Source: Nymphaea colorata
Lineage: Eukaryota > Streptophyta > Magnoliopsida > Nymphaeales > Nymphaeaceae
DNA: 64,000 nucleotides
Direction of reading: 5' to 3'
Assembly (NCBI RefSeq): GCF_008831285.2
Contig: NC_045150.1
Location: forward strand, 5,778,001-5,842,000
Shown: positions 1-64,000 of the stretch, in pieces
How positions within the stretch are numbered: the stretch's first letter is position 1
How the letters are laid out: each line of letters begins with the position of its first letter
Notes under the pieces: generated by a model
Told to the model about the DNA's origin: nothing
The model's database searches: none
What the model saw: only the letters and a program-made list of their open reading frames with translations
Position numbers and translations under genes: made by a program

Positions 1-24
1 GTTTCAGCTGAAGTCCTTTGCTCG

Positions 25-385
25 CTAGAAATATTTTCTGTTGGAGTTGGAATTTGCCACATCCTCGTTAATAGGGAACTCATTTGATGGAGAAACACTT
101 GGATTTGGACCATAATTATGACATAGTGTAGAATTAATGGTGGTGCCAAGAGGACCCATTGGACTTGTGTCATGTGGTTGAGGGCATTGATGTCTGTCAT
201 CTTCTCCTAATCCAACATGTGAGTGACGAGAAGGGCCAAAGGCCATAGGAAAACCTTGATGTTCTTGTCATATTGACACTGAATAAATTTATGAAATTGT
301 TGGAAAATTTCAGGAAATCAGATTTGTTTTTGAGTGGGTAAAGCCATGTGAATCGACTATAGTCATCTATAAAAATTACATAAAA
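25..385 (-). pseudogene. Ty1/copia integrase remnant
   Basis: Read on the minus strand, positions 385 to about 250 encode YVIFIDDYSRFTWLYPLKNK followed by a recognisable stretch ending in KNIKVF. This is the integrase core of Ty1/copia polyproteins, with one catalytic Asp in the IDDYSR motif. After KNIKVF the expected DxGGEF region is missing: the frame shifts into a 73-codon open stretch (25-246) with no clear domain, which may be degraded sequence downstream of the integrase. No LTR is visible, and the element may continue beyond the window's left edge. It is a dead fragment. Confidence 0.7.
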
Positions 386-394
386 CCGAAGGTC

Positions 395-717
395 TATATA
401 TTCAAACGAGTTTATAGTTTGTCAAGCCTTAATCGAGTCGAGCTCGAGCTCAACACGTAACGATGAATATGAATTCTATTCAAACGAGTGTGTCGAGCTG
501 TAATCGAGTCGACCTCGAGTTCAACACATAATGATGAATATCAATTCTATTCAAACGAGTTTGTCGAGCTTTAATCAAGTCGAGCTCAAGCTCCACGTAA
601 CTGCCGAGTCAAACTCAAGCTACTTCCACGGAGCTATTCTCGAGCTTGAGGTTTCATTAGTCGAGCCAAGCTCGAGCTGACTGAAATCAGGCTCGACTCA
701 GCTTGTGTTCCCTCCTA
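395..717. repeat. GAGCTCGAG-rich dispersed repeat, right terminus of a hAT-like family
   Basis: Dense in alternating CGAG/CTCGA words, with about two and a half tandem copies of a unit of roughly 75 bp (TTTGTCGAGC...TAATCGAGTCGAG...TCAACACGTAA...CAAACGAG). The right end, read inward on the minus strand, is TAGGAGGGAACACAAGC. It matches the right end of the 8 kb element at 15920 (TAGGGCTGAACACGAGC). It is therefore probably the terminus of a related, mostly lost element. The left end is not resolved. Confidence 0.55.
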
Positions 718-1109
718 GTCCTGCCCAACCACCGAACTAGTTCTCATCCTTAGCCCTAAGTTTAGATTGAACCACTGGGTCCAGAACCCCGATCAAGATC
801 CAAATAGGGCTCTTACTCTTGTTTTTTATGATTTTGTGCCAATAATCAAATCCAGTCCTCTGGGTGGAGCCAAAGTTAATGGCGATGGCTTCAAGCAACA
901 TAAGAAGACCAAGTCCCACATTAACCGAAACAGACTGTTGACGGGCTTGCCTTGTTTGGGACCCAAGTTGGTCAGGAATCAATAAACGCACTCCCTTAGA
1001 AAATCTTTGCAAAGCTGAAAGATTCCAACCCCAAAAGAATGATGCAGGACCAAAGCATAAAAAGAAAAATTCAATCACAACTTGGGTTTGTTTGTTAGCT
1101 TTTTTTTTT

Positions 1110-1140
<31 letters not shown>

Positions 1141-2356
1141 GGGTGGGACTAATTATAGTATTTTTACGTTTCATTTATTGTTGTTTCACTTGGATCCAAA
1201 TTCACGGGTTCCATTTCTTTGCACTGTTTAAGGACGACTAAGACTTTATTTGTAATCAGTTTTTTTGGTTAAATGGATGAAACCCTAATGGCTATTTTGC
1301 ATTTCTTTTTCTTTTTCCGTTCTCTTGGTATTTCTTTTGTTTAACCTCACATTAGTTAGGCGTTGATGGTGAATTAGAGGAGGAATCCTCTTTTCCTTTT
1401 TCTTTGTCGCTGCATCAGTGAGCTGTTGGTTTCTGAATTAAATTTCAGATTCAGCAACAGTTCTAACTTTTTGTAAATTGGTGAAACTTTGAAGTCCCCC
1501 TTTTTCCTTGTTCACGACGCTCGAAAGTTGGAACGACCAGACGGGGGGAAACCACTCGGCACAACCTCTGCTCTCGTTATCCAGCTTACAGGATACAGAT
1601 GGGGAAATAATAAACAATTTCTCTCATACTTCCCTTCTTCAAAAAAATTGATCCTGCTGCTGTTTCTTCTCACACTTAAATACTGTTTTCCCAAATCCAT
1701 ATTTCTTCAGTCCATGGTTTTGACTGGATAAAAGCATAACTAAGAGGCAAACCTAGAGATATCAACCCATGAGTGTGAAGACTATATCAGTTACAGAAGA
1801 TCAAGCCCAAATACTTTTGCCGATTAAAGCTATTCCACAAAATTTCCACTTGTTAAAGAAATACTGAACAATGAGATCACCAGATAGAAGAGCTTCACTA
1901 AAAGACCGGCGTAAGTTCGGCATCATGCACATGCAAGTGTCAACATTTAACGCAAGAAGTGCCTTTTGGCATTATGATCTCACTGCCTTTTAAAAGGAGA
2001 GACCCCAACCCTATGTTTGACGTCAGATTGGTCGCCTCACCTCAATCACTTTTGTAACAGGAAGTGAATCGTGATTCAGGCCCACTTTCAGTTATCGAGA
2101 TTTAACCAAAAGATTTCCTTCAAATGAACTAGCAGGATTATATACAGCAAGCGTCAACAGACCCTCGAGACGCGCAAGACAAAACATCCGCTTCAAGCAA
2201 ATCAAAGCACCCAATAGAAAAAATGCTCACAGGATGCAATATATATGCACCAAACGCATAACTAGCAACCAGTAAAGAAAACTTCAACAAAGAGTATACT
2301 TTTGCTAAAAAAAAGTGTGCGCGCGTATAAACACATTATATGCATAAAGCATACAG
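718..2356. other. Intergenic, no gene recognised
   Basis: A few short open frames occur, for example 767-985 (+) and 737-1174 (-), the latter running through a homopolymer. None matches a family I know and none has a convincing splice or codon pattern. The stretch holds a T/G homopolymer pair at 1100-1143 and otherwise ordinary AT-rich sequence. Confidence 0.4.
1100..1143. repeat. T20-G24 homopolymer pair
   Basis: About 20 T followed directly by about 24 G. Long G runs are rare in plant DNA and are common sites of sequencing or consensus error, so the exact length should not be trusted. Confidence 0.8.
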
Positions 2357-3088
2357 TCAAGCTCTACCATATGCAACGGAGGTCAAAGAAGAAACCAATT
2401 GCAACTAGAGTTGATTCAGTTGGTTGTATATCCTTCGATAAGGACGAGGGCCTCTCACACTCTCTAGAAGCAAAAACACAAGTTAAAGTTTATATTTTCC
2501 ATAACAAAAGCAGTGAATCAACTTTCTAAAAGCCATGTGTTCTCACTTCAACCAAGCAAAAAAAATACCGAGAAAAAAAAAAAAAAAAAAAAAAAGACTC
2601 CAGGTAATATCCAAGGGCCGCACAGTATAACTATTTCCAAAAACCATAAAACCAAAACTTCTGCAGAAATGTCTCCATCGGAACTGTAGATTAACTCGGA
2701 CCAACAGAGCTAGGGTTATAGTTGAAGCAGTCAGTAGAAAACCGAAATTACTAGCTGTGGTAGGTGTAAAGGAACTAAATGAGATACGTTCATACATACG
2801 TTTATAAAGAGGACATATGGTTTATGGAAGCAATGTAGTCAAAAAAACTAGGCAGGCCTAGTGGGTGGGCATTCAAAGAGGAACTGGTGCCTAGGCAGGG
2901 GCTAGGCCAGGAAAAGTAAGAAAAAGAAGAAGAAGAAAAGGGCAGAAACAGGTATTTGAGTCCCTGTTAACATGCATCTAGGTACTATAGCATAGTCAGA
3001 AAGGTGGCCGCTGAGGACCTAGGGGCCTATGTTCACTTTTCATTACACAGCATGGAAGATAAGAACACAAAGCTCGCTCATTCATTCC
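2357..3088. repeat. Tandem duplication, part A of unit 1
   Basis: Closely matches 7140-7904: both begin TCAAGCTCTACCATATGC and stay collinear to CATTCC just before the hAT target site. Copy-specific changes include an A-run of about 24 at 2572-2595 that is absent from the other copy. Together with 3089-7139 it makes duplication unit 1. Confidence 0.85.
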
Positions 3089-4154
3089 ACAACAGGGTAG
3101 CTACATTCAAGAATATAACAGCAATCAAAAGCTACCCATATGGTAACATTTTGTGATGGCCACTACCATACAGTCACAAGCTCAAACAATCAATAAACAC
3201 TCAACCTAAACATACAATATAAAACCTCCAGCCTAATGGAATGCTACAAGAGCTAGCTTCTGATCAGGTGAAAGATGGAAAAAGAAATGGAGTCATGCTC
3301 CATAGATGTACTTGCTTCTGCCTTCTTCAGACTTCTTCTATGGTCATTGAACCTCTCTTTCCATGAATAGCCACAAAGCCATTCATGATGCACTATATGA
3401 AAATGAACTTTTTCAAAGGCACACATAAGAATTAGAAACGAAATATACATGCTGCTTGTGAAAAAGACACTGTGTCCACCCCAATGTCCCATACTGTTGC
3501 TCTAGCCTATTTTGTCAAAAATATACTAACAAGATGATTCCACATGTTAGAAAAAATCAAGAAAATATTAAAAAAATTCAGAAAAAAAAATTGAAAAGTC
3601 AGGAAAAACATGTCCTATATAAAAAACTCACCACACACATAATGAACATTCATGATTCATCATTCATAGGTAGCTAGATAATATAATAAGTGTGAACTTT
3701 GAAGTATTTTACATCACATCAAAACATAATCTGCAGTCCTTCACCGTCAAATGAGAATTGAAATGATGTTTATGATTAAGTAACATTATTATCATTATCA
3801 ATGGATACAAGAATCATTGTCTTCTTCATCTTCATCCACATCCCTTCAAGGTGGTGATTTCTCCATTAAGACAACAATTTCTTGGCGATTTTTTTTTAAA
3901 TAGAGAAAACACACCCCATCACAACTCTTAGAAATGTTGAAATTGAAAGGGGAGAGATTTTTTAAGAAAATCTCAACAAAAATGGGCATCAAACCCTTTT
4001 TGAAAAACAGAGCCATATTGTAAGACAGAGCCAGTACAAGCAAGATACACATGCATTTTGTGTATTCCTATCATATGGTTTTTCCAACCTACAATACATA
4101 TTGTATCGTACAATACAGAATAACACTCAGCACCAACGCTATGAACCAAAAATG

Positions 4155-4325
<171 letters not shown>

Positions 4326-5670
4326 TACATTCATGTATTTAGGAAATGATCTTTCTGAATTGGAAAAAGACTATCAAACTTGCTACAAGCCAAATCCATG
4401 ACCAAGTCGAAACACAGTAATCTGACTTTATGGGTCCATCTCGATCAAAACCATGTCCACTTAATTTGCAAGAACCAATAATTATTGGATTGAGATTTTT
4501 ACAAACCAGTTTTATTTAATATGCTAAGCAATAAATCACATGGGCACTTTAGTAAGGTCCCCCGTATGTCATACCCCTGCCACTATATCGATACAATCAC
4601 ACGGCAAAGCAGGTACTTGAATACACTTGATCAGTTTTTGGATAGAAACTGATCCAAACAAATTACTTTTACTTGATTTAATTTGTTTTCTAACTCAGTT
4701 GCCTTTTTGTTTTAAAGTGTTATTGTCCATTAACATGTACTATTTCTATTTATATCACTTGTTCAATTAAATATTGTTTTCACTTTGAAATTTTTGTGGT
4801 ACTTTGTACTTTGTATGTATACATATGTATACCCTATCGTACCGCATATCCACATTTTCTAAAGGTGTTGTACCTGACTCCACATTTTCGTACCCGTACC
4901 CATGTGGCTTAGGCTAAGCATATTTAAGGACCATCTGATTGAAAAACAAAATAAACAGGGAAAACTAGAAAAATTGTCTAGGGGGGGCAAGTGGTGTATA
5001 GGATGAAACAGCCTACAGGCAATCAGGCATAGATTGCAAAAGAACAAGGGAAAGCAAAACAATCCTTCCATTGTTTGTAACACGTTCAAGAGTACACAAA
5101 ATTAACTCCAAAAAGAATAACAGTCCACCACTAGCAATTTTTCAATAGCAAATTATTCAAGGAAGAAAAACTGCTTGTCATCAGTTATTGTAATGCTTCA
5201 ACAGTTTCAAGGGAGCCATAACTTATTACAAAAGATTTTGAAAGAGGAAAGTCAAGCTTTATTGTGAAAGAAAGAGGGGGGCGGGCATGTCTCCACAAAA
5301 TAAAGAAATGATATGGCAATTTTTCTTTCAAAATTTGAAGGGAAAGTGGGCCCGTAGAATATCGCATTTCTCACAACCGAGAACAATGGCATGGAGCATA
5401 TTTCAAGCTCCATCATATTCTAAAATGCTTGGCTGATGCATACTTGCGAAATGGGCCACGGATGCCAACCATAAATCAAAGTCGTTGAACCATATGCAGC
5501 ATCATCTTTGACCAAATGAAAACCTAACACATACGTTGCCTTTTTTTTTGAGAGGTAACGGCTATGGATGTGAGCACCAGTGGGAACCAGGCGAACAAAT
5601 TTTTCTAAGAATTATGAAGATTTTCATTCTTAACAAATTTTGAGAGGGTTATAGTACTTCTATGATTTTC

Positions 5671-5684
5671 TTTGTGTGTGTGTG

Positions 5685-5724
<40 letters not shown>
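5671..5724. repeat. (GT)n microsatellite
   Basis: About 26 GT units with a single CG interruption. The paralogous tract at 19061-19092 is shorter and also carries a CG-containing interruption. Confidence 0.9.
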
Positions 5725-5728
<4 letters not shown>

Positions 5729-6079
5729 TTGGAAATGGTCAATCAAACCTACTAGCAAGAAAGAATTCCGAATAGCTGAGTAAATATCAGAAGCAACATG
5801 TAACGGCAGAAATAGCTGAGTAAATATCAGCGAGGAAATCCTATGCTTAACACTGGAAAACGCAAGAACGAAGAAGCAAGACTTTCCTAGTTATCATTCA
5901 CAAAAACATAGAATTCTATATCCGAATAACCATTCATGCGAAGTGGAGTAAAAACATCACAACCACAAAAAAAAAAGACAATCAGCAAGGCTGAAATACA
6001 GTTCATACAAGTGTCGGGTTCATCTCGGTCAATCGTCCGTACACGGAGCACAAGGCGCGCAAGAAGCAGGACACAGAAC

Positions 6080-6850
6080 TCACATGTACACGGAGCAGCC
6101 ACTCGGCGACTTCAAGGTTCCTTCAGTCCCATTAGTTGTCGATCTTGGAAAATCGATCTCCACGTCGTTGCAGCGGACATTCAATGACCTCCACCGCGTG
6201 CGCCAACCGCCGGACTGGAATTGCACGACCGACAATACGAGGAACCTGAAGTGTACCTGACCTGCGCTTCGTTCAGAAGCCAACTTGCCGCTGTCGGAGA
6301 CGAACGCCGAGACAGCAGCAAACTTGGCCGTGAGGGTTGTGTTACTTTTCTTTTCCAGCTGGAAAGGAGAGAGGGGCGTGTCAGCCAATTTGGCTTCGTT
6401 GTATAAGACCAGCGCCTCGATCCTGCCGTAGGAGACCGCCATCCTCTTGTCCCTGTTGTCGACGGCGAAAGTTACATCCCAATCGGCGGTCAATTGGCCG
6501 CCAGAAATGTTGAATTGGCGGACAGTGACGGAGTTGACCGAAAAATTGGGTATCTGCGGCCGAAAGATAAGCCAGATGATGAAAAAAACCGCACCCACAA
6601 TGAGGAAGATGGCAATCGTGGCGATGATCAGCCGCCGAAAGAAGGGCGACGTGCTGTAGCCCCCAGATTCGCCGTAATAATATGCCTGGTTCGGCGGAGG
6701 AGGTGGAGGTGGCGGATAATACGATGGCGGGTAGCCGGAAGGAGGGTAGCCATTGGAGGCTGGGGCATACGACTGCGGCGGTGGGTACCCGGCTGGGTAC
6801 TGGCTGGAGGCGGCCGGATAGCCGGTAGCGGGCTTCTGTTGCTCCGCCAT
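6080..6850 (-). CDS. NDR1/HIN1-like (NHL) LEA_2-domain membrane protein, copy 1
   Basis: Predicted 256 aa, single exon. The start is the ATG at 6850 (MAEQQKPATGYP) in a good plant context (AAAGAATGGCGG). The frame is open further upstream, but only from a TTG. Residues 1-62 are a Pro/Tyr/Gly-rich cytosolic tail with GYPP and PPPPPPPP runs. Residues 74-96 are one strongly hydrophobic transmembrane helix. Residues of about 105-235 are the LEA_2 domain, with SVTVRQFNISGG and an NxT-type glycosylation site (SNTTLTA). The C-terminus is CSVYM. Members are type II plasma-membrane proteins, several induced by pathogens or stress, and related to NDR1. Single-exon structure is usual for the family. The gene is duplicated at 19398-20168 with the same length and no stops. 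The individual subfamily cannot be named from sequence alone. Confidence 0.9.
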   Translation of the reverse strand: MAEQQKPATGYPAASSQYPAGYPPPQSYAPASNGYPPSGYPPSYYPPPPPPPPNQAYYYGESGGYSTSPFFRRLIIATIAIFLIVGAVFFIIWLIFRPQIPNFSVNSVTVRQFNISGGQLTADWDVTFAVDNRDKRMAVSYGRIEALVLYNEAKLADTPLSPFQLEKKSNTTLTAKFAAVSAFVSDSGKLASERSAGQVHFRFLVLSVVQFQSGGWRTRWRSLNVRCNDVEIDFPRSTTNGTEGTLKSPSGCSVYM

Positions 6851-7139
6851 TCTTTGGGGCTCCGTCAAGTCTCGATGCCGGACGGCTAGCGCTTTCTTCT
6901 CAGGCAAGTTTGGAGAAGTTCTCCCTCCTTCGCTGTCTTGGGTAGAGAGCAGCGAGGAAGAAATAAACTAAGAAAAAAGAGGGAAAGAGTCAAGAGTACA
7001 GAGTAAAGGCTCCCGGCTTAATGAGGCGCGTGTAAGACGCGTAAAGATCGGGATTTTCCAGGCGGGCGTCATCCATCGCCCTCACCGCGTTGAGCGTTTG
7101 GCCCAGAACCAATTTCCTTTTCTTGTTCTTTAATCGGTA
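6851..7139 (-). promoter_or_regulatory. 5' leader and proximal promoter of NHL copy 1
   Basis: This flank is conserved with 20169-20464, including a pyrimidine-rich leader (TCTTTCCCTC) and the GCGTTTGGCCC segment. It ends at the duplication junction at 7139-7140, so copy 1 lacks the more distal sequence that copy 2 has upstream of 20464. No confident TATA box was picked. Confidence 0.35.
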
Positions 7140-7904
7140 TCAAGCTCTACCATATGCAACGGAGGTCCAAGAAGAAACCAATTGCAACTAGAGTTGAATC
7201 AGTTGGTTGTATATCCTTTGATTAAGGACGAGGCCCTCTCACACTCTCTAGAAGCAAAAACACAAGTTAAAGTTTATATTTTCCATAACAAAAGCAGTGA
7301 ATCAACTTTCTAAAAGCCATGTGTTCTCACTTCAACCAAGCAACAAAAAACTCCAAGTAATATCCAAGTGCCTGCACAGTATAACGATTTCCCAAAACCA
7401 TAAAACCAAAACTTATCCAGAAATGTCTCCATCGGAACTGTAGATTAACTCAGACCAATAGAGCTGGGGTTATAGTTGAAGCAGTCAGTAGAAAACTGAA
7501 ATTACTAGCTGTGGTAGGCATAAAGTAACTAAATGAGATAGGTTCATACATACGTTTATAAACGTTTATAAAGAGGACATATGGCTTATGGAAGCAATGT
7601 AGTCAAAAAAACTGGGCAGGCTTAGTGAGTGGGCATTCAAAGAGGACCAACTGGATGTCAAGAAACGTAAGAAAAAGAAAAAGAAGAAGAGGGCAAGAAA
7701 AGGTATTTGAGTTCCAGTTAATATGCATCTAAGCACTCAGAAAGGTGGCAGTTGAGGACCTAGGGCCCTCATGTGCACTTTTCAGCATGAATGATAAGAA
7801 CACAGAGCTCCTTCATTTCACAATAGGTAGAAGAGGGCAGAAAAAGGTATTTGAGTCCCAGTTAACATGCATCTAGGTACACACAGAGCTCGCTCATTCA
7901 TTCC
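7140..7904. repeat. Tandem duplication, part A of unit 2
   Basis: Second copy of 2357-3088. It follows directly on unit 1; the junction shares TCAAG with both parental ends (GTATCAAG at the end of unit 2 and AGTCAAG at 2355-2361). Inside it, a piece of about 50 bp (AGAGGGCAGAAAAAGGTATT...CATCTAGGTAC) occurs twice, near 7690 and 7832. It is cut off at 7905 by the hAT-like insertion and resumes at 15921. Confidence 0.85.
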
Positions 7905-7912
7905 ACAATAGG
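7905..7912. repeat. 8-bp target-site duplication, left
   Basis: ACAATAGG, matching ACAACAGG at 15921-15928 with one mismatch. The empty paralogous site at 3089-3096 reads ACAACAGG. Confidence 0.8.
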
Positions 7913-8090
7913 TAGGGGTGCACAACGAGTCGAGCTACTCGTGGATGAGTTCGAGCTGTATAATTAGTTAAACGAGTTGAGCTCGAGTCAGTGAGTCGAC
8001 TCGTTTAACTAATCGAGTTGAGTTCGAGTTCATTCAATTACACTCATTAAAGCTGGACTCGCCTCGAATGTGTAATTGACTCGGTTTTTA

Positions 8091-9496
8091 AAAACTGGTT
8101 TCCAAAAGGGTCTCAGGCGGGAAACCGTCTTAAGTTTTCATTTTCTTTTTTCTTTTCCCTCTCTCCGTCTCGAAACTTCTTCTTCTCTCCATCTCTTGTT
8201 TTGTAACTTTTCCCCCATTGCAACCGTAACGAAGATCTTCTGCCCCCCGCGGCCGCTTCAGCCTTCTCCCTTCAGCCTTCAGCCAAAGGTTCCTGCCTGT
8301 GCATGCAGCAAGGAGGGCAAGTTTCCTTGGCATTTTTGTTCTTTTCTTTTTTCCCGTGCTTTGTCGGAAGATATTTCATATGTTTTCTTTATGCCCAGCC
8401 CTAATGCTGCTTTCCACAGTAATAAAGTAACAATGAAATGTTGTTGTGAGTTGCAGAACATCCTACCGCCGACTTGTCCGTGCCTGGAGCGTGTGGGTAA
8501 GTGCTCGAGTGTCAGTGTGTGGGTATTTGGGCGAGGAAGGTCACTACCTGTGCTTAGGTGAGTCTCTGCGAACCTTTTATTATTGTAAGTTCTCTTCGTA
8601 AAGTCTATTTTGATGAACGAGTGTTTTATGTTTTGACTCTTTTGAGCATTTGAGCATGGTGGTACTGGTTGTTCGTGTCTGTTGGGGACTGCCGGTTTCT
8701 TGGCTGATTAGCCTGCTGTAAAAAAATTTCTCCGGAGTTAGACCAACTTCGATTTACAATTGGGGATAGAGATAAACATCAAAGTCTTATAATCAATAGT
8801 AGCCAAAAGCACCCAACAACGACGTCTTGCCAAACTAATTCATCCTTTTCCTTTTCCCACTCACTGCTAATTCATCCTTTTCCTTTTCCCATTCACTGCT
8901 TGATCCTGTTGGAAAGGGAAAGAAATACCAACAAATCGTCTAACAATCCGGTGGAATAAGGCTTTTTTTATAGGGTGGTATCTGAAAGGAAGCAGTAGAA
9001 AACAGTTCCACAGGAAAATCAGTACTAGTGGAAAATCAGGACACGCCTTGTTGCCTGAAGGGGAGTAGAGATTTTGGTCAGGCACATGGTTTTGAATCCC
9101 TTTGTTGGGGAAAACAAGTCATAAGCGTGGATGATGAAAAGTGTGAAGTGCAGTGGAAAAGATGCAACCTTCCTTCCACTGTTGTCAGTATTGGTTTGCG
9201 CTATGATACCTGCTGTGAATTGATATTGACAACACTATCTCAAGCAACAATGACAAGTCGAAGCTTCACATGAAGCACATCAACAATGTTCGTGAATTGC
9301 AATGTTCACTGAAATATATTGATAAATAAGTGAGTGGCCTCAAATTTAGAATTTTTACTTTCTATTTGTTATTCAAAGCAATTAATAAAACTTTATAAAC
9401 ATATAATAAACCAAAAAACGCTTTATAGTTGAACTCATGTATCGGCCAGCATCTGTGCAGTTATGGGGGACTAAGTTCAGGCTTTGTTCTTGTTAG
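8091..9496 (+). other. Left part of the hAT-like cargo, unidentified
   Basis: 8120-8260 is pyrimidine-rich like a plant 5' leader and is followed by GTGGGTAAGTG (around 8490), a good splice-donor match. An open frame at 9028-9273 (+), with a Cys-containing middle (VDDEKCEVQWKRC), matches nothing I recognise. Around 9430-9460 there is a possible degraded remnant of the preceding GDI exon (TVDFIGHA region), too weak to call. Confidence 0.3.
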
Positions 9497-11275
9497 CTTT
9501 ATGCAGAATCTTTGGCACGCTTTCAAGGGGGTTCACCTTACATTTATCCTCTGTATGGACTGGGAGAGCTTCCCCAGGTTTCTCTCAATTCTTAACTTGC
9601 AAATTTTTAAGTTCTTCTCTTAATGCTTAGCCATATTAAATTAACAAGATATGTAGGCATTTGCTCGTTTAAGTGCTGTGTATGGGGAACCTACATGCTG
9701 AACAAGCCTGAGTGCAAGGTACTCGATCTTTCTTCCGCTAATGTTGAGACGCTGAAGTTTGGTTTAAACTGACATTTGATAATCATAAGAACCTAGAGGA
9801 CCAACTCCCTGAACTTTGCCCTGTCAGGAATTATAAGCAGAGATGCAGCAGCCCTTGTCATTTTTTTGTTTTCTCTTTAAAGTATATGCTGTGTTGATAT
9901 ATTTCTTATGTATTCTTGTTGTTCAGATTTTGTGTTGATACCTTCTCTGGAATTTTGATTTCCTTTTCATATTTAGCAAAGATCTTTTGTTATATATAAG
10001 AATGTTCATGAAATAGGTAAAAATAAAATTCGTTAGCTAGCCATGAACCTTTAAAAAACTAACTAACATATGGTACCTTTTGCAGGTGGAATTTGATGAA
10101 AGTGGAAAGGCCTTTGGCGTGACATCTGAAGGTGAAACTGCTAAGTGCAAGAAAGTTGTATGGATCCATCTTATTTACCAAACAAGGTAAACATTTTCCA
10201 GCATCCAGTCTCAGCTTTTTGCTTCAAGTTGTTTTTTCTTTTTCATGACTGACTTTTAATTACCATTTTTTGAATTTAATAGGTTAAAAAAGTTGGGAAG
10301 GTTGCCCGGACTATTTGTATAATGAATCATCCCATTCCAAATACAAATGAGTCACACTCAGTACAATTTATTCTGCCTCAGAAACAGCTTGAACGCAAAT
10401 CAGACATGTAGGCATTTAACTTTTGAAGTGCTTGTGACACCAGTTGCCGTCATTATATGTTTTCAGCAATATTTATTTCGGCTGCATGTCCAAGTTTTTT
10501 ACTTGTTTCATTGTTTGTCTACATTTTTAGCTGGAGTTGCTGTTCTTCAGCAATACTCCACCTTTAGATTCTCAAGTTCGGTTTGTGGATCACTGGCCTA
10601 ACCATAAGCAATGAAGATTTTGTAACTCTATTGTCCATCAGTAAAAACATTTTCATCAAGTGCAAGGTCAACACTGATCACACACTCTAGGGCCAAGGAG
10701 ATGGTTAAACTGTAAATGGTTGCATGGTAGAGTCGGAAAGCTTTCCCTTAAGAGTGTTAGTTCCATTATTTCACCAATCACTGAAAATGACTTTGATATT
10801 GATGCGTATAACTTATTCTTATGTTGGTTACAGGTATCTCTTCTGTTGCTCCTACTCTCACAACATAGCACCAAAAGGAAAATATGTTGCTTTTGTTTCC
10901 ACGGAAGCTGAGACTGACAATCCAGAGACAGAACTAAAGCCTGGCATTGATCTTCTTGGACCAGTTGAGGTGACCTTTTTTGATACTTATGATAGATATG
11001 AACCTGCTAATGACTTTGCTAGCGATCATTGCTTCATATCCACTGTGAGTAATCCTTCTTCTTTGGGAGTCATCCACTTGGACCTAAGTTTTTAAGACCT
11101 GCTCTATCCATTGCCTACACTTTGGGAAATAAATTTTATTCTTTTCAAACCTATACTTGTTTTCTTAGAAGTCAAAAACGATAATTGATGCTTTATGCAG
11201 AGCTATGATGCAACAACACACTTTGAGTCAACAATGCACGATGTGCTCAGGATGTACACTGAGATAACTGGAAAG
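9497..11275 (+). pseudogene. Rab GDP-dissociation inhibitor (GDI) pseudogene, six exons
   Basis: Exons: 9497-9577 ([20 protein letters not shown]), 9657-9718 (AFARLSAVYG, then TYMLNKPECK after a shift), 10086-10186 (VEFDESGKAFGVTSEGETAK), 10283-10407 (HPIPNTNESHSVQ), 10834-11044 (YLFCCSYSHNIAPKGKY and DLLGPV), 11201-11275 (SYDATTHFESTMHDVLRMYT). Each has GT/AG borders in the right phase. Together they cover roughly the C-terminal half of plant GDI, the protein that extracts prenylated GDP-bound Rab GTPases from membranes. The N-terminal half and the last exon are missing. Two exons each lack one base (a G in the VYGGTY codons near 9696, and a T in VVCDP near 10162), so it cannot encode GDI. 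Retained introns show DNA-level capture, not retroposition. Confidence 0.92.
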
Positions 11276-11355
11276 GTATCCTTTTTAATTTTTTAGAAAG
11301 CTGTCCTGCACGCTTTCTGGTTTTCAAGTTAACAAACGAGGAGAAGATATAATTG

Positions 11356-11408
11356 TAAAAGCATTAAACAGGGCAGATGTAATCTCGGTGCTTCACGATG
11401 TACACTGA
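11356..11408 (+). repeat. Partial duplicate of the last GDI exon, left half
   Basis: After the intact exon end (11275) and its intron, the exon tail reappears as GTGCTTCACGATGTACACTGA, ending at 11408 where a transposon begins. The other half, GATAACTGGAAAGG, resumes at 15309. The intron motif GTAAAAGCATTAAACAGGGC occurs after both copies (about 11354 and 15368). Confidence 0.75.
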
Positions 11409-11826
11409 GAGGGCGTTTGATGGTTACAGGACACGCGTGTTCTGTTTTATTGATTTTTCATCAAACACCGTCCGCAGAACAGGATGGACATGACGAACAG
11501 TTGGACAGGGACTATAAATTATTCTCTGTTCCATGCTGTTCCGAGCTAACCCTCGGTACAGCGTGGAACAGAACAGCCTCCCACCCCCGATCGGCCCTCG
11601 CTTTCTCTCCTCCTCCTCCTCCGTCTCTGTGGTGAGCTGCTCACCCTTTCTCTTTCTCTCCTTCTTCTCCGTCTCTGCCCCCGAGCTGCCCTCGCCCTTG
11701 TCGAAAGATCGCTGTATATTTAAGCTGCGAAATCTGTCACCGATCAATCTAGTTTGCCCTCCATCTCCTTCGTCTTCGGCGTTCCTGCATCTTATGTTAT
11801 CATCTTCCGCAAGGAAAAGAAGGAGG

Positions 11827-12002
11827 ATGAGTTCTACAGGAGCCAAGGGCGGGCATGGGAAACTGAAGTCATCGAAGAAGGCCAGTCTGCAATTTCCGGT
11901 GAGTAGATCGCCCGATTTCTCAAAGCCAAAAAGTATGCTGAGCGAGTCGGTGCGGGTGCGCCTCTCTACCTCTTTGCCATGCTCGAGCATCTCTTAGCCG
12001 AG
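11827..12002 (+). pseudogene. Captured histone H2A first-exon fragment
   Basis: Begins with ATG: MSSTGAKGGHGK, then KKASLQFPV. A one-base loss near 11909 (AGATCGCC where AGAATCGCC is expected) shifts the frame. In the next frame it continues [20 protein letters not shown] and [11 protein letters not shown], ending at a GT donor (12003). This is the conserved start of the histone fold, and the break after LLAE matches the intron position common in plant H2A genes. The rest (VLELAGNAARDN onward) is absent, so no histone can be made. Confidence 0.9.
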
Positions 12003-12463
12003 GTATTGATTAAAAGGAAGTTATGATATTCGTTTCTGATTATATGTCCTTTGTTCTATCTGATGATTCAATCTGGGGTTTTCGTTTTTAAATATGTACC
12101 TATGTTTTCTTTTCATTCTTCCAACGGTTGTTTTCCCCTCTTTCCCGTCGTCTTCCCTCGAGTGAGTGACTATTGCCCCTAAAACCGATGAAAGAAATGG
12201 CTGTTTCTATTTCCAGTTTGTCTTTCGGTTGTAGTATTTGGTTTCCCCTTTTAGTATGTGTTGGTGGAGAACGAAAAGGAGTCTTTAGTTGATGTTCTTA
12301 GTCTTGAACTTCTTCCTGAATTTTTCTTCCATCTGGAAAATAAAAGCGATCCCTTTTGGTCAGTTTTGTTTTTGCCTATTGTTTTTCTTTTGGAGATTTG
12401 TTCTATTTGGCAACATCACAATCTTTTCCTCTTCATTTTGTTTTGTTGTTCTCTGGATCTCAG

Positions 12464-12637
12464 ATCATTGATGACCACATGGCGAGGACGGGGAGCAAAG
12501 CTGACCATCACCCCGACATGGTGGACGAGCTTCTAGCCTTTCTCGGAGATGTTGCCTCTGCAGGAACAGGGAATGCGCCGGATGAAGCTGCCCTCTCTAT
12601 AAAGCTCACAAGAGATAACATCAAGGCCATAATCATG
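12464..12637 (+). pseudogene. Captured cytochrome P450 (CYP71-clan) exon fragment
   Basis: A 58-codon open stretch bounded by AG (12463) and a GT donor (12638). It reads DDHMARTGSKADHHPDMVDE, then LTRDNIKAIIM at its end. This is the segment just before the oxygen-binding I-helix (AGTDT) of A-type plant P450s, and the break after IKAIIM is where the conserved CYP71-clan intron lies. No haem-binding Cys region is present. The captured piece is in frame and unbroken, but only about a tenth of a P450. Confidence 0.85.
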
Positions 12638-13430
12638 GTAATCTTCATCCCCCTTTCTCTCCTTCTCTCTCATTCTCTCTCTGCACAGAGCCACTTCGCT
12701 GTGGTGTATTTTTCTGCCTGAACTTTTTCTTTACATTTTCCGACTTAGTAATTATAAATATAAAAGGTCATGAATGAAAAGAAAGGGAAGCAAATTCATG
12801 GCTGGTTCAAAATTTTCAGTACGATTATGTTTTCTTCTTCATTTGATCATGCTTACGAAATGTTTGATGATGCATTAAGTACTAATTCATGGAATCATGG
12901 TGCTTGAGGCTCAAGTGTGGTTTATGCAAAGGGAGATCATTTGGTTTGAACGACTACCATTAACTATACATCCTTTTAACTATACATCCTTGAGATCCTT
13001 TTGTTGTGATTCTTGATACGCATAACCATACGGCCATACCTTTTATGTGTGCGTTTGTCTTTCCCTGTACGACATTATTTCAATTTCCTTTTGGAAAGTT
13101 CATAAAACGATTGAAATATGTGAACTGATATGTATAACCACTTTTGGTAAAAAGCAGCTCTCCAAAACCTGGAGCATACCAAGTCCTTGCTATATAAAAG
13201 TTACGTTCAGGATACCTATATGCAGTTTTATGTTTCTTACACCAAATGTCCTGAGTGCTGGCAAGTGTAAGCATGCATTTGGTAATTTGGTGTGCAGATA
13301 CAACTTTTGACTTTTTGGAAGAATACATGATGACACCAGCCCCTCAATATTTCTTTTTCGATTATCAGTTTCTAGTTTGTATTTTTTGAGTCTGCTTCTA
13401 AGCATAAGCATGTGGTGAATGTGTAAGTAG

Positions 13431-13605
13431 GTGCTTGGAGGAAGGGGCAGAGGAGTTCATAGTGAAGCCGGTGAAGCCCTCTGATTTAAAGAGGTTGAAG
13501 GATTATCTTGTTGGGAAGAAGGTGGTGGAGCAAGTAGGAGTGGGGATTCAAGCTCAATCGTGCAAGAGGAAGTTGAAGGATTATTTCGTTACTGCCATGC
13601 AATGA
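13431..13605 (+). pseudogene. Captured last exon of a type-A response regulator
   Basis: After an AG acceptor (13429-13430) the frame reads [20 protein letters not shown], then [14 protein letters not shown] and a tail to TGA at 13603-13605. The invariant Lys of receiver domains is in VKPVK, and CLEEGAEEF is typical of cytokinin-signalling type-A ARRs. The intron position before CLEEG fits that family. The phospho-acceptor Asp and the rest of the receiver are not present in the element. Confidence 0.88.
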
Positions 13606-14163
13606 CCTTGACGTCATTTCCCCTGCATCACCCTCTTCATCGCAGCCTCCACAGAAGCTGGCGAGACTAGACTCTCAGTCAGCAACTGTTGACTCCTTAC
13701 TGGCATAGAGAGAGAGGGAGAGAGAGTTCGAGGGAGAGCCGTGAGCAGTTATCTCTCTCTCTCTCTTCAGTTTTAATTTTGTAATGGCAATTTGAAGACT
13801 TACAAAAATCATGTAAAAAGGAAAATTAAGGTACCTTCAGACGGAATGAATAAAAAGTCTTCTTTTTTGGATATGTCTGCGTTGATTTTGTTTTTTATTT
13901 TTTTTCCCAGTTCATGATGAGGGCATATCTCAACTTCTCAATTTATGAGCTGGTATAATTCAACGAAGTTCTAGTACTTAAATTGTTCTCATCTATTGTT
14001 GTACTTCTAAACTGATAACGAAAGCACAAGCTATTGATGTACTTTGAAACTGTGGAGGTTATTCATCGTTCCTTGTTTTCGATATCTTAACTTCGTGCAT
14101 AGCCTGCATTTATCTCATTATTGCACGTCAATTTAAAATGGCTTATAATTCTTATTCATACAG

Positions 14164-14519
14164 GTAAAAGTTGTTACTGATTATGCAGAAAGGACCTGTG
14201 CTGCCAGTAAGTTATTGCCATCCATTTTTCGTTGTTGTTCAGCAGCAAAACTGTAGAACCTTGAGGAATTTTAGTTTATGTATTTCAAGTCATCGTTCGC
14301 GTGGAGTCTGGTCCACTCATGGCATCATCCCAGACGGTTGGCCTTCTATTGGTGGGAAGGATGTTTGCCTACAAATCCTCTCATGTTGGAAGAAGGGGAG
14401 GAAGTGGCAGTCTATGGTTTCAAGCAGAAAGACTGCATTTTCATCGCTTAAGCTGTCTTGGTTTTGAGACAGCGAGAAGCTCAAGAGGAGAATTTGTTGT
14501 TGGAGTAGATTCAGTGTGA
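14164..14519 (+). other. Exon-like segment in the Pack-type element, unidentified
   Basis: A possible short exon follows CAG at 14163 (VKVVTDYAERTCAAS, then a GTAAGT-like donor). A second open stretch, 14301-14519, reads MESGPLMASSQ. I recognise neither. Base composition is less AT-rich than the flanks, which suggests captured coding DNA. This could equally be untranslated sequence of the response-regulator donor gene. Confidence 0.25.
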
Positions 14520-15305
14520 GCTGTTGTTTCATAGGGTTGCCTGTATTAAAATTGTCTTTGTTGAGCACATTTGAGGTGGATGCATGAATGTCAGTGTATT
14601 GAATCTTTTTGTCATATTCTGTTCATTGGAATGTTTGCATATTTTGAATTTAATTGGTAGTTGAAAAACTTTATACACATTTGAGTCTAACTTTCAAATT
14701 TAAATCCGAATCTGACCAGAATATTAAACGACATTATATATGCTTTTTTTAACAACACTTATGAAATATGAACTGCATTATATGTTTTTTTTAACAGCAG
14801 ATTTTCAAATTATGTATGTACATATTGACGATATTAATGATTATTATTTGTTAGAATATTCATTTAAGAAGGAATTTGAATTTGATATTTCTTAAATTTG
14901 GAACATATCTCATTTTTTAATTGGATTACGATTTTTTTTTACATCCAAACCTAATTTGTTTAAGCAGTTTGATTGGTTAATTAGATATCTAATATGAATC
15001 TGGATTCATTGACATATTCCAATTTATATTAGATTGACATAAATAAAACAACAAAGTATCTGGTATTGCTGACAAAATTTCAATTTATCTTTTATAATTA
15101 TAATTAGATTTGTTTATTAGCGAACAAACATTAGACAAGACGGATAGAATCGACTAAACAGAAATATGCAAAACAAACGCTGGATTAAAAGAACATATGG
15201 TGTTCTGTTCTTAAAATCATTAAACATTGGACAAAGAACGTCATTGTTCATGAGGACAGGACGTCCTGAGTATCCTGTTTCAATGGACAGCAATCAAACG
15301 ACCTC

Positions 15306-15634
15306 TGAGATAACTGGAAAGGTATCCTTTTTAATTTGTACATCATTCAGTCTCCTGCTAAAAAATGTAAAAGCATTAAACAGGGCAGATATAATCTCAA
15401 TGTCTGAGTTGTTAATATTTGTATAAGTTGTGATCTAGCATTATTCTTCCATTTAATGTGTATAAAGAAATTTCAGAAGATCTGACTCCCAACCAATATA
15501 ATGTTTAATTTTGTCAACTCAAATAGGACCTCTTATTATTATTATTTTTTAAATTGAAGTTTTTTAAGGAAATCATAGGCAAAGAATAATTATGAGGATA
15601 AACATTAATGAGACATTTGATTTCCATGGTAACG
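15306..15634 (+). repeat. Right half of the interrupted GDI exon copy and adjacent intron
   Basis: TGAGATAACTGGAAAGGTAT continues the exon broken at 11408 and is followed by intron sequence similar to 11276-11395 (GTAAAAGCATTAAACAGGGC). After about 15400 the similarity fades into AT-rich sequence before the GAGCTCGAG arm of the hAT-like element. Confidence 0.7.
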
Positions 15635-16295
15635 AGTTAATCGAGCCTTAATCAAGCTCGATAAGGATTAAGGATGAGTACCAAACGAGTTTATTGAGCC
15701 TTAATCGAGCTCGAGCTCAACAAGTAAGGATGAGTAGTTTCAAACGAGTTTATCGAGCTTAATCAAGTCAAGCTCGAGCTTGACACGTGACTATCGAGTC
15801 GAGATCGAGCTAGCGTAGTCGAGCTATTTTCGAGCTCAAGTCAAGCCGAGCTCGAGGTCTTAGTCGAATCGAGTTCGAGCTGGCCGAGCTCGGGCTCGAC
15901 TCGGCTCGTGTTCAGCCCTAACAACAGGGTAGCTACATTCAAGAATATAACAGCAACCAAAAGCTACCATATGGTAACATTTTGTGATGGCCGCTACCAT
16001 ACAGTCACAAGCTCAAACAATCAATAAACACTCAACCTAAACATACAATATAAAACCCCCAGCCTAATGGAATGCTACAAGAGCTAGCTTCTCATCAGGT
16101 GAAAGATGGAAAAAGAAATGGAGTCATGCTCCATAGATGTACTTGCTTCAGCCTTCTTTAGACTTGTTCTATGGTCATTGAACCTCTCTTTCCATGAATA
16201 GCCACAAAGCCATTCATGATGCACCATATGAAAATGAACTTTTTCAAAGGCACACATAAGAATTAGAAATGAAATACAAGGACACTGTGTCCACC

Positions 16296-16975
16296 CTATG
16301 CTACACGGACATGGCAGATTTGGTCACGTACCAGCGTCGACACTTCGACACGCCGATCCCGACATGCTTGGATACGTTTTGGATCGGGTCTGGGTCAGAC
16401 ACGATTCAAACCTCTTTTATAGCCCGACTTGAGTCTTAACTTTGATTTTTTTTTTTTACGTTTTCACCGTCCTCCTTTACCCTCGATGATAACCGGCGAC
16501 AGCAGAGTTCTTCAATGGCGGGTGACGGCGACGGCGACGAGGTCCAGCGATCGACGGTGACATCCGGTGATGTCCGGCGGCAGCTGGCGACAGACAGGTA
16601 AGTGTTTTTTTTTCATTTCGATATTTCACAGCTAGGGTTTCATGCTTCATTTGGGTTTTTTTTTTGTTTGGGTTTTTCTTGCCGATTTGGGGATGTTTTC
16701 GTTTGAAGATTGGACGGTTAATCCGTCGATCTTCATCTTATTCTTCAATGCTATGTGCGATTTTGCCGATTTGGAGATTTGGGGATTTTGACGATTTGGG
16801 GATTTTGCCTTTGATGCTTTCTTTCTTATGATTTATGAGATTGTAAGAGTGAATTATTAATTTCATGTTTTTTTATTATCATTCTTAATTTTTTTGAATA
16901 TAATATTCATTGTGTTTGTATATCCTAAAATTTTAAAAATTACCGTGTCTGCGTACCCGTATCCGTGTGACATAG
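16296..16975. mobile_element. 680-bp hAT-like MITE, family CTATGTCACACGG
   Basis: Ends are CTATGCTACACGGACATGG and, inward from the right, CTATGTCACACGGATACGG. TGTCCACC is repeated exactly on both sides (16288-16295 and 16976-16983) and is single at the empty paralogous site 3473-3480. Inside, an exon-like piece on the plus strand (16515-16597) starts ATGGCGGGTGACGGCGACGG and ends at a GTAAGTG donor. A related element is at 34317-34859 in an EXO70A1 intron. Confidence 0.85.
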
Positions 16976-17646
16976 TGTCCACCCCAATGCCCCATACTGT
17001 TTCTCTAGCCTATTTTATCAAAAATATACTAACAAGATGATTCCACATGGCAAAAAAAAATCAGGAAAAATATTTTAAAAATTCAGAAAAAAAAACTTGA
17101 AAAATCAAGAAAAACAGGTCTTATATAAAAAACTCACTACACACAACATTCATCATTCATAGGTAGCTAGATAATATAATAAGTCTGAACTTTGAAGTTA
17201 TTTTACATCACATCAAAAATAATCTGCAGTCATTCACTGTCAAATGAGAATTGAAATGATGTTTATGATTAAGTAACATCAAGATCATTATCAATGGATA
17301 CAAGAATTATTATCTTCTTCATCTTCATCCACATCCCTTCAAGATGGTGATTTCTCCATTAAGACAACAACTTCTTGGCGATTTTTTTTTAAATAGAGAA
17401 AACACACTCTATCACAACTCTTAAAAATGTTGAAATTGAACGGGGAGAGATTTTTTAAGAAAATCTGAACAAAAATGGACATCAAACCCTTTTTGAAAAA
17501 CAGAGCCATATTGTAAGACAGAGCCAGTACAAGCACGATACACATGCATTTTGTGTATTCTTATCATATAGGTTTTCCCACCTATAAAACATATTGTATC
17601 GTACGATACAAAATAACACTCATCACCAATGCTATGAACCAGAAAT

Positions 17647-17647
<1 letters not shown>

Positions 17648-17742
<95 letters not shown>

Positions 17743-17750
17743 CACACACG
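17648..17750. repeat. Compound microsatellite (CT)n(AT)n(CA)n
   Basis: About 16 CT units, about 26 AT units and a short CA tract. Paralogous to 4155-4325, which has a long GT tract instead. Confidence 0.95.
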
Positions 17751-19397
17751 TACATTCATGTATTTAGGAAATGATCTTTCTCAACTGGTAAAAGACTATC
17801 AAACTCGCTACAAGCCAAATCCATGACCAAGTCAAATACAGTAGTCTGACTTTATGGGTCCATCTAGATCAAAACCATGTCCACTTAATTAGCAACAACC
17901 TATAATTATTGGATTGAGATTTTTACAAACCAGTTTTATTTAATATGCTAAGCACTAAATCACATGGGCACTTTAGTAAGGTCCCCGTATGCCATACCCC
18001 TGCCACTATACCGACACAATCACACGGCAAAGCAGGTACTTGGATACACTTGATCAGTTTTTGGATAGAAACTGATCCAAACAAATTACTTTTACTTGAT
18101 TTAATTTGTTTTCTAACTCAGTTGTCTTTTTGTTTTAAAGTGTTATTGTTCATTAACATGGACTACTTTTATTTATATCACTTGTTCAATTAAATATTGT
18201 GGGCACTTTGAAATTTTTGTGGTACTTTGTAATTTGTATGCATGCATATGGATACCCTATCGTACCCCATATCCACATTTTCTAAAGGTGTTGTGCCTAT
18301 CTCCACATTTTCGTACACGTACCCATGTGGCTTAGGCTAAGCATATTTAAGGACCATCTGATTGGAAAACAAAATAAACAGGGAAAACTAGAAAAATTGT
18401 CTAGGAGGGGCAAGTGGTGTATAGGATGGAGCAAGCAATGAGGCATAGATTGCAAAAGAGCAAGGCAAAGCAAAACAACATCCTTCCATTGCTTGTAACA
18501 CGTTCAAGAGTACACAAAATTAACTCCAAAAAGAATAACAGTCCACCACTAACAATTTTTCAATAGCAAATTATTCAAGGAAGAAAAACTGCTTGTCATC
18601 TGTTATTTTAATGTTTCAACAGTTTCGAGGGAGCCATAATTTATTACAAAAGATTTTGAAAGAGGAAAGTCAAGCTTTATTGTGAAAGAAGGAGGGGGCG
18701 GGCATGTCCTTGCCTCCACAAAATAAAGAAATGATATGGCAATTTTTCCCGGAAAATGGTCCCGTAGAATATCGCATTTCTCACAACCGAGAACAATGGC
18801 ATGGAGCATATTTCAAGCTCCAGCATATTCTAAATGCTTGGCTGATGCATACCTGCGAAATGGGCCACAGATGCCAATCGTAAACCAAAGTCGTTGAACC
18901 ATATGCAGCATCATCTTTGACCAAATGAAAACCTAACACATACGTGGCTATGGATGTGAGCACCAGTGGGAACCAGGCGAACAAATTTCTGTAAGAATTA
19001 TGAAGCTTTTCATTCTTAAGAAATTTTGAGAGGGTTATAGTACTTCTATGATTTTCTTTTTGTGTGTGTGTGCGGGTGTGTGTGTGTGTGTGAAAATGTT
19101 GGAAATGGTCAATCAAACCTACTAGCCAGAAAGAATTCCGAATAGATTATCATGTAACGGTCGAAATAGCTGAGTGGAGTAACGGTAGAAATATATCCGA
19201 ATGACCATTCATGAGAAGTGGAGTAAAAACATCACAACCACACAAAAAAAACGATAATCGGCAAGACTGAATCATCACAAGTTTAAAATTCACATAGATT
19301 TGTGGTAGCCGCGGATCTTAGAGTACAAGTGTCGGGTTCATCTCGGTGAATCGTCCGTACACGGAGCACGAGGCGCGCAAGAAGCAGGACACGGAAC

Positions 19398-20168
19398 TCA
19401 CATGTACACTGAGCAGCCACTCGGCGACTTCAAGGTTCCTTCAGTCCCATTAGTTGTCGTTCTTGGAAAATCGACCTCCACGTCGTAGCAGCGGACATCC
19501 AACGACCTCCACCGCATGCGCCACCCGTCGTCCTGGAATTGCACGACCGACAATACACGAAACCTGAAGTGTACCTGACCTGCGCTTCGTTCAGAAGCCA
19601 ACTTGCCGCTGTCGGAGACGAACGCCGAGACAGCAGCAAACTTGGCCGTGAGGGTTGTGTTACTTTTCTTTTCCAGCTGGAAAGGAGAGAGGGGCGTGTC
19701 AGCCAATTTGGCTTCGTTGTATAAGACCAACGCCTGGATCCCGCCGTAGGAAACCGCCATCCTCTTGTCCCTGTTGTCGACGGCGAAAGTTACATCCCAA
19801 TTGGCGGTCAATTGGCCGCCAGAAACGTTGAATTGGCGGACAGTGACGGCGTTGACCGAAAAACCGGGTGTCTGCGGCCGAAAGATAAGCCAGATGATGA
19901 AAAAAAACGCACCCACAATGAGGAAGATGGCAATCGTGGCGATGATCAGCAGCCGAAAGAAGCGCGACGCGCGGTATCCCCCAGATTCGCCGTAATAATA
20001 TGCCTGGTTCGGGTGAGGAGGTGGCGGCGGTGGATAATACGATGGAGGGTAGCCGGAAGGAGGGTAGCCATTGGAGGCTGGGGCATACGACTGCGGCGGT
20101 GGGTACCCGGCTGGATACTGGCTGGAGGCGGCCGGATAGCCGGTAGCGGGCTTCTGTTGCTCCGCCAT
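19398..20168 (-). CDS. NDR1/HIN1-like (NHL) LEA_2-domain membrane protein, copy 2
   Basis: Predicted 256 aa from the ATG at 20168, single exon, with the same length and no gap against copy 1. It has the same plan: Pro/Tyr-rich cytosolic tail (PPPPPPHPNQAYYYGESGGY), a transmembrane helix at about residues 74-96, LEA_2 domain, and a CSVYM end. Differences are scattered substitutions such as SFFR-type changes before the membrane helix (YRASRFFRLL versus YSTSPFFRRL) and PGFSVNAVTVRQFNVSGG versus PNFSVNSVTVRQFNISGG. There are no stops or frameshifts, so both copies look under protein-level constraint. Its upstream region beyond 20464 is single-copy, so this copy may keep the ancestral distal promoter. 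Confidence 0.9.
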   Translation of the reverse strand: MAEQQKPATGYPAASSQYPAGYPPPQSYAPASNGYPPSGYPPSYYPPPPPPHPNQAYYYGESGGYRASRFFRLLIIATIAIFLIVGAFFFIIWLIFRPQTPGFSVNAVTVRQFNVSGGQLTANWDVTFAVDNRDKRMAVSYGGIQALVLYNEAKLADTPLSPFQLEKKSNTTLTAKFAAVSAFVSDSGKLASERSAGQVHFRFRVLSVVQFQDDGWRMRWRSLDVRCYDVEVDFPRTTTNGTEGTLKSPSGCSVYM

Positions 20169-20464
20169 TCTTTGGGGCTCCGTCAAGTCTCGATGCCGGA
20201 CGGCTAGCGCTTTCTTCTCAGGCAAGTTTGGAGAAGTTCTCCCTTCTTCGCTGTTTTGGGTAGAGAGCAGCGAGTAAGAAATAAACCAAGAAAAAAGAGG
20301 GAAAGAGTCAAGACTAGAGAGTGAAGGGCCCCCGGCTTAATGAGGCGCGTATAAGACGCGTAAAGATCGGGATTTTCCAGACGGACGTCATCCATCGCCC
20401 TCACCGCGTTGAGCGTTTGGCCCGGACCACATTTCCTTTTTTTTTGTTCTTTAATCGGTATCAA
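20169..20464 (-). promoter_or_regulatory. 5' leader and proximal promoter of NHL copy 2
   Basis: Conserved with 6851-7139. The frame stays open upstream of the ATG, but this is leader sequence. The unit ends at GGTATCAAG. Confidence 0.35.
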
Positions 20465-22386
20465 GTTTTCTTTAATCGGTACTAATGAATGAAAATGTTT
20501 GATAAGGAGTTGGCGCAACGGTCATATGGGTCGAATTCATCTCATTTCGAATTCATGGGAACCTTGACTCTGTGTTGAAGAGTTACTGTAAGTTAAAAGC
20601 ATGGTAAAAAAGGTACTCAAAAATAATAAAAGCATGGTAAAAAAGGCACTCAAAAATACTAAAAGTATTTTATATATCCTAAAAGGTCCTTTATTAATTG
20701 TTACTTTCAAAATAATTTGTCCCAAAACAAGTCAGCATTGTCACGATGTTTTGCTAATTTTTTGGGTAAGACAGTAACTATTGTCACATATGCCTTAAAA
20801 AAACAAAGTGTTTGATAAAAACTAAGCATGAAATGTTCATCCTATTCACCCGGAACATGAAAAAAAGATGCATCCAAAACATATATAAACATGTTTAACT
20901 TTTGAGAGTACTATGTAAACACGCTGAGGTCTAAAATTTTTTTCATATCAGCTCCTAATGTTTTCATATACAGTGTGGTTCAACACGGCTTATTACAGAA
21001 AGTGCTTTTTCTCTGAATTGTTTGGATGCCAAGATCTATGATGAATTATGTACGTTTATTGTTGGTATTATAAGACATTTATTTGTCATGCAAGTTCTTG
21101 GAAGCGAAGAAGGTGCAGGTATTACAAAGAGAGAAAATTCAAAGGGTAAGAAGACCCAATTGCCAAACTGATGTTGCTGGTGACAAGTCATTTATGGCTG
21201 CATTTATGAAGGTTGATCCGCGTGAGGATTGATGTTTGTGAATGAACTCAACGACCATTTTGACCTGTTTCATGCAACGATGTCGAGTCAAGTCTTTTTT
21301 TTTTTCTTTTTTTTTTTTTTAGAATAGCCAAAGCCATAGGACCCGTGAATTTGAGATCGTGCCATTTCCTTCTAAAAGAAGATCGCAACAATGGACGCGT
21401 CTTCGAATTTTAATGATTTGTTTTTTCACTTGACATGACATTTCCATGTTTAAATAACACCAAACTTCTGACTTCACCTTTAGACAGCATCAAACGTCTT
21501 CCTTGCTCACGCTACAAACTCGCTTGCTTCGCAATGCAAACTCATTTCCTTCACTGCTGACATGAAAGAGCCACTCGTCGTATGTCTTTCTAGTTCATCT
21601 GCATCACCTAATAGCGAATCACCTAACAATGGTCTATTGCGGGCCAGTAAACATTTGTTTCCTTGTAGTGAGCCGAGCCCTCATACATATCAATTTGAGA
21701 CGCAGCACAGAACCACCCAAAAAAAATGAATTACTACACCAAAGCCACTTCAAAGATGCCTTCACAAATTGGTAATGTTGGACAATACCTTAATTCACTT
21801 TCGGGAACCTTTGATTGAACCTCATACCATTTATTGGAATCAAATTAATCTCAAATTATTTCAGCCTTTTGAAAACTAATAGAAACAAAACCTACCTGTA
21901 CACTTACTCCCGCCATCTTGTTCAGCAGTGATGCCATGAAATTTGGGAATCCTTCCGATGGTGGAAAAAGGATTATTCTTATAAAATAGCGAATGATCTC
22001 TAAAAATAATAAATGAATGGAAGCGGACATGACTAATGACGAAGAAAAGATGTGACATTCTTGCCCCATATGCAAGAATATGCTTAGGGTTTAATTTGGA
22101 GAATCGCGATGACGACACAGTATAACACTGAATAACTAGAATAGTTATTTATATAACCAAAACAGAGAAATGTAGTGGCGAGAATTAAGCCAATCGCCAG
22201 AATAATACCTAACCTGCGCTCTAATTAAATATTGAAAAGCCAAAAAGACCTTGTTCCGTAACACGAATGAAGCAGATTGGTATCTTCATGTCCGCCCTCT
22301 AATTTCTGGATTTACGTTAACATTACTCGAGTTCTAATTATTCTTTGCTCTTTTCTCGGCTAACGGCTTAATCATGGTTTATGTAA
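20465..22386. other. Intergenic, no gene recognised
   Basis: AT-rich sequence between the NHL locus and EXO70A1. It includes a short direct repeat (AAAAGCATGGTAAAAAAGGTACTC and a second copy near 20597 and 20633) and T-rich runs at 21296-21320. No convincing coding frame. Confidence 0.4.
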
Positions 22387-22695
22387 ATAACATCATTACA
22401 CAGATGACACAAAACTAAAGACCATACACATTCTTCCTTCATAAGTGTTAAGATCTTGCAACCCAAATGTTTTAACCTGAACTAAAGAAAACTTCAGCAA
22501 TCAGAAACATATAAAGCAACCCTAGTTATTCTGCTTAATCTTGGTTGGTATAAATGACGTCATAAAATAGTTGACACAAAACTAAAGACCATACACATTC
22601 TTCGTTCCTACGTGTTAATATCTTGCAACCCCAATTGTTTCACCTGAACTAAGAGAAAACTTCAGCAATCAGAAACATATAAAGCAAACCCTGTG
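22387..22695. repeat. Tandem duplication of about 140 bp, period about 170 bp
   Basis: ACACAAAACTAAAGACCATA...CTTCAGCAATCAGAAACATA occurs twice, at about 22405-22515 and 22575-22690, with small differences. It lies about 450 bp beyond the EXO70A1 stop codon, downstream of the gene. Confidence 0.8.
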
Positions 22696-22904
22696 TTGGT
22701 GTTTTCATTTCACCAAAAAAATATATTCGTTTGAGCTTATAAATTTGATGCATTTTCAGACATTAATTTTTAAATCGCTAAAAATCCTGACGCACATTGG
22801 ATTCCAACAACTGAAAAGTTTCTCCGTTCCATTAAACCCATCAATACATCTGCCAAAGTTGGATTTTGCAAAGGAATTTAATAAGCAGTCCAACTAATGC
22901 GCAC

Positions 22905-22914
22905 ACACACACAG

Positions 22915-22946
<32 letters not shown>
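22905..22946. repeat. (CA)n(TA)n microsatellite
   Basis: A short CA tract followed by about 14 TA units, downstream of EXO70A1. Confidence 0.9.
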
Positions 22947-22951
<5 letters not shown>

Positions 22952-23126
22952 ATTGAACATTTCCTTGGCAGCAAAATAAATCAAGATAGAAATAACATGA
23001 CCGGGAATCAAAGATTCCCACTTTATTGCTTATAAAAATGAATAAAAGTTCCAGACAAATCATTAATACCAGCACACGTACTAACAAGTCTACTTACACA
23101 TTAGGAGCAACAGACATTGTCTCCCA

Positions 23127-26100
23127 CTATCGCTTCGGTTCATTCCATGTTTTACCCTCAAAAAATTCGTTCAGTATTTGCTCAAGGTTCTCCGGTGTAT
23201 ACCTGATATACTTCATAGGATTTTTTCCATTCTCAATAAGCGGTCTGCACTCAAACAATGAACCAAAATCAATAAGTGGCTAAAAAGTAATATAGGATCA
23301 GATTTGAGCTGTCACGAAATCTAACAAAGTAATATACAGCAATATCAAATTAAAAACAAACTACAGCTAAGTTTGCAGCCATATGACTGAACCCAGATCC
23401 AAATCCAACCAAAAAATGGATTAAGACAACTATGTCTAATCAATGAGCTGGATTTGGTTAAGTATTACCTCTTCCTATTGAACCACAAATATGACTAATG
23501 AATTATGCTGCATTTTCTAATGCATACAATGAATTAGATCAATTTACATCAAATCATTTGACAGTGTAAAGTGAATCAGTCACGAGATCAAACTGTTTGA
23601 AATCAAACTGTTTGAAATCAAACTGCTTTCTTCACAGACCATGTAATCATGATCTGTAAATAAGTTACCAAAATAGGAAAGCTGTCATTGCAATACGAAG
23701 CAACTAACCCAAAGCGTTTGACAAAAGATCTGTATGCAGGTAGGAGGATTTCTGCAACAGAGAGCCTTAGAGATTCACGAAGTTCACTATCTGGCACAGT
23801 CCACTGAGATTGTTTTAGGTGAAGCTCCTCAAACATGATGTTGAAGTTCTTAAACCTGGTTTTCATCAATACGCAATTCAATAAAAATAGAAATATGTAT
23901 TCATAGAAATAGAAATATGTAGAGGAACCTTTTCTGATTGCTTGGTTTTACCTCTCCTTGACCGTCGACCTTGAAACTCCACTGCTGTTTCCACTATCTG
24001 CGACAGCAACACTACCACCACCTGACGAAGTCAAACCTTGAACTGACAGGCTCTGTACAATCTGGAGGACATTGAGAAGAACAGTAATGAAAGGTCTGCT
24101 CCAGCATTTACTAATTTCAAGGCCGGATTGCCCCATAAAAATCAATAGGATATCAACCAGCCGCATAAATTAAACAAATTCCAGGACACATTCATTTTTA
24201 TTATCATCAATAGGATATCAACTGGACACATAAATTAAAAGAATCTGAGGATTTTTATTGATAGATTAATACAAACAAGAGAGTAAATAGCTATCTTGAT
24301 TCAGTTAGACAGCAAAGTAAGCATAACATATCAATGATATAAGCAGCAACTATCTCTAAGCTAAACCAATACAAAATTACTTCGTTAAACATTCCTAAAA
24401 TCCAGGAATTTCATCATAAATACATTGGTAGTGACTGTTACAGGAGATCTTTATAAGTAGAAAAAACAGTTTAAGGGATCCAAAAAATTTATTACTTTTC
24501 ACAACATTAAAAAGGAGAAAACCAAGAATCCTTTCTCTTCAGGGGAATGCATCAAACCCAACGTTGTCCCCTGGAATGAGCCTAAAAGCCCCCAGTTTTA
24601 CCTCTACAAGATTCTTCAAAACCAAGTAACAGCTCAGGACCATTTAATTCATTTGAAAACAAACCCATGGTCTTATGAGTGGCTTTTGAGCTTCGAAAGA
24701 AGCGTCAACTTGTTCTCATGTAGCAGGCATACATGATTAAAAAATTGTACTCAGGGCAGAAAGTAATCTGTTGGCGGAAATTGAAGAAATGATAAACTTA
24801 AATACCTTAAAAGATTATTGCTTCAAGAAATTCTTCTCATCAAATTTCAGAAAAGAGTTATCTATTAAAGAAAAAATTCGTCAACCTGAGAAAACGCTTT
24901 TTTGCATTGGGGCCTCTATGTGGCCAAAAGCTGTGCTTATGCCCCAAATAGGAGCATCTATACTCCCTATACATGGGCTAGTACCTAGGCAGATTCCACA
25001 GACACCAGTGCAGGAAGCTTGAAAGTCCATCTTTATATTTTTATTTTTTCTGCTAAAGATTTTACAATAGGTGAAATTTTCAACCGTTTACATCGTTGCT
25101 TTAGGCCCCATCTAGGATTTTTAGATGCACTATCACCTATGCACTGACCAGCATTTTTGTTTTACTATTTGGAGTGCAATTTGGAATTTTTCTAAAACAA
25201 AAGCAAGGAACTGGCAAGCAGAACACAGATACAGAACCTTGTTCCAAGTAATCCTCTTGTACTGATTTGCATGCTGCTGTACCACCCGGCGATGCCTTTG
25301 CACCCAGTCATCGCCCAACAAATCCTTTGCCTCAGACCTGAAAAGTACAAGAATCATTGTGTATGCAATCCAGAAGTGGGCCAAGCGTTTGCCCCAACAA
25401 AAGCAAGTAAAGATACTCACTTACGAACAGACTTAACCATGTAGTGAATATTATTCATAAGAAACAGCTGAGTCAATGCAGGGTCCTTATATTGCTTGGA
25501 TTTTGCATCCAGATTGACCTGAAGAGCAGACATTATTCGCATTGTCACAGATGCTAACTGCGAATTTGATTCATCACCATTGTCAATTTCCTGAAACAGC
25601 TGCTTCAGTGTAGATTGATAGCTGCACATAATTCCATTACTCATATCAGATGACAAAACAAGCCACATAAACCAATGAAGATCATATGCCCGCGCCCCTT
25701 ACCCACCCAAAAAAGTCATAATAAAATAAAAAATGAAACATTATATCGGCAACAGAAAGGTAGACTGTCACACAGGCAGCCTAACAGGCGGCCATACCTG
25801 TGTCTACACTTCAGTACAAGGATGCTGCCACAAAGCAGTGCTTGGACAAGGTCAAATCCTTGTAGACTGTGGTTAGTGCATGTTACACCATTTTTTAACC
25901 CAATTCTACACTCAGTCAACTGTGACAAGGAGCAAGCCTTTTTCTAAAACTTTTGAAACCTTTTCAGAATTTTTCTTTCACAACTGTATCATCCTTTCCT
26001 GTATTACCCTTTAATTGTGAGTACTTTCATATTCTACACACACATCATTGCCACATGCCACAATATTCAAATGGTCAGAATAATAATGGCAAAATTGAAG

Positions 26101-26177
26101 AAAAGAAAGGTAAAAGTCATCAAAATATTTTGAATTTATAGCCAAAATGTATTTTATCACAATGTCCCCAAACCCCA

Positions 26178-26209
<32 letters not shown>

Positions 26210-27833
26210 AAAAAAGTTACGAAAAGGGGGGAAAAACTTCATTAAATATCAGACTCTCTCTCTCCCCCATTCCTCCCCCCCTCCCCCAAAAAACACAAAC
26301 ACAAGCACACACGTTTCAATATTTCTCTAGAAAAATAGTTAACAAACTCACAATTTTCTATTTACAGATTGTATACATCTCTGATCGAAAATTTCCAATT
26401 TCCAAGCCACACATAACGATTTGGGGATGATAAAAATGTACCTACTGTTTCAATATTGCTACAAATAATCATAAGTTTGCTCCCCAATTCAAAAATCACC
26501 TAAACATTCCATCAATAGAACCCCTAAACTTAAGATGGAACAATAAGATAAAATGAGTAAAATACCATTGGTATAAACAATGTTTATGTTGATTTAGTTT
26601 GTATTAGTTGCCTAACTAAACCAAAAAATATTATTAAATCATGTTCAAAAATAATATGAGCCATATTTTATATTAATATTGGTCATTAGTTAAGTGTATT
26701 ATTTCATTCATTTTAGAATGTCATGTAAAAGAAGGGTGTAATTACAAAAATGATATATTTATGTCCTGTTTTTAAGGGCAAAACAGCAATAGTTCACCAA
26801 CTTAATAGTTGACATAACAGACATATAGTTATGAATGTTTTCAATAAATAAGGAAAAAACATAGGTCTACTTTTAATTATTGCCTGTTATTTTAGGGGCT
26901 TTTGCAAAAATTTTCTGCTTTTAGTTTCTGGAAGTTTCCAAAGAAAACAAAAATCTTAAGAAAGCTTCCAAGAAAATATAGCTGTAAAAACCTGAGCATC
27001 ATAGTTCATACATAAATACATAAATCAAACATATATATATAATATATATATTATATATTATTCACAAATATCATTAATGGGGATTAAACAGCGAGAGTTT
27101 TCTTGGACATCTTTCAGTAAAGTTGAAAATACAGGGAAAATCCTGGGGAAAATCGGTAATTTTTAAGAAAATAACAAATCCTAAAAATTAGGAAAATGTA
27201 AAATAAATGAAAACTAGCATGAAAACATAAAAACAACTTGATAAAATGATAAAAACGATGTTTTAGTTATGATAGAAATGAAGATAAATAACTTTGACTT
27301 GAGTTCTAATCTGTAAAGCAAAAATAATGTAAACATAATGAGAAAAAAACGCAAAAAAAAACATAAAAAAAGTTCATGTTGGTGTTTTTTTCCAAAATAA
27401 GGAAAAAGGCAGGGTTTTTTTCATTGTCCTTGTTTTTAATGTTTTTATTGGGTCCTTTTTAAAAAAATGGGTTTTTTATAACTATGATGTGTACATAAGA
27501 AAACAGATAGCTACCAAACCTTTGTATGGCAGACTTGGTGTGAATTGTCTAAGTTTCAATTTTAAAAGGATCAGATGCTGAAGACTAAATTTAAAAACAA
27601 ATGAAAACGTAGTTGTATTTCCAAGAAACTGAAACACATCCCTCACAGGAGACTTGGGGTTTTGATTAAGAAAACTCATTTGTTTCCTCCTTTGAAGGGC
27701 ATTTCAATCTCTTGAAAATACAAATGGATTTCCAATTTTTTTTTAATTTAATCTCCACCATATGATTTTCCTTAAAATCAATGACTTAGACAATTCCCAT
27801 CAAGTTTGCTATATAAGGGTCTGATAGCTACCC

Positions 27834-27905
<72 letters not shown>

Positions 27906-28345
27906 ACATAGGTGCGGGTACAGGTGCCGGTGCAGGTACTGACCATTTTCAAAAATCTTGGGTGCGTGAGTACGGCTGTATATATATATAATCAATAAAA
28001 AATACTTAAAAAATATGTATCAAAATAAAGAATATACATCAACATAAACAAATAAATAACATAGAAAATATATATCAACGGCTTTTGCAGCAGTGTGTTT
28101 AAGAAACCTATGAAAAACTTTAAACATATGGACAACCAAGCAGCCCCCTAGTCAAATATGAACATCAATCGAATTTTCACATCTAAAGAATAGAATAAAA
28201 AATAAGTTGAAAGAAATTAAATCAAAGTAAAATTAACCAGTTTGGATCTATAGACTATAGGTACCCAAGTGTCAAAGCACCCATTTTGGGTACGGGTACG
28301 GCGACACGGGTACGTGAACCTTACTGAAGTACCCATGTGACTTAG

Positions 28346-28401
<56 letters not shown>

Positions 28402-31164
28402 GTGTGTGTGTGTGCAGTCCACACATCCAAGTTCTTTGAATTTGCTTTGGACTTGCACCTTAGTGACATAGCCACATAGGTTTTCACTGATGGTAAGTTG
28501 CATAACCTAATTTAGTCTTCCTCAATTTCCAAAAAAGTAACCTAATAGTAATTACAAGCGACATTAAATAATGTGCCATTGTTAAGAATATTTTATCTTC
28601 GTTTTAAGATTTGGTGACGTGTCACATGGAGATGGTACTTTTTAGCCATTGCACCTATATGGCCCTGACATGAACTTGAGAAAAGAATTGAGCTCTCTCT
28701 CTCCTTCTCTGATACATGCATGTATATGGTTAGAGAGGAAGGTGCCATATTACCCTCACCCACTACCCCACTTACATGAGGAGACTCTTGGTCAAACAGT
28801 TGGCAGAATAAACAACATTAGCAAGGAGAGCGATATGTTGGCTTTCCTCTTTCTCGTATCACTAAAAAGAGAAGGATAAAGAGGTGACTTGATGCAGAAT
28901 CCTCTCTATCATGTTATTTAAAATATACACATGTTTTACATTCTCCCGGTATGTGATTAATATCATTCTCCTCTAAATAGGTGGCTGCCTCCCCTATATA
29001 ATGTGGTCTATAATACAAAATATACTTATATATTCTTCCCCTTTATTTTCTTGATAAATTTCTCATTTAAATATGTGAAAGATAAAACCTATACAGAAAA
29101 AATACCCAAACTGGAAACAGAACAAGTGAACAGCTGAGAGAATCTGGCCTTACTCAAAGAGAAATTTCACGTAATTAATGACATAACTAGTCAGCGGATG
29201 CACTGTTCCATCCTGAACTGTTGTCTTTGTAGCATCTTTTTCAACTGCCTCCACAAAATCACCAAAAGTTTCATGGGCTGTCTGTGCCAATCGTTTTGTC
29301 AAACTCACTGCTAAATCACGCATATCAGTGCATGCTTTGCCTTCAAAAATTGCTTCAAACTGGCAAACAAAAGCCCACGTTACTACAAAGGAACAAGACT
29401 TAAAGAGCTTAGGCAGTCATTTGAGAAGGTAAAAGCACTACAACTACCCTTAGCAATCCCGAAGACAGGAAATACAACAGTAACATACTGAAATTTAAAT
29501 CAGTATTAGCTCATAATATCATGTGAAATGTTCAAATACTGTAAATTTTCTAGTTGAACTCTGCAATTCACACACTAATTATTTCATATATATGTTGATT
29601 ATAGTTCCCACCCCAGTCGGCAAAATAGGATTTGGAGAGACTTGCCACCCTGTTGCTTAGGCTTTTCAAATATCATATACATGTTTTGGTTTCTAGACCA
29701 TAGGCATCATACTAGAAGAGATGCATGAACAATATCTAGTCAGAAGGCAGTTTTAGTCTATAGGTGGACATATTCCGCAATTTTCCCCTGTTGAAGATAT
29801 GCAAATGAATCACTTGCACAAAAAAATGTGTAGAAAAGATTAATGCATCTTACATAATTCATAACATACATAAAAAGCTCCTGAATGACAATAACCATTT
29901 GACCAGACAAAAAAAAATAAGCCGTAAATAAATTAATGCTCACAACTAAACATGCAATGTCTTACCAATGATATGTATTAACAAATGACCATGGTAAACT
30001 AATGGTAGAAAATGATAAAATGTGTGTAATTTGTCAGCAACTACACTAAAAGATGTAGTATGTAACAAAAACATTAACTCACGCAGAAGCGTACAAGAAT
30101 TGGTGTTGACACAGCATGAATGGGACACGGGTACTTGGACACAGGTGGGTACATTTTGGATCAGACCTAGATCCCACCCAATAATTTTAGTGAAAAAATA
30201 AAATTTTGACAAAACGGTCCTTTTGATATATATATATATATATATATGATTTCAAGCAAAAATGAAACTTTATGTTTAATTCATGAGCTTTGCATGCATG
30301 TAATCAAACATGATTTATTTTTCTTTCTTTTTTTTCAAATAACATGGTAAAACACAGTGGGCCATCTGCATGGACAGCCCACCACTGCCAATAACTCTAT
30401 CAGCTGAGGCCGTGCTTAAGGAAGCACAACCTCTATATATATACACATATGTATACCTAAGTCACATGGGTATGGCTACGGTTTGGGTATGGGTACAGAG
30501 ATACGTGTACGGACACGACAACTTAAAAAAATGTAGGTACTAGGGTACGACAGGATATATGTATGTATATATGCAAAATAACACAAAAAATCAAAATGAA
30601 AGCAACATTTTAATAAACAAGTGATATAAATAAAAACATTACATGTTAAGGAACAATAACTCTAAGAATAGAATGAAAAGTAAGGTGAAAAAAATTAAAT
30701 CAAAATAAAATTAAGCAGTTTGGATCTATAGGTACCCCAAGTGTGTCCAGGTACCCATTTTGGTTATATGTACAATGACACGGGCACGTGGACCTTACTA
30801 AAGTACCCATGTGACTTAGATGTATACACACACATGCACACGAAATCCTAAAGTTACACATTTGGTTAAAAGCAAAAAAGGTTTAATGCATTCTGAATCG
30901 GGTCTTATATATATACAATCCCACAAAAAATTCATGCATTTTGTTAAAAAAAGATTTAATGTGTTTTGAATCGGTTCTGGTCCAAAACATGCCCTGATGT
31001 TGTTATATATATACACACACATACACACAAAAAATACTAGCATTGCCATGTCAGCACACCAGCACAGGTATGGGGACCTATATATAAGGAAATTGGTAGG
31101 TCCCATACCATTAGATCAGGGACAAAAACCAGATGGTTTAAATATGATAATCAAAGTGTTTATC

Positions 31165-31229
<65 letters not shown>

Positions 31230-34200
31230 CATGTATACCCAGATGTACCCCCAACCCATGCCTTTTTGAACTTGCCGTGTCGTACGTTCCGTCACACACG
31301 CATACACACGAATCTAAGTTACTTAGAGAAAAGTAGTATGAACAAATGAAAAGAAGAAAATAGGTCATATAAACAAAAAAGGAAGAACAAAATAGTGTTG
31401 GGTCTTGGCAAGAAGAAGACAAGTAGAAAAGTTAACAAAAAAGAAAGGACATTTGGAAGGAAGAAAAGAAGAAGCGCAAGGAAAGGAAAGAAGAAGATGG
31501 GGATCAACCCCTATTTTAATGTTTTAATAAGAAAAATGAACACTTATGTTGCTATCCTTTGGAATTTAAATAAGAATGCAGGCGAACCAGTTGTTTCAAC
31601 TTTCAAGTGATCTGGAACTCTTTCTCCTAGGTCTCACAAGGAGATAAGGTGCAAGACTAGTCAGATTTTTAACTACATATAACTGGTAGGAATAAACTTT
31701 TTCTTTTTTAAGGTTTTCTTTTTATGGACAACGTATTTAGGTAGACTCCTATGTAGGTTGAATTTATCCTCCCCAGAAAGGAAAAATATTCCACTTTATT
31801 TTAGGAAATAACTATCTCACCAACAGGACTATCCTATGTTGTCAAGGCGCCTACGCGAGTCTAGGCAAAAAAAATCAACCAATTTTTTTTAATTTTTTTA
31901 GTTATGTTCATATGTCAAGTTATTTTGATTAACTATGACTAATATTTGTAATGTGAAGAGTAGTAATATAACAAGCATAATCAACTTAAATAATCAAAAA
32001 TTAATTGTTGGCTTTATTGAATATACAAAATCAATAGCAGAAGTATAATGTTACTCATTAAATGTAATCTAATACAAGAAACAAAAAAAAACAAACTAAA
32101 TCTAATCCTTATAAGAAGGAATGTAAATGTGCAAGGAGGCTTTAATCCATCTGGGAAAACGTAATAAAATAAGAAAGACTAACAGTACATAACAGTAACA
32201 ATAAATATAAGTACATAACCATACCAACGTATACATATAACAGGTATCACAATACTACATATTATATAACAGGCTAACAGTATATACATATAACAAGTAT
32301 TACAATACATATAACAGGAATAACAAGTGGTATTACAATACATATAACAGGTACAACAGTAACAGTATTATAACAAATCAACAAAACATATGAAGGTATT
32401 ACAATACATGTAACAGGTACAACAGCAGGTAATATAACAAAACGGACTAATAATACATGACAGTATATACATGTAAGTTCATAACAGATATAAAAAATGA
32501 ACAATACATAAAACAATATGATATAAGTACGTAATATAACCATACTAACATATACATAAATATAACAGGTATGACCGTATGAGGTATCACAATACTATAT
32601 AACAGACTAAGTGACTAACAGTATATACACATAACAGTATACATATAACAGTATGATCAACAGAAAAATAAGTAATCAATACAAAATAAAGTACATAACA
32701 ATATATACTCAATTAAGAAACTTTAATTGAAAGGGAAGGTGACTTTTCACTTTTCCATGGACTAGGTGTGCTGGCGCCTAGGCCCCAGCCTAAGCATGCC
32801 TAGGCGCCAGGACATACCCTGCTGCCTAAGTAGTGGACGGGTGTGGACTCACGCTTAGTCTATGTCTAGGCGTTGACTAGGCGAGGCCTTAACAAACAAC
32901 ATATGGACTATCTAGTTTAACTTGCAAACTAAGTAAAAAAAATATCTTCTACTATCTTAGGAACCAGTGGAAAGGATCAGTTCCTAGTTAACCAGTTATG
33001 CTATTTTATTGCCCCAAAGTTAAATACACCAAGTCCATGCATATTAAAGTACACATCTTCACTAGCCAATGACAAATATTTGGCTCCTTTTTTCACCAGT
33101 TAAGTTAAATTTATTTGTTTGAGGCTTAACGCATAACAACCCACAAACAGAAGCCCGAGAGCCTAACATCATTTAACTTGAACATAGCCCTTACAAGATA
33201 GAGACATCCTATCAAACTTCTATGCAGCATAAGGAGAAGCCAAAATAAAGTCTCTTCTCAGATAACGGGTAAATTAACTGGAATAACCCTAACAATTTGC
33301 GGTATAATTTATCCACAGAAGAGAAAAGAAACATGTGATAAAAAAGAAGATACTTGAACTAACACAAGATCTAAGCACATATGATAGAAAAGTTTAGACT
33401 TTAGACTTTAGATACCAAGGCAAGGTATTGTACAAAACAGCATTAACTACTTTCCAGGGCATTCAATCTATTTATACATTAATATAATAAAGCAATTGCC
33501 AACCAGATGATATGCCAAGCTATGAAATGAAATAATATATTTCAGATAAAGGAGCAATCTACATACTTCAGGCTGAAGTTCACGCATTACTTCATACATG
33601 TCCAGGAGTACAAACAATTTCTCAGGCGACCTCTTGCTTTTTGCAATAGCCTCTCCAAAACTAAGGAGCATAGCAACACTACTTGCAGTAACTTCTGCAA
33701 AGCACTGGTCCTTAAGATTGTTCATACCTTCAAATATCTGATCACAAACTTTTCTTTCCCCAGCAAAAAGTATCTTGACCTGAACCACAGAGATTCAGAT
33801 ATTTAGGCAGAACAAAAAAAGGGAAATTAAAGGGTTCACAACTTACGGCAATGCGCATGAAATGAATCCAGTTGCCAATTTTAGCCTCCAAAACCTCCCA
33901 CTGCAACCTCTGGACTTCATCTTTACTTAGCTTTTCTACACCAAGCTTCCGAAGGCTCTGTTCCAAAACGGTAGCACGGCTATCCCTAAAAGCATGCAAC
34001 CAAATACCAAAGCCATGATGACCCTTAAATAATTTCAGGTATAAATGATATCAGTAGCTCCAGAACATGAACAATATATGCAAACATCAGAAATATGTAG
34101 GCTTATTCATAAGCATTAAAAAAAATAGACACGAAATGTTAAGATAAAATCATTGTGAACATGTCCAAAACATCATGAGTCAACAGCATGCCTGGCACTC

Positions 34201-34865
34201 TTGGCAATAGATGCCCCTGCTCGAGGAGCTGAGTGCCTCGGAATCATAGTCAACATTGGCAAGACCCATATGTCTCCTTCTCAAATCTCAAGTACTGTCT
34301 TTTGTATTATATTATGCTATGTCACACGGGTGCGGATGCGATACGGGTGCGGATACAGGGATACGGGTGCGGATACGGCAATTTTCAAATTTTTTGGATA
34401 CGCGGACACGGCTACATTAAATATTCTAAAAAATGATAAAATGTCCATAGTGCATAGACGAAGAGATTAGGATGAAGAACGACGGAAAAAAACCCCCAAA
34501 TCGACAAATCCAAAACCGTAATAAAAAACCCCAACCCTAGACCTAAGTTCTACTATCGGAAAATAAAAACCACTTACCTCTCCCTCTCCGGCTGCCGCCG
34601 GATGCCGTCGCCGTCACCTGCCATTGCCGCCGAAGTCCTCTGCTGCAGCACGCCGGTGAAGTGAAGTGGAGAGAAGTCGAGGGCGAGGGACGAGGGTTTT
34701 CGGCGTAAAGTTAATAAGTCGGGTCAGTTTAACGGGTTTGGATTGGATATGACCCAAAACCAATCCAAACGGTGTCCAGCCGAGTCCCCGTGTCGGAATC
34801 ACCCTGTCGGCGAGTCGACACGGGTACGTGGCCTATTTAGCCGCGTCCGTGTGACATAGATTATG

Positions 34866-34907
<42 letters not shown>

Positions 34908-37900
34908 GATTCAATCCTGCCGAATGTTGAATGTCTATAAGTTTTACAATCTGTCACTAAAAAGCAATCACTACATTTGCATTAGTGACGGTTTATGGAA
35001 CGGCAATGGTTTATGATGACTTTAGTGACAATTTATGGTCCTTTAGCAATGACTTCTTAAATTTTAACCATTCAGCAACTAACATCCTGCAGCATTGGCT
35101 CTCTCTCACTCTCCCTCTTCACATAATATAATATTATATATATATATATATATTGTATGTGCACATTTTGTAAAATAAGCTCATTTGCATATATAAAAGG
35201 TATCTGCAATTTGGATTAGAATAATACATCCAAGGTGGAGAAGAAAGAAACTTTTATGACACAAAAAATAAGTATATCGGCCAATTCCAGTTTTAGCAAC
35301 ACCTCGATGCCATCATGCCACAACATATTCAGTTTTTTTTTTTTAACCATGTAACTAAGTTAACTTAAAAATATGAAAACCGACAAGGTCAGAAAGACAC
35401 ATTTTTTGATATGCAGCACATAAATGTGAGAAAACCAGGATCTCAAATTTCAAGGTTGTTATATCGTCCAAAATGCCCTTCTCAAAATACCCAAAACTAA
35501 GCAGCATCACAAGCATAAAGGCAAAGATAATCAGAATTAAGGAAAAATGTAATCACATGACCAGACATTTTCCTTTCTAAATTTCTTGTTTCTGTTATGC
35601 CTCTAACATTGCACACTCAAAGCCAGACGGTCAGCCATGGACTAAACACAAACTTCTCATCTTATAGAAGTGTTACAAGGAAACAGCCTATGCTGCAGGG
35701 ACTGAATACCTCTAGTCTCCAAATCTATTGCATCCTGATTAAGGTTTGCATGTAGAAAGAGAGAAAGCCTTCCTTTTTCCCCATGGCAGCAGGAGATGGG
35801 ACACTTGGGGGGCAAGCTGGTGCCCCTCTCCACCTGATTGCCGAGGAGAGCAAGAGATAGGGCAACAGCCTGCACTTTTTTCAATATTAAAATTATTATT
35901 CACAGAATTTTAAAAATACAAAAAGATAGTTGTCAATTATTTATTGAAATATTTAAAATTTATACTTTTTAAAACCCCAACTTTATTGTTGATGACCTCT
36001 TATTCATGTAGAGTGCACACTAATACATCGCAGTTCTATATCCGCACCCATGTGATGAAGGAATAGGAGCAGACACAGGCGGATGAGTGTCAAACCGACT
36101 CAAACTCTGATAGGAAGGAAGAGAAACGACACTAGAATGGAAAAAGACCATCTCCTGGCACATGAACACATGCATTAGTCTGCATCACAGACACATACAC
36201 AGAAACAGAAAATCCCTCCACATACAACATTTTGAAGAATTTTACTTCGTTGACCACATTTTATCTGTAACTTATAAATGCAGTGCAGACATGTAATGGT
36301 GGTGGGAGGGAAGTGACAAACAGTCCCCTTTGCTTCTCAAACATTTTCTTTAGCAAAAGCAATTTGTATCCTATAATTGTAGGAATGTAGGGAGAAGCAT
36401 ATTTCTCCAAACAATCGAAATGGCTAGTGCGATCATTTTGTACCAACAAGTGCTTCATTTCAGAATTTGCAATTTTTATTCACAATGAATGTCCAGTGTC
36501 CACCTAGCTAAATTTTTACAAGTATTCAATTAGTTCCACTGACACATAACTTAAAATAAAAAAAGACCAACATAAAGTTGGGAAAATGTAGCAAAGCCAC
36601 AAAAGCCAAAAAGCAAAGGTCTATATACCTGTAGATTTTTATGCATTGATGCTGGTGACCTGCTTGTACCATCCGTTCTACCAAATCATGTAACAGTGGC
36701 ATTATCCTCGGAGGTATAAGCGTTGGAAGTGTATGTACTGTAGCATCTGTACTTTTCATTTGTTCAGCATGATTGGGAATGGGAGCATTCCTGACACCAG
36801 AATCACCATGTGGACCAGGAGATCCAGTAGATGGCCGCAAAGAATTGGGAAGGCACTCAAACAGTCGATCCGGCTCCACAACTTTACTGAAGTGGAGAAA
36901 AAGCCATATTATTAGAGTGTATTGAAGGCCTAAAAAACTTCCCTGCACCAAATACGGAACTATTTGGCACCATAAGAAATTACAAATGCAGTTAGTTTAT
37001 GTAAGAAAAAATTGAATATCATGTAAAAGTGCAACCTAAGGGTTTAGATCAGTGTGATTCATACATACAGGAACTATTCAAATGGAAAACTGAAAGATAA
37101 AGCAACACAAAAAAAGGCACACCTAACAGCTGTTCACAAGTGGGAGAATGGACAGAAAGTTGTTTTAACATGGCCAGGGGAAAAAAAGACATGAAATTGG
37201 TGTCAAGCATTTCATTTTTGCCATATGCATCACATCTAAGTATTTCAGATCAAAGCTGGTGCTTGGCTGACAAAAAACTCATGCTGAAAGAATTTGCACA
37301 AAGATAACTCATGGCATTCTTATGGTTCAATTCTCAATAAATAATATCATGCTCTAACAAAATACAGCTATCAAGGAATATCAACTAAAACCATCTGTCA
37401 CAAGGAAGCAAAAAGCATACCTATAAGAAGCTAACAGTTGCTTAAACTCTTCTTCAAGCTTCTGCATAGCCTTAGCAAGCAAACCATTTGCATGATTAAG
37501 GACACCATCATTATTTTTGAAGCTTTTGTTAGAACTGAAGAAATTAACGTTGTTTCTCAGCTGATCCACTGCTTCCAGAAAGCCACTAAGATCCTCTCGA
37601 GGCCCCTTCATTATCTTAAATTCTGCCTGCCATTTTTAAAGAGACCACATCAGCCCACGACAACCATACCAATCTTTCAGTACTTTGAGTTCCAGAAGAA
37701 GCCCAGTAAAAGAGATAAACCAACATGCCCTCAAGAAGCAGACAAAAGTGAAGAAAAACAATTAGTTAATTTATATTGATCAAAACAGAAAGCCATTAGA
37801 ACAAGTTAACTAGCAACACCTACTGGCTCTACAACACGGATTAAGGGGCACGGACAAGCTTTGACCTCTCAAACTACCAAGTGGTGAATCAAGGGAGAAG

Positions 37901-40900
37901 GCACTTGTGATACGAAGGAATCACTTTCACTCAGACTTACATGCATCCTTTCATATTGTATCCCTCAAGAGGAGGGGTAAAGGTTTGTAAAATTTTGTGT
38001 GTCTCTTACGACTATATTGACAAACACACAGATATTATATATATTCCCAGATTTTTACTGGCAAGATTTCTGTTGTGTATTTCTTGGCAACTTAGCTTCT
38101 CCATAACAAACTCAGAAAATAAAAAAAATGACAAATATAGGAATAACAGAACAAATGAAATTAAGAGTTTTCTACTAATTCCTAAATCCTAACAAATATA
38201 TCAACAGAGTTTCAAAATAATTTCTAAAATTTTAAAATAAGCAAATATCGTGATGGAGATTTAAAATACATTAGATGGAGATTTTTTGAGAAAAGGAAAA
38301 ATATCATGACATTATCACAATAATATGTTTTGGCATTCTAGCACCTCACTTGTGCAAAGGAACGTAGAACAGTCCTACATCAAAAATTTTGGAAAAGCTG
38401 TAGGGGTTTATGCTATTAATTGTTCTGATTGTAGAATTTTTAAGTGTGAACAGAAGCTAGCTCTGAAGCAAACTGAGGACAACCCAACTAAGTACATGGT
38501 CAATTTGGACCAGCTCGTTATGGTGGTATAAGAGTCAAATTCAACACTAGGACCTAGGGTCCAACATGTACCAACAGTGTGTTCCTTAAGGGAGGGTAAA
38601 TAATTCACTTCATGTGAGGGGAACTATGGATGGTCTTATATTGAAGATCAGCTAGAATCTCTTTAAAGGTTTGTATGCTTGTCTGTCACATACTACCAAT
38701 TGTCTCAGTTCATAGCTTTTTTGGGGTGTGAGCTGAAAGCCTGAAACCAAGTACAGGTTCGACTGGGATCTGAATACTGAGAACACGAGTCAATTTTGGA
38801 CTGTCATTACAATAGTTCAAAAAATATTGCGAGATTTCCTTACCACACACATGTGCATGCAAGCTAAATGATATTATGAGAATGTGATGTCTTATCAAAT
38901 TGCCCTTGTTGAGATTATTCATAGACCATCAGCACCGGAATAGTCTATCATTTCTCTTGCCTTTCTCTGTTTGACCTGTCCTACCATGTGGGTCCCTAAC
39001 ATACATTCTGATGCTTTTGTGACACCAATCCCTAGATTTATTTGCCATCACCTTTAACCATAAATAACTAAAGTTACTAAACAAAGCAGCATGTGAGTTG
39101 TACTCTATGGATGTGCTTAACTAAATGGCCTCCTAAAAACAGTCTTTCACAGGTGACAAAAATGTTAGTGTTCGATTGATAAATTATTAATGCATTTCCT
39201 TGCACATAATATTTCATGATACATAACATTTAGTGGTACTGTTATAGGCATATGATTGCCTTTTTTAATGAATCAACCTTTTGATGCTAATGAAACTTAA
39301 TATAGATATGTTTTTTGAGGCTTCACAAAATGATCATATCCCATATTGACAATCATATGCATATTGCATAGCTCCTGTATTTACATGTTGTCAAATAACT
39401 TCTATAACCCTTTGTAGGGTCAACTATCAAACCATATACAGATAAATAACTTGTAGCTAGCTATTTTTACATTCACATGTTATCAACATATGGACTGTTG
39501 AGTTCCAATTTTTTTCATTCCTATGTTTTAAATGGGTTGCAACATTCATAATCATCTGTGGACATATGAGTCTTGTCATAGATAATACCTCACAACCTCC
39601 CTTACCTCAAAATGAGAAACAAGCTTGTGAAAAAAACACAAAAATGACAAATGGATTCAATACTTAGTAATACCAAGTATTGAGTCCATTTATCATATGT
39701 GCATCATTTTTTACAATACTGTCAACATATGGACCATAAATTTCAAACTTGCCCTCATTTCTTGTACATATACACAAGCGTTCTATCAATTTGCAATAAA
39801 TTCCAATAAGATTTCACCTTCGTGGAATGTTACCACCAAAGGATTCTCCTAGAGTTTTATTTTGTTTCCTGCTTCTGGGGAGATAGTCTACACTCTACAG
39901 GGTTCGTAATTACTCCTCTTACTAAAGGATGTTTACCCAGCCAACATTGAGATATAGTTTTACCCAAACCTTTTTGGATCACCAGATATTACTCGCCTGT
40001 CTGACTATTGCCGAGCAGTTTTTGGATATCCAATGTATCTCTTCAAAAGGTAATGAGAAAGAAAAATGAGAAGAAAATTAGAAGAAGAAGTAGAACAAAA
40101 AAGAAACAGAAGGGGAAAAAATGAATAAGGTAAATTTAAAAGAAGAAAAGAAAGAGGAAAAAGATTATATTTTGACTTGGGTACCTGAGAGGCCCAGCCT
40201 AGTTAGGAAGGTGGATGCCAAGGGCCAAAATATGCTTTTGACTACTAAGTTTCTAGACTTGAAGAATTGTCTTAGAATTAGAATTGTATTGGGTTCTTTT
40301 TTTCTGATCGACCTTTGGCAAAGGGGATTTAGATTTGTGGACTTGTAAAAGAGATAAAGATGAAATATTCTCAAGACCAAGTCTTGCATGTCCCAAAAAA
40401 AATGAGCCACCACAGGGTTATATGAGGAAACTATTGAGTTGTTCACACTTCACACCGCAGCTTAAAGTATGTTTTTGGTTGATAATTGTGGTACTTTTTT
40501 TATTCGGTATACTGGTGAATAAATGAGCATAGAATAATGACATATCCATGGGTTGGCACGGTATGTTCATTGCGTCTGTGTGAAGTTGCATCTGTGTTAG
40601 TTGCGGTTTTCATTTCACTACTGACCATAGTCTACCTAAAGAACCAAATACAATCTAACAGATGAAGGCAACAACATTCCAACGGATCATAGCAACCAAT
40701 ACGCCCATCCGCTAAGCGACAAGACCAAGCCTCATCAGCTGAATTGCCAATTACAACGAGACCACAGTGAAGCTTCCTGCAGCATTGGCTAAGCATCTAT
40801 AATTGATCCTTGCTTCACTTGAAACGTCAGAAGAACTCCTTCCCAGATCAAACCGTTCTTAGAAAAACAACATGGAAAGGCTGAAGCGAAAAAAGGTAAA

Positions 40901-41726
40901 CTAACACAAAATGCTTGACTAAATAATAGCAACAATCACCACATGCATACACAAGTTTGTTCAAAATTTCAAGTTTCTAAACCCTAGCAAAATCGATGCT
41001 AGGCTCTGGGTTACATTTTTGAATCAACGAAGCAACAAAAGAAAGTAAAGGACTGGAACAGAGTAAAGCCTGCAAACTCGAGCCTCTCCCGTATTCCAAA
41101 TCTTCCAGCAGCTCAACATCATTATTAAGTTATAATCTTAAAGTAAAAAGAAGCAAAACCTTTTCCCGCCCATGCGAGAAACAAAAAGGTACGAGCTTGA
41201 CAGAAAAATAAGAAGGCGAGGAAACCTGTCTGCAAAGATCGAATTGAGCTAAAATAACCTCTGCCGCCTTCAACGTCTTATCAATGTTCTCATGTGCCCT
41301 TCTGATCGCATGCGTCCTCACCTGAAAAAAGCAAAACTCGAACTTAGAGGAACCACCACAAAGAAAAAGAGAAACCAAAGAAAACAAAACAAATTACTCA
41401 ACCTTCACGAACCCATACGAAACCTTAAATTCGGAAAACAAAGAACACGGGATCAACCAAAAGCGCTTCAAATAGAGGCTGAAGGAGCTGATCGGTAGCA
41501 GAAAAGGAAAGAAATCGCAAAACCCTAGGGTGCTATCAGGAGAGAACCTCCAAGATCTCGTTACCTGGGTGGGCCGCATGGCGGACTCGAGGGCAGAGAG
41601 GCGGTGGTCGAAGGAACCGAGGATCGAGACCATGTTGTCCGTGATCTCCTGGCTCTTCTGCAAGCTTTCCCTCATGAAGGTCGCCCGCTCTCTCAAGCCC
41701 TCCATGGCGACGTCCGCGCCCATCAT
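23127..41726 (-). CDS. EXO70A1: Exocyst complex subunit EXO70A1 (12 exons)
   Basis: Exons from the 5' end: 41565-41726, 41226-41321, 37421-37626, 36629-36886, 33847-33985, 33567-33779, 29154-29359, 25421-25621, 25238-25337, 23952-24061, 23709-23855, 23127-23244. They join in phase to 1956 nt, 651 aa. EXO70A1 of other plants is near 640 aa and also has 12 exons. The protein starts [20 protein letters not shown], contains [85 protein letters not shown] and ends [20 protein letters not shown]...NEPKR. EXO70 binds phosphoinositides and tethers secretory vesicles to the plasma membrane. The ATG at 41726 is used; an upstream in-frame GTG is not a start. Exon 9 uses a weak donor, AAG|GTTCTG. Introns 2, 4, 6 and 7 are 2.6-4.2 kb and full of repeats. 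No stop or frameshift. Confidence 0.96.
26181..26215. repeat. C-run followed by A-run in EXO70A1 intron 7
   Basis: About 19 C then about 16 A. Like the T/G run at 1100, the length is unreliable. Confidence 0.8.
27839..27902. repeat. (TA)n microsatellite
   Basis: About 32 TA units directly abutting the left end of the element at 27902. Confidence 0.95.
27902..28345. mobile_element. MITE of the CTAAGTCACATGGGTAC family, between TA tracts
   Basis: The left end is TGTCACATAGGTGCGGGTAC; the right end, read inward, is CTAAGTCACATGGGTACTTC. It is related to the better-defined copy at 30457-30819. Both flanks are TA repeats, so the target duplication cannot be defined; insertion into a TA tract is likely. 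Confidence 0.55.
28348..28400. repeat. (TA)n(TG)n microsatellite
   Basis: About 25 TA units followed by a short TG tract, on the right side of the 27902-28345 element. Confidence 0.95.
30457..30819. mobile_element. 363-bp hAT-like MITE, family CTAAGTCACATGGGTA
   Basis: Terminal inverted repeats are CTAAGTCACATGGGTAT at the left and CTAAGTCACATGGGTACTT inward from the right. ATGTATAC is repeated exactly on both sides (30449-30456 and 30820-30827). The 8-bp duplication and lack of coding capacity fit a hAT-type MITE. It lies in EXO70A1 intron 6. Confidence 0.85.
31167..31226. repeat. (TA)n microsatellite
   Basis: About 29 TA units in EXO70A1 intron 6. Confidence 0.95.
31834..32904. mobile_element. 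1.07 kb hAT-like element with internal tandem repeats
   Basis: GGACTATC is repeated exactly at 31826-31833 and 32905-32912. Ends are CTATGTTGTCAAGGCG at the left and, inward from the right, ATATGTTGTTTGTTAAGGC. GGCGCCTAGGC-type palindromic words lie near both ends (31848-31875 and 32770-32890). The middle is a degenerate tandem repeat (32180-32720). No coding frame. It is in EXO70A1 intron 6. Confidence 0.8.
32180..32720. repeat. Degenerate CATATAACAG tandem repeats
   Basis: Many imperfect copies of (A)TACATATAACAGG, often as TATTACAATACATATAACAG, with spacing that varies from about 20 to 35 bp. All lie inside the 31834-32904 element. Confidence 0.75.
34317..34859. mobile_element. 543-bp hAT-like MITE, family CTATGTCACACGG
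   Basis: Ends are CTATGTCACACGGGTGCGG and, inward from the right, CTATGTCACACGGACGCGG. ATTATG flanks both sides (34311-34316 and 34860-34865), a shorter match than the expected 8 bp. Inside, on the minus strand, 34624-34578 reads ATGGCAGGTGACGGCGACGG and ends at a GTAAGTG donor, like the plus-strand piece of the sister copy at 16515-16597. Confidence 0.8.
34869..34905. repeat. (TA)n microsatellite
   Basis: About 18 TA units just outside the 34317-34859 element. Confidence 0.95.
37627..41225 (-). other. EXO70A1 intron 2
   Basis: 3.6 kb intron. Mostly AT-rich single-copy sequence; A/G-rich at 40060-40160. Short open frames (38325-38531 (+), 40121-40348 (+)) match nothing I know and have no splice support. 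No delimited transposon was found. Confidence 0.6.
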
Positions 41727-41990
41727 CACCGATCGACCCTAGGGCTGGTCACTCCTCCCCACCATTGCCAACCCTCTCCCTCCGTCCCTCACTGAACCAA
41801 TCAGCCGATCACTCCGACAGGAACGCAGAGAAGCAAGAAAAAAATAATAACAGCTCCGAAAATAAAATTAATCGAAAAGCAAGAGAGGAGGGATAGAAAG
41901 AGAGAGAGAGAGAGAGAGAAAGGAGGAGGTATCAGAAGCCAGCCAGGAATCCACTCGGAGGCTTTCATTTTCCCAAAGATAAATTTACGA
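41727..41990 (-). promoter_or_regulatory. EXO70A1 5' leader and proximal promoter
   Basis: Sequence upstream of the EXO70A1 ATG. A GA/CT tract (41899-41919, CT on the coding strand) lies about 180 bp upstream; such tracts are common in plant 5' leaders and core promoters. No clear TATA box. Confidence 0.4.
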
Positions 41991-42589
41991 AAGAGTACAG
42001 CCAATCAGTGAGGGGAGGTTCCTATCTCTTCACGCTTCGTTCCTGCTCTACTTTCAAGATCCAACGGCTGAGAAATGAGACAGCATGGATCGGACGGACT
42101 GAAAACAACCGGGACGTCGACGGAGAATTCTTTTATGTTTTTAGTTAGAAGGGGCAGGAGAGGGTCAAAAGGTCAAAGGGACGTCGACGGATCTAAACCA
42201 TGTTGATGACGTCATAGATCTATTTGAATTGGGTGCGAAATTGGTCGATTGAAGGCTGTCGGCACTTTTCTCCGTTTAAATATTTTTGTATATTCCTGTT
42301 TGGTGTTTAGCCAAATCACAATTTGTTGGCTGAAACTGTGAATCGGCAAGTTCTCTTATATTTATATTGTTTAACAATAATAATAAATAAATAAGTATAA
42401 CTGAACATCGGACCAAGTACCTAACCAGGTACCCACCTTAGATTCGAGCCTAAAAAACCGGCCCAGGTCTATTCTATGAGACCCGATTCAGTTCGATATT
42501 ATTTTTTAATATTATTTTTATTTTAATAATATTATATATTTTATTATTATAAATATTTTTATTTGTATTTTTCTTTATTTTTCTGTTAC
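41991..42589. other. Intergenic, AT-rich, no gene recognised
   Basis: Upstream region of EXO70A1, becoming very AT-rich after 42350. Nothing gene-like seen. Confidence 0.4.
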
Positions 42590-43860
42590 CATGTTGAATT
42601 GAACTACCATTGTTAAATGACATAAGTGACTCACGCCACTATTATATATATATATATATATATTGACAGGGAACGAACAAATGTTGTCATTTCTTGCAAC
42701 GGTGTAACAAAAAGGATGGTCAAGTTGTGGAAAAGTAATAGAATGTGCACTTCTTGATAAGCAAAATAAACCGTGCAAGAATAGAAATCGAGCACTTGAA
42801 CAAGGGTGTTGAAGCATTGCATGAAGCTAGACTACCAATGAAAGGATTGATGGCATAAGTCACCTCCATATTAACAACAATATAAACATTAATATTAGTA
42901 GGTAGGTTGTATTGCATGTGACAACATGGATGAAAGTGTGGTGTATTGAAACGGAAGACAGCTTGTTGTGTAATGTCTCATACATATGTCTGCAATGCAT
43001 GTGGAATGAGATGAATTATTAGGTGGTGTTTGAATGACAACCTAAAATTGGGTTTCGACTCTTAAAACTTGGTTTTATCCCAAAACACTATTTCAATAAT
43101 GTTTGGATGACATTAAAACTGGGTTTTGTCAAAAACCTGGTTTTCATGAAGGACCTAACAAACATGCATCCCCAGGTTCTTTAAGTAAAGTTTATTTTTG
43201 TCTATAAGCAAACTTTTTCACTTGTCATCCAAACCAAGTTTACAAAACTGAGTTTTTAACCAAGTTTTCACAAAACCATGTTTTTTGAGAGTGTCATCCA
43301 AACACTATCTTGGTATTTTTGTGTTCATATTTCAATTATCTGCAATAAAAGTGTCAAGTAGGTGTCATAATGAGTTCAATTTAAATTGAAGTGTCGAAGT
43401 TTCATGTGTTGTAGTTTTCAAATTACCCATACAAATTCTAGGTGTTTCAATGTGGTGATGGTTCATTTCTAAAATGGTGCCACCCAACAGTTCCCCTCTA
43501 CATTCATCACATTCGCATTTCCGATACAGGAGCCAAAATAGAAATTTTTAAATTTCTTTATCTATATTAAACTAATTTTTTTTTACATTTACATATAAAT
43601 TTTTTAAGTTTTTAAAATTTGTGGGGGGGCCAAGGCCCCTGCCGGCCACCCTTCCCTCCGCCCCTGATGTTGTGTGCATAAGAGATACAAAGAGAGAGAG
43701 AGAGAGAGAGAAAAATAAAGAGAAAACCATATAACCAAAGGAAAAAGAAGTTGAAAGCATTAAAAAAGAGGGAAAAAATGGAACAAAAATTACTACAAGG
43801 CACTGGATTTGAGATTCACTTAGATTTGTAGAGAGAAACAAGCAGCACAAGTATAATTTT
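42590..43860. repeat. Dispersed repeat, copy 1 (matches 46585-47490)
   Basis: Shares with 46585-47490 an ordered series of blocks: TTGACAG...GAACAAGC, TAGAATGTGCA, AAGCATTGCATGAAGCTA, GATGGCATAA, TTTGTGTTCATATTTCAATT, AAATGGTGCC(A/T)CCCAACAGT and a GAGAGA...GAAACAAGCA end. It also contains a MITE at 43021-43312 and a GA tract at 43688-43710 not found in the other copy. Coding capacity is not evident. Confidence 0.75.
43021..43312. mobile_element. Hairpin MITE of about 290 bp
   Basis: The left end is GGTGGTGTTTGAATGACAA; the right end, inward, is GATAGTGTTTGGATGACAC. The interior is self-complementary (AAACTTGGTTTT against AAAACCAAGTTT-type words), so single strands would fold into a hairpin. 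Tourist/Stowaway-like, superfamily not settled. It is absent at the equivalent place in the related repeat near 46935. Confidence 0.65.
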
Positions 43861-44519
43861 ATCTTCGCCCAGGTTTGGAGGAGAAGCCCTTCGACCTCTC
43901 ACATTATACGGCCCGATGCAATCGAATGGTGTGTTTAGTTACGCAGTGCATGCAGCCAAGATCGAATGGAGATCCAGATAGTTGGAGGATTGCACCACCC
44001 TCTCTCTCTCTCAGATTCAGATATATATATATAGCTTTCTTTCTGATCGAACCCTCTCCCTCTCACCTACGAGGCCCCTCTCCCTTACTGTGTCTCCCTC
44101 CCCCATCCAATTCTCTCCCTCGATGTGTCTTGTAGTTCGCTTCGCCTCCCTTTCCCATTGTCTCGCTCTCCTCCTGATGGTGGTGACACTGCGAACCTTG
44201 CTGAAACTCTCTTTCATGTTGTGTCGCCCTCTCCCTTTTTGCATCTACAAATCTGACCAGCAAGACAAGCTTTGCTTCTTCATCTCTCTATCCCATCTTA
44301 TCTCTCTTCTCTCGACAGGGGTCGTGTGTGGTCGACCGTCGTTTGTCGGTAAGATGTCACTCAACCACCACCGTCGCTGCCAAAGTTGAGCAAAAGGTAC
44401 GGTACACATTCCCTACGCTCTCTGTAAAATTTGACTGGCCTTGGTTTCCAGCGAGACATCGTCTGACCATCACTACCAACAACACCCAATAGAGCAATCT
44501 GATCGCCCCTCTACTACGG
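43861..44519 (+). other. CT-rich, leader-like segment without a gene
   Basis: 43990-44330 is rich in CTCTCT/CCCTC words and open in several frames for compositional reasons. No family match. Short matches to GGTACxCATTCCCT recur at 44402, 44518 and 45665, the last beyond the copia remnant. Confidence 0.3.
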
Positions 44520-45528
44520 TACGCATTCCCTCTAAAGATTAGAGAGAAGAATGAGAAAACACAGAATATACGTGGTTCGGCTTGAATGCCTATGTCCACC
44601 GGAAGCATGGGAGAACTCGTTGTTGTATTTCTTTTCTATGTCATTTCACTTTACAATCACCACTCTTTTAACGTGGTCAATATAACAGATACAAGGTAAG
44701 AAAACATGGAAAGATATATTATCGGCAATCCATGATGGGCAACTTTTAATATAGGTAACACTATCTAACTAATCACCTGAAGAACTGTCTCAACACTCCC
44801 CCTCAAATTGGAAGTGTCTGTTAAGTTGTTAACAACTCCCAACTTGATCATAGTGCTCCTAAGCTTTTCTCTGGTAACTGCTTTGGTGAAGATATCAGCA
44901 TATTGCTCCTCACTTCTAACAAAAGGAGTGATAATTTCTTTGTTTTGAACATTGTCGCGTATAAAGTGACAATCAATTTCAATATGCTTCGTCCTTTCAT
45001 AAAAAACTGAGTTTGTGGCTATATGTATTGCAGCTTAATTATCACAATACAACTTCACAAGATGTGATTGTTCAAAGCCTATTTCCTTTAGCATCGCTTT
45101 GAGCCAAGTGAGTTCACATGTAGTGTTTGCCATTGCTCTATATTCGGCTTCGGCGCTGGATCTTGAAATCACTTTTTGTTTTTTACTTTTCTATGAGACC
45201 AAATTGCCACCAACCATAATACAAAACCCTGTAGTTGACTTTTTGTCGGATATACTTTCAATCTAGTCTGCATCTGAGAAACCTTCTATATCGATATTTC
45301 CATTTCGCTTCATCCAAATACCACGCCCAAGAGCTTCTTTTAAGTATCTTAAAATTCGATCAATAGCATAGAAATGAGCATGTTGGGGGCATGCATATAT
45401 TTGCTTACTTCACTAACTCCATAGGTAATGTCAATCTTTGTAACGGTCAACTAATCATGGAAATACCATGATTAATGGATCTAAAATTAATGTTGCCATA
45501 ACAAGCCTCCTGAAGAACCGTCTCAACA
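44520..45528 (-). pseudogene. Ty1/copia RNase H and 3' LTR remnant
   Basis: On the minus strand 45410-44870 encodes the copia RNase H region: SKYMHAP, GFSDAD, STTGFCIMVGGNLVS, SRSSAEAEYRAMANTTCELT, HIEIDCHFIRDNVQ and EEQYADIFTKA. Stops interrupt it (the W of DADW is TAG, and CDN is followed by TAA). A polypurine tract (TTGAGGGGGAG) lies directly before a TGTTGAGAC LTR start at 44795. The LTR runs down to about 44520 (approximate) and includes the CGAACCACGTATATTC segment. The same LTR start recurs at 45528, so most of the 5' LTR and all of gag, protease, integrase and most RT are deleted. Confidence 0.85.
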
Positions 45529-45689
45529 CCCTCACTGTCTCTTGCGTTTGCTTTTTCAACTACAACCCAGTATGTCATTTGTTTTGAAACATTTGTGCTC
45601 TATTTTTGTTTTGTGCATTTCATAATGGAATATGTGATGATGCTATAAATAATACCCTCCACTACACGGTACTCATTCCCTCCCTCTCT

Positions 45690-45888
45690 TTGAAATCCAA
45701 TTGGCCTCAAGTCCCGTCGGTGTGATGAACCTTGATAGCCACAAGGTTTCGACCATGGTGGGTTTCAAGGATGTGCTTCAAATTACTGAAGTTCTTGCAC
45801 ATGATCAACCAATTCTTGGGCTGGCATGGGAACACCAAACAAATTCAATAGTATCACTTGGAGATGAAGAGTCATCGAAGCAGGTCTG
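45690..45888 (+). other. Unidentified exon-like open stretch
   Basis: Reads SPVGVMNLDSHKVSTMVGFK, then VLQITEVLAHDQPILGLAWE and ends SSKQ before a GT (GTCTGT). Codon use looks protein-like, but I cannot name a family. It may be a fragment of a gene carried by a transposon. Confidence 0.3.
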
Positions 45889-46584
45889 TTAAGTCGATGA
45901 AATGCATGATATTATATCGCAAAGAATTGAGCAAAAGCACAAAACAATAAAAAAAGACATCCATTGCAAAGGGAAAGTAGATAGACAACATAAGCATTCA
46001 TGTGTCTCAATAGACCCAAACATGCTCACTGGTGCATGCAAGTGGTGTGTATAATAAGTTAAATTGATGACAAACTTTGTTTTCATTCTTCCCCGTTGAT
46101 ACTTCTTGACTACGATCCACCAATAACTAAAAAGGTCCTATTTAAGCATGAGGTGAAGCATATTCAAAACCTTGGCCAACTTAAGCTACTATAGAATCAA
46201 AACTACTTACATCTCCAAAATTTTTGACCTAAAGACACAAAAGAAAAAAATCATAATCCATTTAAATTTCTTTCTCTCCTTTGATCACATTTTGGTTATC
46301 CTTTGATCTCACTTTAGTAAAGTTGCAGTAGCTAATGTTTACATTGTTATTGTTCAGTCTCCCATATAAGGAAAAATGGAAGTAGCAATGATGAGCTCAT
46401 CTACATACCCGTTGTTGCATTGTACGTGTGAACATGTAGCACCAGTTAGCATTATATAGCATGGACTGAACATGGGAAGTCTCTTTTATGGATGCCAAAA
46501 TTGGATTTGTTAATCTCATTATCTTCAACCTTGGATTTGTTATTGGATAAAATTTCAGTGTCATTAATTTTTTTTGTGTTGCTT

Positions 46585-47490
46585 TGACAGCAAACAAGCA
46601 AATGTTGCCATTTGAAAAAGAATAGAATGTGCATTTCATGCTGAGCAAATTGAACTGTGCAAGAACAAAGATCGAGTACCTGAACAAGAATATTAAAGCA
46701 TTGCATGAAGCTAAACTTCCAGTGAAAGGACAAGAAAAAGTGGTTGATGGCATAAATCACCACCATATTAACAATATAAATATTAATATTAATCATTCGA
46801 CTGTGTTCCATGTGACAACATATATGAAAGCGTATTGAATGAGAGACAGAGTTTTCTTGTGCAATGTATGACACATATGTTTGCAATGCATGTGAACAAG
46901 ATGATTTGCACATGCTTTCTGAAAAGCCCATTAGTGTTTTGTGTTCATATTTCAATTATGTTGTTTGAAAGTTTAGATGGGTGTCTTAATAGGTTCAATT
47001 TAAACTTACATGTCGAAGTTGCATGCGTTATAGCTTTCAAATTACCCAAACAAATTCTAGTGGTTTTAATGTGATGATGCTTCAATTCTAAAATGGTGCC
47101 TCCCAACAGTTCCCCTCGACATTCACCACATTCTCATGTCCAATATTGCTTTTTAGCCTTCCCAACTCCTTAATATATGGCTGGTAATGATATTAGTAAA
47201 GTTAATGGGGCAAACAACAATCTTGATGTCATTTAGTATGTGTTGAACATAACATAATACTGAAATGACAAGCTTTTTTCGTCCAACTCTAATGGGCAGA
47301 GTAGGATCCATCATTAAATGCTTGTGTGTGTAAGAGACAAAAAGAGAGAGAACCATATTACCAAGGGAAACAAAGTTGAAAGCACTAAAAAAGGAAAAAG
47401 ATGAAACAAAAATATTTCAAGTTAATGAGTTTCAGATGCAATTAGGTTTGTGGAGAGAAACAAGCAACACAAGCGTAATTTTATTTACAT
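46585..47490. repeat. Dispersed repeat, copy 2 (matches 42590-43860)
   Basis: Same ordered blocks as 42590-43860 without the internal MITE. The ends are approximate because similarity fades. No coding function assigned. Confidence 0.7.
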
Positions 47491-48059
47491 ATTGTAGGAA
47501 GAGTCAGCCTAAGAACTCATTTTTTTTTAAAAAACTGGTACTAACCAACAATAAGCAAGCAAACATGTTCAAGTATCTCAAAAAAATATACACAGTCATC
47601 AGTATAACAAACATATACATAAATATTTTCAAGCTAAAAGGCACTCCATGACACTAAATACAATAATTAATCCGGAAAATTAGAGCTCCATATCCAACAC
47701 TGCCACGTCCACTACATCCACTTTAGTGTATGGCTCTCATTGACAAACTACAAGAAAAAAATAAACAATGATGTGTACAAGTTAAAGTTCATACCACTGA
47801 CCATAGCATATAAGATATGAAGTAAGTGTAAAAAGCTACATAAAATGTGAGGTAAGTAAATGTCTATACTGATAAGTTTTATCTTTGGGCAATTTCTCTT
47901 ACCATGATCAGATCTTCAACATTCATGGCAGATTTTGTGTTTTGCTAAGTCATTGTCATCTGAAGTGCTCCTGCACAAAAAAAAAATACAAAATGCTATT
48001 AATTATAGCTGCCTAATTAGTACTATATAAGACAACCGGTCATAGAATACAATGACTTT
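47491..48059. other. Intergenic, no gene recognised
   Basis: AT-rich sequence with no convincing frame. Confidence 0.35.
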
Positions 48060-48227
48060 ACCTTGCTTTCATTCTTAGAAGACACATGCGGGAGTCATAG
48101 CCATGTCTTTGACAAGTTGCACACAACCTTTATTGTTTGGTTTGCTCAATCCCTGACTCAATTCATTTTTGCAGTTCCCTTAGCACAAACAGGTCCACAA
48201 TTTGTTGCATTGGCAATATCATTTATT

Positions 48228-48446
48228 TCAGCAAGCATCTTTTGTGAACCTGCATTGCATATCTTCTAGTAGTTTTGCCAACACGTTTGATGCAAGGATA
48301 TAACATGCATTGTTGGACAATGCATGATTAACACACATGTTTGCCAGCATTTGAAAGCTTTCCTTTACAATCAAAGGCAACTTTACATCTGCTAATCGCA
48401 TTGCAGCAAATTCATCCTTCCCTACCCCTTTCTTGGCAAGTTTCAT
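48228..48446 (-). pseudogene. Unidentified protein fragment
   Basis: A 72-codon minus-strand stretch, KDEFAAMRLADVKLPLIVKE then MLANMCVNHALSNNACYILA. The composition is that of a helical globular protein. It is probably part of a larger broken gene; weakly open sequence continues toward 48060. I do not recognise the family, and the flanks carry no matching exons. Confidence 0.3.
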
Positions 48447-48505
48447 TTAATTTTCAAGTATGTATACCGTAGGAAGTTCTTTACTTCTTTCACTCTCATT
48501 ATTAA

Positions 48506-48653
48506 AAGCATGTGGTAACAAACAACATCCATAGACTCCCACAGTTTGCACAGACAACTTGACAAAAGTTGTGTGCTACAAGCATGTGGTAACAAACAAC
48601 ATCCATAGACTCCCACAATTTGCATAGACAACTTGACAAAAGTTGTGTGCTAC
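48506..48653. repeat. Two tandem 74-bp units
   Basis: 48506-48579 and 48580-48653 are almost identical (AAGCATGTGGTAACAAACAA ... AAGTTGTGTGCTAC), with two substitutions noted. Confidence 0.9.
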
Positions 48654-49175
48654 GATCACATGAAATTAAGTACTCTTTATATCTTGTAACTTCTAGCTCT
48701 GATTAATAAAATACTCTCTCACCTCACCAGTATGTTCTTTTATAAAAGTAGGTAAACAAATTATACATACCAAGAACTCTATTTTGAAGTATTTGCTAAA
48801 CATACTTGAGTGAATATATCTAGTAAATGTGCTACATTGGCATGAGAGTCAGTTATTGACTATTACCACTAACCTGTGCACTTAATCAATTAAGAGCAGG
48901 AAGCATTAACCAAGGGAAATGCTGATTCCAACCGGTTCAGCCGAGGCACAGTCCCGTCTCGAGTCGTGTCTTCAATCGAATCAGCTTGGTGAGACGAGTG
49001 CTCGCCCTCAAACTCCAACTCTATATTTCCAATGCATCAAACAGCCCCTTAGCGAAAAAAACTTTTATAAGAAAATTTAACCTCGCAAGATCTTTTTTTT
49101 TTCAAAAATAAGTATTTATTATATATTTTCAACCACTTTACTCATTTCTTTTTGTACGCATTCCGTTGTTCAATA

Positions 49176-49596
49176 ATGGAAAAATTGGCGATTGGTGGGC
49201 TTCTAGACTCCAGCAAAACGGGACCATTGGCTGTTGTTGGGATATTAGCCTACGACTTAAGCATAGTCAACGTGGTCTTCGCCTGCTACCGCCTCTGCAA
49301 TGACGGCATATAACCTTCTCTTAATACCATTCAGCTTCACTGTATACTTTGTTTCGGTTGGTTTCTATTAACAAAATTCTTTATGCTGACTTTGAGTTTT
49401 TGTTGCCGGTTACAGAAGATAACGAAGATAGAGGAGCCACTTATATAGTGATGGTCTTGTCATTGAGATCCCAACCATTTGCGATGATCAAATTAGGGAG
49501 GAAGGGGAGGTGGAAGAAGCAGACGAACTGTTCTTCAGAGCTGAAAATTTCATCAAAAATTTCTTTCGGCAAATGAACGAGGAGGTTAAAGAATAA
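49176..49596 (+). pseudogene. DUF761-like small protein, array copy 1 (broken)
   Basis: Starts MEKLAIGGLLDSSKTGPLAV, but a 12-base loss around 49305 brings a TAA right after LCNDGI. In the second part, two extra bases (ACTTATATAGTG for ACCTGTAGTG) shift the frame after NEDRGAT. The C-terminal motif can still be read in another frame. It is unlikely to be functional. Confidence 0.6.
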
Positions 49597-50264
49597 AAAT
49601 GTTGTGGATGATGTGAGGTACCCTTGATGATGATATTTATGCACGATTTTTGGAGGGACTGTTCCATAGTTGTTTGAATTTTAAACAATCTTTCCTTAAA
49701 CTTTGATTCTTTGTATTTCTTTTTATTCTTCTTCTTTTTACATTCTATTAAGTAAGGGTGGGCGTCGGGCCGCCCCAGCCCGTTTGACAATAAAAAAATA
49801 ATTTTTAAATTATAAAATAAATTTTTATAATATAAAATTTATTTTTAATAATAAAATACATTTATTAAGTTAAAAAAATTAATTGTTAACGAGCCGAATC
49901 GGGCTGGAAGTGACGAAACTGCTACATTGACATGACAATCAGTCATTCGCTATTACCACTTAACTTGTTCACTTAATCAATTAAGAGCAGGAAGCATTAA
50001 CCAACGGAAATGCTGATTCGAACCGGTTCAGTCGAGGCACGGTCCCGTCTTGAGTCGTGTCCTCACCGAATCAGTTTGGCGAGACAAGTGCTCGTCCTCA
50101 AACTCCAACTCTTTATTTCCCACTCATCAAACAACCCTTAGCGAAAAAAACTTTTATAAGAAAATTTTACCTCGCAAGCTCTTTTTTTTTTTCAAAATAA
50201 GTATTTATTATATATTTTCAACCACTTTACTCATTTCTTTTTGCATGCATTCTGCTATTGAGTA

Positions 50265-50696
50265 ATGGGGAAATTGGCGGTTGGCGGGCTCCTAGACTCC
50301 AGCAAAATGGGACAATTGGCTGTTGTTGGGCTATTAGCTTGCGGCTTAAGCATGGTCGTCATGGTCCTCACCTGCTGCCGCCTCTTCAATGATGGAAAAC
50401 CCCGTGGCATATCACTTTCTCTTAATACCATTCAGCTTCACTATATACTTTGTCTCGATTGGTTTCTATTTAACAAAATTGTTTATGCTGACTTTGAATT
50501 TTTGTTGTCGTTTACAAAAGATAACGAAGATGGAGGAGCCACCTGTAGTGATGGTCTTGTCATTGAGATCCCAACCATTTGCGAGGATCAACTTAGGGTG
50601 GAAGGGGAGGTGGAAGAAGTGGACGAACTCTTCGCCAGAGCAGAGAATTTCATCAAAAAAAATTTTTGGCAAATGAACGAGGAGGTTGAAGAATAA
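50265..50696 (+). CDS. DUF761-like small membrane protein, array copy 2 (143 aa, unspliced)
   Basis: One uninterrupted frame: MGKLAVGGLLDSSKMGQLAV, a hydrophobic segment at about residues 18-38 (VVGLLACGLSMVVMVLTCC), a central part, then GLVIEIPTICEDQ, an acidic stretch and FARAENFIKKNFWQMNEEVE. The last part resembles the C-terminal signature of DUF761 plant proteins (AExFIxxFxxQM), whose function is poorly known. In sister copies the middle looks like a 77-bp intron. Here the donor is lost (CACTATATAC instead of CACTGTATAC), and one extra T near 50470 keeps the whole region open. A TATA-like TTATTATATATTTT is about 60 bp upstream. The family call is moderate. Confidence 0.6.
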   Translation: MGKLAVGGLLDSSKMGQLAVVGLLACGLSMVVMVLTCCRLFNDGKPRGISLSLNTIQLHYILCLDWFLFNKIVYADFEFLLSFTKDNEDGGATCSDGLVIEIPTICEDQLRVEGEVEEVDELFARAENFIKKNFWQMNEEVEE

Positions 50697-51377
50697 AGAA
50701 TGTTGGGAATGATGTGAGGTTCCCTTGATGATGATATTTATAAACGATTTTTGGAGGGACTGTTACAGAGTTGTTTGAATTTGAAACAATCTTTCCTTAA
50801 ACTTTAATTCTTTGTATCTCTTCTTATTCTTCTTCTTTTTACTTTCTTTTAAGTAAGGGTGGACGTCGGGCTGGCCTGGCCTGTTTGACAACAAAAAATA
50901 TAATTTTTCAATTGTAAAATATTTTTTTATAATTTAAAATTTATTTTTAATAATAAAATACATTTATTAAATTAAAAAATAAAAAATTAATTGTTGAGAG
51001 GCCGGATCGGACAGGAAGTGACGAAACTGATACATTGACATGACAATCAGTTATTGACCATTACCACTTAACCTGTTCACTCAATCAATTAAGAGCAGGA
51101 AGCATTAGCTAAGGGAAATGCTGATTCAAACTGGTTCCGCCAAGGTACGGTCCCGTCTCGAGTCGTGTCCTTAGCCGAATCGGCTTGGCGAGGCGAGTGC
51201 TTGCCCTCAAACTCCAACTCTATATTTTCAATGCATCAAACAGCCCCTTAGCGAAAAAAAACTTTTATAAGAAAATTTTAGCTCCCAATCTCTTTTTTTT
51301 TTTTCAAAAGAAATTATTTATTATATATTTTCAACTACTTTACTTATTTCTTTTTGTATGCATTTTGTTGTTCAGTA

Positions 51378-51787
51378 ATGGGAAAATTGGCGGTTGGTGG
51401 GTTCCTAGAGAGCAGCAAAATGAGACAATTGGCAGGTGTATGGCTTTTAGCCTGCGGCTTAAGCATGGTCATTGTGGTCCTGGCCTGCTGCCGCCTTTGC
51501 AACGACAGCAAACTCCACGGCACATCACTTTCTCTTAATACCCTTCAGCTTCACTGTATACTTTGTTTGGGTTGGTTTCTATTCACAAAATTCTTTTTGC
51601 TGACTTTGACTTTTTGTTGCCGTTTACAAAAGATAACGAAGATAGAGAAGCCACCTGTAGTGATGGTCTTGTCATTGAGATCCCAACCACTTGCGATGAT
51701 CAAATTAGGGAGGAAGGGGAGGTGGAAGAAGCAGAGGAACTGTTCGCTAGAGCAGAAAATTTCATCGAAATTTTTTTTGGCAAATGA
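51378..51787 (+). CDS. DUF761-like small membrane protein, array copy 3 (C-terminally short)
   Basis: Proposed exons 51378-51555 and 51633-51787, joined through a GTATAC donor and an AAAAG acceptor, giving about 110 aa. It starts MGKLAVGGFLESSKMRQLAG with a hydrophobic segment (LLACGLSMVIVVLACC). The second exon reads NEDREATCSDGLVIEIPTTC and ends FARAENFIEIFFGK. A one-base loss near 51770 causes the stop before QMNEE, so the DUF761-like motif is cut short. The splice model is inferred from comparison among copies and is not proven. Confidence 0.5.
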
Positions 51788-52370
51788 ACGAGGTGGTTGA
51801 AGAATAAAGAATGTTGGGGATGATGCGAGGTACCCTTGATGATGACATTTATACACGATTTTTGGAGGGACTGTTACTTAGTTGTTTGAATTTTAAACAT
51901 TCTTTCGTCAAACTTTGATTCTTTGTATTTCTTCTTATTCTTCTTCTTTTTACGTTCTTATAAATAAGGGTGGGTGTGGGGCCACCCCGGCCCGTTTGGC
52001 AATAAGAAAATAATTTTTTAATTATAAGAATATTTGTTTATAATATAAAATTTATTGTTAATAATTAAATACATTTATAAATTAAAAAATAATAATAAAA
52101 ATTTAATTGTTAACGGGCCGGATCGAGCTGGAAGTGAGGAAACTGCTACATTGGCATGACAATCAGTTATTGACTATTACCACTTAACCTGTTCACTTAA
52201 TCAATTAAAAGCAGGAAGAATGAGCCAAGGGAAATGCTTATTCGAACCGGTTCAGCCAAGGCACGGTCCCGTCTCGAGTTGTGTCCTCAGTCGAATCAGC
52301 TTGGCGAGACGAGTGCTCGCCCCTCAACCACTTTACTCATGTGTTTTTGTAAGCATTCCGTTGTTCAATA

Positions 52371-52797
52371 ATGAGAAAATTGGCGGTTGGTGGGCTCCTA
52401 GACTCTAGCAAAATGGGATAATTGGCTGATGTTGAGCTATTAGCCTACGGCTTAAGCATGGTTGTCGTGTTCCTCGCTGCTGCCTCTGCAACGACGGCAA
52501 ACCCCATGGCGTATCACTTTCTCTTAATACCATTTAGCTTCACTGTATACTTTGTTTCGGTTGGTTTTTATTTACAAAATTCTTTATGTTGACTTTGACT
52601 TTTTGTTGTCATTTACAAAGGATAACGAAGATAGAGGAGCCACTTGTTGTGATGGTCTTGTCATTTAGATCCCAACCATTTGCGATGATCAAATTAGGGA
52701 GGAAGGGGAGATGGAAGAAGCGGATGAACTATTCGCCAGAGCAGAGAATTTCATCAAAAATTTCTTTTGGCAAATGAACGGGGAGGTTGAAGAATAA
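52371..52797 (+). pseudogene. DUF761-like small protein, array copy 4 (broken)
   Basis: Starts MRKLAVGGLLDSSKMG, then TAA replaces the CAA codon (GGATAATTGG). The 3' half is fairly well kept (DNEDRGATCCDGLVI, then FARAENFIKNFFWQMNGEVE). This unit also lacks part of the conserved upstream segment. Confidence 0.6.
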
Positions 52798-53524
52798 AGA
52801 ATGTTGGGGATGATGTTGGGGATGATGTGAGGTTCTCTTGATGATGATATTTATACACGATTTTTGGTGGGACTGTTACAAAGTTGCTTGAATTTTAAAC
52901 AATCTTTCCTTAAACTTTGATTATTCGTGTTTCTTCTTATTCATCTTATTTTTACGTTCTTTAAGGTGAGGGTGGGCGTCGGGCCACCCCAGCCCGTTTG
53001 AAAATAAAAAAAAATAATTTTTACATTATAAAATTATTTTTTATAATATCAAATTTATTTTTATTAATAAAATATATTTACTAAATTAAAAAATAAAAAA
53101 AATAATTGTGAACGGGCCGGATCGGGTTGGAAGTGACGAAACTGCTACATTGACATGACAATCAGTTATTGACTATTACCACTTAATCTGTTCACTTAAT
53201 CAATTAAGAGCAGAAAGCATTAGCCAAGGGAAATGCTGATTTGAACCGGTTCAGCCGAGGCACGGTCCCATCTCGAGTCATGTCCTTAGCCGAGGCACGG
53301 TCCCGTCTTGAGTTGTGTCCTCCGCCGAATCAGCTTGGCGAGACGAGTGCTCACCCTCAAACTTGAACTCTATATTTCCAATGCATCAAACAGCCCTTTA
53401 GTGAAAAAAAACTTATAATAAGAAAATTTTAGCTCGCAAGCTCTTTTTTTTCAAAAATAAGTATTTATTATGTATTTTCAAGCACTTTACTCATTTCTTT
53501 TTGTATGCATTCTGCTGTTCAGTA

Positions 53525-53955
53525 ATGGGAAAATTGGCGGTTGGTGGGCTCCTAGACTCGAGCAAAATGGGACAATTGGCTGTTGTTGCGCAATTAGCTT
53601 GTGGCTTATGCATGGTGGTCATGGTCCTCGCCTGTTGCTGCCTCTGCAACGACGGCAAACCCCACGACATATCACTTTGTCTTAATACCATTCAGCTTCA
53701 TTGTATACTTTGTTTGGGTTGGTTTCTATTAACAAAATTCTTTATGCTGACTTTGACTTTTTGTTGCAGTTTACAAAAGATAACGAAGATAGAGGAGACA
53801 CCTATAGTGATGGTCTTGTCATTGAGATCCCAACCATTTGCGATGATCAAATTAGGGAGGAAGGGGAGGTGGAAGAAGCATACAAATTGTACACCAGAGC
53901 AGAGAATTTCATAAAAAATTTATTTTGGCAAATGAACGTGGAGGTTGAAGAATAA
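53525..53955 (+). CDS. DUF761-like small membrane protein, array copy 5 (117 aa, spliced)
   Basis: Proposed exons 53525-53702 and 53780-53955 with a 77-bp intron (GTATAC donor, AAAAG acceptor), joined in phase to 117 aa. It starts MGKLAVGGLLDSSKMGQLAV and has a hydrophobic segment near residues 18-40. After the junction it reads HYNEDRGDTYSDGLVIEIPT, then an acidic stretch and TRAENFIKNLFWQMNVEVEE. Together with copy 2 it is the best-kept member. The intron is short for plants, and an alternative acceptor (TTGTTGCAG) would lead to an early stop, so the model needs transcript support. Confidence 0.55.
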
Positions 53956-54627
53956 AGAATGTTGGAGATGATGTGAGGTTCCCTTGATGATCATATTTAT
54001 ACACGAATTTTGGAGGGACTGTTATAGAGTTGTTTAAATTTTAAACAATCTTTCCTTAAACTTTGACTCTTTGTATTTTTTCTTATTCTTCTTCTTTTTA
54101 CGTTCTTTTAAGTAAGGGTGGGCGTCGGGTCGCCCCAACCCATTTGACAATAAAAAACAAATTTTAAATTATAAAATAAAATTTTTTGTAATATAAAATT
54201 TATTTATAATAATGAAATACATTTATTAAATTAAAAAATAATAATAAAAAAGTTAACGTGCTGCATCGGGTTGGTATTGACGAAACTGCTACATTGACAT
54301 GACAAACGAACTATGACCACTTAACCTGTTCACTTGATCAATTAAGAGCAGGAAGCATTAACCAACGGAAATGCTGATTCGCATCGGTTCAGCTGAGGCA
54401 CGGACCCGGTTCGAGTCGTGTCCTCAACCGAATAAGCTTGGTGAGACAAGTGCTCGCCCTCAAACTCCAACTCTATATTTCCAATGCATCAAACAGCCCC
54501 TTAACGAAACAAACTTTTATATGAAAATGTTAGCCCGCAGGCTCTTTTTTTTCTCAAAAATAAGTATTTATTATATATTTTCAACCATTTACTCATTTCT
54601 TTTTTGTATGCATTTCGTTGTTCAGAA

Positions 54628-54990
54628 ACGAGAAAATTGGTGGTTGTTGGGCTCTTAAACTCCTGCAAAATGAGAGAAATGGCAGTTGTTGGGCTATTAG
54701 CCCGCGGCTTAAGCGTGGTCATCATGGTCCTCGCCTGCTGCCGCCTCTGCAATGATGGCAAACCACGGCATGTCACTTTCTCTTAATACCATTCAGCTTG
54801 GTATACTTTGTTTCGGTTGGTGTCTATTGACAAAATTCTTTATGTTGACTTTGACATTTTGTTGCAGGTTACAAAAGATAACGAAGATAAAAGAGCCAGG
54901 TCTTGTCATTGAGATCATCAATTTATGGAGGAATGGGAGGTGGAAGAAGGGGACGAACTCTTCTTAGCTGGAGGTTGAAGAAAAAGGATT
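54628..54990 (+). pseudogene. DUF761-like small protein, array copy 6 (broken)
   Basis: The start codon is ACG in place of ATG. The reading KLVVVGLLNSCKMREMAVVG is still recognisable. The second part has lost several segments (DNEDKRARSCH-like frame, no AENFI motif). It is the most decayed copy, at the array edge. Confidence 0.6.
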
Positions 54991-55190
54991 GATGGGATGA
55001 TGTGATGTTCCCCTTATGATGATATTTATACACGATTTTTGAAGGGACTGTTACAAAGTTGTTTGAATTTTAAACAATCTTTTCTTAAACTTTGATTCTT
55101 TGTATTTCTTTTTATTCTTTTTCTTTTTACGTTATTTTTAGTAAGGGTGGGTGTCGGGCCGGCCCGGGCCCAACCGTTTGACAATAAAAA

Positions 55191-56860
55191 AACAGTTTTC
55201 AAATTATAAAATAAATTTTTTTAAATAATTATAGGGCAATGACATGATATATATATGTCTTATCAAATGACACCACACCATAATAATAGCAATTTCTAGG
55301 CAGTTGTATTTGCCCAAAAACAATTTCGTATTTGGTCTGTCCCATTAATTTCAATTGTGTGATAAAATTTTGGGTTTTTATCACGTTTTTTCTTCAAATA
55401 CTTTAGCGTTTTTTACTATCTTTTCCATACCAACTACTTGCAACCTTTTGTAAGTGCTTGTACAATTGATGATGCATAAATCTCACATGCTCCATTCCAC
55501 TGGCATCATGTGTGAACACCTCTATAGCCGTTGATGGTTTTACACGAAACTCAACCATAGCATTCACTGTATTTGTTTTTACGAGTGCAAATCTTCTTCG
55601 ATGTCTTTCGAAAAATCACTTTTGAAGGAGAATGCAAGTAGAAATTGTATGCGTATTGAATGTTGCACGCATGCCACTTATTTGTATGTGGGTCAAGTTC
55701 AATAGTCATACATGCATTATTTCTTGTTATTGTCAAATTTCATTTCAACATAAGGCACAAATTCATGGTCAATATTTGGAGTTAAATTGGTTTCTTCTGC
55801 ACAAGTTTCGATTTCAGCATGTTTGTAACCGATTTGTCTATGTTAATCTCCTCATCCATATCAACTTCATTATCTAAATTAATATCTTCATCTACATTAG
55901 TTTCTCCAATTTTGTATGTCTCATCGCCCAGGGTGTTTTCTTCATCTACATTAATTTCACCATCCATGTTTGTATCTCCATCCATATTTATTTAGTCGTT
56001 TACATCTTCTAAATATACACCATCATTTGTGCTTACAAACATGTCTAGCTTCCTGCAACATAGAAGCACTATAGCTGCAACTGCAAAATATATTTGATGA
56101 CATTTCTGCACAAATGCATAAACAACAAATTTCTGTACTATAGCTTGCATACTGTCAACTGGTCATTCGATCGATTTAGCAACAATCTTCGGCACATTCC
56201 ATTACAAAAAGCATACAACAATAACAAATATCAAATGGTCAATGGATAAAAATAAAGCAACAATTTTCTATTCATCATTTTCACAAGCATAAAAACCTTG
56301 TATTTCTCTTTTAAGCAGAGACCAGAACAATGCACTTAAAGATGCGTAAAATTCTTTAGCTCCATGATGGAGTCTTTGTCTATGTATCTCAATTAAAAGG
56401 CAAACAGATATTCTGTATGACATACAAACCTACGAAAGAATCGTGAAAAAAAAAATGAAAGCGAAATAAACAAATCAGAAATACACATTTCACCCGTTCG
56501 ATGCTTTCGCGGTAATACACAAATATATATATATATATTGGATTGATAGAAACCAATAAATCACAGACACAGACAGAAACCAAACCCTTTAAATATGAAA
56601 ATAGTTTTTATAAATACATTAAGATGTTAATATTTTTATTTAAAATAAATTTTCTAACAAAAATTTTAACTTTATATTTAATATACATCCAAAAACATCA
56701 AATCCAAACCGTTCATCTGAAATTGAACGGTATCTTTCAACTCTCTCCCCGTCCCTTTGGCTTTCAAATCCCTCGTCAATTCTAACCAGCAAGAAGTCAA
56801 AAGGCTTGAAAAAAAATTAGGGGCCACGTGAACTTCTTCCTCTTCGTTTCACATCGCCGT
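55191..56860. other. Degraded coding-like region, minus strand
   Basis: 55390-55990 on the minus strand shows a low-complexity acidic stretch (repeated D/E-I/V-N-x-D-E, 55782-55985), then EFVPYVEMKFD and AYNFY words in shifted frames. This order faintly recalls FAR1-type transposase-derived proteins, but stops and shifts prevent a firm call. The rest is AT-rich, with a short TA tract at 56522-56540. Confidence 0.25.
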
Positions 56861-58081
56861 CATATGGCCTCGTTTCGTTCACATCTCCTCAAGGGCGGGG
56901 AGACAAGACATGGAAAAATGATGCAAGGCACCCTTTCCTATACTTAAATGATCAAAGAATATATCAACATTCATCTCAGCTTCTCCAGACGTGCCATTAC
57001 TTCTTCCTTGAAAAATGGATTGGTTGCTTCTTCGCTTTAACATTGTGAAACTCGAACGCCGAAGATCGGAATACCGCTCTCTCCCTGAATCAGGGGCCCG
57101 GTTTCTGTTCAACCAACCGGTTATCCGGTAACTTGGGGTTTCCGTAGGTCGCCATAAGTAGATATCTGAGCTATGGACGGTTTCCCTCTGTGTAGGCCAG
57201 ACTTTTGGTAGATCACTGTAGATTTGATTTGTCTAGGATGTCACAACCATAGCTCCTCCGAGAGGGATAGCTCAAATTGGCTGTACGTTTAAAGTTGGAT
57301 TCCGAGAGGTTTATGTTTTTTTTTTAATGAAAAAGTCTTACCACCTCATACCAACTCAGCAACAGTAAAACGCGGTAGGAACAGTAAAAACCAGACCGCA
57401 TCTGAACCGGCCGTCGGAACCCGTGAAGACGACAGATCGTGAAGAAATGAGCGCAACTGGCCACCGGTTTCGCCGGCGGATGCGGGACCGACATCACCGC
57501 TTTCCCGCCAACGCTTGTGGACGAATCGTATATTCCTTCCTGGCCTCCGCCGGCGCAGCACCCTCGGGAAACCGCCAGAATTTCGATTTGCCGGCCGACG
57601 GCGGTACGCCTGGAAAGCGAAGCGACGATTCATTAATTTCCTTCCCGAGCATTGCTTCACCTTATGTTACAGAAAGAGACTCACGGCACAAAATATTTAT
57701 TTTCTATTCCCCCCGTAAGTGCCGGCAAATTGACCACACGGGCCTGCTTTTGAAACACCAAAGAAGGCGCGAAGTTCCCAATTTTCTAACCTCACAATAT
57801 AATATTCTTTTAAGGTCAGAATTCATTAAATAAAGGCCCCGTCATCTTTGCAGGCGTGTGGGGGTGCCGTAAATTTTGTAATTTGGCTGCATTTAGAAAT
57901 TAGAACGGCCTTTTGCCTATGATGCGCCGGGATGATGATCAGACCTCATTCTGTCTGGAATTACTGTGTTCTCTTCCAAAAGAAACTTTTGGGACCCTCG
58001 GTCGAAGCGCTCCGCCATAAAATAAGAAAGAGAGAACAAGGGGAGCATTAATTTTCCCTCCAAAACCCTAGCCATTCCAAA
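56861..58081. other. GC-richer intergenic block, no gene recognised
   Basis: 57050-57640 is clearly GC-richer than its surroundings and open on both strands (57346-57660 (-) and 57423-57833 (+)), with CCGGCG words. I cannot assign either frame to a family. It may be a gene remnant or an upstream regulatory region of the gene at 58134. Confidence 0.3.
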
Positions 58082-58133
58082 ATCTCTCTCTCTCTCTCTC
58101 ACAGGCAGGCTAGTGTCATAGTGTGGGAGGGCA
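58082..58133 (+). promoter_or_regulatory. 5' leader with CT tract
   Basis: A (CT)9 tract at 58082-58101, 32 bp upstream of the ATG of the next gene. Pyrimidine tracts of this kind are typical of plant 5' leaders. Confidence 0.45.
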
Positions 58134-60021
58134 ATGGCGGGTTCGCCTGCTCGCCTGGAAAACAGGCTCTCGCTGCTGTCGGGTCCAGTGGTGGACGGAA
58201 TCTGCCGTTCGGACCGCTGCTCGCACCCCAGATTGGAATCTGATCAGTTGGCTTCCGACCTCATCTCCTCCATGGAAGCGCTTGCCCACCAACTTGTCTT
58301 CTCTATCCTGGAAGAGAACCACCACCAGACCATCGATAACCCCACGACCCACCTCACTAACTTTCCAGAGGTAGAAATTATAAAATTCCACTTCAACTAG
58401 GCCCGTCTCCTCTGCTCTTTTTCCCTTCTCTGTACTAATTTCTCTCTTCTGCTCTGGTCAGGTTAATTACCGGAGGAGCATTCAAGGGTACCCATGGTGC
58501 CCCTACCAGGATTTTCGAGTAACAAAACCGGTTCAAAACGTCTCGAAGCCGGCTCTTTCGTCGGCTCGCTTGCTGGTCAGACCGGGACATCTTCAGCTCA
58601 AAGTGAACGTGAGTGTGCGCCCTCCTCCTGTCCCTAATTTCTTGTGCGGCTGTTTTTTATAGACTTCGTTTTCGACATCGAATGGGTGTTGTTTTGGTGG
58701 TGCAGGGGCTCGTGTCGCCGAGACTCGGGAACCAGAGCCGGGGGCTGCCGTTCCGGGTGGTGGGTTCGGGGGCGAGCGGTTTCATCCGAGAATCGGGAGG
58801 CACGGGTGTTTTCTTACCCCGCGTCGTTCGCAGTGCGGAAGCTTTCTGCAATTGGAAGCCGAGTAAGCCGCTTCTCTGTAAATGGATGTTTTGTTTCTTT
58901 TGGTCTCTGCCTCATCTTCTTCGATCTTTTCAGTGTCTTCTACTTCTAGTATTTTTGATGGCGGCTTCTCTTTGGAATTTGTCTCCAGACAGACGAAGCC
59001 ATTTTCTCTTCTTCTTGTCAAGCAATAAAATTGCAATGCCGATAAAGTTTTACATGCTTAAGCGAATGGCGGACATGTTTTTGCATATAGTACAGGAAAT
59101 TGAAAAAAGTGGACGTTTTCATTAGGAAAGATTAGATACTTCAGTGCAGGAAGTTTTTGAAAGTGTGGAAGTTGACAGAGAACCCATTTGAGACAAAAAA
59201 TTTACTCCAGTGTTGTTTAACTCATCTGACATTAGAAATTTACTTGTATGTTTAAAATAATCGTACTGAGCAAGATGCTCTTTTAATTTAATTAATGGTG
59301 CAATGTTCTTTTAACAGCATTGAAATTTTTGTACTTTAGTTTTACATGCTTAAGCGAATGGCGGGCATGTTTGTGCATATAGTACAGGAAATTGAAAAAA
59401 GTGGACGTTTTCATTAGGAAAGATTAGATGCTTCATTGCAGGAAGTTTTTGAAAGTATGGAAGTTGGCAGAGAACCCATTTGAGACAAAAAAAAATTACT
59501 CCAGTGTTGTTTAACTCATCTGACACTAGAGGTTTACTTGTATGTTTAAAATAATCGTACTGAGCAAGATGCTCTTTTAATTTAATTAATGGTGCAATGT
59601 TCTACAGCATTGAAATTTTTGTACCTTACTTTTTACTGTCACCATCCTGATTCTGCTCTCGAAAATTTTCGTCCGTTATCAAAATTTGAAGGAATTTCAG
59701 TATTTGTCCTGGCAATAGTTAGGGAGAAATAAGTTAGCGACTGAAAAGTAACTAATGTTTATGATTATATGGGGACCTGAAGATGCCCTTTTAACCAGAG
59801 ACTGGAAATCCCACGCTCACCAAAGCACCCTGGGAAACTGACAGCCATTTTGATCCATTTTTTACTCTCTTTTTTGGTTTTATTGCTCAGACATTCAAGG
59901 GCGGCTTCCTTCAGCACAGGGAGGAGGAGAAATGGGGAGACATGTTGGCCCACACAGTCCCCAGAGACCGCGGGAACTCTTGTCCCCTGATGTCGCCCTG
60001 CCCGCTGAGTGGACCTATTGA
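58134..60021 (+). CDS. Conserved plant protein of unknown function ending in EWTY (four exons)
   Basis: Exons 58134-58370, 58462-58608, 58706-58862 and 59891-60021 join in phase to 223 aa. The start ATG has a good plant context (GGCAATGGCGG). The protein begins MAGSPARLENRLSLLSGPVV, continues SSMEALAHQLVFSILEENHH and RSIQGYPWCPYQDFRV, then GLVSPRLGNQSRGLP and GGTGVFLPRV, and ends LLSPDVALPAEWTY. GTGVFLPR and a C-terminal LPxEWTY recall a small family of uncharacterised plant proteins. No enzymatic motif, signal peptide or membrane segment is visible. All borders are GT-AG. Intron 3 (1028 bp) contains a 292-bp tandem duplication. I know of no firm function, and none is proposed. Confidence 0.85.
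59047..59630. repeat. 292-bp tandem duplication in intron 3
   Basis: GTTTTACATGCTTAAGCGAA occurs at 59047 and again 292 bp later; the copies stay nearly identical to GGTGCAATGTTCT. It does not touch the exons. Confidence 0.9.
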
Positions 60022-60260
60022 TTTCTAGCTTTCTTGCTGGGCATGATGGAGACTTGGGAGTTTAGTTTCTTCTGTTTTTCTTTTCTTTTTCCTGAAAGCA
60101 GAGCAAGAAAGAGGTAAATTTTGAAGGATAGAAGAGATAACGATGCCGGTTTTTTGCTGTATGCCTGTAGAAAGGAAAAGCTCTTCTGCTGCTGCTGCTG
60201 CTGCTGCTCTGTTTAGCCTTTTGAGTGATGTTATTATGTACATAGTATCATAAATGGTTT
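60022..60260 (+). other. Probable 3' untranslated region with (GCT)n
   Basis: Follows the TGA of the four-exon gene. It contains a (CTG)n tract of about seven units at 60187-60209. The polyadenylation site was not identified. Confidence 0.35.
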
Positions 60261-62765
60261 GCCCTTTTCTGTTGGTCTTGTTCGCTTATCTGCTGCTTTT
60301 GTTTTCAAGGATTTGAGATTTGGTCTCCCACTGCTTTTTATTTCGTTGCCACGACAAGGCTGACAATATCAAATGCGTGGGTTCATACTGTTGACAGTAT
60401 CAAACCTGAATTCATTTTTTTTTTGTGATTTTTTTATTTTTCTAATCTAATAAAGTGGTCGTGCCAATATACCAATTTTCCTTAAATTTAATTGATCTAA
60501 ATTCTGGTTCTGTACCAACTTTTTACTTATATTTTGGTTCTCGGTACTGCTTAATATGATGATAATAAATGAAGCTTATGAAATATAAAATGCCTGTTTT
60601 CTTTAAGCTTCGGCTTAGGTTCTTTATCCTTGCGAAAACTTGCTAGTTCGCTTGATGGTTGAGAGTTGAAGTCTTGTTCTCCTGATCTGTGCTATCAAGA
60701 TCAGTTCCAATCTGCCTGAATTCAGGGCTTGTTCAGTTTGAGAAGGTAGGAAGATTGGACCGGTTGAATAGATTCGGTTGCTAGTAGTAAATATTTTCCA
60801 AAGAATTTGCTTGTTACCTGCAACTATTAGTCATGCTTTTCAGTTTCCCAATTGATTGAACCCGATCAAATGTAAATGTTGCTCACTTCCTTTTGAATAA
60901 TGTTTCATTTGAATTTTCTGATTCTAAAGAATCAAATTCCGTTCAAAAATCACATCAACAGCCTCTGTCCTATTCACTGGTTTTGAATCTTTGGTACACA
61001 TCGAAGGGAGTCCAACCCATGATATGCAAAAGCAGGTGCAAGCAAGCACTAGCATGTGGGGCGGAACTGGACATAATAATTTGTAGTAATTCAAAAGTTT
61101 GAACATAGAATTCAGAGTTTTTAATAGTTGTAGGTGTAAGGAATCCCATGTGATAGAGACGCTTGAGATCCGTTCGATCCCCATGAATTAAGATGTGTGG
61201 GCTGGTTTTGAGGCTTATGAATTATGATCTATCTCTCTCCACACACACACACACATGTTTATCTAAAGACAGCTCCAAACAAGCCTAGTATGATACTCAA
61301 ATCCAGTGAATTCTTTAATTGACAATCTTCAATCCTTTATAATGCAATATTTTATAATCCTCAAAGCCATTGACACAAGGCCATAAACTGAGCTTCTGTC
61401 GAGATCGAGAGAGAGATTTGTAGGTACTAGACCTTTGGGTAAGGGATAAAAATCAGACCTATTCAAATTTTGTTAAGAGATATTTTAAACAAAATATGAA
61501 CTTTTTAATATGTTTATGAACACTAATTTAATATAAATCATGCTTTAGTTCAAGTCATTTTTGTGAAAAAATTGATCTTTATAGTACCAAAACTTTGATG
61601 TCATAAGAGCCCTTCATTTTACGAACTTAATATATGTTTCCCATCATCACTCTTAAGATTATAGTCACAAATAACATTTTAGAGTTTTAAACGATGAGGT
61701 TTATACGGTGAGCTTAAAAAAAAAAGTAAATTTTTAAAAATTATAAAAAACTAAAAATTGAGGGAAATTAAAATAAGATTTTAATCAAGTTTAGGCCAAC
61801 ATTCATAAGCATTCTTCAGTATTAGTTAATTTAGAGTCTTAATCAGGGGTTTTTCAATTTCATATCCATTAGACTGGTTTTCATCTTGGAATTAAGTATT
61901 ATGCGTTCATCTATTTCCAAGCCTAGATACCCAAGTAGGTGTCATGTCCTATTCTAGTGCCGCTGTGTCTTGCATTAGTTTGTATATTGTATTTATTACA
62001 TTTTCTTCATCTTGGAAGTGTTCTAGGGATCTTCTTCACTAGCTTCCCTGAACATTTTGTGTAGATTAGGTCTCTCTGTCGTCAACATAAAGATGTCTAA
62101 TGACCTACTAGACTTTGTCACCATCTGAATTTTATGACTTAATGAGCTCTGAACCAACTCATAATAAGGGTGTCTTTGATCAGAAATCTGCGGTCATCTA
62201 AGATCCTTTGGATCTCAACTCTGTGGATTTAATTTCAGGTCCCTTTCCCCACGGCCTTAAATCCATGGTTTTTAACATGTATAGCATGGATTTAAATTCC
62301 ATGCTACCGAAACAAAGTAAAACAAAGTAAGGATCTCTAAAAAACACACTTTTTATGCAAGATCTAAGGCTATCAAACACAACCTAAAGGATCCAGAGCA
62401 GAGGGCAAACCAATAATGTGGCTATAGAGCTTAGATGTATTATTTTACATATCTATTAGATTTTCATTTACAATCATGATCTCTAGGTTTCCCCAATGGG
62501 CATAGGGGGGCGATGCATCTCCAGTTCAAAACCTGGTTATGCATCTTGTATCTTAAGGGGAGTGGGCCGTGGGCCGCGAGTGCAAGTTGAAGCATGCAAT
62601 GAGCTCGCTGCCTGGTACCATCCACAACTCTGGATCCTGAGGTTAAGGGGATGAAGCAGGGCTTTATCTCTTGCCTGGGTGGTTTATATTATATTGATTT
62701 TACTGCAAACTATTTCCACAGCAATTGTAATTGAGATTCAACTTTGTCATTATTGTTAAACAACT
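60261..62765. other. Intergenic, no gene recognised
   Basis: AT-rich single-copy sequence; a CA tract near 61241-61254. Short open frames lack any family resemblance. Confidence 0.4.
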
Positions 62766-62790
62766 TTAATAATAAGTATTAATTGAATGC

Positions 62791-62813
62791 ACTCTCTTCT
62801 CTCTCTCTCTCTC
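62791..62813. repeat. (CT)n microsatellite
   Basis: About ten CT units before a GC-rich stretch (62829-62870, CCGGCGTCGGACCGG). Confidence 0.85.
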
Positions 62814-64000
62814 TCCTACTCTCATCTTCCACCGGCGTCGGACCGGCTGCCGGCACCGACCGTCGGCGTCAGGTATGCTTCGTCTTTTTGTCCCTCGTTC
62901 GCTCTCTATCTCCCTCTTTCTCTCTCCAAGGTCCACCAGCATAAAGACGCCAGAGTTAACTTTTGAGTAATAGCCATGAAGATCGTCTTCGGAATTTGAA
63001 GGGCATGAAATGCCAAGGAAAAGCAAACATTCTTCGCCATGAATTGGATCCGGCAACAACACCTTTATGATATGGCCGGTGCCGCCACAACAATGGAACC
63101 ATAGGACAGTGAATCAAATCTGGCGCGGGGCCAAGCTTTCTTTCCAACCAGCTGATGAACACGCTGGGGGACCTTCATATTATTGGAACCAACTTGCATA
63201 TTGTGTATATTTTGAGATGTATTCCGTATCCAGCGCAACCCTCGGGACACAATGCGCAGCCTTATTTATACAGTCTAAGTTGTTCTGTATTTTTCTACAA
63301 ATTTTATTTTATTTTTTAGGTCTTAAGATTAATGTATTATCTTGTGATTTCGGTTTTGCATTATATTTTTTATTGTGTTCAGATCCTTCAGGAATGAAGT
63401 TTGAATGCTTTGGAAGTGCTTCTCCGTGATGAAGTTATTGGAAAAGTGAATTATATGATTTACATTTAGAAGTTATTTGATATCAATAACAAATTGTTAC
63501 ACTTAACTAAAACTATTCAAAAAAATTAAGGTAGATTCATAAGACATTATGTCACAGGGCTTTATAAATCTAACCCAAATTTTGTGATGGAAGTATTCGA
63601 ATGTGGGCCAACGCATTAAGCACATATGTGTATATGTTTAGCTACAAATTTTTCATGAGTAGTCAAATCATAGTTTAAAAAATGTGATAGAAACCAAATT
63701 ATTATTTTTTAAAATTTTTATATAAGATAAATAATATGTAAAATTTTTATTTTTTATTTTTTTTGAAGAGGTGGGAAGTGGGTGTGGAGGATCCTGCCCG
63801 CTCTCCCTTGACTCCGCGCCTGAATGTGTCACTGCTCATGTGCTTAGAGCAAGTGTGCCTCTGTCACGTTATAACAAAGCATTTAACTATTTATTATGCT
63901 TATTCTTTCAGAATGCAACTCCCTTAAAAGGTGTATGCGGTATTGCAAAATTGAACCCGAATCCGGCAGCTCCAATTAAGAGGGCGACAAATTGGAAGAG
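62814..64000. other. Possible gene remnant and edge sequence, unidentified
   Basis: 62956-63250 on the minus strand is open in overlapping frames (VPQRVHQLVGKKAWPRARFD; WRRMFAFPWHFMPFK) with shifts, suggesting a broken coding sequence I cannot name. At the right edge, an AG at 63911-63912 is followed by an open frame (NATPLKGVCGIAKLNPNPAA) running off the window, possibly an exon. Confidence 0.2.

Follow-up and report, generated by a model that had tools for sequence, protein, structure and literature searches.

A Pack-type transposon assembled from four donor loci and most likely nested within a second gene-carrying element in Nymphaea colorata

The window analysed here, a stretch of 64,000 nucleotides from the water lily Nymphaea colorata, contains a patchwork of host gene pieces (Table 1) which is, in all probability, a non-autonomous Pack-type DNA transposon with PIF/Harbinger-like ends, built stepwise and inserted in the Rab-GDI cargo of a hAT-like element. 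An earlier note, made from the sequence alone, had proposed a Pack-type transposon with pieces of H2A, P450 and type-A response-regulator genes, and all three pieces have now been matched to donors. Ends, duplications, empty sites, further copies, donor loci and junctions are read directly in the assembly.

Table 1. Features of the window that belong to the inner and outer elements and to their targets
Feature	Positions	Strand	Remarks
Outer element, empty site	3089..3096	+	single ACAACAGG; other copy of tandem duplication
Outer element, left 8-bp duplication	7905..7912	+	ACAATAGG
Outer hAT-like element with Rab-GDI fragment, 8008 bp	7913..15920	.	ends TAGGGGTGCACA / TAGGGCTGAACA, 10/12 alike
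Captured Rab-GDI fragment	9461..11330	+	introns kept, frame shifts
Uninserted copy of inner-element target	11243..11291	+	48/50 columns against joined flanks less one TGA
Inner element, left TGA duplication	11406..11408	+	
Inner Pack-type element with PIF/Harbinger-like ends, 3897 bp	11409..15305	+	ends, TGA, further copies
Family left end	11409..11781	+	first 180-290 bases common to many other members
H2A piece: leader, exon 1, native donor, most of intron 1	11782..12461	+	78% to L029, C3
CYP84A1 piece: exon 1 end, native donor, intron 1 start	12463..12812	+	91% to L023, C2
C6-locus stretch	12810..13337	+	84% to L024
Type-A response-regulator (ARR17-like) piece	13353..13895	+	82% to L026, C8
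Right part with right end, common to other members	14170..15305	+	80-93% to L047-L050
Inner element, right TGA duplication	15306..15308	+	
Outer element, right 8-bp duplication	15921..15928	+	ACAACAGG, one mismatch against left

Ends, target and relatives of the inner element

The inner element begins with GAGGGCGTTTGAT (11409-11421) and ends with the inverted GAGGTCGTTTGAT (15293-15305), both flanked by TGA. These short inverted ends and the TGA duplication had been described before, and the end consensus, GAGG[G/T]CGTTTGAT, recurs in five further full copies. Chance occurrence was evaluated by counting inverted 13-mer pairs with at most one mismatch, identical T-N-A flanks and a span of 0.3-8 kb, low-complexity words being dropped: the window contains three such pairs, while 20 shuffles contain 19 altogether, and one of the 20 reached three. 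Taken alone, the pair of ends with its TGA is no rarer than in the shuffles and is not beyond chance. Despite this result, we rejected a chance origin of the ends and accepted the inner element as real because of an uninserted copy of its target, the 40 left-end matches in the genome and the five full copies with the same ends. The uninserted copy, found about 150 bp upstream of the inner element, exists because a short stretch around the GDI exon has been duplicated locally. The claim that removing the element and one TGA restores the GDI exon holds over 48 of 50 columns against this copy, but the target is a duplicated piece of a GDI fragment which is itself broken.

Searching the assembly (407,766,735 bases) with the first 192 bases of the inner element yielded at least 40 scored matches among 135 candidates, the window included (39 further matches). 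Five of these are complete relatives in which the pieces follow the same order, located at C11:16.45M (3071 bp, flanks TAA/TAA), C11:4.36M (3095 bp, TAA/TAA), C14:12.29M (3095 bp, TTA/TTA), C6:19.29M (3066 bp, TTA/TTA), and C3:5.30M (3093 bp, TTA/TAA). The duplication is exact in four of the five and unequal in L013. These copies are 98.5-99.3% alike among themselves; against the window copy the figure is 89.4-89.9% over aligned columns. The near identity of the sister copies suggests that the patchwork moved recently. Many copies in the genome share the ends, which goes against one of the two refutations named in the earlier note.

Flanks were read for 23 of the other 34 matches, in sets of 9 and 14. 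Close variants of the end consensus are present in 8/9 and 13/14 of these further members (L014 and L043 have no clean end), and the triplet adjoining the left end (printed strand) is TTA or TAA in 7/8 and 12/13 of the clean-ended members. The remaining member of each set has TGA, so that the triplet of the window copy is uncommon without being unique. Three members carry both family ends around different insides: L016 (2323 bp, TTA/TTA), L021 (4006 bp, TTA/TTA), and L020 (3116 bp, unequal flanks). Compared with Pfam in six reading frames, their insides gave no convincing cargo or transposase.

The PIF/Harbinger label is taken from ends and duplications, as is the hAT label of the outer element, and both names should be read as probable family assignments. 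A Pfam search of 11 reading frames from the inner element found no transposase, and an Rfam search of the window gave no match. We consider it highly unlikely that the likeness to PIF/Harbinger is superficial and that the inner element should be placed in a different superfamily, such as hAT or CACTA. Such an assignment could appeal to the Pfam search, which found no transposase, and to hAT and PIF ends not always being separable in maize, as reported in PMC8903248. However, most members examined have 3-bp TTA/TAA duplications, whereas duplications are 8 bp for hAT and mostly TTA/TAA for PIF in the same source, and the ends do not begin with CACTA. Membership in the CACTA or MULE groups was rejected, as both the ends and the duplication length are unfitting.

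Two observations go against a PIF/Harbinger-like Pack-type element: the TGA of the window copy is not the usual TTA/TAA, and flanks are unequal at L013, L020, and L028. The target motif of PIF elements, CWCTTAGWG, was not used as evidence.

Donor loci and stepwise assembly

H2A, CYP84A1, the ARR17-like regulator and an additional stretch were each traced, which gives four donor loci, on C3, C2, C8, and C6, respectively. The source genes of the three fragments are separate loci, and a single ordinary locus with all pieces was rejected, since the donors lie on four chromosomes. The three unrelated genes of the earlier description are all present, but they are accompanied by the captured C6 stretch and by a right module shared with other family members.

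The H2A piece is recognised by its match to plant H2A in PDB (E 1.6e-11). Pfam and PDB searches with the P450 and regulator pieces gave nothing significant. At the protein level, the P450 piece is CYP84A1 (89% to Nymphaea thermarum), and the regulator piece is 94% alike to an N. thermarum model and 84% to the N. colorata ARR17-like protein. The H2A donor gene (L029), which we take, by comparison with H2A, to have two exons, was captured from its leader to intron 1, the capture ending 75 bp before exon 2; the resulting piece is 81% alike to the donor in the full copy L010 and 78% in the window copy. The CYP84A1 capture begins within exon 1 and crosses the native donor into intron 1. It covers about 357 nt in the young copies (about 90% to the gene) and 350 nt in the window copy (91%). 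From the regulator gene, the end of the last intron, the native acceptor, the last exon and the 3' flank were captured (82% in the window copy, 86% in L010). Between the last two pieces lies the C6 stretch, 84% alike to its source in the window copy and 86-87% in the young copies. Three native splice borders were found in the donor genes (H2A donor GAG|GTATTG, CYP84A1 donor ATG|GTAATC, regulator acceptor AG|GTGC), in agreement with the reading that each fragment ends at such a border. The left P450 edge departs from it, as it starts within exon 1 and resembles a splice acceptor because of a 64-bp deletion in the window copy.

This deletion lies at the H2A/CYP84A1 junction. H2A exon 1 of the window copy is also shorter by 18 bp, and its regulator exon by 26 bp, than in the young copies. 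Its right part, from 14170 on, is absent from the five young copies. L047 and L048 match it to the right end at 92-93% and then 86%, and L049 and L050 at about 80%; the right end is clean and adjoins TTA or TAA in three of these four members but is damaged in L050. As the right part matches other members, the window copy looks like a recombinant. Recombinants are expected where neighbouring members move or are repaired together, under a model given in the accessible part of PMC8903248. A supposed coding piece within this right part (14265-14516) gave 44 candidates in a protein search, none at E <= 1. The same piece was later found to be common to other family members.

The ends of BLAST matches served to place the junctions in L010. 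The parents share three bases (TCG) between the H2A side and CYP84A1 and three (AAA) between CYP84A1 and C6, and 15 nt between the C6 stretch and the regulator piece could be assigned to neither. Another member, L028 on C7, carries the family left end together with the H2A stretch as far as the H2A/CYP84A1 junction, the last 123 bases being 93% alike. None of the CYP84A1, C6 and regulator parts finds a match in it. Its flanks, TAA and TAC, are unequal, and an additional stretch of about 0.8 kb lies near the left end. L028 fits a capture of H2A first and of the rest later, but it could alternatively be a derivative with a swapped right part. In L027, on C11, the likeness (73%) is confined to the right end and part of the regulator 3' flank.

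The involvement of a transposase, the order of the steps and the mode of capture are inferred. An older element with the family left end would have held the 5' part of an H2A gene, to which the CYP84A1 piece, the C6 stretch and the end of the ARR17-like gene would have been joined where the parents had few or no bases in common, either because neighbouring insertions moved as one or through faulty gap repair. The patchwork would then have moved as a unit by cut and paste. An old line would have led to the window copy, with its right 1.1 kb matching other members, and a young line to the five near-identical copies. The window copy inserted into a duplicated GDI exon piece, most likely itself cargo of the hAT-like element.

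The outer hAT-like element and its GDI fragment

Self-comparison of the window shows a tandem duplication in which 2357-3096 pairs with 7140-7827 and 3089-3445 with 15921-16276, the second copy being split by 7913-15920. The ends of this inserted stretch begin in the manner of hAT inverted ends, which start with TAGGG or CAGGG. It contains the GDI exons, identified by a PDB match, in a fragment which we take, by comparison with a plant GDI, to cover approximately residues 210-428. Since the GDI piece appears to be cargo of this larger hAT-like element, one Pack element would lie inside another, and the inner element most likely sits within a second gene-carrying element. The nesting noticed earlier (inner element in a GDI piece) is retained, but it goes one level deeper.

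GDI-like sequence is also found elsewhere. On C11 (L046), a GDI piece 96% alike adjoins the same right end (29/30 bases), with the 8-bp TATAACAT on its right flank, and a GDI-like locus on C3 (L045) that is 93-95% alike includes one or more additional exons upstream. In both cases the match sets in at position 9461. C2 and C4 also give weaker matches (71-84%), which may represent additional GDI genes. The outer right end recurs once more, beside CYP84A1 at L023 (57 nt, 88%); no complete second copy of the outer element was seen in the stretches read. Eight reading frames from 8076-9270 given to Pfam contained no hAT transposase.

It is very doubtful that 7913-15920 is something other than a hAT-type insertion, with the GDI fragment brought in by ordinary duplication or gap repair and the inner element as sole transposon. 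The 8-bp flanks do differ by one mismatch, the left end of the second GDI-carrying copy (L046) was not found in the 4.6 kb fetched, and the C3 locus has no outer-element ends within 4.7 kb fetched. Nevertheless, the neighbouring duplicate runs unbroken through the site and has the 8 bp only once, the ends form inverted repeats (10/12), and the right end recurs both beside GDI on C11 and beside CYP84A1. We thus retain the insertion of a hAT-like element as the preferred reading.

A fusion gene model in Nymphaea thermarum and comparison with known systems

A likely relative of the patchwork is seen in a second species. In the N. thermarum protein P0077 (209 aa, named two-component response regulator), one part is 82% alike to element bases 125-478 and the following part is 94-97% alike to the regulator part (2015-2267); as annotated, this gene model is a fusion of H2A leader and regulator that matches the element. 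In the motif GIQAQSC, I and C are common to P0077 and the elements, where genes P0078-P0080 have N or H, and R; likewise, P0077 and the elements have GHGKLK, and the C3 H2A gene has GRGKPK. These shared residues suggest that the element held both H2A and regulator pieces before N. thermarum and N. colorata split. The shared GAEE is no evidence, because it is also found in Victoria (P0080).

A chimeric transcript had been considered possible. It is unsupported for the window copy, whose frame is broken: the frame from the H2A-internal GT is missing, and the frame is stopped before the native H2A donor. Sister copies and N. thermarum could, by contrast, produce one. With the fusion splice site deduced from the P0077 protein, the joined frame is open in all five young copies, from the H2A-internal GT as well as from the native H2A donor; it reaches up to the P0077 start in three of them and begins later in L010 and L013.

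It is nonetheless unlikely that the family, besides being a transposon, makes a real fusion gene used in some copies, in which the H2A promoter and start are spliced to the regulator tail. The annotation of P0077 as such a fusion matching the element and the joined frame open in 5/5 young copies both speak for such a gene. On the other side, P0077 is a gene model, compared here as a protein, and the H2A part is out of frame in the window copy and in the five young copies. Moreover, between the window copy and L010, dN is 0.046 and dS 0.054 in the P450 part, with one change of each kind in the regulator part, which does not point to selection. Of the receiver domain, the fusion has just the last exon, and Pfam recognises no full domain. 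Very unlikely, too, is a stronger version, in which the H2A leader and the regulator tail would have been fused inside the element to a gene before at least two Nymphaea species split and would have been retained in both, spliced from a captured promoter and native splice sites, as a multi-copy expression unit spread by the element. The preferred reading remains a Pack-type transposon. The N. thermarum response-regulator gene model may itself be transposon-borne, which would matter for gene counts and for studies of cytokinin signalling.

The window thus offers a new example of the known shuffling of gene parts in plants, in which nesting, traceable steps and the N. thermarum fusion model exceed what an ordinary copy provides. 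For an early-branching flowering plant, the case is unusually complete, with donors, base-level junctions and a relative with the first cargo. It also spans an old copy, a young generation of copies, a right part exchanged with other members and the nesting of one gene-carrying element in another. Our literature search, thin in subscription journals, found no publication on Pack-TYPE elements in Nymphaea. It gave nothing on Nymphaea itself for Harbinger elements, and only a seed review for hAT in N. thermarum.

Helitrons are not known to have inverted ends or to make a target duplication, and the inner element differs from them in having both. MULEs have long inverted ends and duplications of about 9 bp, neither of which is seen in the inner element. 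The gathering of pieces of several genes is a likeness to Helitrons (PMC13317346), and the movement of gene pieces by a DNA transposon is a likeness to rice Pack-MULEs, some of which are expressed as chimeric transcripts (PMC8903248, PMC13317346). For the outer element, the 8-bp duplication, inverted ends and host gene piece (GDI) resemble Pack-hAT as presented in the available text of PMC8903248, but its ends are alike in 10/12 positions only, its duplication has one mismatch, and one end is seen in its second copy.

The closest likeness of the inner element is to Pack-PIF, included among the Pack-TYPE elements of rice and maize by Gisby and Catoni (2022; PMC8903248). As far as the accessible text of that paper goes, Pack-PIFs, multi-locus elements and fused members are already published, and the shared features are a non-autonomous state, short inverted ends, TTA/TAA duplications, and pieces of host genes, together with several loci per element, cargo within conserved ends, and fused members. 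Unlike the Pack-PIFs found in that text, the present element comes from a water lily, has four donors traced with their splice sites and an H2A-only relative, lies as one gene-carrying element in another, and is flanked in the window by a TGA duplication.

Adjoining members of the inner element family and the donor-related loci

At the locus L012 (C6:19291200-19298500), which carries one of the five young full copies of the inner, Pack-type element family, a second family end, AAGGTCGTTTGATGG, starts at 4113, immediately past the target duplication of the young copy. As read from the sequence, two family members adjoin at this locus, which is the arrangement required by the capture model, in which neighbouring members moved or were repaired together.

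At L026 (C8:21949500-21957500), the locus of the ARR17-like gene that donated the regulator piece, the N. colorata isoform P0081 joins a frame just upstream to the last exon of the regulator (3633-4157 and 4307-4609), using for this exon the same acceptor as is carried by the inner element. The regulator acceptor may thus be able to take exons from other places. The H2A-like locus L030 (C12:5469500-5479400) contains a stop, and its match falls into two parts with about 6 kb between them.

The tandem duplication

Both copies of the tandem duplication include a LEA_2-like gene; in the first, the only one tested, the match (E 7.9e-5) is below the Pfam cut-off.

LEA_2-like gene pair of the tandem duplication (window positions)
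Feature	Position	Strand	Remark
LEA_2-like gene, first copy	6083-6967	-	weak LEA_2 match
LEA_2-like gene, second copy	19398-20336	-	

Self-comparison of the window also revealed a stretch of about 690 bp (16277-16968) in the second copy of the duplication that is missing from the first. This stretch, on either edge of which GTGTCCACCC was seen by eye, is probably another insertion.

Other repeated sequences in the window

Window self-comparison further identified a tandem array at 48830-55230, made of units of about 1.1 kb with 74-91% identity, three of which are close to GGGGCTGTTTGAT sites. In the same comparison, positions 360-717 resemble, at 70-73% identity, the region around the right end of the outer, hAT-like element; the edge at 717 is a weak match to the end of that element (3 mismatches, alone within chance). 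This stretch is perhaps the right end of a further hAT-like element.
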